64,000 bases of DNA from Ceratodon purpureus (Eukaryota > Streptophyta > Bryopsida > Pseudoditrichales > Ditrichaceae): positions 7,127,778 to 7,191,777 of the forward strand of contig CM026431.1 in the NCBI GenBank assembly GCA_014871385.1. Reading direction: 5' to 3'. A program made the position numbers and the translations under genes. Every line of letters starts with the position of its first letter. The stretch's first letter is position 1. Of this stretch, positions 1 to 64,000 are shown piece by piece. Below the pieces are notes generated by a model. That model was given only the letters and a program-made list of their open reading frames with translations. It was not told the DNA's origin and did not search any database.

Positions 1-316
1 TACTTCTTAATAAAAGCCTAGAGTACGTTCCAGGTTTGATGACCCCTACTCTTGCATAGCCATGGGATGCTTTACTTGAATTGCCCTGGCTGCGCTCAAC
101 ATTAGCCAGAGCTGGTTGAAGCGACTCACCACAGCCTTTCTCATCCACAGTATGGACGTGATCGATGGGGGCATCTAGTTCGCTGCAGTCAGGAAAGTTG
201 CATTCCGGAACTGGTTCAAAAGGACCTTGGAATTCATCTAAGGACACGCGCTCATCTCCCTCCTGCTGTGAACCTGAAGCTAGGTGAGTCGAGGACTGGA
301 GCTGGTTGCTATCCAT
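1..316 (-). CDS. 5' end of an unrecognised host gene, truncated by window edge
   Basis: Read on the minus strand from an ATG at 316, the frame stays open for 105 codons to the window edge and begins MDSNQLQSSTHLASGSQQEG. An in-frame TAA lies four codons upstream, so this ATG is the likely start unless a 5' exon exists. The peptide is acidic and polar, with a short cysteine segment (ECNFPDCSELD) near residues 43-53. I recognise no domain. A TATA-like element sits about 85 bp upstream on the same strand (399-406). The gene is divergent from the methyltransferase gene beginning at 716. A chance open frame of this length is possible but unlikely given the upstream stop and TATA. Confidence 0.5.
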   Translation of the reverse strand, partial: MDSNQLQSSTHLASGSQQEGDERVSLDEFQGPFEPVPECNFPDCSELDAPIDHVHTVDEKGCGESLQPALANVERSQGNSSKASHGYARVGVIKPGTYSRLLLRS

Positions 317-715
317 CTCGTCCGAAGCTTACAAGTATCTACACGGGCATGGAAAGTCTGATAGTGAATTCTGATACTGGATGAGGCCTTCACTTCACTT
401 ATATAGAGAATGATAGTACCAAGCGTGGAGTTGCCCTCTTCCAAGATTTGTTTTTTTAAAGTGCGTTACATTGATGGACGCCGCTAATAGAAGTCGGCGG
501 TTTTTTAATAAGGTGGTTAACATACAGTAAGTTACTGACAGTATGGAAGTTGAACTAACTTTCTGGGTCCAACAATGAAGTCCTAGATATTAAAATCTTA
601 CCACATTAATGTCATAGTGCATTCGAGAAAATTTGAACATTTAGTCTATTCATAGATTGTTGTGTCGAAGGAAGTCATGGATTAAAAAGAGGCTCTCATA
701 CTAGCATTCAGAGAG
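317..715. promoter_or_regulatory. Shared intergenic region between two divergent genes
   Basis: This 399-bp gap separates the start codons of two genes facing away from each other. On the minus strand the string TATATAAG (399-406) is well placed to serve the left gene. No clear TATA box is visible for the right gene. The middle of the gap is AT-rich with short T and A runs. A bidirectional promoter is inferred from position only. Confidence 0.4.
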
Positions 716-3700
716 ATGATAACCAGGTCGAGTGCGAAAGCTAAGCTCGAATTTAGTCGGGCAGCTGGAAGAGAGCGACGTCAAGAGAGGTTACGGAGGT
801 TAACGTTTAGGGACGGTTTAGGTACGCCATACAACTTGCGTTCAGCAATGGGAAGGAAGGGAGGGAGGTCTAATCAAGCAGGTGTCAACAAGGAAATGGA
901 TGACGGCGTCGGGTTTGACGATGGAGAGGTTCAGCCAATTAAACTATCGTTTCTAGATGCAGATGGTTCTTCACCTAAGAAACAAACTACAAGAGAGGTA
1001 AGCCAAAATGATGTCCCCAATTATTATTCTAGTCAGACCATAGATTTTATGATGGAGACTCTAGGTAGTTATCGAGTTGGTGGTGATTTACATCCGAAAT
1101 CTAGGGTTTAGCTTTCGAAAGCACTTGGTGCACCTCGCAGATCCTATCCCTGTCTCTTCGAACCCTCAAGCACTCTGAATGCTCGTACGCTCCCACTCAT
1201 TCTCGTGCCTGCATTCCTCCCTGAACTGTGTCCTATGTTCTCGAATTTACAAGTACCGGAATGAGCAAACCCAATTTGTATCTTGTGGATTGTTTGCGCA
1301 GGAAGGGGGATCACAGTCGAGTGAGTCCTCTTCGGGTCAAGCGAGGCTGCTGCGGCAGAGCAAGTACCCTTCAAGGGGACTGAAATCTGTAGCGGAATCC
1401 TCTTCCGGTTCGAAGAGTCCGAGGATGGCAGACACGACACCATCATGCGGCGTTGGAGATGAAGATCGGATGCAAGCTGAGCAGGTAATTCAGCCACCCA
1501 CACTTCTATTTCTGTTGGGTTGGTGGGGAGCAGTGTTGTAGGATTGTGAGACTTCGAACATTGGAGAAGCGTGGATGAGTCTGCTCGGCAAGGAACTAAC
1601 TGTAGGGAGAGTAGAGTTGGCGTCTTCAACTGATAGTAACTCTCTTCTTGTAATCTGCAATTCCGCAAGCGAATGAGATCATCTGCTCCTGGAGCAATCC
1701 GTATTTCTAATTCCATCGTACCTCTAATTCATTCTTTTATTGAATTACATTATGAGACGAGTCGCAGTCTCAAAGATACCGGTACGTCCCTTGGTTCCCT
1801 TTGACCAGGTACATGGTGGTAGTTTCTCCATCGTAGGATGTGTTTATTAGTGAGAATGTCGATGATGCAATGTAAGATGTGGCGACTTAATCGAATTTGC
1901 ATTAACCCGAACAATGTCCAGCATATTGAGACGTGTACCTATTTCGAAGAATAGAGTGATCAGTGACGACCTCTACACCTTGGTAGGCTCCGAGCAGAGC
2001 TGCTGGCAATGGTCGGTTGACTAGTGGCAGGAGTTCAGGTTTAAAAAAATGAAGAGTGGAGAGCATCGTTAGGGTCCGAGCAGAGTTCTTAGAAGCTCAT
2101 CTTGAGTCTAGTTCTTGATGAGATCTAGCCACGTCGTCCGTCTATATTAGTCTACTATGGTAACTTAGTTGCCTATGTCAAGATTGTTCGGTGGGGACCT
2201 ATGTTCTGAACGCCACAAATTAAGAGAACGAGACTGGGTAGCCATGACCTGTTTGTAATTGCATAGCCCAAAGCAGACTTTAAAATTCTTCTGTGGAATC
2301 TATATATCACTGTACGAACCCAAGTTAAGAAGGCATACTGTTTTTGTAGATAAGGTGGAACAATTATTACTCAATATGACGAAGATGCACTGTAAGCTGT
2401 GGCGACTTAAGCAGATCAGCTTTGGACCGATCTGGCTCTGGCTTTTTGAGACGTCCACCTATCGAGAGCACTAGAGTGATAAATGTTAACCCCCTCACTA
2501 TGATAAATGTTAACCCCCTCACTTCGAGCAAAGCTGCTAAGCGTGGTCAGCCGATTACTGGCTAGAGTTCAGAGGGAAGTTATGTAGACTGGAGAACAGA
2601 GTTAGGGCCCGAGCAGAGTTCTGAGAGGCTGCTGTTGAGTCTGATTGTCGTTGAATGTGAGCCATGCCATTTGACTATGTTGTGTTGACTAGAGCGAACG
2701 TTGTTGACCCCCAGAGTTTGTTAGGCTCCGAGCAGAGCTGCAAGCAGTGAATCGTCATTAAGTTCAAAGAGTTTCGTGGGATGAATTTTAGAACGAATTG
2801 GGTTCCTCGGCACCGATCACAGTTGCTGAAGCAAGCTGGAAGGTTATGAATGGTAACTTTGTTGTGTGTACTGGAGCTAACGTTGATGACCCCCAGAGTG
2901 TGTTAAGCTCCGAGCAGAGCTGCAAGCAGTGAATCGTCATTAAATTCAAAGAGTTTCGTGGGATGAATTTTAGAACGAATTGGGTTCCTTGGCACCGATC
3001 ACACTTGCTGAAGCAAGCTCAAGCCTCAAAGGGATTTTAATGGTAACTTTGTTGTGTGTACTAGAGCTAACGTTGATTACCCCCAGAGTGAGTTAGGCTC
3101 CGAGCAGAGCTGCTAGTGCTGGTTTCTCATGAAGTTCCAAGAGTTTCAAAGCATTAATTTTAGGGTGAGGAGGGTTGCTCGGCCCCGATCAGAGTTCGAG
3201 AAGCCAGCTCAAAGAAATTTGAATCGTAACTTTGTTGTGTGTACTAGAGCTAACGTTGATTACCCCCAGAGTGAGTTAGGCTCCGAGCAGAGCTGCTAGT
3301 GCTGGTTTCTCATGAAGTTCCAAGAGTTTCAAAGCATTAATTTTAGGGTGAGGAGGGTTGCTCGGCCCCGATCAGAGTTCGAGAAGCCAGCTCAAAGAAA
3401 TTTGAATCGTAACTTTGTTGTGTCTACTAGAGCTAACGTTGATGACCCCCGGGGTGTGTTAGGCTCCGAGCAGAGCTGCTAGTACTGGTTTGTTATTAAG
3501 TTCCAAGAGTTTTCAGTGATGAATTTTAGAGCAAGGAACGTTGTTCGGCCCCGATCAGAGTTGAAGAAGCAACCTCCAAGGGATTTGAATGGTAACTGAG
3601 GAAGAGTGGTCGGGCCAAACCAGAGCTGCTATCGGCAGTTGTTACAATGCTTAGCTTCAGATCATAGGAATTAGATGTGTACAGAATAACAGTGCTCGGG

Positions 3701-6700
3701 CCCGAACAAAGGGTTGACGTAACTCTCATCTGTTACGTTTTTAGGTAAATGTTGACCATTACCCCTTTAAAGCTAACTTCGTGCTGAAAAGTGATAGAAT
3801 GGTTAGTAAGATTAGGTAAAAACCAACCTGACAGACATAACTTGCAGAAAAAGTCATGTGCAATGCTTGCTCCTGCAACTCTGATCGGAGCCGAGCAGAG
3901 TTCGGATGAACAGTCGGTTCAGTTCGTTAAAAAAAAAAAAACGTATGAGTGGTACCCCAAACTCTGTTCGGCTCCGATCAGAGTTGCAGGCGCAAGCTTT
4001 TCACACGCTGCGAAAGTTCTATGGGGGCATATAACACGGACAACAGGACTGCTCGGGCCATAGCAGAGTTTTCATGCCTCTCTCTCTCAATTAGAGTTGC
4101 CATATATTCTGTATTTAATATTTCAACATGGACTCTATCCTATGACTTAGTCGGCTCTGCTTGGGCCCAAGACCCCAAACTCTGTTCGGCTCCGATCAGA
4201 GTTGCAGGCGCAAGCTTTTCACACGCTGCGAAAGTTCTATGGGGGCATATAACACGGACAACAGGACTGCTCGGGCCATTGTAGAGTTTTCATGCCTCTC
4301 TCCCTCAATTAGAGTTGCCATATATTCTGTATTTAATATTTCAACATGGACTCTATCCTATGACTTAGTCGGCTCTGCTTGGGCCCGAGACGTCTACTTA
4401 TTTCAAAAAATAGACTGACCTCAGTGATGACCGCCACACTTTCCTAGGCTTAGTGCAGACGTGCTAACAATGGTTGGTTGGTTAGTCGCAGGACTTCAGA
4501 GGAAGAAATGTGGACTGAAGAATACCGTTATGGCCCGAGCAGAGTTCTTAGGGGCTGTTGTTAAGTCTAGTCCTTGATGAATGTGGACCACGCTATTTGT
4601 CTATCTTCGTCTGCTTTGGTAACTTAGTTGCCTATGTCTAGACTGTTCGGTGGGAAGCTAAGTTCTGAACGTCAGAAATTCAGAGAAGGAGAGTTTATAA
4701 GCATGACCTATTTGTAATTGTAGAGCCCCGAGCACACTTTAAAACAGTTCCATGGTATCTAAATATTATTGCTTGAACCCAAGCTAAGAGGGTTACGACG
4801 TAGATGAGGTAGCACAATGTTACGAGGTCATCGTATCAGTTAACTAGATCTTACGATTCCTCGTAATGTTTGTGCAATTAAGTAAGGAATCAGATGGCAG
4901 AATTCTATCTTGGGGGAATGCGTGATGCCGGCCTCAGGTCTTGCATGAGCTGTTTACTGCTTAGCTGCAAGTCGATGCGAGGAAAGGTGACTGAAGAGAA
5001 ATGGTTTCTATCCCGGCTTAGGCGTTGTAGATGCCGCACACTTATCTTGCTCAGTACTCTTTTAATACAAGCTTTGTGCTCTGCTCGGTGCAGATCAATG
5101 TCGATGTGCATCTCTGTCATGCAAATTATCATTGTCATTCACTTACTAACGGTCGGGTTTAAATGTTCGTAGGACCAGCTTCCTCCAGTCGAGGATATTC
5201 ACGACGAGAATGCGCTGGTCTTGACTCAGAAATCAGGTGGCCGAGAGGAAGATTCAGATGGCGACGAGGACTCGCTTGGAGATGCATATGCTGGAAACGA
5301 GGACGACATTCGAACACGACAGAAGCTCAACTCTGTGTCGACAATTGCAGATATCCGGCTGCAGCCACTTAGTGCATCCAGATTCAGCATTCCGCTGTGT
5401 CGAATGCAGCCCATGCCGATGGTCCGCCCAACCTTACAGAGTGATCTTTCAAAACTCGAGCAGGAGTTTGTTCACGGATATCGCGAGGGTGCATCAGTAT
5501 TCTACGTGTCAACTACTGACGAGGATGGCAAGACCAGAGAGGTTACCGAGGCTGACACGTGGAAGTGGGGACCAATCTGGACTAAAAAAAATGAGGAGTT
5601 TAATAACTTCCTTTTGACAGTTCCACAGTTAGCTTGCTTTACAAACATGATGTTTTTTGTTTGTGATGGAAACCATCGATACCAAGCCTGGATGAACCAT
5701 ATTGATCGATTGCACAAGACGGAGGAGTCCTGGCATTACTTGGTTGACTCAATTCTCCTAGACACTAAAGGGAGAATTGGTCTAGTCATGCAGTTGATGC
5801 ACAATATCAACAAGTAAGTATTGCCTTACAGTGAGATCATCTAAAGCAAGTAGAATATTGTTTCAATAGTTTCCTATGCAAGTGATTTAGGGTGTTTCTT
5901 TGTATTTGAATTTGTTTAATACTGTCTCATGTGATAGGCACACGGAGGACTCTCATGTGAAAACCAATCCAGTTCATACCCTCTTTAGGGTTCAAAAATA
6001 CGGCTTGATGCCTTTGGAGCAATTCAAGGATATCTTGTCGGATTCTGATTTAAAAAGATGCAAGAAAACAAAGCACAATACATGGCAGACTTTGCCGATT
6101 AAAGTGTTTACTAGTTTCATCTTCCAGGTATGTTTGGGATACAGCAGATCAGATTGGGCCAGTTCTAAGTTGCGCTGCAATATAGTCCCAGCTACAATGT
6201 TAAAATAGGAATGAATGCAGCGATTCAATTGTAACATGTTGATTCTCGTGGTGGCTATAAGGCAGGCTTGAACATTCGACTTTGTTTCCATTCGATTTGT
6301 CTCAGGGAATTCTTGCAGATGTTTCCCCACGTTCTTGCCTCCTTTAGTAAAGCAGGTGCAGCTGACTTGTTCTCATGTACCTTTACTGTCTTTGTTTTAG
6401 CATGAGATTAGCCGTGCGGCCGACGATGGTTTAAGAGGTTTCTTGGAGCAGAACGATCGTGACGTAACCGAAGCGGAAAAAGTATTTGCCATGAAAGCAG
6501 CCGTGAAGAAGGTAACGGAGAAACTCAGGCAGAAGATGAATAAACTTGTTGCCGTCGCGAATCCCGAGTTGACACCAGCTTGGTTACGTGAGGTAACTAA
6601 TTTTTGGCCTCTTCCATAATGCAATGTGTTCAGACTGTACATGGCATTTACCCAACACTTTATAAATATATGATATGATCCACTTGCTTGATATATGCAC

Positions 6701-9700
6701 ACTTTCAAGTACAGCTCTCAATGTTGGGCACTCGGCTTCTCACGAACTGCTTGGTACCGACCGGGTTCACATTTGGTCTCTGTGGTGGAGGACTGCCCAG
6801 ACAAGTGTGTTCGGCCCCTACTAGAGTTGATTACGAACGAATTCTGTTATTGCTTCATCTTCTCATCCGGCACCTTCGTTCACCTGGACGGAGTCTAATA
6901 TGGACTGCCTAAGGAAGTGTGTTCGGCCCCGATCAAAGTTGGATTCTACCAGTAGCGCATCGCCTTCTGGTGACGGCACCAGTTACATCCCTCGTCCTGA
7001 ATTTATGTTCGTTGGAATGTAGCGCAAATCAGTTTGCCACAGCAAGTGTGCTCGGTACCTACGAGAACCACAAGGCCTTACTGCGACTGCCATCATCTGT
7101 CACTTTTTAAGTGTTGCAATGTGTTGATTGGGGTGTAGTTTGGCTGGGTGGGATAAAGCAGGTCTCGTTGGCACCTAACATAGGTGGTTGTGACCAACAC
7201 CTGAACACCTTGCCACTGCATCTGTGATGCCTTCATTCTACTTCATACAATTAAGTTCAGCATTGTGACTGCAATGGAGCTGGGCACCGAACACACTCAT
7301 ATCCTCATGTTCAGTCTGAGTCGAAGGAAGTTCTAACCAGGACATCCAAGCCGTATTCAAGGCCGGGGTGCTCCTATTTTGCGCAGTTACGTCTCTTAAA
7401 ATTTTATGATTCACCGTGCCACTCTATGTATTGCAGGTGGAGCGACATTATTCTTTCAACTCGAGCAATACGGAGTTGACTATGGAAAAGCTGCAGCTCA
7501 TTGTGACCGCAAAGGCCACGGCATCAGCTAAGATTAAGTGGCTCGAATTCTTCAATTCCTCTGCTGCTACCCGCGAGGCCCGGAAGATCCCTCCAAAGCC
7601 TGTCAACGAAGAGAAGCTTACCCTTTGGCTGCATAAGGCCACATTCTGGGCAGAGGTACCTTTATAAACTGGATAACTCCTCGTTGTTCATGGATTTTGG
7701 TCAAGCAAAAAAGGTGTTGAGATGCATAGCTAGGTTGATTATGAATTCAACAGGGGTGAGTCTAGCCCTAACTTACAACTTGTATGGAAATTGGACAGCT
7801 ATCAGATCAAGCCACGGCAGCCTTTGACGAGATCGTGCGTCAAGACCGTATTACCATTGATATGTCCGTATCAACCGGCCCGGTGCTGCTGCCTGCTTAT
7901 GTGGAGGACTGTCGGATGAAGCTGTGGGACAATGTCTTTTATTCTTACTTCCGCGGAAATGAAGCCTTCCAAAAAGGACACGAGTTTCGCGAGTTGAAGG
8001 GATCAGACCTGATCGTCAGGCGTGTCCTCTACCGGTTCGCATTATTTACATCTCATTCTGTTTGTGAACATAACAATGTCATTTATATACGCGTTGTCTT
8101 ATTGTTGTCGATAGCATGATCGTGTGCTCACTGTTCATTTCGTAAAAACTAGAAAGTCTGCTGCAGTTGTAAAATGTTGGATTACAGTCGCTTGTTTTAA
8201 TGGCATTGGTCAAGGGTGTGTTTTACTTGTGACTAAACCTGATGGAAGAGGGTGTCTTTTACTGATGGAAGATGCGTAGACGTGGTCCTGTGGAGAAATT
8301 GAGTTCCAGAGTCCGGTGACTCAATTTCTCCACAGGACCACCTCTACGCATTCTTCTTCATGAACTGTTTAATCTGTTATCTTTTATTTGCTATAAGCTA
8401 ATTGGTTTCTTGTGTGTTGGTATTCCTGCAAAGGTATTTCAAATACGAGCTCTTAGCGAAGCAAGCAATTTCAAAGGAAAACCTTCCTGTATTTCTTGCA
8501 GCCTGGGTCGATCGATCGAGTCCAGCATGCATGTTCTCTGCTTTGCAGCAGCGGACGTGGACGACTTCACACCTGACCGCAGGTGCATGGTACTTGGACT
8601 GTGTGCCGAGCTTTACTCCATCGTTTGAGATCGAGCTCAGGAAGTCGAGGGACGCAATTGGGGAGTCTGGTATAGAAATGGTTGATCTTATTGGAATAGA
8701 AGACGAAAATGAGAGAGCGAAGGCGCTGAAGAGAAGGGTCGAAGAAGACCGTAAGAAGGCCCAGAAAGTGAGAGAAGCCGAGCAGAAGGCGGAGCAGAAG
8801 GAGCTTGAGAAGCAACAGAAGGCACAAGAGAAAACAGCAAGAAAAGGCAAGAAGAAGGTCAGTACCCCGGGTCAGGAGGATATAGAGAGTCCCACTAATG
8901 ACTCCGGGCAGAGAGAGCAGACGGCCTCGAGGAATAGAAAAAGGAGAACAACCTATGATGAACTTAACCAGCTTCTCGAATTTAACGATGCCGGGGACTG
9001 TGGGAAAAATGAAGAAATGATCCTGAACTCATCTGTCGAAGATGTTCTAGCAGGCAGCGATGATGACTACACACCAATGTACCTGGAAATCAAAGATTTC
9101 CTACTTAAGGTAAAGCAGCTCACATCCCTTTGATTCGAGTCATGCTTGAAATGGCAGCAGAGGTGACTCCACTTTGAAACCAGTCGGTCAGTTCACTTCA
9201 TCAATTTACTATTAGCCTAGGTTACAGCACCTAGTTAGTCCTTTACGAGAGAATGATATACGTGTAATTTTAACTCATACCATGGTGGGTCAGAACCATG
9301 GGGACTGTGGCGCGGCCCGAGCAGTCACATACACATCTCTAAGAATCGAGACTGACTGGGCCTTTGTGTGTTCAATTTATTTTTAATTCTCAGTTTCTAA
9401 TGTCTGTATAGCTCTGCTCGGTGGCAACCGTAGTCAAAGAAGTCTTACCAGTGGGTTTCAGTACTTTGGAATGGTGTCCGATTGGCCCTTTTTACATGTG
9501 CTCATCTGTGACTTCTAATGGTGACCGTGATGTTTACTCAGCCCATTTGTGCATTGAGTTTAATTATACTATTCCCTTTCCATTGTTTGTACTGCTCTGC
9601 TATAGTGTCATAGAATACCTGATCGGTCGCGGATGCTATGACCTTTGCATTTGTCCAGCTGCAACTTTATCCTTGTACTTAAAGGGGAGCTCATGTGTAT

Positions 9701-11519
9701 CGACTTATTAATTGCGGATGTGACTAGGACCTCACCTTATTGAGAGGCCTCCAGAATTTGAGTTATTATGCTGCGTATAATTGACTTCATTGTATTTACT
9801 TTATGTGCAGGTCACTGAAGGGAGAGCCCTGCATTTGAAGGGAGAACAAGTGAGTCACCCGTTTGTCGACCTCATCATTGCTGACTTACCAGAGAACCTC
9901 CCTGTCCCAGGCGTCTCAGACCCTCCTAGATCCATACCCGCTTGGAATGAGGGAGCTTCTGATTGGTTGCAGAGCATTTTTGACTTCGCTGAGAATCACC
10001 TCCACGATGATGGGGCGATGATACTTTTTCATCCTTTTCGTTCAACAACGAAATCTGAAATTCTAGGTTACTGTGACGTGTATGGAATGAAAGTCCGCAA
10101 GGAATGGTGGGCAATGAACCGACTCCACCTGACATCACCCTTGGATCAGTCCGTTACTGTAAATTCTAGCTAAACATTACGCCCCTTCTTTTGTTTCGTA
10201 GTCACCCCCGTTTTGCAAATTTTCTCTCGAGATAACCATTGAGAATCAGCTTAAACTTATTCTCGTAGCCAAGGACCACGAGCCTGTCTGGATAACTTAG
10301 TAGCAGTCTCCTTGCAGTACCAAGTGGTCACGGCCTGGGCGGACAGCCATGGAGAAAGAGCCATTGAAAGAAGCGTTTTCAGAATTAAACTCCTCATCTC
10401 TTGAGCAGTCACTCATGATTGCTCTGGCCCTATGAGAGTTCGAAATCCCTCCATCTGAATGCAATCACAGAGTCCTGATGAATTATTACTAACTTAGTGT
10501 TTCAAATTGGGATGCAGACACTCCGGTTCGGGATCACCCTGGCAGTGAAGAGTGGAGTTCCTGCATCAAAGTTTGCTTTCAGGCTTGTGCCTAAGCTGCT
10601 TAGCCGCCACGGTGTAGACGTGGGCCGTGATGACTGCCTACAGAACATTGTTCTGCCCGAGAACCAGATGTGTGATGGTCAGAGGCCATGGAGAGGCCCC
10701 CGGGAGAAATCAGTGGTACTCATGGAAATGTTGATTGAAGCTGCATCAGATCCGGGCAACGTCATATTAGACTGTACGGCAGCAACCGGTTAGTTTCCTG
10801 TACCTAAAAAATCTTTGTACTCTATGTTGCAGTACATCTCCTATTTGTCCACGAACACTTATACCAGTATATAAATTCATTGGGTTGTATTTCAGGTTCA
10901 TCAATCCATGCCTGCCGCAACATTGACCGCCACATTGTGGCCTTGGAGGTCGATGCAGCCATTTTCAAGGCTTTGTTGGAACCATTGATTCGGAATACTT
11001 CGGTTCCTGAAGGCAGCATCGCACAGCATGTCATCTCTGAGGATCCTGAGGGAGAAGTTCCTGTCATGAAGATTGTGAAGAGATCTCGATTCAAGAAGTG
11101 AGTTTAGACTCTTTTTCTCTAGTGTTACCTCTCATATACACGCATTCAATGTAAAGTGGATTTATAAACAACTTGCCATTTACATTTGCAGATGCAATAA
11201 CATGAGGTCTCCCGTGCATCGTCCTTTTTTTTCTGATCCTAATTTCCACCCGAGTCCTCCACAATCTTGGAATCTTCCATGTTATGCAAACGATGCAGCT
11301 ATCCAACTAGCTCGTGGTTCGTACCGTTACTTTAGATCCAGAAATGCACCAAGTAGATCGTTGGAGTTTCTTGATATTGAAGCCGATGAGTCAGACGACC
11401 ATCTCTCAGATATGAGCCCCTCCTCAATCACTCTATCGTCCTCTGATCAGTCCGACCTTGAAGAAGAGTGCCGTCTAGAACGCTCTGTCAATACTTTGAA
11501 GGACATTTTGGAAATGTGA
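716..11519 (+). CDS. ParB-like plus DNA N4/N6-methyltransferase protein, 12 exons
   Basis: Exons: 716-997, 1302-1484, 5173-5813, 5938-6127, 6401-6592, 7437-7655, 7799-8034, 8434-9109, 9811-10158, 10518-10788, 10896-11097, 11192-11519. They sum to 3768 nt, 1256 codons with stop, and phases match at all 11 junctions. Every intron is GT-AG. An in-frame TAA lies just upstream of the ATG. The N-terminus is basic (MITRSSAKAKLEF). Around residues 315-370 there is a ParB/sulfiredoxin-like core (FFVCDGNHRYQAW, D320-R324). Residues 738-791 are a Lys/Glu/Gln coiled coil. The C-terminal methyltransferase has the beta-class order: a DPPY-like site (IADLPE, 896-901), then RGPREKS (1048-1054) resembling the family HPTQKP segment, then the AdoMet loop DCTAATG (1074-1080). 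ParB-methylase fusions are known in phage and bacterial genes; here the gene is rich in introns. DNA modification is inferred from family, and the altered DPPY site leaves activity uncertain. Confidence 0.8.
2160..4790. repeat. Repeat-filled intron 2: ~183-bp satellite and duplicated blocks
   Basis: Intron 2 (1485-5172) holds a tandem array of about five units. Landmark strings recur at about 2691, 2871, 3061, 3244 and 3427, giving spacings of 180-190 bp and two exact steps of 183 bp. Units carry two GC-rich motifs, CTCCGAGCAGAGCTGC and CTCGGCCCCGATCAGAGTT. A second block near 3953-4160 repeats at 4171-4378 with a 218-bp period. A third, more diverged pair lies at about 2170-2285 and 4630-4745. 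A 24-bp segment is doubled near 2480-2520. I see no coding capacity; short frames here are repeat artefacts. Confidence 0.8.
8272..8351. repeat. Intronic hairpin with 33-bp arms
   Basis: In intron 7 of the methyltransferase gene, 8272-8304 and 8319-8351 are inverted copies matching at 32 of 33 positions, with a 14-nt loop. The stem would fold strongly in the transcript. Related partial copies flank it (a second GATGGAAGA-type string near 8241). It could be a small foldback element or a small-RNA precursor; the sequence alone does not decide. Confidence 0.75.
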
Positions 11520-11639
11520 GTTAGGGCAGTTAGCGAGTTGATAGAGAACTTGCATGTACTGAAGGGCCTAGCCAACGCTCTGTATATGAATTCCCTTAAT
11601 TCGCAGTTGCATAATATATTTTTTGTTCTTTTCTCCATT

Positions 11640-12139
11640 CCAGCCATTATCTGCATATATCCTTTCCAGTCGAATTGTCCATTTTCATTCACATCCCTCC
11701 CCCCAAATTTTTTATTTTTACCGTTCCCTTTTTTATTTTTTGTTTATTCCTTCTTCTCGGATCTTTCTTCTTCATTAACATCCCATTTTTTTGTTGCTTC
11801 AATTTTCATTCCTTTTTTAATATGTCATTTATCCTCTCTACTCGCACCTTCGTTTTTCATTAACATCATTTTTATTTTTCTTTTTCCATTCCGTCCAATA
11901 ATTTCACTTATCCCTTCCACTCCAACTATCCACTCTCATTCCTATCCCCGTTATTAGTTTTTTCTTTCCTTTTCTTGCATTTCCATTTTGTTATTTTGTA
12001 TATCCCTTCCATTCGCACTTTTCCTTTTCTTAGACATATGCTTTATTTTCTTTCTAGGTTTTGGCACTCCACCCCCTACTTTCATTCATCTTTTCCTCTC
12101 CCACTCTACACTGTCATTTCCATCCCCGTTATCATTTTC

Positions 12140-12230
<91 letters not shown>

Positions 12231-12600
12231 AATTTTTCATTTATGCCTTCCATCCGCTCCGTTCCTCTTCATTAACTTCTCTTTGGTCCTTTTTATTTGC
12301 TTCTGCATTCCATCCCCTATTTTCATTCGTCTTCTCCACTCCAACTATCCACTCTCATTCCCATCCCCGCTATCATTTTTTTATTTTTTTTCTTTTTTTT
12401 TCTTTTTTTTCATTTATGCCTTCCATCCGCTCCGTTCCTCTTCATTAACCTCTCCTTTGTCCTTTTTATTTGCATTTGCATTCCATCCCCTATTTTCGTT
12501 CGTCTTTTCCACTCCCACTCTACACTGTCATTCACATCCTCGTTATCATTTTTTTTTCTTTTACCGTTATTTTTTTATATTTTTCATTTATTCCCTTGTC
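11640..12600. repeat. Pyrimidine-rich degenerate tandem repeat with (TA)n tract
   Basis: Downstream of the methyltransferase stop codon the plus strand becomes almost purely C and T. A block beginning CATTTATGCCTTCCATCCGC at 12238 recurs at 12411 (173-bp step), with older copies to the left. A (TA)n microsatellite occupies about 12145-12226. Long hydrophobic open frames here come from base composition and are not genes. Confidence 0.8.
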
Positions 12601-14370
12601 ATTCAAACATGAAATGCATAATTGCATTCATAATTTTCATGTGAGCAAACATTATGCCCACAGTGGCCATCCACAGGACTCTGCTCGGCCCCGACCACTC
12701 TTGAATTGCATTGTTAAAGTCCTCATTACAGCTCACACAATATCCACGCGTCTTGGCCAGGGAGTCTGCTCGGCCCCAACCTGTGGTGAATATCATACTT
12801 AATCTCCTCATGCGAGCTCACATGAGGGGATCAATATGTACAAGTGCTCCACAACTTTGTTCGAAGGAGGTCAACCCAGGGGTTGGCATCCCCTAAACCG
12901 CTTTTCTTTTTAGAATTGTTTCTCCATTATAATGCATTACTCTTATTGGAACTCTCGGGGTTCCAGTTTCGTATTATGATTCTGTAATGTATCCAACTCT
13001 TTGCATTACATTTTTTTAATCCAAGTTTCTAGTCATAAATATCCCTCTGAAATTTACAGATTGCTAGGACCCTAAACCTTATCTTATTCAGCACAAAATC
13101 CAGGCTACCCACCCTCTATAGAACTTATACAATCTTGGTCCGGAATTTTACTCTATGCTTCTCTTTTCTTTCTTTGATGCCTATTCTTTTTTTTAGTTCT
13201 TTTTCCTTTCTTTCGTAAATGTTATAGAACTTATTCCATTTTTTTCTTAAATTGTGTTCCTCTTCATGCTTACTTAATTTGAATCAGAAAATCCTTAATT
13301 GAATCACAAAATCTTTAATTGAATCACAGAATCTCCATTCTCACAGGTTTGAGACAACAAGTAATCTCATTCGCAATCACAGTAATTATTTTTTTTTATA
13401 ACCCATGCAGTGACACTAATTAATGCAATCACAGTAATTATTTTTATTTATAACCCATGCGTTCAAACTAATTATCGCAATCACACTAATTTTCGGTTCA
13501 AGACGTTTGCACATAAGGACTCTCGAGATCACAGCACTTTGAGTATTGAATACATTATTAACACGCTGGCCTAATCAGACATTACCTCGAGACCGCAATG
13601 CATTATCAAACCACATTATCCCATAAGCATTGGCCTAATCAGACATTACCTCGATATAACCAAACCACCAACATTATATTTGTGTCACTTGGGCAGTGGC
13701 TTTGGTGAGTTATACTTCTCGAGAGAAAGCAATGGACGTCGTACCTCGCAAAGGATAATCGCTGGAGCCATTCCCAAACTGACATAAACAAACTCAAATT
13801 GGATAAAAGAAAAATCTGATAAATGAAAGATCTGCAGTTGCTGAGCAGTCTTTTTATCTCTCTCTCTGCCTTATAATAATAATAGACTCAGCGACTAAAT
13901 TAAAATACAATCTATTAATGGAAAAAATTCCAAATAATCTAATAGTGATCACCAAGTTGTTCCTTTATCTCTCTTACTTGGCTAAACTTTATATTCAGAT
14001 TAGTCTTACTTTATATTGATAATAGACTTAGATACTAAGTAAAGGATAAGACTATATTCATAAAAGATTCCTAAATGATCTAATAGTCTTCATTACCTAA
14101 ATCCGTATCCATGCATGCACGGGAATAGGCACGCACGGTGATAGGCGTTTTTAAGGTCATACTTTTTGAAAATAAAAATAAAAATAAAACCAACATGCTG
14201 CAGTTATAGAGTGAGAAACTTCACCAAAAACATCAAAATTTCCGCAAAGTTACCGCTCACCGCTCACCGCTCACCGCTCATCGCTCGCAGAATAGCATTT
14301 CCCATTTTCTGAGGTTGCCATGGGTTAAGATTTTGTAAGCTCCTCCAAGTCGTTCCGGATCCAATTTTGG
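12601..14370. other. Non-coding AT-rich spacer with short repeats
   Basis: No gene is visible. The TCTGCTCGGCCCC motif of the upstream introns recurs near 12679 and 12768. Small direct repeats follow: a GAATCACA(G/A)AATC series near 13280-13340, a roughly 60-bp pair at 13370-13490, a CCTAATCAGACATTACCTCGA pair near 13570 and 13632, and a 7-bp CCGCTCA array at 14252-14288. Confidence 0.5.
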
Positions 14371-14379
14371 CTGCTGGAC

Positions 14380-15980
14380 ATATCCAAATCCTCTCCTATC
14401 CGGATCCTCTCTTATCTGGATCCGGTAGTCAGGATCCTCCAACCCGGATCTTCAAAACCGGAACTTCCAATCCGGATCTTCAAATCTGGATCTTAAAATC
14501 CGGATCTTCCAATCCGAATCTTCAAATCCGGATCTTCCAATCCGAATCTTTCAAATCCGGAAACTGGATTCTCCCCACTCCACTTAGCTTTAGAATCCCC
14601 GGCAGCGGCGCCAAAAATACGTGTCGGAACACGCGTTGTACGAAATATCCCCCTTAGGTGTTCAAAAGTGATAAAACACCTTAAAAGTGACTCGTGTATC
14701 GTTCCTGGGATTCTGTGAAGTGAGCAGAGTAGAGTGAATCTAGTGGAGGTGTCAAACCACCCAAAACGTAAGCAAAACCGGAGGTTTAAACTACCTCCTA
14801 TAAGGTTTTCCGGAAAGTCAAATCCGGATCCTTTCCTTTCCGGATCCGGAAACTCGGATCTTGCAAACCCGGATCCGGAAACTCGGATCTTGCAAATCCG
14901 GATCCGGTTCACAACAAGTTAACACAAAATGAAGTTTAACCTCTATATCAGAGGGTGCCGTTGGTATTTAGGAAGGATGGCTCCTACCCTTCTAGAGATT
15001 TGAGTGGCTGAAGTACCACTATCAAGACAATAAAACAACAACAAACACAAAGGATGCAGTTACTTCCTCACAACTATTCCGGGTTGACAATCCGGTCCAG
15101 CAGGTCACACAGGAAATCCCCACAATCCTACCAATACTACAACGACGAACCTATCCGGATCCGGATCTTTCCGGATCCTTCCGGATCTTTCCGGATCCTT
15201 CCAGATCTATCCGGATCCTTCCGGATTTATCCGGATCTTTCCGGATCCTTCCGGATCCTTCCGAAACTTTCCGGAACTTTCCGGATATCCGGATCTGGAT
15301 CTGGTTTTGGAGGGGAGTTTGGTGACCAGATAACTAGGCGACCCGTACCACTTGCTGTCTACTCCTTTCAGATACTGTGGAACCTCTTCAAAAGTTCGGT
15401 TGGCGCTTCCTAGGCTCTTCCCGGATCATACCCAACCTAGCAATGGCTATCCCACATGAAAGTTATACAAGCAAACACACCCAGTGAGGCTTCACTCCTA
15501 CTACACGTAGTCTTTCAACCAGCTCTTAAACCAACCCCAAAACTAGACCCTAAGATAGATCCGGGTACTCTCCTAAGCTCCTCCCTCCAAGTGGTCCTCT
15601 CAAAGCTCACTCACACGTCTATAAGGAACTGTGGAATCAACACTTGCAGCAAAACTCTAGATGAGACTTTACTTCATAGAGAAAAGGAAACAAAGAAAGA
15701 GGACCAGGGAGAACCGGAAGTCCCCCCCCCTTATAAACATAATGCCAACCCTAACCCTAACTCAAGTCAGGCGGCCACGCGCCCTCAGCACCGCCCATTT
15801 GGCGCTCCACGGAAATCTCGGAATCCTATCCCTTCCGTGAATTTTGGATCTCAGATCCACAATTTTCGGATCTCAGATCCTCCAGCCCGGAACTTGCACC
15901 CGGAACATGAACCCGGAACATGAACCCGGAACCTCCAACCCGGATCATGAACCCGGATCTTTAAATCCGAATCTTCCAAT
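14380..15980 (-). mobile_element. Broken Ty3-type LTR retroelement end with TCCGGATC repeats
   Basis: The string TGGCGCCGCTGCCGGGGA, read on the minus strand at 14596-14613, is the classic primer-binding site of plant Ty3/gypsy elements. The sequence to its right begins TGTCGG (14622), as expected for the adjoining LTR, and TTTATAAGG on the minus strand near 15731-15740 would suit the LTR promoter. The right end of the LTR could not be fixed; it probably lies near 16.0 kb. Clusters of TCCGGATC-type repeats lie at about 14390-14575, 14817-14905, 15148-15300 and 15840-15965. The element is broken, with only an end and a short internal stub, and no coding region is recognisable. Age cannot be dated without the partner LTR. 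Confidence 0.55.
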
Positions 15981-16165
15981 GTGGTCTTTGGCTGAAATGC
16001 AACTCTTTTCCTTAACCCTTTTAGCATCTTAGCCCTTTCACACTTGGCTCTATGTGCTAATTTATCTACCACTATTACTTTTGTGCTATCTAACTAAAAA
16101 ATTAACACTAAAACAATTTTCCTAACCTACTTCTACTGCTATCTAGCTAAAAACTAACTTTGCAG

Positions 16166-19100
16166 GTTCCGACAAGAGCGGCTGAGGAGAATGTTCATGA
16201 GCGCGCTTATGGCAGCCTCCATGACATGGATTGCGAGGGAAAGGCACGAGGATGGTATGGTGAGGCACGTATCGCAGTCACCGCATATGGAAGATATTAG
16301 AGCCAAATATCCAGAATTCTGCAGCGATCCTCGGAGACTATTTCTGGCTCTATCGACGGATGGCATGAACCCCTTCAGCGAGAAGCGCAGCATATACTCG
16401 ACTTGGCCAGTCACATTGATGAACTACAATCTACCACCCTGGATGACGACGAAGAGGTACTGTATCATACTCTCCTTGATCATCCCTGGTCCGAAGGCTC
16501 CATCCGCAGACGACTTTGATACACTTATCGAGCCTTTGGTACAGGAGCTGGAAATGCTTTGGCACGAGGGAATCATGATGCAGGACGCGGCGCGATTTCG
16601 AAATGAAAGGTACTTTTTGATGAAGGTCATGTTGATATTCTGTACCCATGACTTCCCGGCGTACGGTATGGTCGCGGGGGTCGTCACCAAGGGATACATT
16701 GGATGTCCGATCTGTGGCCCGAACACTGTGTCTAGGAGATCACAGTTCCTAAAGAAGAACGTCTATGACAACCAAGCCCGTCGGCACCTCCCCATTGGAC
16801 ATCCTCTACGTTGTAATACCCGGGACTTTCATGGCGCACCTGAGTTCCGAACAGCTCCACCGAGAGTCACAGGTGAGGAGGTGATTGCATACGCAGAGCA
16901 TCGACAACGCTGGCTAGACGGTGGAGGGCAGCCTGGTGCACCTGGGGATCCGGTACGGACAACGGGGGTAAAGCGACGTTCTATCTTGTTCAGACTGCCT
17001 TACTGGGAGGTAACTGTATTGACCCTGTATTACTTGAAACTCCAGTCTTCCGTTTTATCAGCCACTTCGTCGGTGTTGTGGTATATGGGGTTTTCATGTG
17101 AAGTGTATGTGCATTCGCCTGGACCTTCTGTAAATTTAAAATCGACTGGCTAAATTTTTTTTACCATGCAGAAATTGAAGATACGCCACACTCTCGACGT
17201 CATGCACGTCGAGAAGAATGTGGCGGCGAGTATTCTGGAATATGTGATGGGAGATAGAGACACTATCGACTGCCGTAAGGACATGGAGGCGATAGGGGTA
17301 TCTCCGGAACTACACCTGCGGGCCAGACCCGGGCGTGCAAGTTTTTTAAAACCGCATCCTCCTTACTCTCTCTCGCCCTCTGAGTCAAGTAAGTTTTTAA
17401 GGACTGTCCGATCTATAAAGGTGCCCAAAGGGTATAGTGCCAGCATGACCAAAAATATAGGGGAGAAAAAATTCCACGGCCTCAAAAGCCACGACTATCA
17501 CGTTCTCATTCAAGACATCCTCCCAGCCTGCATCCGCGGATTGCTACACCCCGGGGCCAGGGATGCTGTGATCCGGTTGGGGAACTGCTTTAAAAAGATA
17601 TGTGCAAAGGCCATCGATCCAGCGAGCATACCCAGTCTCCGACAATACGTAGCCGAGACGATGTGTCTACTGGAAGTCTGGTTCCCACCAGCATTCTGGG
17701 ATATTATGCCTCATTTAGTGCTTCACCTGGTCGATGAATTAGAGTGGTTCGGTCCTGTCCACTCTCGTTGGTGCTACGGTGCGGAGCGGTACTTGTATGT
17801 TCTCAAAAAGTACGTCCGGAATAGAGCCAAGCCGGAGGCGTCGATAGCCAAGGGATACTTGTATGCAGAGGCGCTTGGGCACATGAGCGAGCATTTATCT
17901 CTCTATCCGGGACACCAGAAAATGTGGGACCCCGATGACAACGAGAGCTACAATGGAGAAGTGCTGGAGGGGGCTCCCAAGAAGGTATTACTCCCGGAGA
18001 GCGAGCTTAAAGCGGTTCACGAGTTCATAATATACAATTTGTAGGCGACAGAGACACTTCGGCAGTAAGTTCACTGTAAACCATATTTTGTATTTCTATG
18101 TAATGTTGGTGTGTTGCTGAGCGAGGGACCCTCCACTGTACTGCCACTGTTCATGCAATATGCGCACAGTGGGATATATTTTGGATGTGTGTATACATGT
18201 ATTTTGCGGATTACGTTTGGGATGTGAGCTAAGGATTCGGTAATGCAGGGAGTACGATGTGGCCGCGATGGTGCATCGACGTAGGCCGAGGGGGAGAGCG
18301 TTTCCACTATTCTCAGCGTGGTTGGAGACACGCGTGGATGCTATGCTTGCCGGAGGCGAAGAGGTGACAGCAGAACTTCGGAACCTGTCGCAACTGCCTC
18401 TGCCGTGGGTGAACGAATACAAACGAATGGCGGCGTTTGGAAATCACTACAGAATTGAGGACCCCGCAGTGGGGAATACATTTGAGACTTACGACTCTGG
18501 GGTGGCATGTGTTGCGGCAACCCTGTGTCAAGCTTCTACCATAGACCAACGACCGGTAGAGGCTGACCTTAAGTACGTAGGTGTGCTACGCCGAATCATA
18601 CAGGTGAATTATGTTTATCGACAAATCATAGTAATGGAGTGCAGTTGGATCAAACCGAACGTTACCGGAAACGTAACCATGAAACAAGATGACCATGGTT
18701 TCTGGTTATTCAGGAAAGACGCTTTCCAGGGCCCACGAGTGGAACCATACATTCTCCCGGTTCATGCCTCGCAGGTACGCATGATTTCACGGCTTTTTTT
18801 TCTCCATGTTTTTTGGATTTGAAACGACATTACTGTCCTTCGCTACCCTCTCTACTAGGTAACAGATGTTTGCATTGAGTCTGACCTGATGTCTATTTTG
18901 TATCAAAGGTATTTTTTGCCCCAGACCTCCAGAATCCGAACTGGATGGTAGTCATTCAGAAAGAACCAAGATCCCGAAGAGTGGAGGGGGATTCGGATGA
19001 AATTGTAATCGGCGCATCAGGATATGCCAACCCTGTCACGTCTGGCGATGGGAATGTCGGACATGCTGACGGTAGCGACGTCGGTGATCACGAAGGTGAT

Positions 19101-19277
19101 AGCGTCCCGGTCCAAGAGGTTTATGCGGTGGATGCTGAGAGAGAGCATGCCAATGCTCCTGAGGATGTCTATGACATCGACCACATCGATGATGACGACG
19201 ATGACGACATAGAAATCGAAGAAGATGCGGCTGAAGAGGACATTGTAGAGTCTCTGGCTGCCATGGGATTTCACTAA
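16166..19277 (+). CDS. CACTA (En/Spm) transposase, TNP2 family, 5' part missing
   Basis: Four exons connect in phase: 16166-17009, 17172-18040, 18249-18774, 18909-19277 (about 868 residues visible). Exon 1 has the TNP2 core (LALSTDGMNPFSEKRSIYST, NYNLPPWM, SLIIPGPKAP, DFPAYGMVAG, and a CPIC pair). The first junction gives LPYWE then KLKIRHTLDVMHVEKNV, exactly the family's conserved block. Exon 2 matches DUF4218 (LLEVWFPPAFWDIMPHL, GAERYLYVLKKYVRNRAKPE). Exons 3-4 match DUF4216 (GVLRRIIQVNY, then SQ joined to VFFAPDLQNPNWMVVIQKEPR) and end in an acidic Asp/Glu tail. Exon 1 opens at an acceptor (TTTGCAG at 16159-16165) with one base of a split codon, so at least one upstream exon exists or has been lost; the broken LTR element lies there. 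No CACTA termini were found, so the element limits are unknown. Confidence 0.85.
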
Positions 19278-20356
19278 TGTCTGGCACGGCAAGTGGACGT
19301 ATAGTGGAATTGATGAGCGAGATTTAATGGCCTATGCGTCTGCTATGGCTGCTGTAGGTAGTTGTAGTCTGATTAACACAAGGAGGGTCCGAGCAGATAT
19401 AAGCGGATGTGCGAATTCGGACGTACCGCTGGTAATGTCTAAGCTCCTATAATATTATGCACGTGTCAGTGAATTCTGTCCCTCGAATGGTCTGTAAACG
19501 TGCAATCCAAAGTACTTCGAATGTGATGAGTATGATATTGACATTTACAGTTGATGGATACGGGGTAAGAGGACATGGTGTGACGTTAACTGCATGTGAT
19601 GTACCGATTACTGAATCACTTTTTCGTCACATCAAATATAATAAGGGATTAATATGTTGTTCTAAAATGTATAGGAATGTGACGTAGCACGGAAGGTCCT
19701 TTCCATAATCACCGTGTGGGGATCAATTAGGATGAGTCACTTTCCTTGTATCATAAGGGTCAGTGAATCTGTGGATGGATTCATTCATGCTAGATGAGCC
19801 CCAATGTAGAGGTGTATACCTGTAGCCTAAACCGCGTGAGGAAGGGAATGTTTACTTACCTGAAATTCAGGCCATACATAGGACGACTATGTACGTGGCT
19901 AATATACTTTTTTTTCGGAGCAACTGCAGCGGAACTGGAGTTTGTATAAATGAACTGACTGTGTGTAATGGGTGTGGCAGTTGGGGAGGAACGCGCTTCA
20001 ATGCATCGAAAGAAGTCAGTGGAGTTGGACACGTCAGCAGCTCTGATTTTAGAAACTTCCTGTGGCCGATGATTTTTTGGAACTTGTACTTGTGGGTGAA
20101 TTCACAATACTATACGCCATCCAAAGTCGTTTTTAGACATAGTAGACGGGGTAGGCGATACTAGGTGAGCCATTATACATCTTCAAGTTTACGGCTGGAG
20201 AGTTGCGTTGACAGAGCGGTACATCACGTCTGACCCCGTTCTGAACAAACATTTCATTGTTATGTTGATGACGGTAATTCAGGCAGTGTGTATTACATGT
20301 CAAGTTCTATCAACAGTCACACAATTTTTTAATTTTTTCTCTCTTATTTTCTGTAG
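19278..20356. other. Non-coding stretch after CACTA transposase
   Basis: Only short frames occur. A GGTCCGAGCAGAT string near 19384 resembles the motif of the methyltransferase introns. There are no subterminal arrays or terminal repeats that would mark the CACTA element end. Confidence 0.35.
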
Positions 20357-21009
20357 GTGTGATGCAATGTCAGGGTGCGCCGTTTCGATTCTCGATGAGG
20401 ATGGGATTCCGCTCCCATTCGGCCAACTGCGGAATGTGAACGTGCAAAAGAAGGTGAGTTTTCAATTGGACGGCGGGGGGTGACTCTAACTAGAGCATGG
20501 ATGATTGTACACATCAATACTTAGTTTGAATCGTTAGTGGTATGAGAATCTCCTCGCACCGTCATAGACAAAAACTAAGTGTGGACTACTCATTCCAGCC
20601 GGGGCGAGTTACAACTGCATCGATGAGGGTTCCTGAGAAGTACCAGTATCCGCGGGATGCTACGTCTGTGTGGAACAGCCCCAACCACAGGCATCTCTGT
20701 AACCACTGCCGGTGTTTTTTTTGCACGGCACTTAGATGGGTGGTACTTCCCCACTGCAAGTGCAAGCTTCCGAGTGTTCGTCTGGGATTGACGTTGGACG
20801 CTAGGTTGCGGGCGAAACGAAGACTATGTAGACACCTACCGAGACACAAGACAAGCAGTTTCTACGACTGTTTATGCGTGGATTTCGGACATGGCTGGAG
20901 GGCGATTCGTCATGTGCAAGACTGTGACTTAAGCAAGGGTAATCCTACTGGGTTATTGCCCAGCGAAGATAAGTTCATAGACTCTACTACATCGTTCAGA
21001 ACAGCTTAA
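20357..21009 (+). CDS. Unrecognised two-exon reading frame, possible second CACTA gene
   Basis: Two segments join in phase: 20357-20453, after a pyrimidine-rich stretch ending CTGTAG and before GTGAGT, and 20599-21009, after ATTCCAG. The first encodes CDAMSGCAVSILDEDGIPLP and so on. The second is Cys/His/Arg-rich (NHRHLCNHCRCFFC) and ends at a TAA. The good splice signals argue for a real exon pair, but I know no family that matches and the start is not defined. It lies 1.1 kb downstream of the CACTA transposase on the same strand, so it may belong to that element. Confidence 0.3.
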
Positions 21010-22274
21010 TTTGGAACATGACGTCAGGTACGGCTTCATGTTAGGGAATTTTTAATCAAAGTACTGGAGTGTAATTTGATTACAGCTTACATTTTCGTCG
21101 ACAATGTTTGACAAATTCAGTTTTTAATTTCTGATTCGATTCCTATAACCGCATGTCCCTGATTTATGGTTGAATAAAGTGAAATTTATATTAACCGTTT
21201 ATGTGCTACATTTATCCACAAATTACTGTATTTGATAACAACCGGAAGAAGGTATGTTTCATACAGCAATTAGGAGTTATTGACCTATAGGGAAGATATT
21301 GAATTAGTCTGCTTATCCTTTTCCAGTGTATTTTTATATACACTCGTGAATGGGTGTTTGCAAGCCCCTTGAATGTTCTACAAATGGACAGTTGGAATAA
21401 ATCCAATTCACAAACCTGTCGGTAGAATACCTTAATAATGACGGAACATATGAACTGTTTTATATAATACGGACATTTATTAACCTTGTACTCATCATTG
21501 ACCTAGACTGGATTTCCTTGATAGGTAGACAGCTCACCAGTGTAGGATTCATTTTTTTTAACTATATCACTGCATAAAAGATTTAAATTAGGCAATATTG
21601 TATGTGTGGCTAATTGAAAGTTACTGTATTTGCTGTATACTCCTTCATGTTTTACTAACATCAGAGTATGTTGATGTCCGAGCCAGGAGGGGGCATGAGA
21701 CATAATTTCACAAATCACCACCTTCAGGTAATACATTCATTCAAAACGGGATAATTAGAGTCATTATGATAGTAATTTGGGTTACGAGTAAATGGAGTCA
21801 TTCTGATAGTGAGTATAGTTATTCTGATAGTAACTTGGGGAAATTTTGGCATCTTGTTAGTGAAATTGGATGAAAAAAAAAAACACACAATCAGGATGGG
21901 GCCTGAACTCAGTTGTAATGATGCCATCTCTTTACGGGACATGATACATGGTTTTTATGGGGTAGTGCAGCATGGGCATGTGTTTGATTGACATGCTTCT
22001 GACCCATGATATCCCAGCCGATAGATTATAGTGGCATTCATTTTCATGACCCAGCGATCGTCGGATTTGCTAAACTTGAAATGATGGTGGCGTGGGGTGG
22101 CCATTGTGTAGCATGTTTATGCATGGGATGCCACCATGGAGCACTCTGGATTTATGATGAGATCAATGACAAGACTAGACCTTTTGAGAACATGGCAATG
22201 AAAGCCACTCCAGGAGGGGGGATTGATAATCAGTATCCCTGTGGAGGAGACGGTTGGACTCATGATGAAGGTGA
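21010..22274. other. AT-rich spacer left of the Ty3 insertion
   Basis: No gene is supported. The frame near 22006-22305 runs across the Ty3 insertion border and is not a natural gene. A TCATTATGATAGTAATTTGGG-like unit is repeated two to three times at 21750-21840. Confidence 0.4.
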
Positions 22275-22279
22275 TGTGG

Positions 22280-22714
22280 TGGTAAAGGGAGGATTTACCA
22301 ACTAAACCCTAGCCTTCACAATCCCATCAAAACCCAACAAAACCCAACTGAACTAAGTGCTCCAAACACTCATAGGTTGCTGGAAATGTACAATACAAGT
22401 GCAAAAAGAGGTCAAAACTGCATAAAATGGGTCAAAACAGCCCCAAAACCATAGTACAGCAGTTCCTAACAGCTCTCAGACCTCTCTGACTCTACCTGCT
22501 CTAGTGTAGAATGATTACAGGAAACCCTAACCTTGCCTCTTAAACCTCCTGAACTGGCGGAAGTCATCCAGTCGGCTGGTGACAGAGTTCATCCAGTCGG
22601 CTGGTGACAGAATTCATCCAAGTCGACTGGATGACTGTCTAAGGTAAGGATGAAAACTGTAAAGAGACTAAGGGAAACTAAGGGAAGGGGAGATTGGGGA
22701 ATCTCCGGTTAACA
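22280..22714 (-). repeat. Ty3 element 3' LTR
   Basis: The left LTR copy (3' in the element's sense) is 435 bp, TG...CA bounded. It carries two tandem copies of a CATCCAGTCGGCTGGTGACAG unit followed by a near-palindrome centred on GTCGAC. It matches the right copy throughout by eye. Confidence 0.95.
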
Positions 22715-22900
22715 TTATCCCCTTTTTCCGGTAGTTCTGTCCCCAGAACGTGGGAGACGGAGGAAAACTGAGAAATGAGAACCAGCCTAGAGAAACGTAA
22801 AATTTCTAGGCTTAATCAAAATGTCAACAAAATGCCAGTGCCCCCCAAAAAAAACTAAAAAAAATAAAATATGAAAGTCGCAGTCGAAGGAGTCGGGCCG

Positions 22901-25900
22901 TCAGTCAGTCGGCTGGTGAACAGTCGGCGGCGCCTCGGTCGGGAGTGCAGAAGTCGGGTCGTCGGTGTCGAGCCAGGGCTCGAAGGTCGGGTCGCGCGCC
23001 TCAAACTTGGACAACCAAAGGTGCTGACGATCCAAGTCGGCTCTGTAGGCAGTCAACACAGTCTCCAAATCCCGCTGCTTTGTAGCAGCATAATCCCTCA
23101 CAGCACGGCTGAGTTCCCGGGGCTGAAGGGTGTGCAACGCTAGCTCCGTCTTCAACTGCTGATTCTCAAGTAAGAGAATGTCAGCCTGTTGGAGACGGGC
23201 GCTGAGTGTACACTCCAGCTCCAACCTACGAATCGATGGTGGAGCTGGTGTTGCGACCGGGACACGGGCAGCCAGGTCGGCCTGTAAGGCCTGTACCTGT
23301 TGCTGAAGGTCGGTATGATCGCTAAGCAACCTAGCATGAGTTGCTGTAAGAGTGTGTAGAGCAGAATCTCGGGCGGCAATCAGCTGGTGAAGCTGATGGA
23401 TTTGGAGGTCACGGTCGGCGACTGCCGTGGCCACCTGCTGCCGGCTGTGCTCAAGCTGCTGAGCGGCGGTACGGGTCTGGACCAAGGCGTTGGCGATGGT
23501 CTGAAGGTTGTGAAGAACAACCTGGAGGTCTGGGGTCGGAGCACAGCCGAGTGGAGGTGCAGGAGGCGAACCCGGAGGTGGAGCCTGGTGCTGCTGAAGA
23601 GGTTGGGTCGGGTCCGCATGTCGGCGTGGTGCGGGAGCTGTCGCAGACGAGTGGTCAACACGAGCAGAAGGGATCGCAGCGTCGGTGTTGCCGTCAGTGG
23701 AAGGCTGCGCTGGAGCCGCGCTTGGAGCCGTGGGTCGAAGCTGGTCACCGTAAACGGTGAGGTCCCTGGGTGGTAGTGCAGGCATGAACTGAGGGGGCGA
23801 GGCGCAGTCCACTGGAACTGAGGCCTGGGTGTCGGCGCCGAAGACAGCGGTAGTTGGCTGCACTGATGCAGCAGTGCAATCCACGGTATGCTGTGAGGGG
23901 GGTTCTGATAGCAGAGAGAGTGGGTCGGGTGGAGTACCGGTGGAGCTACCCAGCTGAATGATAGACTTGGGTGTCGCAGCGGTCGCAGCCAAAGGAGCAC
24001 CCGGAAGATCGGGCTCAGAGGATACCTCACGATACCGGCGTGGAATATTGCGGGAGCGGAGCGGGTACCTGCAACTTGGCGATGCTGGAATGTCATGGGC
24101 AGCAGAGCGTCGGGGCGGGGTCCGCTGGGTCGGTGAGCAGCTCGGGAAAGCGGGCTGGCGAATGTGCTGTCCGTGTCGGACGAGTCGGCGGGTGGGACGG
24201 CCGACATCAGAAGAACCCTCCTGTGACCGGGAAGTCGGGTCGGTGTCCGCTTGGTCGGCCGAGGTACTTAGGGTCGGGCGGTGACCATCGCCACTGGTCC
24301 GATCCCGGAGCTGGGCAGCGGTAGGGTGAATGGGCGGTGGACTAACGGGGATGCCCTCGTGGCTACCATCCATCGTGTCGTAGCTAGATTCCACTGGTGG
24401 CGGGTTGGTGACCTCCTCTCGATCTGGAAACCAGTAGGCTAGGATAGCATCGATGACAGCAGCGCCACGAAGTCGACGTGGCTCCCCCGGCTGAGAGTGG
24501 AGGTAGATTAAATGACGGCGCAGATTGGCCAGGACAAAATAGGACCAGTCGAAGGTGCGCTGTCGACGGCCGGCCTTCTCTGCTGCCAAGATGTGCTCGA
24601 CCAGATCGTTGCTGACAAAAAGGAACCGCTGCTTGAACCCGATGGCGTCACTTAACGCCCGCACACGTACCTGGTAGGCGTCCGGTAATGCTGTCACTCG
24701 GTTACCATCATGGGCATGATCGGCCTCCGTCAGCCCGAGCTGTGAGTAACGCTCATGGAATCCAAAGCCGACCTTCTGACCAAGTAAGCTGGTGCCTTCC
24801 TCGAACCCCAAGGCAGTGCGGATCACATAAGCTGTGATCTCGACTGGTTTGCCCCGAACCATTGACCGGATAGTCTGCTCACCGGGAGCTCGTCTGGTGC
24901 CTCGGGGCTGCGGAGTATACTCAAAGCCATCCACAAAATCCAAGACTAACTCAGGCCGAGGGTCGGGCCAATGGAAGTTGTAAAATACCTGTAGACTCGT
25001 GTCGGCTGCCCAATCGTCATCGGCTAAGGCTCTCCATGCTTCCCACTGGGTATGTGGTTCGAATGTAATGTCGAGTCGGCGATGGAGGTTCCGTTGGATG
25101 CGGACAGTCTTCGGAATCCGCGCATCCAGTGCTGTGAACTTCCGCTTGGCGCCTCGCCTCTGGTCGGGGGGTGTCGGGTCGGTGGCTGTCGTCGGAGGTG
25201 TAACTGCCGCCAGAGTCGCAGTCGGCTGGTTGGATGCAGTTGGCGGGGCAGGTGTCAATGTCGGCTCGGGTAGAGGGACTGTAACTGGTTCCATAGCCGC
25301 AGTCAGTAGTGTGGGCGCAGGTGGCAGGACAGGTACCAACATCGGCTCCGGTGGAGGGGCGGCAACTCCCGCCATAGCGGGTGTGTCGACTGGCTGAGAA
25401 TTGGGGCCGCCAATCTCCATCGACTCAGCGCTGCCTGCTCGAGGTAGCCCACCGCGAGAAAAATAACGTTCCAACGTCCCCCGGGTAGCCCGTCGGCGAG
25501 GCCGTGTGCAGTAAGCACGACGAGACAACTGCGTGACCTGTGGCGGAACAGACGTGGCACAGTCGAACAGCTGCGAGCAGTGGACCGGAAAGTCAAGACA
25601 ATCCGAGGAGGTACCTGAAGGTGATGCGGTGAAGGCGCTGTAGGCGGTCTGGAGGTTGGTGGCGCACGGAGGTTCTCCAACCGAGGGCGGGAACTGCGCA
25701 GGCGGTCGTGCAGGCACATGCAACTTCGGAGACTCGGAGTGGCGGCAAAACAATGAGCACGACGGGGGGGCGCAACTGAAAGCAACTCCCCTGGGGTGCT
25801 GAGCAGCACCAGACGCGGGTAAGCCCGGCTCGGGCTTCACAGAAACAACAAACCCTGGGAAAACCCTAGAAGTCGAGGGTGTAGCAACCCGAGCAGCGGC

Positions 25901-28900
25901 GGTAGCGGAAACGCGACAACCGGTGGAAAGACCATGAACAGGGGACGCTGGAAAAGTAGAGAACAAAGGAGGAATAGGACCTGATGGCTGCGGAAGCAGT
26001 CGCTGTTGGTGGCATGAGCGAGTGAACTGGAGCGGTGGAGGTCTTGGTAACGACGGCGCTAGGGCTGCTGGAGAAAGGCCTGCCTCGGATCGAGCAGAGG
26101 CCGAGTGCCCATGCGGGGTTGCGCCCCGAAGACCACCCAGAGAATCTGAGCAAGCACGACGCGAGGTGGTGGTGATGCAGGCCGCGCTATGTCGACTACT
26201 GTCGGGTCGGCGGAGAAGGATCGGTGGGCAGTCCGGAGCGCTCGCAGACGGAGAAAAGTGGTGTTGCGGAGGGCGCAAAAGGGAGCAATCCAGAGCTGCA
26301 GGGGAAAGATGACCCGGGGGGCGCTCGACATGACCTAACCCTAACTCAATAAATGCTGACTGAACCTGTGGACGAGGCTCAGCTAGGGGCTGCCTCTCCA
26401 GAGTCGGTGAAGGGACTTGAGGATGTAGTCGCCCAGAACGCTCCTTGGGTAGGAGTCGGCGTTCGGTAGGCAGTGGGAGAACCTCGACTGCTAAAGAGTG
26501 AATGGAAAGAATGTCGGATGGGCCGGCTGGGCTGGCCATAATATCAGTGCTGGCGGAGGCGTGGGACTGGATAATTGTTGGTGCAGGAGCTGTTAACCGG
26601 GAGTGAGCTACTGAAACTGGCAAAGAGCTTGGATTGTCGGAAGCAAAGTGAGGAGAAGTAGGCTCGTTGGAGAGTATAGGACCCGGGTGCTCGGGGTCAG
26701 TATCCTGTGCGTTGTCGGCTGGTGACGTGGCTAAGCCACGTGGCAGCTGCTTAGGCCCGATAGTGACTAACTGGTCTTCAGAGTAAAACCGGTACGGCTT
26801 GAGTTTGTTGATGTTGACAATAATCGGGTTGGGCTCAAAGTGGGCTTCCGTGACCAATAATGCTGTGTTGTTGGGAAGTCGGTACTGCACCCGATATGGC
26901 CCAAACCAGCGACACTTGAATTTCCCTGCATGTTCCTTCTCACCTTTCGGGTACCAGAGGACATGGTCCCCCACTTGAAAATCCTTCTGTCTATAATGCT
27001 GCTGGCTCCACAGTGACCGGCTCCACTGTCGACTGCCCGACTGTTCCTGTGCCACCAGTCGATGACTGTCTAACTGCTCCAAGTCGGCTGTGCGAGCCTG
27101 TAAGACCCTAGTTGTAGTATAGTCTATGTCACCGTCTGTCCTACGTGTAGGTACAGTATACTCTGTGGGCATAAGAGGGTGTAGGCCATAAACTAATTGG
27201 AAAGGAGTGTAACCAGTGGTGACCTTGAACGCTGTCCGATAGGACAGTAGAGCAGTTGGCAGGTGCTCATCCCAGTCGGTGCGATTGTCACTGACCAACT
27301 TTGTCAATAGCCGACCCAGAACCTTGTTGGTCGACTCGGCCTGTCCGTTACCCTGGGGGTAGTATGTGGTGGATGTCCGATGCTGCAGCAGGAAATGCTG
27401 TACTAAGTACTCAATTGCCTCGTTGATGAAATGGGTCCCTTGATCACTGACTAGGGTCAGAGGGCAACCATAACGGGTCAAAATCTGTTCGTACAGGAAC
27501 TTGGCAGTTACAGCCGCCGTATTTGTGCGCAGTGCCTTAGCCTCCACCCATTTTGTCGCATAGTCGGTGGCGACCAAAATGTACCTGTTCCCTGTCCGAG
27601 CTGCTGCCGGCTTGATAGGGCCCACAAAGTCGAGGCCCCACTTCATGAATGGCTCTGCAGGTAGGCTGGTAACCAATTGGGCCAGTCCTGTGTTGGCCAA
27701 CCCCCCGACTCGCTGGCACTTATCGCAGGCTCTGCAGTACTCTGAGACGTCCTTGTGCAGGGTCGGCCACCAGTAACCAGCATCAAGAATTTTCCTGGAT
27801 GTAATATCCTGGGAAAAATGGCCACCTGCACAGCCGTCATGCATCTCCTTCATCACTGTCTCCGCTTGTACAGGATCCAAAACTCTTCGTAGGACCAGGT
27901 CCTGGCCCTTCTTGTACAAAACGCCTTCAACCAAGGTATACGGTAAGGCTCGCAGCAGCAACCTCCGCTTCTCATCCTTGGTCATAGTTGCAGTCGGCTC
28001 GCCAGTTCGTAGATAGTCGATCACGTCTTGCAGCCACTCCGGTTTGACATAAAATAGCCCTGCGTCGGGAAGTTGATCTGGCACGCCTGTGGGTGGCTCT
28101 CCATTGGGAAGTCGGCTGAGTAAGTCGGCTGCGCCATGTGTCCGACCCGGCTTGTACACCACAGTAAAATCGTATTCCTGAAAAAGCAACAGCCAACGTG
28201 CAATGCGCCCCGACACTTGGGGCTTGTTAACCAAATGAACCAAGGCCATGTGATCTACATAAAAAACCAGCTTGTTACCCAACAGATAATGACGATATTT
28301 AGTCAAGGCATACACCATAGCTAATGCTTCCTTTTCTGTGGTAGTATAATTTCTCTCAGCAGAATTGAGCAGTCGGGATGCATAGGAGATTGGCTGGTCA
28401 CACTTCCCTGTCTGGTTTTGAGCCAGCATAGCTCCAACAGCGATATCAGAAGCGTCGGTGTGGACATGGAATTCCAGATCCCACCTAGGTGCGATCAGTA
28501 TGGGTGCATTAGTATACCGTTCTTTGATCTCCACCCAGGCATCTTCACAGCGATCGGTCCAGTCGAACTCCTCAGTTTTTCGCATCAGTCGGGTGATAGG
28601 CTCCATGATGTGAGCATAGGACTTGATGTAGATGCGGTTGAACTGAGCAAATCCATTGAAAGTCTGGATGTCGGCTGTGCGTCGGGGGCGTGGCATCTCC
28701 TGAACGACCTCGATCTTCTTTGGGTCCGGCATCTTCCCTGCCTTGGAAACGACATGGCCTAAAAGGATACCTGAGGCCACCAGAAATGCGCACTTCTCAG
28801 GATTTAAGTTGATGCCATACTCCCGACACTTCTCAAAGTAGAGCCGCAGTTTGTACAAGTGATCGGGGATGTCACTGTAAACTGTGAAGTCGTCAAGGAA

Positions 28901-31900
28901 CAGCTTCATGAAAATTCCCAGGTACTCCTTGAATGCCTTGTTCACAGCTCGCTGGTAAGTCGGGGGTGCATTTGTCAGCCCAAATGGCATAACCAGCCAA
29001 ACAAAAGCCCCCCATTCAGTGATGAAAGCTGTCTTGTGTCGGTCCTCCGGAGCGATGCTAATCTGGTAGTAACCCGACCGACCATCCAGGAAGGTGTACA
29101 GCTCGTAACCTGCCACAGCATCCAACACTTCCTCAGTAAAGGGCAGAGGGTAAGGGTCCTTTTTAGTGGCAGCATTTAGTTTTCTATAGTCAATGCAAAT
29201 ACGTAATTGACCATTCTTTTTAGGAACAACAACAATGGGTGAGAGCCAAGTCGCCTCTTCGACTGGAACGATGAACCCTGCTGCCAGGAGTTTATCAATG
29301 TCCTGTTTGACGATGCTGGCATAGTTAGGATTCATCCTGTATCTGGCCTGATGAATTGGGGGAACATCCTTCTCCAGCACAATTCGATGCTGCGCCACTG
29401 ACGGAGGGATCCCCTTCAGGTCCTTGTATGTCCATGCAAACACGTCGGTGTACTCTCGCAATAAGTCTTCTGCTGCCTGTGCTAATGCTGGTTCCAGTTG
29501 TGTACTGATCTTCAAAATCTTCGGTTCCTCCTCAGTACCGACATTAATCTTCCTCAACTGCTCTTCTTCAGTCAAGTTCCAGCCTGCCACCTTCATCTCT
29601 CCCAACTTCTCCCGTACTGGTGTCTCATCGACCGGCATCTCGCCCTCTGAAAAGGTATAAAAGTGGTCGGGATAAGTAGCAGTGTCGGGATCAGGAAGAG
29701 TCGGGGACGCTAAGTCGGCTGTGTCCAAGTCGGCTCGTAAGTCGGCTGCGGCAAAGTCGACTTGGCGGTGGTCGGCTCGTTGTAAGTCGGCCTGGCCAGG
29801 TAAGGGCACTCTTAAATTTTCCGGCAGGGTGATAGTCCCGACTGCGAATATATCCTCCTCGGTCTGTAAAAAACGATCCTCCTCTTCATCAGTGAGTCCC
29901 TCAGCTAAGTTATAGCACACCAGTACCTCTGGTAATTTGGGCAGGGGGCCCGTCCTCTGATTGATAGAGATAGTCTTGACAATACCATTGCCTCGAATAG
30001 TCACCAGCTTGTTCCCCCAGTCGTGAGTGACCTTTGCATCAATGAGCCAGGGTCGACCCAGCAACATACTGTAGGCTTCATTGACCTCCTTGTTGCGAAT
30101 GACGGTCAGACTGATGTTGTACGGAATGCCGTGGATATGAATACGGACGTTCCGGATCAGGCCGACTGGTTCCACCACTGCCTGGTCAGCCATACGCAAT
30201 CGATAGGGCGCTGGAGATGGATCCTTGAGTCCGAGTCGTATCCTTTCCTCCTCTGTAATGAGATTGACTCCAGAGCCTCCATCCAGCAGCACGTTCTCCA
30301 GCGTTGACTGCCCGACCTGCACAGAAATAACCGGAAGACCCCGATCAATATCTACTGCTCCAACAACAAGATTGGGATGTACCTGCGAGTCGGTGGAACG
30401 CAGCTTTGGTACTGAAGTTGACGTCGGGCGTGCAGTCGGCTGTGGCATCTTCAATAGCACAGGGGGCTGAGTCGAGTCGGCTGGTGTCTTAGGCGGACCA
30501 TGAAGTTGAGGAAAAACTTTGGCCCTGACATATTCCGTAAGGTTGGGGGCCACTTCCAGCAGTTCCCCTAAAGACACTGTGATTGGTGTCTGCAAGATCT
30601 GGCGACTGACTGTTTTGGCCAATGCCTGCGGCTGTGAACTGATCGGCTCCTCCGTGGCTACCTCCAAGGGCTTCTTGGGTGTCTCCTGTAAACAGTCGGG
30701 GTCGGGGAATCCGACCCAGTCTCCGTCTAGAACTGGCCCGTCCGGAGCATTGGTCTCCAAGTCGGCTGTGTTGGCCTTCTGCAATGCCTCTTCAGCCTGT
30801 CTGGCCAGCTCGTTTTCTCGGTTAATCTCTTCTGTGAAAGCGATGAATTCCTTCCTAAGCCGCTCTTCCTTTTCCCAATCAGCTTGGGTTTTTGGCTGCC
30901 GAGGCTCAGGTTCTTTCACCTCCTTATCCTCGAGGGGCAGTCCTGCTCGTTCTCGAGCTGCTCTGGTCAATATCGTGGCCACCTCTGGGTCATCGATCTC
31001 CTGCAATTCCACACTGTTGACACCCACAGTGTTAGTTCCTTGTTTTTCGGCAGCTAATAACTGCTGAAACTTCAAACGTAAATGACAGTTTCGCATCTGA
31101 TGATCAGTTCCTAGGCAAAGAAAACAGCCATCAATCCTGCCCGATCCTCCATTCTGGTACCCTCCTGGTCGGCTGGTGACAGGCCTCCCAGAGCCACTAG
31201 TCGGCTGTGTAGTCGACACTTCATGGACTCCGACGGTAGGCTTCCCGTCAGACCTGGGTAACCTATTGTTGGGGTTGGCCGGGTTGACAAAGCAGTTAAT
31301 GTCTTCATGCCCAAATTTCTTACAACACGTGCAAAACCGTCGGTTTACAGTCTCGACTCCTTCTGTCTGGGCTGAGGTAGCTGCTGCTCGACTGGTAGTC
31401 GACTCCGTCTTCTTAGCTGTAAAATACAGCTTCTTACCCGAGGCGTCGGTGCAGTTGGTCTCACAGCGTCGGGCTAACTCCTTCAACTCAGTCAAGGTAT
31501 TGGCTGTAGACCCACTGGTTGTCACCTTCAGATAGTCAAGTAACCCTGCTCTAAAGTAGGTGAGCTTGAAGCCTTCGCCCACATCAGTCTGCAGACACTT
31601 GACCAGCTTCATAAACCGTTCGTAATAATCCTGAACCTTCTCTCCTTCACCCTGCTTGAATGTTCGCAGCGTCATATAGACCTGCTCATCAGAATCCTGC
31701 TCCCGATAACGCAGCTTGAACGCTTCCTTTGCCTCCTCCCATGTGCAGTAAGGGTGATGGTCCAGCCAGTCATCAAACCAGCGCTGAGCTTTGTCGACCA
31801 GGGTCGTCCCAAACAGTGTGATGATTACTGTCTCATCAGTCTCACCATTAAACCAGGCACATTTGTCAAAATACCTGAGATGAGCGTCGGGGTCATTTCC

Positions 31901-33469
31901 CTCCTTGTAAGCCCTGTACGGTAACTGCTTCCTCTGTGCACTGACCGGCGGTCGAGGTGGTGCTGAGGTGAAGTCGGTTGTGCGAACCGGGGGCAATGTA
32001 CGAGGAGGTGCTGCCGATGGTGCTGGATAATGTACGGGAAAGTGAGAACCAGCTGGGGCAGTGTGTGAATCTCCAGGAATGGCGGCAGTACTGTAGCTGA
32101 CCGGGGCGGTAAATGGTGGGACAACTGTAGATCGCCCCACGTGGGTAGCTGCATGGATAGGATCCGCAAAAGTCGGTTCTGCCATTCTTCCAGGATACCC
32201 GGCTGACTGGGTCGGCTGCGCAGATTGGTACACGTCACCAGTAAGGTGATCCACGTATCCTGGGAGTCGATGTGCGGTCGAGGAAGTCACGGCCGGAAGT
32301 GGTCCAGGTACAGTTTTATCCACCGTCACCTCTGGTGCTGAACTGGATAAATAGGGGGGTCGTGCAGCATTCCCCACAGTCTGTGCCTGCTCTTGCCACC
32401 TTCGCTGCTCCTCCCACAGGTCCTGTAACTGTGCTAGTTCCTGCTTCTCCCGTTCCAGCCGTTCTTGTTCCTTCTGCTGGGCAGCAAGCTGGTGGGCTGC
32501 CGACTGTTGTGCTGCCAGTTGCTGAGCTGCTAACTGTTGAGCTGCCTCCTGTACCCGTCGGTTGAACTCCACTTCCAGCGAAGTACGATGCTGCTCTGGC
32601 GGCCACTGCGGCTCGGTATGCCAGTGATGCAACGACGCTACACCCGAAGGTGCAGTATGCTGCAAGGCTTCAAGCTGCTGGAGGTATTTGCCTGAGTCGG
32701 GTCGACTGTGAGTGTGTGTCGGGTGGTGCTGTCGGGCCCGTTCCCGTTTGGCTAACAGATCGGCTCTGAATGCTTCAACTGCCTTCCGGTCCTCCTCTTC
32801 CTGCTCCCATTCTGATTGAAGCCTGAACTCATCCAGGAAGTGCACGTTCTTACCCAGGCCACCTTCTGTCGGGTGTACAAGACCCTGCTCCTGAGCTGAT
32901 CGACTCTTCGTTTCCTCCAACTTTTGCTTCAGGTTCTGGAATGCAGCTGGCAGTGTCTCTGGAGTTTTGGGCAGGCGCACTGGCGATACAGGTCGGCTGC
33001 GCAGTTGAGTCGGCTCGGTTTCCAAGTCGACTCTGCCAGTGACTGTACTGGGCCACTGGGTCGGCTCTGCAAAAACTTCCTGCGTCTGTCGTCGCTCTTC
33101 ACGGAAAGTGTTGTAGTCGTCAACGGCAGTAGAGAAGTCCCTCCTGAATGACGCTGTTCGCTTCATGTCCTGGTACCTCCAGGGAACGCTAGTCGGGTCT
33201 GGCTGCCGACTCAGCCTATCCCCTTTTTCGAACTGTGTCTCCCCTCCAAATCTGCTCTCCCTCGTCCTCCCATCGGATGATGACATGTCGTGTTCCACTT
33301 CCATGTCGATAAGCTCCCCGACCTGTTTAGCCGCACTGCCCTGCGAACTAAGTCGGCCCTGTCCTTCTGCTGGAGTCGGTTCTGTCGTCCGCTCCTCCCG
33401 TTGCATGTAGCGTCTGTAGCGCTCCATAGCTTGTCTCTCTCTCAAGTCAGGCTGGTCACCGTCCTCCAT
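22901..33469 (-). CDS. Ty3/gypsy Gag-Pol polyprotein with long C-terminal extension
   Basis: A single 3522-codon frame begins at an ATG ([11 protein letters not shown]). Parts in order, with rough residues: Gln/Glu-rich N-terminus with AAQQLAAQQ repeats; Gag core near 520-680; two CCHC-like knuckles near 711 and 781; aspartic protease near 1060; reverse transcriptase near 1380-1560; RNase H near 1630-1750; zinc-binding and catalytic integrase near 1860-2120, ending about 2230. A further 1290 residues follow in the same frame. They are Pro/Ser/Thr-rich, then have a globular-looking block (about 2768-3018, [10 protein letters not shown] to YWFPDREEV), then a coiled coil (about 3306-3443). I do not recognise the extension. 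Its position after integrase recalls extra domains of some plant Ty3 lineages. The element looks whole. Confidence 0.9.
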
Positions 33470-34606
33470 GGATGTGACTGCTGGTCTGCACCAGCCGACT
33501 GTTGCCTCCCTGATGTCTGCAGCTACTGCTCTGCTTTTTGTCTGGCCAGCTCTGCTTGGCTTCCTCCAGGCTCCAGTCAGTCAGCTACCCTTTCTTTATA
33601 TCTGCCACTTTAGCACTAACTGACCCCAGCAAGTCGGCTGTGTGGTCGGGTTAGTAACAACAAGCAGTTTCCCAGCAAGTAGAAATGTATTACAGCAATT
33701 CACTACATCACTGTTTTAGCTACTTCTATCCCCTTTTTCGCACTGCACTGATCTTTAGAAGTTCAGTCCAGTGGTTGCAGCTGTGATTAATTCGGACAGA
33801 AATTCCCCTTCTGCCAAATATTCTCAGCAGCTGTTTTCAGTCAGATTGGACTCGTTCTGCCCCCCTCAGGTACAGGTGCGAAGTCTTCAACTGACATCCC
33901 AAAACGAAGTCTCACAGTCGACTGAGGTCCCGAATCGAGATTCGCACAGTCGACCGAGGTCCCAAATCGAGGTCCACAATTCAAATTTCAAATTTCAAGA
34001 TCCTAAATTTTCGGATCTGAGGTTTTGAATTTCAAAATGCTAGAATTACGGGTTACTTACCTTTCACCCCTTGTACAGTTGGACTTCAGATCTGACGTAC
34101 AGCCGCCCTATCCCCTTTTTCGAGTGGTGAACAGCCCTCTGTTCAAACGGGTCGACTGCCTGAAATCCTGGTCCTTCAATCTTCACAGCACCTGCGCCCA
34201 CCAGCCTGCAACAGAACCGATCCGCTGCTACTGCTCCCTGGACACGTGCTGGACTGCATCTGTCGGTGCACCAGTGTTTCCTATCCCTGAAAACACCTGA
34301 AACTTTCTGCTTCACTGTCCCCCTCTACTGCAACAGATCACCTCCCGATTGGTTCCTGGACCTCTGCCAGTGGCTGGGCAGCACCTGCCGACCCGATCTA
34401 CCACTACAGTGACTACAACTAACCCACCAGTGACTGTTCAGCACCTCGGAATTTCAGTGACAGCATCTCAGCACCCCTCTAGACTCCCGACAGTAACTGC
34501 TGCACCTCTGCAGACCCGATTTTAGTACTTCAGGACCTCTAAAGTGTGTGGAACAGCCTACAACAAGCAGGAGATCACATGGTACGAACTAAAGCATGGT
34601 CGCCAA

Positions 34607-35041
34607 TGGTAAAGGGAGGATTTACCAACTAAACCCTAGCCTTCACAATCCCATCAAAACCCAACAAAACCCAACTGAACTAAGTGCTCCAAACACTCAT
34701 AGGTTGCTGGAAATGTACAATACAAGTGCAAAAAGAGGTCAAAACTGCATAAAATGGGTCAAAACAGCCCCAAAACCATAGTACAGCAGTTCCTAACAGC
34801 TCTCAGACCTCTCTGACTCTACCTGCTCTAGTGTAGAATGATTACAGGAAACCCTAACCTTGCCTCTTAAACCTCCTGAACTGGCGGAAGTCATCCAGTC
34901 GGCTGGTGACAGAGTTCATCCAGTCGGCTGGTGACAGAATTCATCCAAGTCGACTGGATGACTGTCTAAGGTAAGGATGAAAACTGTAAAGAGACTAAGG
35001 GAAACTAAGGGAAGGGGAGATTGGGGAATCTCCGGTTAACA
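34607..35041 (-). repeat. Ty3 element 5' LTR
   Basis: The right LTR copy (5' in the element's sense) is 435 bp and has the same ends and internal repeats as the left one. The matching TGTGG target duplication lies directly to its right. Confidence 0.95.
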
Positions 35042-35046
35042 TGTGG

Positions 35047-35814
35047 GGAACTCGCCTGGCATGTCATCTGACGGCGCACTTCTCCACTCCATTAGTCACA
35101 TACTGTGCAACGTAGTATAAAACATGGGTTGCTAATACAGGGAGCTCATTGTGTCATTCGCATGAACATCGGAGTGTGTTAGCGAGTGCTGAGAGCTTGT
35201 GTCCGTGGCTGGTATTCAGGAGCGTCGAGTTCGGTGACTTGAGCATCCCCAGGGAGGCAATTGGTGGAGCAATTCGAGGAGGTTGGTTCTGTTCCGTTTG
35301 TGTTGTACATTTCTGCGGTGACTTTGATATCATTCCTTGCAATGCTTGCGGGATATAGACGTAGTGTTTTGTCTGTTGACTTCGCTTGCGGCTCTACGTG
35401 TGGCGGAATGTCTCCGAGGTAACGCACTTGTGCAATCCCTTCGTCCGTTTGCTCGGTGGGTTTTAGCACTCGCTCCAACCGCGTGCAATTGGTGGCGGAG
35501 GTGGGTTTTGCAGGACACAGACTCTCATCCGCTTCCGTTTTGGCGCTTTGGCGACAGAGGCGGAGGGGAAATAACAGCGCTTCAGAACATCCTCGGTACG
35601 AGATTTGATTTGAGAGTTTCATGCGTAGGCCGTGGTAGTCGAGTATTCGCGTGTTTGCAGATGTAGATGGGTAGGAGGAGTGTATGGATTTAGAGCTTTC
35701 TGTCTTGTGATTAGTATTCTGTGTCCACGAAACATATGCACTCGGAGTAACTGTGTTTTCTGAAAATCTATCTGGCCACGCAAAGTATCGCGGAGAAACA
35801 CCCAAACGGTCGAC
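35047..35814 (+). promoter_or_regulatory. Promoter and leader of the 35.8-kb gene
   Basis: TATAAAA stands at 35116-35122, only 70 bp right of the Ty3 target duplication and about 700 bp upstream of the first plausible ATG (35815). The interval has no convincing plus-strand gene. A 219-codon minus-strand frame (35838-35179) crosses it but has no recognisable domain and overlaps the plus-strand gene start, so I treat it as chance. Confidence 0.4.
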
Positions 35815-38041
35815 ATGGTGAACACGCGAAGCAGACATGAAGGATGGAGGAAGGACCTCGAAGCTCTAGCCTCGGCATCAGAGGATCGTGAAGCTGGCTC
35901 AATATGGTGGTTCAGAGAGGAGAAGGGTCTAAACGGCCACGGCGTCATTCCGGGGACGTCGCCAGCTGGAAGCTCGACACTGCTCGCGAAAGGAGTATGT
36001 TGATTTCTGGGGAGAGAAGAACTACCACAACGGTGGTCGCTACAAGCACAGAGTGTCTACGAGAATGGTGAGGCGCATCCGACATCTGTATCAGTTGTGC
36101 TTTCAGCGACCCGTTGGTTCGGCGGAGGCCATCCCATATCATTTTGGGCGTGGTTTACTTGCGGAACGGAATGGACACCCGGTGAATTGGGCGGCATATG
36201 CCCGGAAAATGACTCACCGCGGTACGGGCGATAGGGCCCATCAAGGAGAGAAGGGGACTCCACCCGGGGAATTGCGCCGGAATGGTCTACCATTTGCCTT
36301 TGTAACTATGGAGGAGCTGCAAAAACGCACGAGGCCCGAGGATTGGCCGAAAAACGAGGCAGGTGCTGAAACGGAGGATGAAGAGGGACACGACTCTGAT
36401 TGGGAAGTGAACGTCCAGTTTATGCCGGACGATAATGATGTCGCTAATCTAATACGCCTGGGGAAATCGAGAAATCTCTGTCCACAAGAAGCGACTACAC
36501 CATGTTCGAATTCGCCGGGAGTACTTCCACTTACTGAAACTGCCGCTGGTAATTTCTGTACTTAAAGTGTATTATACTTTGTTGTCCTGTCCCGCAATGT
36601 GTGATGTCAATTGGTGTATGTTTGTGATATTCGAAGCACGGCTTAATCACGGGAACTCCTACAACGTATAAAATTGAAGTACATGTTCTCAACTAACGGC
36701 GGTGGTTGTGATATTCCAGAGGCTGAGGAGGACGGATCTCTACGAAATGAGGGTGGAAACGTGGTCGTGGAATGCAATTGCGCGAACAAGCGTGCACGTA
36801 CTGGATCTGTGGCGGTGAAAGAAGAGCCTGCTATCCCAGCCTTCGAGGGTGTCATTCCGGGTGAGTGCAATTGAGTACTGTGGTATACGCTGAATTCCGT
36901 TTGGGTACTGTATGCCTCCTTAAAACATGTCGTTGCGTACACTTTTGCAAATGAAGTCGGATTCCCAGTTGCATATGAATTGGAAAACTGAATCTAGTGG
37001 GGGCTATGACAGGACTTCATGTGAAGGAGGAGGCTGTGGAGTTCTGTGGACTGGACCTTCCGATGGATGACTCGACAGAGGGAGAGGAACCGACTCTTCC
37101 AAGGTGGACTGCTCCTCTTCTGGCAGGAGACGGGCACGATGCTGAGGAAGTCCCCCAAATGGGTGCGGAGCAGCATATGACGGAGGCCGAATGGAAGGTC
37201 GCTTTTTTGAATAAGAGAAGAAAGGAACCGAGGCTATGAGGTGACCAAGGTACATTATTCAGTCCAATAGCGATCTTAAAAGACCTGGACATTTACTGAT
37301 ACAGAGTTTAATCTTTTAGAAGTCATTGGCAGCCGTGGTTTCAGTACAAATTGAGGTCTTTGCAGCATTGCCAAAATATGCCGTCATCGTTCAATATTTC
37401 TAACGTGCTTGGAAATCTCTTAAGCAGGAAAGGACCAACCAGAGCTAGCGCCTCTAACATTAGAGGCATGTCGACAGTACGTGGACCTGAAGATGAAGAG
37501 AGCAGCTGAGATTCTGGACGAGAAGGCGAAAAGACTTTCGGAGGTGTTGCTGGAGTTCAAGCTGGACACGGCGGCATGGAGGATGCAAACGCTTCGGGCG
37601 GAGCATTTTCGAAAACAGTACGATCTCGCGGCCGCGGTCACAGCACACGTTCGAGGTCGATACGGAACAGGACAGCAAAGCGTTATAGCATAGGCTGATG
37701 AAGTGGATGCGCTGAGACGGAAAACCGAGGCGGAGCACCAATGTATCAATGAACGGGCGAGGGCGATGGAGACGGGGGATGATATGGAACGTATGACAGG
37801 AGAGCTCCACGCGCTGGAAAAAGATATGGCAGATTGGGCGGCGAACGCCGACCATCATGCGGAGGAGCTATTCCGGCAACTGAAGCGCCAAGACATCGAC
37901 GAGCAAACCGCGTTCTACGCCGCAGGCCTTGACTGTCCGTGCAGCGACGACAGATGCGAATACCCTTACGCGTTCACAGAGCAGAATGGGCATGGACCAT
38001 CTGTCCAACGATGTCCGCGGACATGGTCCTCTCACTCGTGA
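35815..38041 (+). CDS. Multi-exon gene of unknown function, coiled-coil C-terminus
   Basis: The ATG at 35815 opens MVNTRSRHEGWRKDLEALAS. Coding-like sequence then continues in another frame to 36548 (KEYVDFWGEKNYHNGG..., PEDWP, acidic tail), so the join between these parts is unresolved. From there junctions fit well: 36548 (GTAATT) to 36720-36860 to 37013, in phase, giving VAVKEEP, then VIPG joined to LHVKEEAVEF. These two VKEE strings resemble SUMO-acceptor motifs. The frame from 37013 ends at TGA (37237-37239). A donor at 37163 would instead link in phase to 37428, which opens a heptad-rich stretch (LKMKRAAEILDEKAKRLSEV). That stretch has one in-frame TAG at 37691-37693 before continuing to 38041. 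A 58-nt intron ending at that TAG is possible, as is decay. It may be a host gene or the accessory gene of a CACTA element. Confidence 0.4.
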
Positions 38042-38603
38042 TTCAGCCTACGAATGCGGACTGGGAGTGGGAAAGGGCATGGGAGATGTGCAAAGGTATC
38101 GCGAGTGGGAAAAGGGGAGGAGATGTGGACGGTCATTAGCTTCAAGGGGGAACCAAAGACTGTCCGTGAACACCTTGTTGTTTTTTGATGCAGCGAGTTT
38201 CTGTAGCTGTAGAAAAAGAAGCCATAGCGTTAGTGCAAGGTTATATGTGATAAGTATGTCTAGTCCAGGAAGTGTATTTTTTTGTATAGCATTGACTCTC
38301 CCCCCGAGAGATATGTAATTATCAGGTGCAAAAAATGCACCTTCAAGGAGTCAGACTTGAACAGAATCTCCCGTATTTTGTAAGAGTTTTGGACACTGAG
38401 GCAGTTGAATTCATCGCAGCATTGTGTTACGTTCTTGTCAATCCACACTCATAGAACACGAGATGTTTCAAAAACAGAATGTTCATTGTAATTGGCGTGA
38501 TTGATATTTCGGACAGTGTGAAAGTTTAACATCTGGCATTGATTGAACTAAGTTGGCAAACTGAATGAATGCCCCTGCCGGAACTTCACAGTACTCGTCT
38601 TAG

Positions 38604-38987
38604 ATGTACAGAGTGCGCAGTTGTTGTTCCGATGATTCCGGGAAATGCATGAGTCACTATGTTTTGGAATCGAAATTAAACGGTGAGGCGGTTGTAGATT
38701 TTGAGTTGAAGCAAATGTACTTGGACCCGTACCTGCAGTCCCCTGTGCAATGGAATTACCCAGGCAGTGGACAATGGGGTTTAATTTACCGTCACATGAT
38801 CAAGCGAAAATCATGTACTCTTAGTCCTACGCAGGAAAACCATATCCACAAATCGGTGCACCTCGGAGGAGGCACTTCATGCGCCCAACCACCCTGCCAC
38901 CTAAAACCCAAAGGCATCCCATTTCTCCTTTCAGAATCAAATGCTGCCTTAGTCGACCCTCACACAGGTCAGTCACTCCCTCTATAA
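38604..38987 (+). CDS. Small hypothetical ORF, 127 codons
   Basis: An ATG frame (MYRVRSCCSDDSGKCMSHYV) runs to a TAA. I recognise no family and see no splice or promoter evidence. It might be an exon of a neighbouring gene. The 560 bp to its left (38042-38603) shows nothing else. Confidence 0.2.
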   Translation: MYRVRSCCSDDSGKCMSHYVLESKLNGEAVVDFELKQMYLDPYLQSPVQWNYPGSGQWGLIYRHMIKRKSCTLSPTQENHIHKSVHLGGGTSCAQPPCHLKPKGIPFLLSESNAALVDPHTGQSLPL

Positions 38988-39142
38988 CCCTCTGTCAGCC
39001 GTTTTCCGAATGTTAATTCTTGTCATCTTGCATATTGATTTGCAAAGCCGTTTTGTATAGCGCCACCGAATCCCTTGTACGCTTTGTGTTGCGCAATGGT
39101 TTTCTCTGTCGAATCTTCGTCGTGAGAGTGTGTTGACAGATT

Positions 39143-39793
39143 ATGATTGCGAGAATAGGAAGCTTTACGTCCACAGCCATGGAGAACTGCGACTTCATCG
39201 AGTATGACCTCTACAAGGAAGGGGTGAAGAGCAAGTTTTGGTCGAAAATGCCGCTTGCAATACACGATACCATAGCGTGTGCAGGTGAATCTTCAAGGTA
39301 TCGCATTGGTATGAACCTTCTGGAAGAAGAACGGTTGCTGAGTTCCATTCCTCAACATGAGAGAGTGGATCTTTTCTCCAAGAGCACTGGATCCTTTCTC
39401 GAGGAGCTCGGCGATGACCTCGTCCTAACAGTGCTGTGGCCGAAGCTTATGGACGGCAATACGAAGGTGGGCAACTTCCAAACGTGTTGCCTTCTTCGGT
39501 GCGTATGTTCGGGTTGGAAAACGTATGTGGAGGACCGTGCGAAATGGCAGAAGGGTCTCCTATCTTGGTCCGCGGGAGATCACCGCAGTTGGCAAGAGCT
39601 TCCTGCAGACTACATGGAGCGCTTACAGAGGAGAGGTGAAAACGAAACATCTGAGTCCCGGAACACAACTGAAGAAGAAGGGGACATACATGCATCCTCG
39701 GATGAAGCTGAAGAAGAAGGGGACAAACATGCATCCTCGGATGAAGCTGAAGAAGAGTCGTCACCTCCAGAAGATGATATGAGTGACATGTAG
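39143..39793 (+). CDS. F-box-like protein with acidic repeat tail
   Basis: The frame is 216 codons from ATG (MIARIGSFTSTAMENCDFIE). Residues about 84-130 read FLEELGDDLVLTVLWPKLMD, then LLRCVCSGWKTYVEDRAKW, which fits the F-box pattern of a Leu-rich first helix and an LR-VC--W--yV ending. F-box proteins bring substrates to SCF ubiquitin ligases; that role is inferred. The C-terminus carries a 39-bp repeat encoding EEEGD(I/K)HASSDEA, present two to three times and strongly acidic. There is no substrate-binding repeat domain after the F-box, so the protein is short for the family or is missing exons. It ends 225 bp left of the hAT element. Confidence 0.5.
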   Translation: MIARIGSFTSTAMENCDFIEYDLYKEGVKSKFWSKMPLAIHDTIACAGESSRYRIGMNLLEEERLLSSIPQHERVDLFSKSTGSFLEELGDDLVLTVLWPKLMDGNTKVGNFQTCCLLRCVCSGWKTYVEDRAKWQKGLLSWSAGDHRSWQELPADYMERLQRRGENETSESRNTTEEEGDIHASSDEAEEEGDKHASSDEAEEESSPPEDDMSDM

Positions 39794-40018
39794 TTCTGTA
39801 AGAGCGTTGCACACTCAGCAGTCGTGCTCGTTTCGTCAACATACTTCGAGAGTAATTGTACCGTCACTTTCACATGAATTGAAAGACCTTTCATCTACTT
39901 GTCCATGTTCCTCTCGAAAAAAACGTGATCACAGTATAAAATTTGAAATTGCGAACTCACACATACATCAACCCTAAATCCGAACGATTGCTGATTAGTT
40001 GATGAGCAACTAATTAGA

Positions 40019-40500
40019 CAGGGTTGTCACGGTCGTCCGGGACGCTCGGGACGTGGGGACGTCCGCGGATGTCCGCCAGCGCCAGGGGACGTCCTGTGAC
40101 TTAGAAAAAAAAATCACCCGCATAGGTTTCACCCCGGGGTGAAACCACATCTTCTACGCGGCGGAGGGGTTCCGGGGGAGGGTGCGGCCGTCGCCGCGGA
40201 GCGGGGGGGGCCGTTGGACGCGTCGGGAAGGGGCCGTCCCCGGCGACAGCCCCTTGCCGTCACCGCGGTGGGGGGGGCCGTCCCCGGCAACGGCCCCTTG
40301 CCGTCGCCGCGGTGGGGGGGGGCCGTCCCCGGCGACGGCCCCTTGCCGTCGCCGCGGTGGGGGGGGCCGTCCCCGGCGACGGCCCCTTGCCGTCGCCGCG
40401 GTGGGGGGGGCCGTCCCCGGCGAGGGCCCCTTGGACGGCCGTGACAGTCCATGATCGGACGGCCCCTCGTTGACTTACGGCCTCGACGGCCGTCCTTTGT
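40019..40500 (+). repeat. Left hAT end and GC-rich promoter array 1
   Basis: After the terminal CAGGGTTGT come several GGGACGT/GACGTCCG subterminal copies. From about 40165 to 40450 there is a tandem array of roughly 57-bp units built on GGCCGTCCCCGGCGACGGCC and GCCGCGGTGGGGG. TATAAAAG follows at 40541-40548. A short upstream frame opens at the ATG at 40632 (18 codons), ahead of the transposase ATG. Confidence 0.75.
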
Positions 40501-40752
40501 TGATTTTTAGGGCTTACCCCTTGGCATTTCATGGAATGAGTATAAAAGACCCCTCCTGAAAGTTGCCATTACACTTCTGAATTGTACTCCATGTGCTACT
40601 AGTTGCACTAATATACGTGTGTATCTGTTGCATGGTGAACGGCGGCGTTCAGAAGTGTGTTGAATTGGAGCTTCTTCGGAGGCTCTAGTTCTCTTGAGGA
40701 CGTGGTACCCCGATTTTTTGAAGTTTTTCCGGGCGATCTATCAAGTGCACCA

Positions 40753-43320
40753 ATGGCGTCTAAAAGTTACTCCCCATGGTATACCGAAGTCCATATGATC
40801 GATGCGGAGAAGAAGAAGACTGAGATGGTTCAATGTATGCTATGCAAGAACACTTTCGCAAAGAGGATTGAGCGGATGCTCAGTCATTTGGGCTATGACA
40901 AAGTTCTAGGGGTACGGACTAGTGGAGTAGGTCGTTGCACTAATTTGTCACCCGCTATATTGTCCTTGTTCAAGAATTGCGGTGGCAAATTCCCTAACGA
41001 CTCCAGAATATTCATGTCGGAGCAGAGTACTTCCCCGGTGACTCGTGGCAATATATCCCCGAGAGTGAACACTCCCATGGATGTGGACTCATGCGCTGGA
41101 TCCCGGGTTTCTACTCCGAAGAATGAACCCGTTTTATTTGGTGAGGGTGTACCTTTCATTTCCACTTTTCCGGGGGAAGGTAGTGGACCGTTTCCTCCTT
41201 TGAAGGCAAAGAGGCAATCTACCCTTCAAGAGGGCTTCGAAGAGACTCAGAGGCGGGAATGCGACAAAGCATGGGCCACATGTTTTTACGAGAACAGTAT
41301 CTCGTTTAACGTGGCTCAGAGTGCCTCTTTCAAGGACGCGGTGTTGAAGACGTCCAACATGAAGAGATCATACACACCTCCATCTTACCACCATCTCCGA
41401 ACAAATTTACTAGCCCAAGCAAGGACTGATTTGGAGACTTCCTTGAATGATAGGATTTTTTCAAGTGTTAGGAAGTACGGGGGAACGTTGGCCCTGGATG
41501 GGTGGACTTCTGTAAGCAGTCGCCCTCTAATAAACGCAATGCTGGTATCTCCAGCTGGTGAGTTATTCTTGGGAGCCGTTGACACGAGTGGGAAAGAGAA
41601 GGATGCTGTTTTCGTAGCAACCGTCATTGAGAAGTTTATCCAACAAGTTGGAGAACAGAACATCATTCAAGTATGCTACGATAATGCTCCGGTGATGCTT
41701 AATGCCGGAAAGTTGGTCCAAGCACTCTATCCATCCATATTTGTCCAAGGATGTGCTGCCCATGCGATGGACCTTTTGTTGGAGGATTGGAGTAAGATGA
41801 AGTGGGTGAAGGAGCTCCTAGATCGGGCTAAGAACTTGGTTAAGTTTATAAAGATAAGGCAAATGCCACTCTCGATATTTCGAAAGCACGAGGCAAAACT
41901 TAGCTTGCTGATGCCCGGTCAGACTAGGTTTGCATCGCACTACATTATGATTTCGCGTCTACTGAAGGTTCGAGGAGCATTGGAGCAGAGCGTTGTGGAT
42001 CCTGACTGGAGAAACTACGAAACGAAGAAGACCTTATCTGCCCGTGACAAAGCGAAGATCTCACGCGATGTTAAGAGGGTTGTCTTGGATGACGTTTTCT
42101 GGGAGCAATGTGCAAACTTCAAGTGGATGACGAGTCCCGTTGTATATGCCCTACGAGAGTTTGATGCGAAGGAATCGGCATTGGGTAAAGCCTACGTCGT
42201 TCTCCGCAACCTTGAGAAGCATGTTCTCTCTTTACGCCATGAGCCCTTCAAACTAGACTCAGACAATGCTGATTACTGCGAGGACTCATTTTACGAGCGT
42301 AAAGCCATGATTAAATCACCCTTACAGTGTGCTGCTGCGCTTCTAAACCCTTATCTTATTGACGATGAGGACCTTCGCAATGATACTGATGCAATGGCAT
42401 CGGCGAAGGAGGTCTTGTTGTCGATGGCTCCTCCGACACTGAAGGAAGTGGTCATAGAAGAGTTCTTTGCATTTCGTGAAGCTTATCCTTCGTTTCGTGA
42501 CGTACGTGAATCCTCTAAGTCACAACTGCCGCCTTCTGGTTGGTGGGATATATACGGATCCGCTGGTAAATTCATTTCCCCAATTGCAAAAAGGATTTTA
42601 GCTCAGCCCCTGTCTTCTTCTTCATGCGAGCGGAATTGGAGTAGCTACTCCTTTGTCCACGACAGGAAGCGAAACCGTTTACTTCCGGAGAGGGCTAATG
42701 ACCTCGTGTTTGTGTATACAAATTTCAAGATAATTTCCCAGTCCAAGTTGAGTGCCTTAGGCAGGTTCTACGGGGAGTTGGAGGGGAAGGAGGATCCGAA
42801 GGCCGTGGAAACCGAGGATGTTGACTACTCTAGTGAGTCTGATGTTGATCTACCCTTCGATGATCTATCAATTGACCCCCCCATCGAGGCCCCAGTCGAC
42901 GACCTCGAGGTGTCTCCGAAAGGAAAATCCCGTTGTTCTCCTGCGCCAATGGAGCGTGCTTTCGAGTATGATGATGTCGAAGAAGAAGGTACCAACGAGG
43001 AGGATACGATTCATCTTTCCTCTTTTTTGAATGGAGACGGTTTATTAAACAGTGATAAGATTCTCCGGGGAGGATCCTCTCATACTACCGTGGATTTGGT
43101 CATACCAAAGAAAGAGGGAGACCCCACCATTGATACTTCTAAGGTTGTTTCTCCAAACTTCAACCGCCTGAAGGACGATATGGTTCCACCCACTACAAAG
43201 GAGGATGTGCCCGTACCCGTATCGGGTGCATCTCGCACATTGTTTGGAACTGCAAAGACTAGGGTCCAAGTTGGTGGGTTCGAATCGTCCACGAGGTTGG
43301 TTGAGTTGTCTAAAAAATGA
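40753..43320 (+). CDS. hAT transposase
   Basis: An intronless 855-codon frame from ATG (MASKSYSPWYTEVHM). Residues 9-46 are a BED-type zinc finger (C28-x2-C31, H45). The DUF659/RNase H-like core has the first catalytic Asp in LALDGW (D249), the second in VCYDNAP (D310), and the hAT-typical CAAH at 334-337. Residues about 597-655 form the C-terminal dimerisation domain (WWDIYGSAGKFISPIAKRIL, CERNWSSYSFVHDRKRNRLL). A long acidic extension follows (about residues 680-855), unusual for the family. It cuts and joins DNA at element ends. An ATG further upstream would give only an 18-codon upstream frame, so 40753 is the start chosen. The stop TGA overlaps the ATG of the next frame. Confidence 0.93.
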   Translation: MASKSYSPWYTEVHMIDAEKKKTEMVQCMLCKNTFAKRIERMLSHLGYDKVLGVRTSGVGRCTNLSPAILSLFKNCGGKFPNDSRIFMSEQSTSPVTRGNISPRVNTPMDVDSCAGSRVSTPKNEPVLFGEGVPFISTFPGEGSGPFPPLKAKRQSTLQEGFEETQRRECDKAWATCFYENSISFNVAQSASFKDAVLKTSNMKRSYTPPSYHHLRTNLLAQARTDLETSLNDRIFSSVRKYGGTLALDGWTSVSSRPLINAMLVSPAGELFLGAVDTSGKEKDAVFVATVIEKFIQQVGEQNIIQVCYDNAPVMLNAGKLVQALYPSIFVQGCAAHAMDLLLEDWSKMKWVKELLDRAKNLVKFIKIRQMPLSIFRKHEAKLSLLMPGQTRFASHYIMISRLLKVRGALEQSVVDPDWRNYETKKTLSARDKAKISRDVKRVVLDDVFWEQCANFKWMTSPVVYALREFDAKESALGKAYVVLRNLEKHVLSLRHEPFKLDSDNADYCEDSFYERKAMIKSPLQCAAALLNPYLIDDEDLRNDTDAMASAKEVLLSMAPPTLKEVVIEEFFAFREAYPSFRDVRESSKSQLPPSGWWDIYGSAGKFISPIAKRILAQPLSSSSCERNWSSYSFVHDRKRNRLLPERANDLVFVYTNFKIISQSKLSALGRFYGELEGKEDPKAVETEDVDYSSESDVDLPFDDLSIDPPIEAPVDDLEVSPKGKSRCSPAPMERAFEYDDVEEEGTNEEDTIHLSSFLNGDGLLNSDKILRGGSSHTTVDLVIPKKEGDPTIDTSKVVSPNFNRLKDDMVPPTTKEDVPVPVSGASRTLFGTAKTRVQVGGFESSTRLVELSKK

Positions 43321-43736
43321 AGGCAGATGCTAAGGCTGCTGAAGTAGCGGAGAAATGTAGGAAGAGATTGGTCCGAACCCGACAAGCGGACCCGGGCCTC
43401 CTCTCTACTGATGACGGACTTCCAATTGGCAATCTCTTTGGGCCGAAGTTGGCTTTGGGAAAACCGGACATATTTCCTGAGAAACCCCCTGCTAGAGCCA
43501 CGTCCAAGCGAAAGGCTGTAGACAAGACTCAGAAGGTGTTGGCTTTCAATCCTGGGAGGCCAAAAACTCCTTTGGATGACCCGAATGGCCCAAAGAAATT
43601 CCTGAACCCATTCGAGTCAAAGAAGAAGACTAAGGCAAGGGTGAAGAAGGTACGCGAGAGCGATGGCGATGACGAATACGATTCTTCCGGTCCTAGTGGG
43701 GCCGAAGTGAAGGACGACAGCGATTATGTGGCCTGA
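43317..43736 (+). CDS. Basic C-terminal ORF overlapping the hAT transposase (ATGA)
   Basis: A 139-codon frame starts at ATG 43317, overlapping the transposase stop by four bases (ATGA) in the -1 frame. The product is Lys/Arg/Pro-rich (RKRLVRTRQADPG, SKRKAVDKTQK, KKKTKARVKKV) with an acidic end. A TAA two codons upstream closes this frame, so it is reached only by its own ATG or by slipping on the A6 run just before the stop. Single-base loss in that run is the simplest explanation, making this the natural C-terminus of the transposase. Confidence 0.55.
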   Translation: MKADAKAAEVAEKCRKRLVRTRQADPGLLSTDDGLPIGNLFGPKLALGKPDIFPEKPPARATSKRKAVDKTQKVLAFNPGRPKTPLDDPNGPKKFLNPFESKKKTKARVKKVRESDGDDEYDSSGPSGAEVKDDSDYVA

Positions 43737-44196
43737 TTGGGCACGGTAGTTAGAAGGCGGCATTTCCAGTGCACCACCCTAGAATGCCACTCTTTTATGA
43801 ATGTCCATTTCTAGAAACCATTATCATATTATATTTCATTTAAGCGGTGGTGCTTGCCTCTTCAATATTGTCCTCCACGTTGTGTACTTATTTTTACTTT
43901 GATTGTACTTCTCGCAATTTCTTTCTCGTAATGAATGTACACAATCTACATATGAAGTTCGATGCATCTAAGTACTAACAATTCTTTCAACACAAATGCA
44001 ACTCGGATAAAACATAAATGAAATTGTATTAAAACCAAAGGTAATTTTTGCAAGTACATATAGAAGTAGTGTAAAGTCCATACACCCGGCTCCGCAACCA
44101 ATATATATATATACTGCTCTAAATACGACTATCACCCAGTGTATTGTCACATTAACCGTAGTAATGCGGGTACCATGTCCAACGTAAATACTCTAC
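43737..44196. other. Convergent 3' ends of hAT genes 1 and 2
   Basis: AT-rich 460-bp gap between two converging genes. AATGAA-like and TTTATT strings on both strands could serve polyadenylation. A short (AT)n lies near 44100. Nothing else is seen. Confidence 0.4.
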
Positions 44197-44856
44197 TCAA
44201 CGTCCATTGTTTGCATTTGACCTCCGAGTTTGGCGTCGCTGGCTTGGATGTGTAATCGTACCCCCCGATCGATATTCTTCTTCCACGCGATCCAAAGAAC
44301 GACGATTATCTTCCCCCCATTCGGGATCATCTTCATAAGGGTTGTCTCGATTGCGCTTCTTGGAATTCTTCCCGTTCCACAACTCCTTTGCCTTCTCAAT
44401 CTTGGCTACTGTTTCTTGCACAATCTTCTCAATCCTATTGCATGACCAACGAGAGGAATTATCCTCCGCACGAAGTGCCCTCCTCCAGTCGTTAACTATT
44501 TTCTGAAGAGCATCGTCAAACTTCTTAGTGATCACCCAGTAGCATAGGTCCGAATATTTGAAGGATTCCTCTGTAAAAGTGCGACGATGCTGAATGGCTT
44601 CTTCTAGTTTGGCCAATACAAGTGCCCTCCCAACCGGGGTTCTGTCATACATCTTGTACTCATAAAGTTGGCCATAGTCCCGTTCTACTTCTCTTCTCTT
44701 ACCGTCGGCATCTACCACAACTTCCGGTTTTGGAAACCGGAAGAAGCGATTGCCATGTATACTCCAATGTCCACCGAAGTTCCTACAAAAAAATTCTCGG
44801 TCCTTGGCATCCGGAATTTCACGTGCCCTCATCTCCACCTCATAGTCGTGTGTCAT
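44197..44856 (-). CDS. C-terminal ORF of hAT gene 2, basic, ATGA overlap
   Basis: A 219-codon frame (MTHDYEVEMRAREIPDAKDR) whose ATG overlaps the stop of the RING frame by four bases (ATGA, -1 frame). A TAA lies nine codons upstream in this frame. The protein is charged, with WSIHGNRFFRFPKPEVVVDADGK-type sequence in its first third and a strongly basic, Asn/Arg-rich tail. I recognise no domain. Given the same arrangement at the transposase gene, it is either a separate product made after reinitiation or the displaced C-terminus of the RING protein. Confidence 0.55.
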   Translation of the reverse strand: MTHDYEVEMRAREIPDAKDREFFCRNFGGHWSIHGNRFFRFPKPEVVVDADGKRREVERDYGQLYEYKMYDRTPVGRALVLAKLEEAIQHRRTFTEESFKYSDLCYWVITKKFDDALQKIVNDWRRALRAEDNSSRWSCNRIEKIVQETVAKIEKAKELWNGKNSKKRNRDNPYEDDPEWGEDNRRSLDRVEEEYRSGGTITHPSQRRQTRRSNANNGR

Positions 44857-47366
44857 CCATGATAATCGTCCATTCCGGCATCGTTAGCCGTAGATAGTTG
44901 GTGAGTCATTGTCTCCGGGTTCCAAGCCAGTGATTTGCCCCAATCATAATAATTCAGCTCTTTCTTAGGTAGTTGGTCTAGTGGTAAATTCCACCGATCA
45001 AGCTCATGCCCAGGCGGCATCACGTGTTGTAGTCCCAGCATCTCGTAAAAACGTGAACTAATTGGGGAGCGACACATAACACATTGTTTGTTGTTTAAAG
45101 CAGCCTTCGCGATGCAGGTTATGTGGAACTTGTGATTACAATTTCCCATCTCAAAGGCCCCTTCCGGCCCAAAATATTGTTGACAGATGGGACACGTTTC
45201 CTTCAAATATTCCTCCGACGGTTTGCGGGTATGGATAACCACACGTTTCGATTCATCCAAATGAGATGATAGTACATCGTACGGCATCCACCCCTCCTCG
45301 ACCTCTAGCGCCCAGTCAATGACCCCTTCTTTATTTTTGGAACTATGTAATGTGCGCTCCATCATTTCTCCTACATTGCGCCATATCGTGATTTTTGTAG
45401 CATCCTTGCCGCCCTTGGCTGCTGCCTCGTTATACTTCTGTAAAGATGATTGGATAGCTTCTTCGACATCCATGGAAGTAATTGCACATTTCTTCATATC
45501 CTGTTGTGCTCTAGAGACTATTGTCTCCTTATCTCGTAGTTTGTGGATCCAACCAAGCCATGATAATGCCCTTATGGAAGATGGTGTATCATCTACCATC
45601 TGTATGGTGGTCTTCAGCTTTTCCAGTTCCGTACGGGCCTCGTCTCTTTCCCTTCTAGCCACCTCCAAATCCCGTAAAAGAATGTCTAATTCCTTTGAAT
45701 CATCCATTGGCCCTTTTCCTCTATCCTCATGTCGTGGTGTTGCTTGGCTAGAGCCAATGTCTAATGGAACTGGACCAGATGTCATTTTAGACTTCTGAGA
45801 CGCCATCCCTTGTGTGGCCCCATCTCCACTTTTATTTGAAAATTTAGAAAGGCCAAGGTCATCGGAATCCTCACCATCGCTCAGTACTTCAATGATACGA
45901 TCCTTTCCTTCCACCTTCACCACTTCCTTCTTCACCGCAGGCTTCACTTCTTTTATTTTGTTTTTCTCCTTAACTATCGGGTGGAATTTTTCGCACTCTT
46001 CCAATTGTGCACTCCAATTCATCTTCACTATGTCCAAGCTTTTTTTCAAACTCTTGATTAGTTGCGTTGCCTCCATTAAATCCTTACTCAGGGCCACGTT
46101 CTCTTCGCCTAATTTCACACGGTCTTCCAGAAGAGGCTTAATGGAAGATGCCAAAGTGTCAAAGCCAAGGGCTCCCTGTATCATGCCCGGAGTGATACTT
46201 CCAAATGCATGAGCCATATTTATGAGATCTGGTGCCATAGCGCCTAATACGGAAGCCCCTTCTTTCAGGGTGTGTGCAATCTTCAACACATTATGAATTT
46301 GTTGCACTTCCTCCGTGGTTTTTCCTACAGCGTCTCCCTCTGTGGTATTCTCTAAGCCCCCACGCTGTTCATCAGAGGACACCTCCGTCAATTTGATGCT
46401 AAAATCTAGTAACTCCTTCAATGATTCGTTGTTTGGCATCGACTTCACCAGCTCCATAATCTCCAAAATGGAATGAACTGCATCCTTTGTGCTATCCTCT
46501 TCGGTAGGCACTTGTACTATTGCCAAGGAACTTGGACCATCATCCACTGAACGAGGGTTGGAGCATCCGGCTTCCGCAGCCGTAAGATGTGTTGAGCAGT
46601 CATTGTCCACCTCCACTTCCACCTCATCTACGGCTGCCTTGCCCTTTGTATCGTTGGAAGATTTCACCGTGATTCCCAGGTCTGCTCTAGGAATAGTAGG
46701 GACATTAGTTTCTGTGGCAACGGGGAACATCGTAGCGATCACATTGGCAATGGCAACGGGCTTCTTTTCCTCTGGACGATGCGGAGTTTCATTCTGTAAT
46801 TTTTTTACTTCATTCTTCAGAAAGCTCTTTAGATGTGGCCACTGCCGCTTTCGGAACTCCGCTACGACCTTCTTTGCTTCCAAAGGATCGATCAGATATA
46901 AATCCGGAATGTCTCTTACCATCCATCCAATTTTCAACGGCCTGTCTTTCGTAGTGGGGTACGTACACCAACTAATCTTCCGCTTCAATATTAGCTCCGC
47001 ATATACCATACTGCAAATGGTATAATTGAAATGGCCTTTGCTGGGCTTCCGTTGCCCAAACATAGTAGTCCAGACTTCATATGCCCGATGCAAGAAATGG
47101 TCATCCATGCATGACCAGGGCTTGCAACTAAAAGTCCGTGTGTTCATCTCGTGTTCTTCTCGGGGCCACAACTTGTCAATGTGATACATCTTCACATACT
47201 TCTTGCACTCCTTGAAAGTCCAGAAAATCTCCCCTACAGATTCCCAGCCTTCTTCTGCTACAATGTTTTTGTTGTCTAGGATCTCCCAAGAAAAGTTGTG
47301 GCACATTCCCTTCGGCCTGTTCCTCTTCCCGGTTCCTCCAATCTCATCATGTTCCGGATCCGCCAT
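44853..47366 (-). CDS. RING-H2 protein carried by the hAT element
   Basis: An intronless 837-codon frame from ATG (MADPEHDEIGGTGKRNRPKG). Residues about 30-135 form a Trp/Tyr-rich domain (GWESVGEIFWTFKECKKYVKM, ICSMVYAELILKRKISW) shared with hAT gene 3. The middle is helical and acidic, with coiled-coil segments (LEVARRERDEARTELEKLKT). The C-terminus has a RING-H2 finger: C725, C728, C743, H745, H748, C751, C762, C765, spacing C-x2-C-x14-C-x-H-x2-H-x2-C-x10-C-x2-C. Such fingers usually act as ubiquitin ligases, which is inferred. The start codon is followed by no better ATG, and an upstream GC array (47590-48150) and G-run fit a promoter and leader. Its role in transposition is unknown. Confidence 0.85.
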   Translation of the reverse strand: MADPEHDEIGGTGKRNRPKGMCHNFSWEILDNKNIVAEEGWESVGEIFWTFKECKKYVKMYHIDKLWPREEHEMNTRTFSCKPWSCMDDHFLHRAYEVWTTMFGQRKPSKGHFNYTICSMVYAELILKRKISWCTYPTTKDRPLKIGWMVRDIPDLYLIDPLEAKKVVAEFRKRQWPHLKSFLKNEVKKLQNETPHRPEEKKPVAIANVIATMFPVATETNVPTIPRADLGITVKSSNDTKGKAAVDEVEVEVDNDCSTHLTAAEAGCSNPRSVDDGPSSLAIVQVPTEEDSTKDAVHSILEIMELVKSMPNNESLKELLDFSIKLTEVSSDEQRGGLENTTEGDAVGKTTEEVQQIHNVLKIAHTLKEGASVLGAMAPDLINMAHAFGSITPGMIQGALGFDTLASSIKPLLEDRVKLGEENVALSKDLMEATQLIKSLKKSLDIVKMNWSAQLEECEKFHPIVKEKNKIKEVKPAVKKEVVKVEGKDRIIEVLSDGEDSDDLGLSKFSNKSGDGATQGMASQKSKMTSGPVPLDIGSSQATPRHEDRGKGPMDDSKELDILLRDLEVARRERDEARTELEKLKTTIQMVDDTPSSIRALSWLGWIHKLRDKETIVSRAQQDMKKCAITSMDVEEAIQSSLQKYNEAAAKGGKDATKITIWRNVGEMMERTLHSSKNKEGVIDWALEVEEGWMPYDVLSSHLDESKRVVIHTRKPSEEYLKETCPICQQYFGPEGAFEMGNCNHKFHITCIAKAALNNKQCVMCRSPISSRFYEMLGLQHVMPPGHELDRWNLPLDQLPKKELNYYDWGKSLAWNPETMTHQLSTANDAGMDDYHG

Positions 47367-47589
47367 AGTAACCTCGTTTTAAACAAAAACGATATGGTTT
47401 TGTTTTAAAGAAAACAAGGAGTTGATAAATGACGTTTACAAAATAACGAATACAGAAAATTCAAAAACTCCCCCCCCCACAATAAAAAGGGACCCCCATC
47501 TCCTCACCCCCACGTACCAACAAGCTCCCAAGTGAATTGGGAAACTGTAGCAATAGGAGAGGGACTATTGAGGAGAGTGAAGTGAGGAA

Positions 47590-48150
47590 GTGGGGGACGG
47601 CCGTCGCCATATATGGCGACGGCCCCCAACCCTACGGCCGTCCCCCCGAGCCTAGTGCCGTCGCCCCCCGATCCTACGGCCGCGGCCAATGGCCGTCGTC
47701 CCGAACCTGACGACGGCCGTTGGGGGACGTCGGGTCGGGGGCCACGGCGACGGCCGCGGAGGCCCGTGCCTCCGCGGCCGTCCGATCGGGCCATGTCCTC
47801 GGCGACGGCCGTCCGATGAAGGCCATCGCCGAGGGGACGGCCTTGGAGACGGCCTCCGAGGGGGCGGCTTGCGGCCCTCCGATCGCGGCCGTCCCCGCGG
47901 CCGTCGCCGTCCGATGGCGGCCGACCGCGCGGGGACGGCCGCGGGGACGGCCTTGGAGACGGCCGCGGGGACGGCACCGTCGGCGACAGCCCGCGGCCGT
48001 CCGATCGGGGCCGTCTCCAAGGCGACGGCCGTTCGATCACGGCCGCGATCGAAGGGCCGTCCCCGCGGACGGGCCCTCGCGGAGACGGCCCACGGCCGTG
48101 GAAACGGCCCCCGACCGTGGGGACGAGGCCGTCGCGGCCGCGGGAAATTT
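47590..48150 (-). repeat. GC-rich promoter array 2
   Basis: Irregular tandem GGGACGGCC, CCGTCCGAT and GGCCGCGGGGACGGCC units, about 80 percent G+C, lying 225 bp upstream of the RING gene start on the minus strand. CCATATATGG near 47608-47617 is a possible TATA element. Several long frames on both strands are artefacts of the repeat. Confidence 0.7.
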
Positions 48151-50880
48151 CCCTCCCCCTTTTTTAAAATACAAATGAAAAGAACATATAATGCTACATC
48201 TTCCGACCACATATTACACTAAACCTGTTAATTTCTTTCACCAATTAAAATGAGAACAGCAGTTAATGTAAACATGAATTAAAATACTTCATGGTATGCA
48301 AAGCATCTAAATTCTTCAACGAGTCATTATTCCGTACGCTCCACTGAAGTTAATGTATGTGTCATTTATTCGAATCATTATTTCTGTTGTTTCTATCGTA
48401 CGCATTTCAAGGTGGTCTATCATCGCACTCCAGAAGTTCCTTGCAGAAATCGAACTCATCTAAACTTGTTTCAGAAATTGTAATCTAAATAGTTCTCCGT
48501 CTTCTTATTCTCCGCTTTGAATTTTTGTTTTTTTAAATACATAAGTGCTTCTATTATACTTTCATTAAACGGCTTCATATTCTCAATTTAATTCGAGTTA
48601 CCATCTCTTTATGTACTTTTAACGTTCCTCCCTCTATACAATTTCCACTTTCGAATATTGTTTTCATTTACCTCTTCTTTATTTTCCTCTATGTTTATTC
48701 CCCTCTAGTTTATGCCCTTTTTTTAACGTCTAATTTGTCTAATTTAGAACTCCAACCCTCGAAGCTCCATAAATGTCATTTCGTGAATTTCTTCCTTTCA
48801 TATCGTTTTGAACGTTCGTATTTCGATTTATTTCCTCCATGACCCATGTTAAAGTATATTTTACTAATTCGACCACTATTCCACCATTTTACTAATTCTA
48901 CCCTACTGCTTTAGTTTTGAATTATATTCTACTAGATGTACCCTACTGCTTTAGTTTTTATTGAGTACTGTACCCCTCTTTCATATATACGTTTTCAACT
49001 CTCCATGTATCACTACATCATGGCCGACTTCTATTTCTTGTGATAATTATAATTTCGATACTTTCCCTCTCAAACTATTCTTTATTCGTCTATTATTTTG
49101 ATGGTTCACTCATCTGTTTACTTATGAATATACTTCTACTTCACAGCTTTCCCCAAGTGTATCGATACGTTATTTCTTAATATTACACCCGTCGTCATTA
49201 TAGTTCTAATATTCATATCCGTCCTCAAACCTCTTGTTCTTTGTGTTGTTCATTAATTTAATTAATTACTATTCCGAAACAATACCACCCTACTAAACAT
49301 CGTTCATCAGTATTTTTAGTATTCCAATAATATATATATATATATATTTCTAAAATTATGTCCCGTCAATATACGTTTTCGTGTAATAATTTTATTTCCG
49401 TACTTGTAGCTCCAAGTATTTCACGTCGTGACTTTTTAATTTTTCCTTGGTACAGTATAGTCTATGTGTCTCTATGAATTATTGTGCTTGTTAAATTCTC
49501 CCATTGTGTCATTAGTAAGTGATTACTTTTGTACGTATGTACTATACATTGTACAAGTTAGAATCCAATTCCATATTTATATTTACGTTAAAGTGTATAT
49601 GAATAAACATATATTTGTATAGTGTATAATGTAAATGTGTTACCTAATTTATTTATTTTATTTCATATAAGTTGCAAGGTACAACTCAATTCTGGGCGTT
49701 GGAAACTAGAATTGTTTATAAAAACAATGATTTCAATTTTAGTCGTTCACAAATTGGCATTATTCAGTGACGGTTGAATGTTTTCTGTTTTAATTTTGTT
49801 TTTTACTATTATCCCTTCCTCATCTCATAATGTGAGCTAGTGATTTTTTATTTATTTTTAATGATAACACAGTACTACGGTATGGAAGTTTGTAAAATAA
49901 AAGACATTAAAGAGCAAGGAGAGTTTTTATATTTCATATAACTCTAAACCAGGCATGAGAAATTAGAATTGGACCATTTGTTATGAAAACAATGATTTGA
50001 GTTTTATTCCTCCCATGAATTGCATAATCCCAAGAGAATTGAATGTTTGTTTTGGTTTTTTTCACTTTATTATTATCTCCAGTTTCTCTCATAATCTAAA
50101 CTACTATTTATGTTTTTATTTTTGATTCTACCATAATACTAAAGAACGAGAGTATGTAAAATTAAAGAAATAAAACTGGGGTAAATCATTCCATTAAAAA
50201 TTAGAGTCAAAGAATCTATATAAATATTTTCATTGTATACCACTATTCGAGAAGAAATTGGATCTATATTTCTAAGAGATTTATGAAACCGTAAACCGGT
50301 GAAATATAAATGCAAATCTCTTAACCATTTAAACGTAAGGTGCACCGCATGAAAAACCAAGTGTGTACATCAATTTATGCGTTGAATTACTTCTAGTGCA
50401 TTCTCTCCGCGATGTTCCTCTTATCATATTGTTGTTGACATTTACTCTTTTGATTCGTTAGTATAAAATGTTAATTCATTACCGTATGCTAAAACATGAG
50501 TAACTTCGTTTCTTTAAATGACAATTGGTAAACACTGTTTTAGTGTACCCACAATGTTTACGGTTCTTTCCATTCAATAGGATATATATTCTTCTTCATA
50601 AACGTGTTCACATTATTTGTAGATCCTAGGGGGTTATCCACCCCCAAAGAACCAAAATATCACATAGTTCATTGGATCCCAATTTCAAACGTCGACCCCA
50701 CCTCCCCGATCACAAGATCTTCAGGACATTCCCCACAATATCCGGGATATGTCTGAATTTTCCATTTGTAGGAGATATGCTGTCCAAACAATCCCAAGTG
50801 GGATTGTTTGGGACAAGAAGGAGGGGGGAGAGTAGGGGAGGAGAGGGGGGAGGAGAGGAGAGAAAACACAAGGGGAGGGG
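48151..50880. other. AT-rich non-coding core of the hAT element
   Basis: This 2.7-kb stretch between the two gene pairs has no credible gene. It holds T-rich tracts, an (AT)n run near 49330 and two diverged copies of an ATTGTTTATAAAAACAATGATTT-like region (about 49710 and 49975). Base composition contrasts sharply with the flanking arrays. Confidence 0.5.
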
Positions 50881-51590
50881 AGTTCCTTCGACCCTCCCCC
50901 CCCCCCCCCCCCCCCCCCCGGCCGTCCCCGGGGACGGCCACGGCCGACCCCGCGTGGACGGCCGTCGCCCACGGCCGTCAGATCTTCTCCGACGAGAAGA
51001 TCCTACGGCTGCGGACGACGGCCGTCCCCGCGTGGACGGCCTTGGCCGACACCGCGGTCGCAGCCCCCCGACCCCGGGGTCGGCCGCAGCCGTCCCCGCG
51101 GGGTCGGACGAGGCCGTCCCCGGGGACGGCCACGGCCGACCCCGCGGTCGGAAGGTCCGTCCGCGTGGACGGCCCTGGCCGACCGCGGGGTGGAGCACGG
51201 CCGTCCCCGCGGGGTCGGACAAGGCCGTCCCCGCGGGGTTGAGCACGGCCGTCCCCGGGGACGGCCACGGCCCACCCCGCGGTCGGAAGGGCCGTCCGCG
51301 TGGTCGGCCGTGGCCGACCACGCCGCTGCAGCCTCCGACCGCGGGGTGGAGCACGGCCGTCCCCGCGGTGGGCCACGGCCGACCCCGGGGACGCCCGTCG
51401 ACGTGGTCGGCCGTCCCGACCGCGGGGCGGCGGTCCACCGACGCACCCTTTGGGGAGCGGTCGCGGCCGCACGACCGGTCGCGGCCGCGATCGTGGACGG
51501 CCGCGACCGCTCCCGCGACGGACCAGTTACGGCCGTTGGATTCTCCATTCCCCGAGATCCAACGGCCGTAGGGGGGCCGTCGTTTGACCT
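50881..51590 (+). repeat. GC-rich promoter array 3
   Basis: A C-homopolymer of about 35 bases at 50885-50920 is followed by tandem GGCCGTCCCCG, GGCCACGGCCGACCCCGCG and GTCGGA units to about 51590, upstream of hAT gene 3 (ATG 51969). CATAAATG at 51619-51626 is a weak TATA candidate. The long frames on both strands here are repeat artefacts. Confidence 0.7.
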
Positions 51591-51968
51591 AACTGGCTGC
51601 CTAGGGGTTCGGGCCAGCATAAATGGGTGGCCCTTCTTCCTTTTTTTTCACTTGGGTGCTCGTGCTACATGTGCTGGATTTACTTCAGCTCAGTTGCGTT
51701 CCTCCAAGCTTTTACTACTTCCCCACGGGTTATCGTGGGATTGTGTTTAGGGTTGTCAGCACCGTTTGTTGGTTATTATGAAACCAACAATATAGTGCTT
51801 CATACGTACGGTTTTTTGGCAGGAGTTCTCGGTTTTGTTTTAGTCCTTATGCACTAGATATATACGAGATTAAATCAACTTTTATACGGTGGGGAGAAGT
51901 TACAGGCATTGTTACGAGGTTGGTTCAATACACGGTATTCACAGCTACTCGCTTACCGGACTTTCGCC

Positions 51969-52331
51969 ATGCCTCGTAACGACAGGGGAGGACCCTCCAC
52001 TCCTAAAAGGAAACACCCCTTGAATCCATACGCTACGAATGACCCTGATTGTGTAGCAGAGATTGGATGGGAGGGGGAACCATCACCATGGCGGATGGTA
52101 ACTTGCAAGGAATATGTCAAGATGAAGCACCTCATGAAGTTGATCCCAGTACATCTACGTACCGAGGCTGCGGAGAAACAAGCAACACGAGGAGAGATCA
52201 GGATCGACAATTGTGAAAGTAATCATTTCAAAATTCGATACAACGAGGTTTTTCGAGCAGCACGAATCCAGAACTCCCGACCTCATATCATGTTGTATTC
52301 GAATATGCGGCAATGGTGTGGGCGGAGATAG
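51969..52331 (+). CDS. hAT gene 3, N-terminal ORF, paralogue of RING-gene N-domain
   Basis: A 120-codon frame from ATG (MPRNDRGGPSTPKRKHPLNP). It matches the N-terminal domain of the RING protein: VAEIGWEGEPSPWRMVTCKE with EYVKMKHLMKL against VAEEGWES and KYVKMYHIDKL, then HFKIRYNEVF against HFLHRAYEVW. Similarity then jumps to the overlapping frame below, so the gene changes frame between about 52240 and 52290. A G-GTT-TTT heptamer lies at 52247-52253 in this interval. An ATG further upstream in the same frame does not exist; the non-ATG extension to 51909 is unsupported. Confidence 0.6.
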   Translation: MPRNDRGGPSTPKRKHPLNPYATNDPDCVAEIGWEGEPSPWRMVTCKEYVKMKHLMKLIPVHLRTEAAEKQATRGEIRIDNCESNHFKIRYNEVFRAARIQNSRPHIMLYSNMRQWCGRR

Positions 52332-53473
52332 TCTTACACAAGAGGGTTGACTGGACCACAGTCTCGGGCCTGAGGACAGATAGAATGAACAGAGACAGCA
52401 TGGATCTTGTAACAGACTGGAGTGGACATAGCGATTGTCCCCCATTACATATTTCAAACCGTCGGAGTCCACCGGCACAAGATGCAGGAATACAAACTCT
52501 AGCCATCGAATATAATGATGAGGAACAGGAGAGACGTCGTTTAAGCTATGATGATGAAGACAACTATCGAGGGCGTCGCTCAAACGAAAATCCCAGGAAT
52601 CGCAGAGGGCATCGTGCCAGAGAGTCATCACGTACCAACCATGAGGAGTATGGACAAAGCTCTGCCCACGGGGGACACCGTTCGCTAGATCGTCAGGACA
52701 TGGGACCCCACGAACAAGGCTATGGCCACGGGGAACCGGAAGGAGCTGATTTACCCTTTGACTTTGCGGATGGTGCGTATGGACCCTATGGGGGACGACC
52801 GTGGCCAGATTATGCAACGGGATCAAGATACTTTAGTAACTATGACGACGGCTGGTCGGAAATACCGAGTCCTCCAAGGAGTGCTAGTCCGCGCCATCGA
52901 ACACCTCCGAGAGAGGTACCTCACGGTTATTCCCCAGATCGCGAAGAAGATACGCAGAGACTGGGACGTGATGATTACGCAACTCCCCCTCCATACCGCG
53001 GATATGGTGGTCATGGTACCCCATCTGCCCTATTTGCAGAAGATGATTACAGATCATCTTCGCGGACTCCGCCTGGAATATTTCCTCCACCTCTAGGTTA
53101 TCACACCGACGGTACTGATCACAATAGCGGGGACAACCGCAACGTACTTCATCGCGATGACAGAGTACCACCTCCTCCTTTTGGATACCCTCCCGGTCGA
53201 GTTGTAAGAGATAGCTATTTTGAGGAAGAACTAGAGTTGGAGCGAACAAGGCAAAATTACGTACTACAGATGGAGAATCATGCGTTTCACCTTAGACGGG
53301 ATAATCGAAGATTGATGGAGGAGAGAGAGAGACTTCTGAGAGCCTCCACAAATTCTGCAAGGCACGGGCCACAAGAAACGTACGATCGGGGAGGTCCAAG
53401 CGAACTCCCCAATGATGGGAACTATTATCATCCATATGACTACAATGGGTTAGGGTGGAGGGGAGACTATTAG
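52313..53473 (+). CDS. hAT gene 3, C-terminal ORF, Arg/Asp/Pro/Tyr-rich with coiled coil
   Basis: Frame of 386 codons in the -1 frame relative to the preceding ORF. Its first residues, with those just upstream (FEYAAMVWAEIVLHKRVDW), continue the domain shared with the RING protein (FNYTICSMVYAELILKRKISW). The rest is low-complexity and charged (RGRRSNENPRNRRGHRARES, YGPYGGRPW, SPPRSASPRHRTPP), and a C-terminal coiled coil (EEELELERTRQNYVLQMENH, RRLMEERERLL) may allow dimerisation. There is no RING finger. A DNA- or RNA-binding accessory factor is a guess. Confidence 0.6.
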   Translation: MVWAEIVLHKRVDWTTVSGLRTDRMNRDSMDLVTDWSGHSDCPPLHISNRRSPPAQDAGIQTLAIEYNDEEQERRRLSYDDEDNYRGRRSNENPRNRRGHRARESSRTNHEEYGQSSAHGGHRSLDRQDMGPHEQGYGHGEPEGADLPFDFADGAYGPYGGRPWPDYATGSRYFSNYDDGWSEIPSPPRSASPRHRTPPREVPHGYSPDREEDTQRLGRDDYATPPPYRGYGGHGTPSALFAEDDYRSSSRTPPGIFPPPLGYHTDGTDHNSGDNRNVLHRDDRVPPPPFGYPPGRVVRDSYFEEELELERTRQNYVLQMENHAFHLRRDNRRLMEERERLLRASTNSARHGPQETYDRGGPSELPNDGNYYHPYDYNGLGWRGDY

Positions 53474-54423
53474 AATGGGGTGCATGGTAGTACTTTCTAC
53501 AGCATCGGAGCGTACCGAGACTTTAATGTGGACTTCGCATATTACAAATTTACAACGGAAAGTAAAAGATGCAAGCATAGTATGTACGTAGTTTGCAGTT
53601 TTGTAGATGGAGGTTTAAAATGTACGGACTCAAGAATACTGGCACGTGCCACATTTTGCAAGTAGAATAGATATAATTAGTGTTTTAGAGTGTAGTTGTG
53701 TTGTCTTTTATATTGTAGTTGTCTTCACATTTGAAAGGAATTTACCTTTTTAATATTCTTGTAGCCGTATTCGAAGTGCACATTACTATCAATATCACTA
53801 TTTTTAAAATGACAACTTCCTATTGACATGGGTTACGAGTCTACGACTTACGAGCACTAGAATATAATGAATCTCAAGACAAGTATGCAAAATAATTTTC
53901 AATTATTTTTTTGGCTAAATTAATAAGAATATCGTGAATGATATTTTTTGATGGATGCATATTTATATCTAAGGTATTTGTTTGTACAGGGGATTATGAG
54001 CAATCATGTTTTGCGGCCCTTACGCTTTCGTCTTCACGAAAAGAACTTCAGTATACGCTTGCCAATATTTGTAAGAATAAAAATTACAAAGCATAACGGT
54101 TACAATTCACATATCGCATCATTTTCATAATTAGAATTGAGAGTATCGACTTTTAGCTAGATGTGTGGAGCCAATCCGTTTTCCTCATAATACAAGGGGT
54201 AGAAATAGACCAATCTTAGTACAGAGACCATATTTGAACCAAATGCAAGTAAACTTTATAAACAAAATATTGACCGGTGTACAAAAATTGAGATTCCAAC
54301 ATCTCATAATAATATAGAGTGTAAATATGACTATTCACTACTAAGAGCTATGCCCGCCGTCCGGTAACAAAAAAAACATTATGCTTTTATAGGAATACGG
54401 AAAGGTAGATATGTAACTCCATA
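53474..54423. other. Convergent 3' ends of hAT genes 3 and 4
   Basis: AT-rich gap of 950 bp between converging genes with no credible ORF. Short AATAAGAATA and TATAATGAAT strings could be part of 3' ends on either strand. Confidence 0.4.
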
Positions 54424-55173
54424 TCAGTAACCCTCGCGATAGTGCTCGATGGGAGTGGGCCAGTTGTGTGTATCTCTGAAACGGTTAATAAGATGTCCGA
54501 GTCCACCAATCGTTCCTCTGTTGTTTTGGCAAACTCTCTCAAGGTAACCTTCGAAAACCATTGCGAGTTCTCCGATATTCTGGAAATGGCGTGTTTCTAC
54601 TGGCTCGGCTTCGTGGTATGCCGTGCACATGTTGCCCCTGTTGATCTTCGCCGCTATCTTCGCAGCTGCGAAATCCTCCGATGCAACCGTCAAATCTGGA
54701 ATGATTTGAATATCTTGGTTTTCCTTGTGTACGTATACCACGCGAGGATCCACCCAGTATCGCCTCCTCATAGTCTCCTCCTTCTGATGGACACTCTCAA
54801 AAACCCAAGGCGACCTTCTGTTCTCTAGTGTCTTCGTCATCAAGCCCCAATCACAAACCCCGATGTAGATCTTGGACTCATCTTCCGGAAAGTGAAGTAG
54901 GATGTTGTCTGGTGACAAGTCATTGTGGAGGTAACCGTATTTGTGTACGGCATCTATGATGTTACACAATGCCCAAGCAAGCTCTGTACGCTTACTTTGG
55001 AAAAGTTGGAGACGCTTCCCTAGAATCGGACTGTCGTCTGCATTCTCTCTGAAGATGTAGTCGATGGGGAGGTCACCCGGGGCCTCGTTGTCTCTCTGTA
55101 GCATGGCTCGAAGGGTCCCACCGTTCCACCAGAACATGTTCCAACTGATGAATGGCCTGGAAGCGGATGACAC
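54424..55173 (-). CDS. hAT gene 4, C-terminal ORF: kinase C-lobe
   Basis: The frame runs to a TGA-type stop near 54424 and is open from before 55173; no ATG marks its upstream limit. It continues the kinase of the next entry in the +1 frame: hinge-like WNGGTLRAML, catalytic loop YLHNDLSPDNILL (coordinates about 54900-54930, HRD replaced by HND), and the metal-binding DFG site as CDWG (about 54845-54860). The catalytic Asp and Asn are kept. A Trp/Tyr-rich C-terminal tail follows. Protein phosphorylation is inferred. Confidence 0.65.
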   Translation of the reverse strand: MSSASRPFISWNMFWWNGGTLRAMLQRDNEAPGDLPIDYIFRENADDSPILGKRLQLFQSKRTELAWALCNIIDAVHKYGYLHNDLSPDNILLHFPEDESKIYIGVCDWGLMTKTLENRRSPWVFESVHQKEETMRRRYWVDPRVVYVHKENQDIQIIPDLTVASEDFAAAKIAAKINRGNMCTAYHEAEPVETRHFQNIGELAMVFEGYLERVCQNNRGTIGGLGHLINRFRDTHNWPTPIEHYREGY

Positions 55174-55888
55174 CAGGATGGGGAATCCTTATCGCAAGAG
55201 ATTCATTGTTGTGGTCCACACGTGCCAAATCCAGCCTCATAGACCAATTGAGCGGCCGTTTCTCAGCAAACTCCCAGTACGGTGGGATTTCCGGGTTTCC
55301 CTCGATACGAACCCTACGTATGGTAGCATAACCACCTCTTTGGACTTCCTTGTCCAAGTAATAGAAAATTGCAAAGTCTGCCAAGATAGTCAAATGCCGT
55401 TTACGTAAGTCAGCCGCCGTCTCCATCCCAATCGGAGAATTCCACCAAGTAATAGACGCCCGTCGATGCTTTCTTGAGCTATGGGGCGCCATTAGTCTCG
55501 TGAAGCAATCTGCCTTTGCAATAGTATCCTTGAAGGCCTGGACTCCCCCCCTTTGCGCCTTTGCATACTTAGTAATAACCTCTTTAGCATTCCATAACGC
55601 ATCGTGTGCACGTTGTGACACAAAATGATCGTAACCGGGCTTCTGTGTATCCGAATGCGAGCACGGATCCATCAAACGATTCCTAATCTTTGTCTCCATC
55701 TCTGACTTGAATTTCCTGGGCCCATCTTCCTCATACCGAACGTAACGACTATTCAATGAAACAAGGGTATTCTCCTGGTAAAATTCCACGATGAATGCCA
55801 CAATATAATCCTTGCAACGTAAGCTCGGCATGTCATCGAATTTGTTCGCCCATTCCCCCACATTCTTCTGCTTCTTATTCTTCGGCAT
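55073..55888 (-). CDS. hAT gene 4, N-terminal ORF: kinase N-lobe
   Basis: A 271-codon frame from ATG (MPKNKKQKNVGEWANKFDDM). About 170 residues of unrecognised sequence precede a kinase N-lobe: Gly-loop-like VQRGGYATIRRV, a beta-3 lysine candidate in EFAEKRP, and IPHPGVIRF matching the family's HPNIVRL. The kinase hinge lies in the overlapping +1 frame, so the gene changes frame near 55105-55130. GC-rich array 4 and a C-run (plus strand, 56022-56040) lie upstream. A kinase inside a hAT element is unexpected; it may be captured host sequence. Confidence 0.7.
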   Translation of the reverse strand: MPKNKKQKNVGEWANKFDDMPSLRCKDYIVAFIVEFYQENTLVSLNSRYVRYEEDGPRKFKSEMETKIRNRLMDPCSHSDTQKPGYDHFVSQRAHDALWNAKEVITKYAKAQRGGVQAFKDTIAKADCFTRLMAPHSSRKHRRASITWWNSPIGMETAADLRKRHLTILADFAIFYYLDKEVQRGGYATIRRVRIEGNPEIPPYWEFAEKRPLNWSMRLDLARVDHNNESLAIRIPHPGVIRFQAIHQLEHVLVERWDPSSHATERQRGPG

Positions 55889-56159
55889 CGTGGAAAGCCT
55901 TCAAGGCTTCAAGAAATCGTAACCGCAACTCCAAAGAAACCCTCAATTCCCACAATGATTAATAAGAGCAATACAAATCCAAAGGGTTTTGAAAAAAACC
56001 GTTTAAAAATTCGAAAAGTCCCCCCCCCCCCCCCCCCCCCAAATGAAGGACCCCTTTCCTCCCGGTGAGAACGACCAACAGAGAAGGATCAAGTCCCCCA
56101 CCAGTAGCAATCAGCCTCACTCGAAAAGGGAGAAAAAAGGTAAAAAATGAAGAGGCGGC

Positions 56160-57033
56160 TTCCCCTTATATAGGGGAAGCCGACCTCGCGGCCGTCCCCA
56201 CGGCCGTCCCCACGGCCGTCCCCGCGGCCGTCCGATCTACGCCCCCGCGGCCGTCCGATCGGGCGCGACTCCGCCCGAAGGCGCCGGCCGTCCGATCGGA
56301 CGGCCGCGTCGGGCGATGGCGCCGCGTGGCCGTCCGACCGACGCGGCCGTCTCCGCGGTCGGCCCCGTCTGCACGCGGTCGGCCACGCGGACGGCCGTGT
56401 CTCCCCGCGGTCGCCCACGCGGACGGCCGGGGGATCGGACGGCCCTCCGCGGCGGCCATGGTCGGCCGCGGAGGGCCGTCCGATCCAGTGGCCGTCCCCG
56501 CGGCCGACCGCGGAGACGGCCGCCCGATCGGACGGCCCACCCAGGCCGACCATGGCTGCCGCGGGCCGTCCGATCCCGCGGCCGTCGCCGTTGCCGACCG
56601 CGGGGACGGCCACGGGGACGGCCGCGGGATCGGACGGCCCGCGGTCGGCCGCGCCGATCGAGCGGTCCCCGATGGCCTGCGCCGGGATCGATCCAGGCCG
56701 TGGGATCCGACGGCCCTGGAGGGCCGCCCACATCCGACGGCCCGCGATGTGCCAGCACGGCCGCATCTTGGCCGTCGGATCGACGTGCGGCCGTCCGCAA
56801 CGACCCCGCGGCCGTCTCCGCGGCCGTCCCCGCGAACGGACGGCCGAGATGAGGCGTGGTGGCGGGATCGGCCGATCGGACGGCTGGGGAATGTTTTTAC
56901 CCCTCCGGGGTCGCAAAATTATTACCGCGGCGTAATTCTCGAGCGTCGGGGACGCCACGTCCGGGACGGGGGACGTCCGGGTCGGACGTCTTGACGTCCG
57001 GAGCCGGGTCGGACGTCTATTTGAACAACCCTG
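56160..57033 (-). repeat. GC-rich promoter array 4 and right hAT end
   Basis: Tandem GGCCGTCC, CCGATCGGACGG and GCGGCCGAC units run from about 56185 to 56880. TATATAAG on the minus strand (56165-56172) stands between them and hAT gene 4. From 56935 the sequence changes to GACGTCCGG-type subterminal repeats matching those of the left end, closing with ACAACCCTG. Long open frames here on both strands are repeat artefacts. Confidence 0.75.
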
Positions 57034-57039
57034 TAAATA

Positions 57040-57264
57040 GACCATGTTTTCCTAGTTGACGCTGAAGTTTACCCCCTGTACAGGGACACCAATGATCCAC
57101 ATCTCGGAGTCGTCATCGTCGCTTGGGAACTCAACATAGGCGGCGTGTTATGCAGACCATTGGTAGAAGTCAAGAAACGGGCATTGGACTACAGTTTGAG
57201 TAGGGGATACGAGGAACCGGCGGTTAAGAGGACATCTCAGACAACAATATTTTTTGGAGAGTAG
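57040..57264 (+). CDS. Exon-like segment directly right of the hAT insertion
   Basis: Beginning inside the target duplication, the frame GAC-CAT-GTT encodes DHVFLVDAEVYPLYRDTNDP, then HLGVVIVAWELNIGG, VLCRPLVEVKKRALDY, and ends at TAG 57262-57264. Composition looks like real protein, yet a TAA precedes it and there is no usable ATG. In the uninterrupted target the sequence would read CTAATTAG then ACCATG, so a splice acceptor may lie within the target site. I do not recognise the protein. Confidence 0.3.
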   Translation, partial: DHVFLVDAEVYPLYRDTNDPHLGVVIVAWELNIGGVLCRPLVEVKKRALDYSLSRGYEEPAVKRTSQTTIFFGE

Positions 57265-58280
57265 AAACTAACAGTGGAAGTCGATAGAATTCTTTGAACG
57301 TTAATGTGTATTTAGGAGGCACTTAGAACACCATATATTCCAAAGATTTGAGCACAATATTTTAAGTTCTTCAAATAATTGAAAGTTTGAAATTATAAAT
57401 GAAAGATTAAAAATCATAAATGGAAGATCAAAAATCATGAATGGAAGATCGAAAATCATAAATGGAAGATCAAAAATCATAAATGGAAGATCAAAAATTA
57501 TTTATGGAAAATTAAAAATTATATATAAATACTTGGTCAGACAAACCAAATATCTAAAGATGATTTTTAAAAATCCAAAAATGAAAATTAAAAATCCAAA
57601 ATGAAAATTGAAGATCTAAAAATGAAAATTGAAGATCCAAAATGAAAAAAAAAATCAACAATTCTTCCCCCCCAATGAGGACTTTCCACGTACGCAGTTC
57701 CAAGCAAGGCGTGTTTTCACACGTCAGGACAAGGAGCCGCTGTGAAAAGGAGTGTGGGGGGCAAGAGAGTCTAAACACAAATTATAGTGAGTGGAAGTTG
57801 CAGAAGGTCGCGCCCCCTTTGAACCCGCGCGCGCCTCTCCTATACCCGTCACCCCCCCCCTCCCCCCCCCCAAGCCTGTTTGCCCCCTCCTAACCCGCTC
57901 GGACCGTTGAACCCGCTCGCGCCCCCCCTTGTCACGTTCGCGCCCCTCTAAACCCGCTCGCGCATCTCCGCCAACAAAAAGAAGTAAAGAATGTACTAAG
58001 CTGACAATTTTATAATTTTCCAAAAAAGCATTGAACACAGGTTCTCTAATTTTTGAATAAAATATGCTAAAAAATATTCAAGGGTTTTGAATATGATATC
58101 ATTATTAATTCTTTAAAATCCTTAACTACTTCTTACAAAAACACTTCAAAACTATTGTTTCTATTGCAAAAGAAAAGTTTGGACAAACAAATGAAACATT
58201 CCACCATGGATTGTAAATTATTCGAGTAGACTACAAGAAAACTTTGAAGTATTTTCTTACAATATAAATTTAAATAGACT
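57265..58280. repeat. Short AT-rich and C-rich minisatellites
   Basis: An AAATGGAAGATCAAAAATCAT unit repeats about five times at 57410-57510, then an AATCCAAAAATGAAAATT-like series to 57650. At 57800-57970 a C-rich stretch contains repeated AACCCGCTCGCGCC units and C-runs. No gene is seen. Confidence 0.6.
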
Positions 58281-59505
58281 GGAAGAATAAATGAATTCGA
58301 AGTAAGTCAAAAAATAAATTTTATTAGAGAGTCAGAACCAAAATAAGTGTATGTTCAAAATAATTTTTAAACAATCCATCGAAAATCACATAAAGACATT
58401 TTATGAACCGCAGGCTTTACCAATATAATTTGAACACTTTTGATGAAATGATTTTGAATTGTGAAACGGAAAAATAATACAAGAAACTTAAATTTAATTA
58501 TGTGTTATGTCATATTAGTTATCTCTTGTTGGAGCCAAAATACAAATCTCTCCGATGTCAACGATCACTCCAAATAAACACATGACATTAGAAACACACA
58601 ATAAACTCCCTCTTACAATCGTTTGCACATGACACCAAAAGCACACAATAAACTACCTCTTACAATCGTATGCACAAGAAAAGGTATTCCAATTTCAATC
58701 CTTTATAACATATTCTAATTTTTCAATAAAAATTATTTTTACACATTTTAAAATCACTTTTCACTTGCAATATTATGTAATATAAAAAAGAGTCATTGAT
58801 TGGGTTATTTATCAATATTCAAAAAAACTCCAAATCAATTTTAAAAAGAATCGGAAGCTAATATTCATTGGATTTGAATGTAATTATGAATATGTAATTA
58901 TATAGATTTGAATGTAATCATAAATATGTAATTATATATATTGGAAGAATCAATAAATTCAAAGTAAGTCAAAAAAATAAATTTAATAAAAGAATCAAAA
59001 CCAAAATAAGTGTATGTTCAAAATAATTTTTAAACAATCCATCGAAAATCACATAAAGACATTTTATGAACCGCAGGCTTTACCAATATAATTTGAACAC
59101 TTTTGATGAAACGATTTAGAAATTTGAAACGGAAATATAATACAAAAAACTTAAATTTAATTATGTGTTATGTCATATTAGTTATTTGTTGTAGGAGCCA
59201 AAATACAAATCTCTCCGATGTCAACAATCACTCCATAAAAACACATGAAATTAGAAACACACAATAAACTACCTCTTACAATCGTATGCAATAGAAAAGG
59301 TATTCCAAATTTAATCTTTTATAACATATTTTAATTTTTTAATAAATAATAATATTACACATTTTAAAATCACTTTTTACTTGAAATAACATGTAATAGA
59401 TAAAGAATCTTTAAGTGAATGATTTATCGATATTTAAAAAAATTCCAAATCAATTTTAAAAAGTATTGTAAAACTTATATCGATGGATTTGAATGTAATT
59501 ATAGA
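58281..59505. repeat. 662-bp tandem duplication in AT-rich DNA
   Basis: The block starting GGAAGAATAAATGAATTCGA at 58281 recurs from 58943 (GGAAGAATCAATAAATTCAA). A long central part, including ATCCATCGAAAATCACATAA and ACCGCAGGCTTTACCAATAT, is identical in both. The second copy fades out near 59505. No reading frame is present. Confidence 0.8.
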
Positions 59506-60980
59506 TTTGGTACTGCTACTTTTTTAATACCTGAATGATTGTAGGTGCAAAAAAAACATCCTTGGATGTTTGAATTGTAAATCCTCTTGAATTGTAAATC
59601 CTCCAATGAATTTTTAAAATATATCTTCATTAAATATATATAAGTATAATTAAGTCTACAAATGTATTGATAAAAATTATAAGAATCTTTAGATATGTTT
59701 ATGTCTTCAAATATATTGATAGAAATGCAAATTTATTTTATAATAATAAATTTATTTTTAAATTTCATTCTAATGATTCAAAACTTCAAAACATTGAGTA
59801 GAAATTTATAAAATTAAAACTTCATCTTTTTTTTAATATGAAGTGTGATGAGATATTTACTTAAATCCTGGCCTTGGCAAATTGAATAAAATTCCGAGTC
59901 GAATAAAAATTGATCAATTTTGATAATATTATGCACTAAGCCAATGTATTCTTTGTCAAGAAATTCATAAATTGCATAACATCATGGTCTTACAATTGAA
60001 ATGTACTTCAAATTTTAGTTAATTATCCATTCTTCTTAAAGAAATTATAACTTAATTTTATTGTTTTTATTGATTGCTCATTACTTTCAAAAATTCCAAT
60101 CTATTGGTTACACATTTTTTTAAATTTTCACTCAATGTTTTTATGTAATTTTGGCTTTATAATATCTTTATGGTTTATATCTTCCAAATCAATGATCTAA
60201 TGTAAATTTATGAGAGTAGCAAATATTTCAAATACTATTTTAAAAGTATTGACACTTATGTTGGAAATATATCTGACAAAGTACATCAATGTTTTCAATT
60301 TCACTAATATTTGAAAGGAAAAGTATCACCTTTGCTTCCAAACATTATCTTTGCATTGAAGTAACAGATGTTTATTCTCCGTATTTTAAAAGAACAACAA
60401 TGGAAGCAACCAATGTAGATTTCACATGATTTTTTTCAATATAAAGGAAAACAAATAATATGTCATTGATTGATCGATAAATGATATAAAGAAGCTTGAA
60501 AGAGGATGACATAAATTGGAAATTATAGCATTTATTTTTAATAAGTTAATTTAAATAGCACAACTATTTTTGGGAGGGACGCCACCCCTCTATTTCACAA
60601 CCCTTCATTTTATTACTTTTCACTCCACCTTTCAAATCTATACCGTCCAATGCCATCTCGCCACCTTTTTTTTCTGTTTTCTTTTCACTTGAATAACATT
60701 CTACATGAACTCTAGGTTATGATAATAACTTCAAAATTATTACCGTAACACCATAGCAAGTTTGTCACCGGGTAAATGAGTGTTTATTTTTATTTTTGTT
60801 TTTTTGAATCAATAAGTTTAGCCTCTCAAAAATCGAAGTTTCCAATTTTATTTTTTCTGGCAAAAATCAGCAATTTTTTTGAATTCTACGTTAAACTGTC
60901 GTTCATTTCTATGGGAGTACAGGTGGAATGACCCTTAGCTCCACGTCAGTTCCCAGACTGAAGTAAAAGTAGCAACGGCT
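59506..60980. other. AT-rich sequence without recognisable features
   Basis: Composition is strongly A+T with no long frame, no tandem repeat and no terminal repeats that I could recognise. Confidence 0.4.
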
Positions 60981-61662
60981 GTCACAAAACAGCGATCCAT
61001 GTGCGTAAATTACTGCTCGAGTGAATACCATTGTGTGGTCCCTACCGCTCCATTCGCTGCCCATGCGCACTGCCATCTGATTGGCTCCGTCTATGCCGAC
61101 TTAGCACATCTCCCGGGAAGAGCCCCGGAAAGGTTCGCTCTGAAGGGGACTAAGTTCCACTGAGTACTAAGCGTCATCTCCCGTAGTCCCCGGCAGCACG
61201 AACGACACCCTTGCTACTAGTGGATGAGGATATTACTTGTTCTGACTCTACAACGCCTATGTAGACCATATCAAAATGGTCCGTCTTAGAGGGCAGCTTG
61301 AAATTCCGAACATGGTAATATCAAGATCCCCATGCTCGTGTGAAAATTTCATCGCCTAGCCCAACATGAAATTTGAGAAACGGCATGTGCAAGATGGACC
61401 AACCAATGACGGATACTGAGGTCGCTTACCAGCCCCGGAAATCATCTCAAATAAGTAGCCGTTGTCTAGGTGTGTGGGCAACGGTAAAAGTGAATAACAT
61501 GTCCCGAACTCTCCGATCCAGATTAGAAAGTAAACCCCACGCTTCGCAAAAATGTACCACCGGTAAACTTTGGTGTACATTGATGAGCGCATCCTAGTAT
61601 CGAGACAGGGGAGATGGTGAATGTATCCCTAAACGTAGGTAACTTTCCATGCCCTTAGATCG

Positions 61663-62422
61663 TCAGGAGGGTAAATAATACACACGGAACCACAAGACGA
61701 CACAGGATACAGCGCTAAGAAGAGCGGGAACGCAAACGGATGGTCGATAGATCGGGGACATCTGAAACTGGTGGTACTTCTTCACTGCGAGTAGAAAAAA
61801 AATGGAGAAGGACCTCCGCACTGGAGAGAAAAAACCCGGTTTCCTACTAGTGCATCCACCGCTGGGTAAATAAACTCCGTCTTCCACCACGCTGCCGTTT
61901 TGCTGCTAGGATTTTCAAAGATGGTCTTTAGCCTGATTCTTGCTGGTTAATAGGCCCCAGTAATGGAGCTGCTGATCGTGATCTCAATTTTGCAGAAAAC
62001 TGCGCTGCAATCCGATGATGTAGCACAAACATGTGAGCGATTAGAAACAGCGACTGTTCCACACCAAGAGAAATGGAAGGGTAATTGTCTGACAAACCTC
62101 TATTCGATGCCTGATAGTTCTAAAAATTAACCCTTGGAGTTCGAAGTGGGAAGGTTAAACTTATTCCGGAGTGCTTAAATAATGCAATGCTGTAGAAGAC
62201 AGAACTCAACTTACACTTATAACGAGCTCGAAAGGCTACAAAATTTTCGAGAACATGGTTGATCGACCCTTGCAGAGGCAATGTTCTTGATGCAAGCTGC
62301 TCTTCTGTGCTCGGTGGCTTGGGCGTGCTGCAATTCTCTCCTGTAGCATTCTTGAACTTCCCCGTGCTTTTCCAGTCCGTTGCACATTCTAATTGTCTTG
62401 ATTTAGAGCTCATAGAGTCCAT
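61663..62422 (-). CDS. Candidate 5' exons of an unrecognised minus-strand gene
   Basis: From ATG 62422 (MDSMSSKSRQLECATDWKST) the frame runs to a strong donor, GTAAGT at 62214, giving 208 nt and leaving one base of a codon. It includes STPKPPSTEEQLASRTLPLQ and HVLENFVAFRARYK. The frame is also open upstream (RSDSEGDKRKSFVVFEDD), so an earlier exon boundary is possible. An acceptor at 61785 (CTACTCGCAG) would continue in phase with KKYHQFQMSPIYRPSVCVPA to a stop at 61663. No family is recognised. The frames between 60981 and 61660 are not convincing on either strand. Confidence 0.35.
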
Positions 62423-62519
62423 GTCATCTTCAAAAACTACGAAGGACTTTCTCTTGTCTCCTTCGCTGTCAGACCTGAATGTCAAGATTCTCAAGACTCT
62501 CAGATGGAAGCATTGAGAG

Positions 62520-63491
62520 AGGGAAAAAATAAAAAAATGTCTAATGCCTGAAAAGAACGTTCAACGCCCTGTCCGCCCCACGTGTACACTTCCTCGTTAA
62601 CCCGTGCCATCCAATGTAGCATGCCATCGTCTCTCAGAGTTCAACCCCGAAGCCTAAGATTGGGCCGTTTCTCTCAAAAATACAAATAATTCTCGTGTTC
62701 ACCAAACAACTAGTCCAACTGAAAAAATCCATGTCCAGAATGTGCACGCCTCGAACACATCGACAACAGCGCTTGAAGTGGCTGGCTGCGACCGAGTTAT
62801 AGATAAACATGTTTTCGGAGCAACTGCTTACACAGGTCGCACAAATATTCCAGATAAGACTTATCGATAGATCTTAAATACAGAACAAAAGAGACGCAGA
62901 GGGCAAGTACCTCAAGCTGAATTCATACGGACTGCCGTCAAATTGAACCGAGAAAAAGGATTGACACGAGAAAAATGATTGCTGGAGGAGTCAACTGATT
63001 GCTGGAGGAGTCAATTGATTGATAACTGATGGATATCACCAGACACAATTAGAAATGTGCACCCCGAAATGAAAACATACTACTGGGTACTAGTTCCTCC
63101 CACCCGTACTATAAACTTTGCAGAATTCAAAAGCGTGCAGCATATAAGTGCGGAAAGTAGATATTTACCTTGTAGCAGTCAAGTGTACAATTCGGAACAG
63201 CTGCTCATTGCGTAGAATTACAGTACTCCTGTAGAACCTGCCATAGCCATGAAGGTAGAAACTCTTCCACAAACAAGGTTGATAAAGGAAACTCACCGAG
63301 ACTGGACAAAGAAACAGTTTGCAAGAGAAAAATTACTGAGGGGGTTGTCATTGATGTCGAACATACAAGGAAAATTTACAAAAACCAAAAACAAGGGCTG
63401 CCGTTACATTTACAAGTTCGCAAAATTACGCGGTTTAGAAGTCTGAAGCCCCAATTCCTACCACATCTGCCCTGCCCTGATTAGAACATAG
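62520..63491. other. Intergenic region, one weak small ORF
   Basis: A GATTGCTGGAGGAGTCAA unit is doubled near 62980-63015. A 65-codon basic frame from ATG 63249 (MKVETLPQTRLIKETHRDWT) has no supporting signal. A 24-bp string at 63323-63346 recurs at 63816-63839 inside the next gene. Confidence 0.35.
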
Positions 63492-63545
63492 GGTACTACG
63501 TTAGCCTGTGCCGCAAGTCTATCATCGCCACTCCCAGCCCAGTGC

Positions 63546-64000
63546 ATGATTGCTGCGATTGAAGGACCACGTGTAGATCCAAACCGGCCCCTCTCAGAGA
63601 AGAGGGCGAAGGGCGAATTGATAAAAAAAATAAAAATGGAGAGCCGTTCCACTCAGACACGGAGCCGTGAACTCTCAACAGGTGTGCCTAGCAGCTGCTG
63701 TTTTGACAATGATGCAGCCACGTCGCGGAGGAGTCCTGTAATCACGCATAGCCTTCAACTCCCTGGCGGCTCTTGCAACCGCTGTGTCCTGTACCCGCCC
63801 CGATGCAATCCAGAGAAGAGAAAAATTACTGAGGGGGTTAGCGTGGAAGGCGACTTAGACGCTCATGAACAACATGATAGCAGCTCTGAGGGCACATCCA
63901 CTGATTGCCACATGCAGGACAGTACCAACGTCCAACATGTCCACACTCAACGCACTTTCGTTTCAGAGCAGAATGCCAATGGGAATGAACGGGCCCAGGC
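63546..64000 (+). CDS. 5' part of an unrecognised host gene, truncated by window edge
   Basis: From ATG 63546 (MIAAIEGPRVDPNRPLSEKR) the frame is open for 151 codons to the window edge. A second in-frame ATG at 63636 (MESRSTQTRSRELSTG) could be the start instead. An in-frame TAG lies at 63489. The N-terminal part is basic. Cysteines cluster in SSCCFDND and SCNRCVLYPPRC, followed by a polar acidic stretch (EGDLDAHEQHDSSSEG). The Cys pairs may bind zinc, but I recognise no domain. An open run of 509 nt from the upstream stop is unlikely by chance. Confidence 0.5.
   Translation, partial: MIAAIEGPRVDPNRPLSEKRAKGELIKKIKMESRSTQTRSRELSTGVPSSCCFDNDAATSRRSPVITHSLQLPGGSCNRCVLYPPRCNPEKRKITEGVSVEGDLDAHEQHDSSSEGTSTDCHMQDSTNVQHVHTQRTFVSEQNANGNERAQ

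Follow-up and report, generated by a model that had tools for sequence, protein, structure and literature searches.

A probable 17-kb hAT transposon with a transposase gene and three accessory genes, each preceded by its own GC-rich motif array

Introduction

Can a unit of 17 kb with four genes be a single hAT transposon, and what could the GC-rich arrays in front of its genes do? Most described hAT elements encode a transposase alone and are usually simple one-gene transposons. A preliminary description of a stretch of Ceratodon purpureus DNA had proposed a four-gene hAT element, and the whole stretch of 64,000 nucleotides (the window, to which all positions refer) was analysed to follow up this proposal. 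The locus is read here as one hAT transposon at 40019-57033 that carries a transposase and three accessory genes, a reading that we consider rather probable and for which a scheme of array-based control is proposed. New in this analysis is the finding that each of the genes stands behind a GGCCGTC/GACGGCC array of its own, with a TATA-like sequence nearby (Table 1).

A second element protein beside the transposase is found in En/Spm (CACTA), with TnpA, and in Mutator, with MURB; TnpA acts via motif arrays. These transposons belong to other superfamilies and have other proteins, and their arrays lie near the ends, whereas those described here lie before each gene. No multi-gene hAT with the present gene set was found in the open-access literature by searches that were partly very narrow, and novelty is therefore stated cautiously.

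Table 1. Features of the element, in order of position. Motif counts refer to GGCCGTC/GACGGCC; array limits were set by eye.
Feature	Position	Strand	Details
Left target duplication TAATTAGA	40011-40018		7/8 identity with right copy
Left terminal inverted repeat CAGGGTTGT	40019-40027	+	
Left subterminal region	40028-40118		two GACGTC (40058, 40088)
Array 1, upstream of transposase gene	40160-40500	+	12 motifs, shuffle mean 0.44; tandem unit 44 bp
TATA-like sequence of transposase gene, TATAAAAG	40541-40548	+	inspection
hAT transposase, 855 codons	40753-43320	+	DUF659 5.6e-36, Dimer_Tnp_hAT 2.6e-10
Transposase tail continuation, other frame, 140 codons	43314-43736	+	break at A6 run
RING-H2 gene, C-terminal part, other frame	44197-44883	-	
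RING-H2 protein, 837 codons	44853-47366	-	zf-RING_2 1.4e-7; N-terminal domain common with gene 3
RING-H2 finger	45069-45197	-	residues 728-770 of 841-aa frame; C3H2C3 positions by inspection
26-bp perfect palindrome centred on CCATATATGG	47599-47624	-	TATA-like, gene-side edge of array 2
Array 2, upstream of RING-H2 gene	47590-48145	-	23 motifs, shuffle mean 0.68
Spacer between gene pairs	48146-50904		largely AT-rich, no nested element recognised
Array 3, upstream of gene 3	50905-51600	+	20 motifs, shuffle mean 1.0
TATA-like sequence of gene 3, CATAAATG	51618-51625	+	inspection
Gene 3, N-terminal part	51969-52331	+	paralogous to RING-H2 protein N-terminus; RING not found
Gene 3 continuation, other frame	52223-53473	+	first part colinear with RING-H2 N-terminal domain
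Kinase C-lobe	54424-55188	-	Pkinase 9.9e-6, below curated cut-off; HND..N and DWG motifs by inspection
Kinase gene, N-terminal part, other frame	55073-55888	-	glycine-loop-like and lysine motifs by inspection only
TATATAA of kinase gene	56166-56172	-	between 9-bp inverted arms 56157-56181, inspection
Array 4, upstream of kinase gene	56180-56890	-	28 motifs, shuffle mean 1.07
Right subterminal region	56934-57024		four GACGTC
Right terminal inverted repeat CAGGGTTGT	57025-57033	-	
Right target duplication TAAATAGA	57034-57041		

Ends of the element

The span first given for the element, 40011-57041, located its ends correctly but takes in the target duplication, so that the element itself extends from 40019 to 57033. 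The matching ends claimed for it consist of the 9-bp sequence CAGGGTTGT, of which the window holds exactly two perfect occurrences, both at the element ends and inward-facing; in shuffled sequence the mean was 0.49 per window, and at least two matches were obtained in 9 of 100 shuffles. Target duplications of 8 bp, identical at seven positions as described earlier, adjoin these ends (TAATTAGA versus TAAATAGA, one mismatch). A search for inverted 9-bp ends that match exactly, with a flanking identity of at least 7/8 and a spacing of 500-25,000 bp, returned 19 pairs: 15 join GC arrays and are repeat artefacts, three lie elsewhere and one is the 40019/57033 pair, the only one of the 19 that starts with CA. 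In 20 local shuffles 0-6 pairs of whatever sort turned up, and a further 20 gave no CA-starting pair.

The subterminal repeats said to be common to both ends could likewise be recovered. Two GACGTC lie in the outermost 100 bp on the left and four in those on the right; shuffles gave a mean of 0.43 and a largest count of four, and none of 2000 reached six. Only three further copies lie in the 16.8 kb between the ends, so that the outer 200 bp hold 6 of the 9 GACGTC of the element. When the flanks were joined as an empty site, no long open frame crossed the junction, the left and right flanks were without similarity to each other, and a Pfam scan of eight flanking frames gave no match at E up to 0.01.

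Transposase gene and superfamily

The transposase gene carries DUF659 and, above the cut-off, the hAT dimerisation domain (PF05699), in agreement with the hAT transposase of the preliminary description. A zf-BED match, for the N-terminal zinc finger of hAT transposases, stays below the cut-off (E 0.061). The alignment to the Hermes transposase is weak (E 0.024) and spans the region of the catalytic Glu; in this weak match the Glu of SSCERNWS and the Asp of LDGWT align to Hermes residues, as putative members of the catalytic Asp, Asp, Glu set of an RNase-H-like core, the Asp stretch alone not being significant, and a second Asp (YDNAP) was assigned by inspection only. Among the three Pfam families matched at E up to 1 there was no MULE family, and the protein does not qualify as a MULE transposase.

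The dimerisation domain, the short inverted ends starting with CA and the 8-bp duplication (7/8) are hAT traits, and we would class the element as a hAT whose multi-gene layout is unusual. DUF659-type hAT elements resemble it in the combination of DUF659 with the dimerisation domain, in short inverted ends, in the 8-bp duplication and in subterminal repeats, but the present element differs from them in its length of 17 kb and its three accessory genes. No transposase relatives were confirmed by a scan of viral and prokaryotic contigs or by tblastn against plasmids, non-plant collections that carry little weight here. Separate scans of viral contigs confirmed no relatives of the RING protein or of the kinase C-lobe.

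Accessory genes

The RING-H2 protein announced earlier is present, with a zf-RING_2 finger (Table 1). Gene 3 had been called its RING-domain paralogue, of which the paralogy holds for the N-terminal part and the RING does not: gene 3 gave zero Pfam families at E up to 1 and is accordingly described as a gene without RING. The N-terminal part of the RING-H2 protein matches gene 3 in two colinear parts on either side of the gene-3 frame break, with Z scores of 11.1 and 6.1 (200 shuffles), and these gene-3 parts are its two best matches among the 36 protein pairs compared. Tblastn of the RING-H2 protein versus gene 3 gave an E of 6e-5. At the level of sequence, these comparisons show common descent of the two N-termini. 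Their common domain is without a match in Pfam, and its structure model for the RING-H2 protein has a low mean pLDDT of 34.8.

The fourth gene was introduced as a protein kinase, and a kinase-like gene is indeed there, its Pkinase match lying under Pfam's curated cut-off. The closest solved relative of the C-lobe is STK38 (5.2e-4), and HND and DWG replace HRD and DFG. For the N-terminal part neither Pfam nor PDB yielded a match at E up to 1, and its structure model is of low confidence (mean pLDDT 36.3). A domain common to all three accessory proteins was considered and is unsupported, since the kinase N-terminus showed no relation to the RING/gene-3 domain: it scored -1.6 bits against an HMM built from RING and gene 3, versus 6.5 bits for the best of 2000 shuffles, with pairwise Z scores of 0.1 and 0.4. 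The joined kinase was not reported with the RING and gene-3 HMM, and hhalign returned a probability of 0.1. A W..CK.Y spacing like that of the RING/gene-3 domain can be seen in the kinase N-terminus on visual inspection.

Frame breaks

In each of the four genes a single break separates two overlapping frames, which are otherwise long and open. After training on the transposase and the RING gene, a codon model rated the annotated frame best of the three forward frames in all six other segments, but in the second part of gene 3 by a bare margin (-0.006 versus -0.057, an antisense frame scoring 0.041). Introns seem unlikely as the source of the breaks, as by eye no canonical intron would fit the RING break and homology continues across the gene-3 break. 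Because every gene is frame-broken, the copy as assembled is probably damaged and unable to make all of its proteins whole. Possible causes are decay and an error of assembly, to which ribosomal frameshifting may be added in the case of the transposase. The transposase frame ends at TCTAAAAAATGA (43306-43320), which could be a slippery site, and the coding signal goes on in the -1 frame.

Arrays and TATA-like sequences

The proposed layout, array-gene-gene-array twice over, was confirmed as two convergent gene pairs with four arrays. A GC-rich GGCCGTC/GACGGCC array of about 0.34, 0.56, 0.70 and 0.71 kb (limits by eye) lies immediately upstream of the four genes, with motif counts far above those of 200 shuffles per array, in which the largest count was 6. 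The element holds 46 of the 47 GGCCGTC and 37 of the 40 GACGGCC of the window, and the motif density falls to 0 across all four genes, the spacer at 48146-50635 and the flanks at 35100-40010 and 57042-61000. Both orientations are about equally frequent (7/5, 12/11, 12/8 and 12/16 for arrays 1-4, in gene sense). Sharing of 6-mers beyond 100 shuffles was seen for arrays 2-4 (Z 5.6), 3-4 (Z 4.2), 2-3 (Z 3.1) and 1-2 (Z 2.8), and the 6-mer content of the pairs 1-3 (Z -0.4) and 1-4 (Z 0.1) was not above the shuffles. The observed/expected ratio of CpG is 0.98-1.30 in the arrays, 0.77-0.91 in the genes, 0.94-0.96 in the flanks and 1.09 in the spacer; since flanks and spacer are also near 1, no hypomethylation of the arrays is deduced.

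A TATA-like sequence was found by inspection near the gene-side edge of every array. TGCTAC is present in each of the four leaders, within the first 100 nt and 45-63 nt past the TATA-like sequence; any 6-mer common to these four 100-nt stretches arose in 15 of 2000 shuffle runs, TGCTAC itself having been tested after it was noticed. Over whole leaders the sharing of 6-mers is ordinary (2 versus a mean of 1.4, with 213 of 500 shuffle runs reaching 2). The RING and kinase leaders have a 23-nt block in common, a G run included (0 of 300 shuffles), and the other five leader pairs, whose values were reached by 26 to 183 of 300 shuffles, did not clearly stand out.

A single element and its alternatives

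A single element is favoured because the outer ends match, no exact end lies inside, one motif array stands before all four genes and the RING/gene-3 paralogy links the two halves. The single 17-kb hAT with four genes of the preliminary description is thereby retained as the best reading of ends, arrays and paralogy, with the correction that gene 3 is without a RING. The repeated layout and the largely AT-rich spacer of 2.7 kb that parts the halves would also suit two related elements, nested or adjacent, in which a left half (transposase and RING) and a right half (gene 3 and kinase) were joined by chance or by nested insertion, and end-like motifs with two mismatches do occur in or near the spacer (47634, 48760 and 49292 on the minus strand, 48408 on the plus strand). 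We regard such a composite as quite improbable, given that the whole-window search found no exact CAGGGTTGT inside the element and the end scan no qualifying pair apart from those between arrays, that the eight bases beside the weak internal motifs bear by eye no resemblance to the outer duplications, and that the outer ends match and have a subterminal repeat in common, with the motif array in both halves. End motifs with one mismatch lie inside the element at 42075, 44337 and 51748. A nested element in the spacer at 48.1-50.9 kb was sought and rejected, only short or 70%-alike repeats being found. It is very improbable that the ends are no true ends at all and that transposase, RING, gene 3 and kinase merely lie in unrelated DNA; the frequency with which shuffled windows hold at least two copies of CAGGGTTGT speaks for such a chance pairing, and the concordance of inverted orientation, adjoining 7/8 duplication, subterminal enrichment and arrays speaks against it.

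The accessory genes might instead be captured host genes, passengers without a role in transposition. RING-H2 proteins and kinases form large host families, which counts in favour of capture. Gene capture by plant transposons is moreover the topic of PMC13317346, in whose main text the word hAT does not occur. Against this stand the arrays, which are of the same kind before the accessory genes as before the transposase gene, the domain without Pfam match that two of the accessory proteins have in common, and frames that are long and open save for one break each, and we consider capture unlikely. A somewhat better case can be made for arrays that are GC-rich minisatellites or structural DNA to which no protein binds, for example a by-product of slippage near promoters: Tandem Repeats Finder gives tandem units within all four arrays, which are also strongly self-complementary. 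One array precedes each of the four genes, with none elsewhere in the window, and a single 7-mer core is shared despite differing repeat units, so that this explanation appears possible but rather doubtful to us.

A possible role of the arrays

For the single hAT transposon, the following scheme can be put forward. The transposase would first bind the GACGTC subterminal repeats and then cut at the CAGGGTTGT ends, and transcription of every gene would start from a separate TATA promoter close to the edge of its array. The arrays, we infer, would serve most economically as binding sites for a protein encoded by the element, which could bind GGCCGTC/GACGGCC and thereby control all four promoters jointly. 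The best candidate for array binding would be the N-terminal domain common to the RING-H2 protein and gene 3, and the binding protein may act as an activator, an autoregulator or an anti-silencer. Either the transposase or host silencing factors would be marked by the RING-H2 protein and modified by the kinase.

The nearest precedent is VANDAL21 with its protein VANC21, a likeness of working and not of membership: VANDALs are MULEs, and their proteins are unrelated to those described here. VANC21 of Arabidopsis is described as binding to arrays of densely packed motifs within its own element, in non-coding regions that lose methylation (PMC5735166). Dense motif arrays lie in the non-coding parts of the present element too, and the analogy suggests that here as well an element protein may act on the arrays. 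The VANC21 motifs have one orientation, whereas here both are about equal, and proteins and superfamily differ. The full proposal is thus a hAT with array-addressed control, in which two proteins with a new N-terminal domain, one of them RING-H2, and a kinase act on the arrays and sustain expression against host silencing, as in VANDAL/VANC elements and of independent origin. We advance it tentatively, as a reading that we would ourselves call somewhat unlikely. If it were true, an element in which matched promoter arrays precede the genes of an E3-like protein, its paralogue and a kinase would demonstrate that hATs, too, are able to build a multi-protein programme controlling their own expression. 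With defined arrays and a shared N-terminal domain, the binding idea is directly testable.

Neighbouring features in the window

No Rfam match at gathering scores and no tRNA was found. A complete and very young Gypsy retrotransposon lies at 22280-35042, with LTRs that match over 436 bp at 100% identity and, by eye, TG..CA ends and a 5-bp TGTGG duplication. Its one open frame of 3559 codons continues for about 1,480 residues past the integrase core, and this continuation, scanned as two pieces, gave no Pfam match above the curated cut-off. Remains of a CACTA element were recognised at 16158-18822 from tnp2 transposase (4.7e-61), DUF4218 (9.8e-29) and DUF4216 (6e-4, below the cut-off) in consecutive frames. 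These two elements and the DUF659 type of the hAT transposase make for a plant-like setting. A tandem array at 2674-3597 has a period of about 185 bp, shifted copies being 77-87% identical, and the very AT-rich DNA to the right of the hAT element contains a tandem pair of about 600 bp (58261-59502) with 82% identity.
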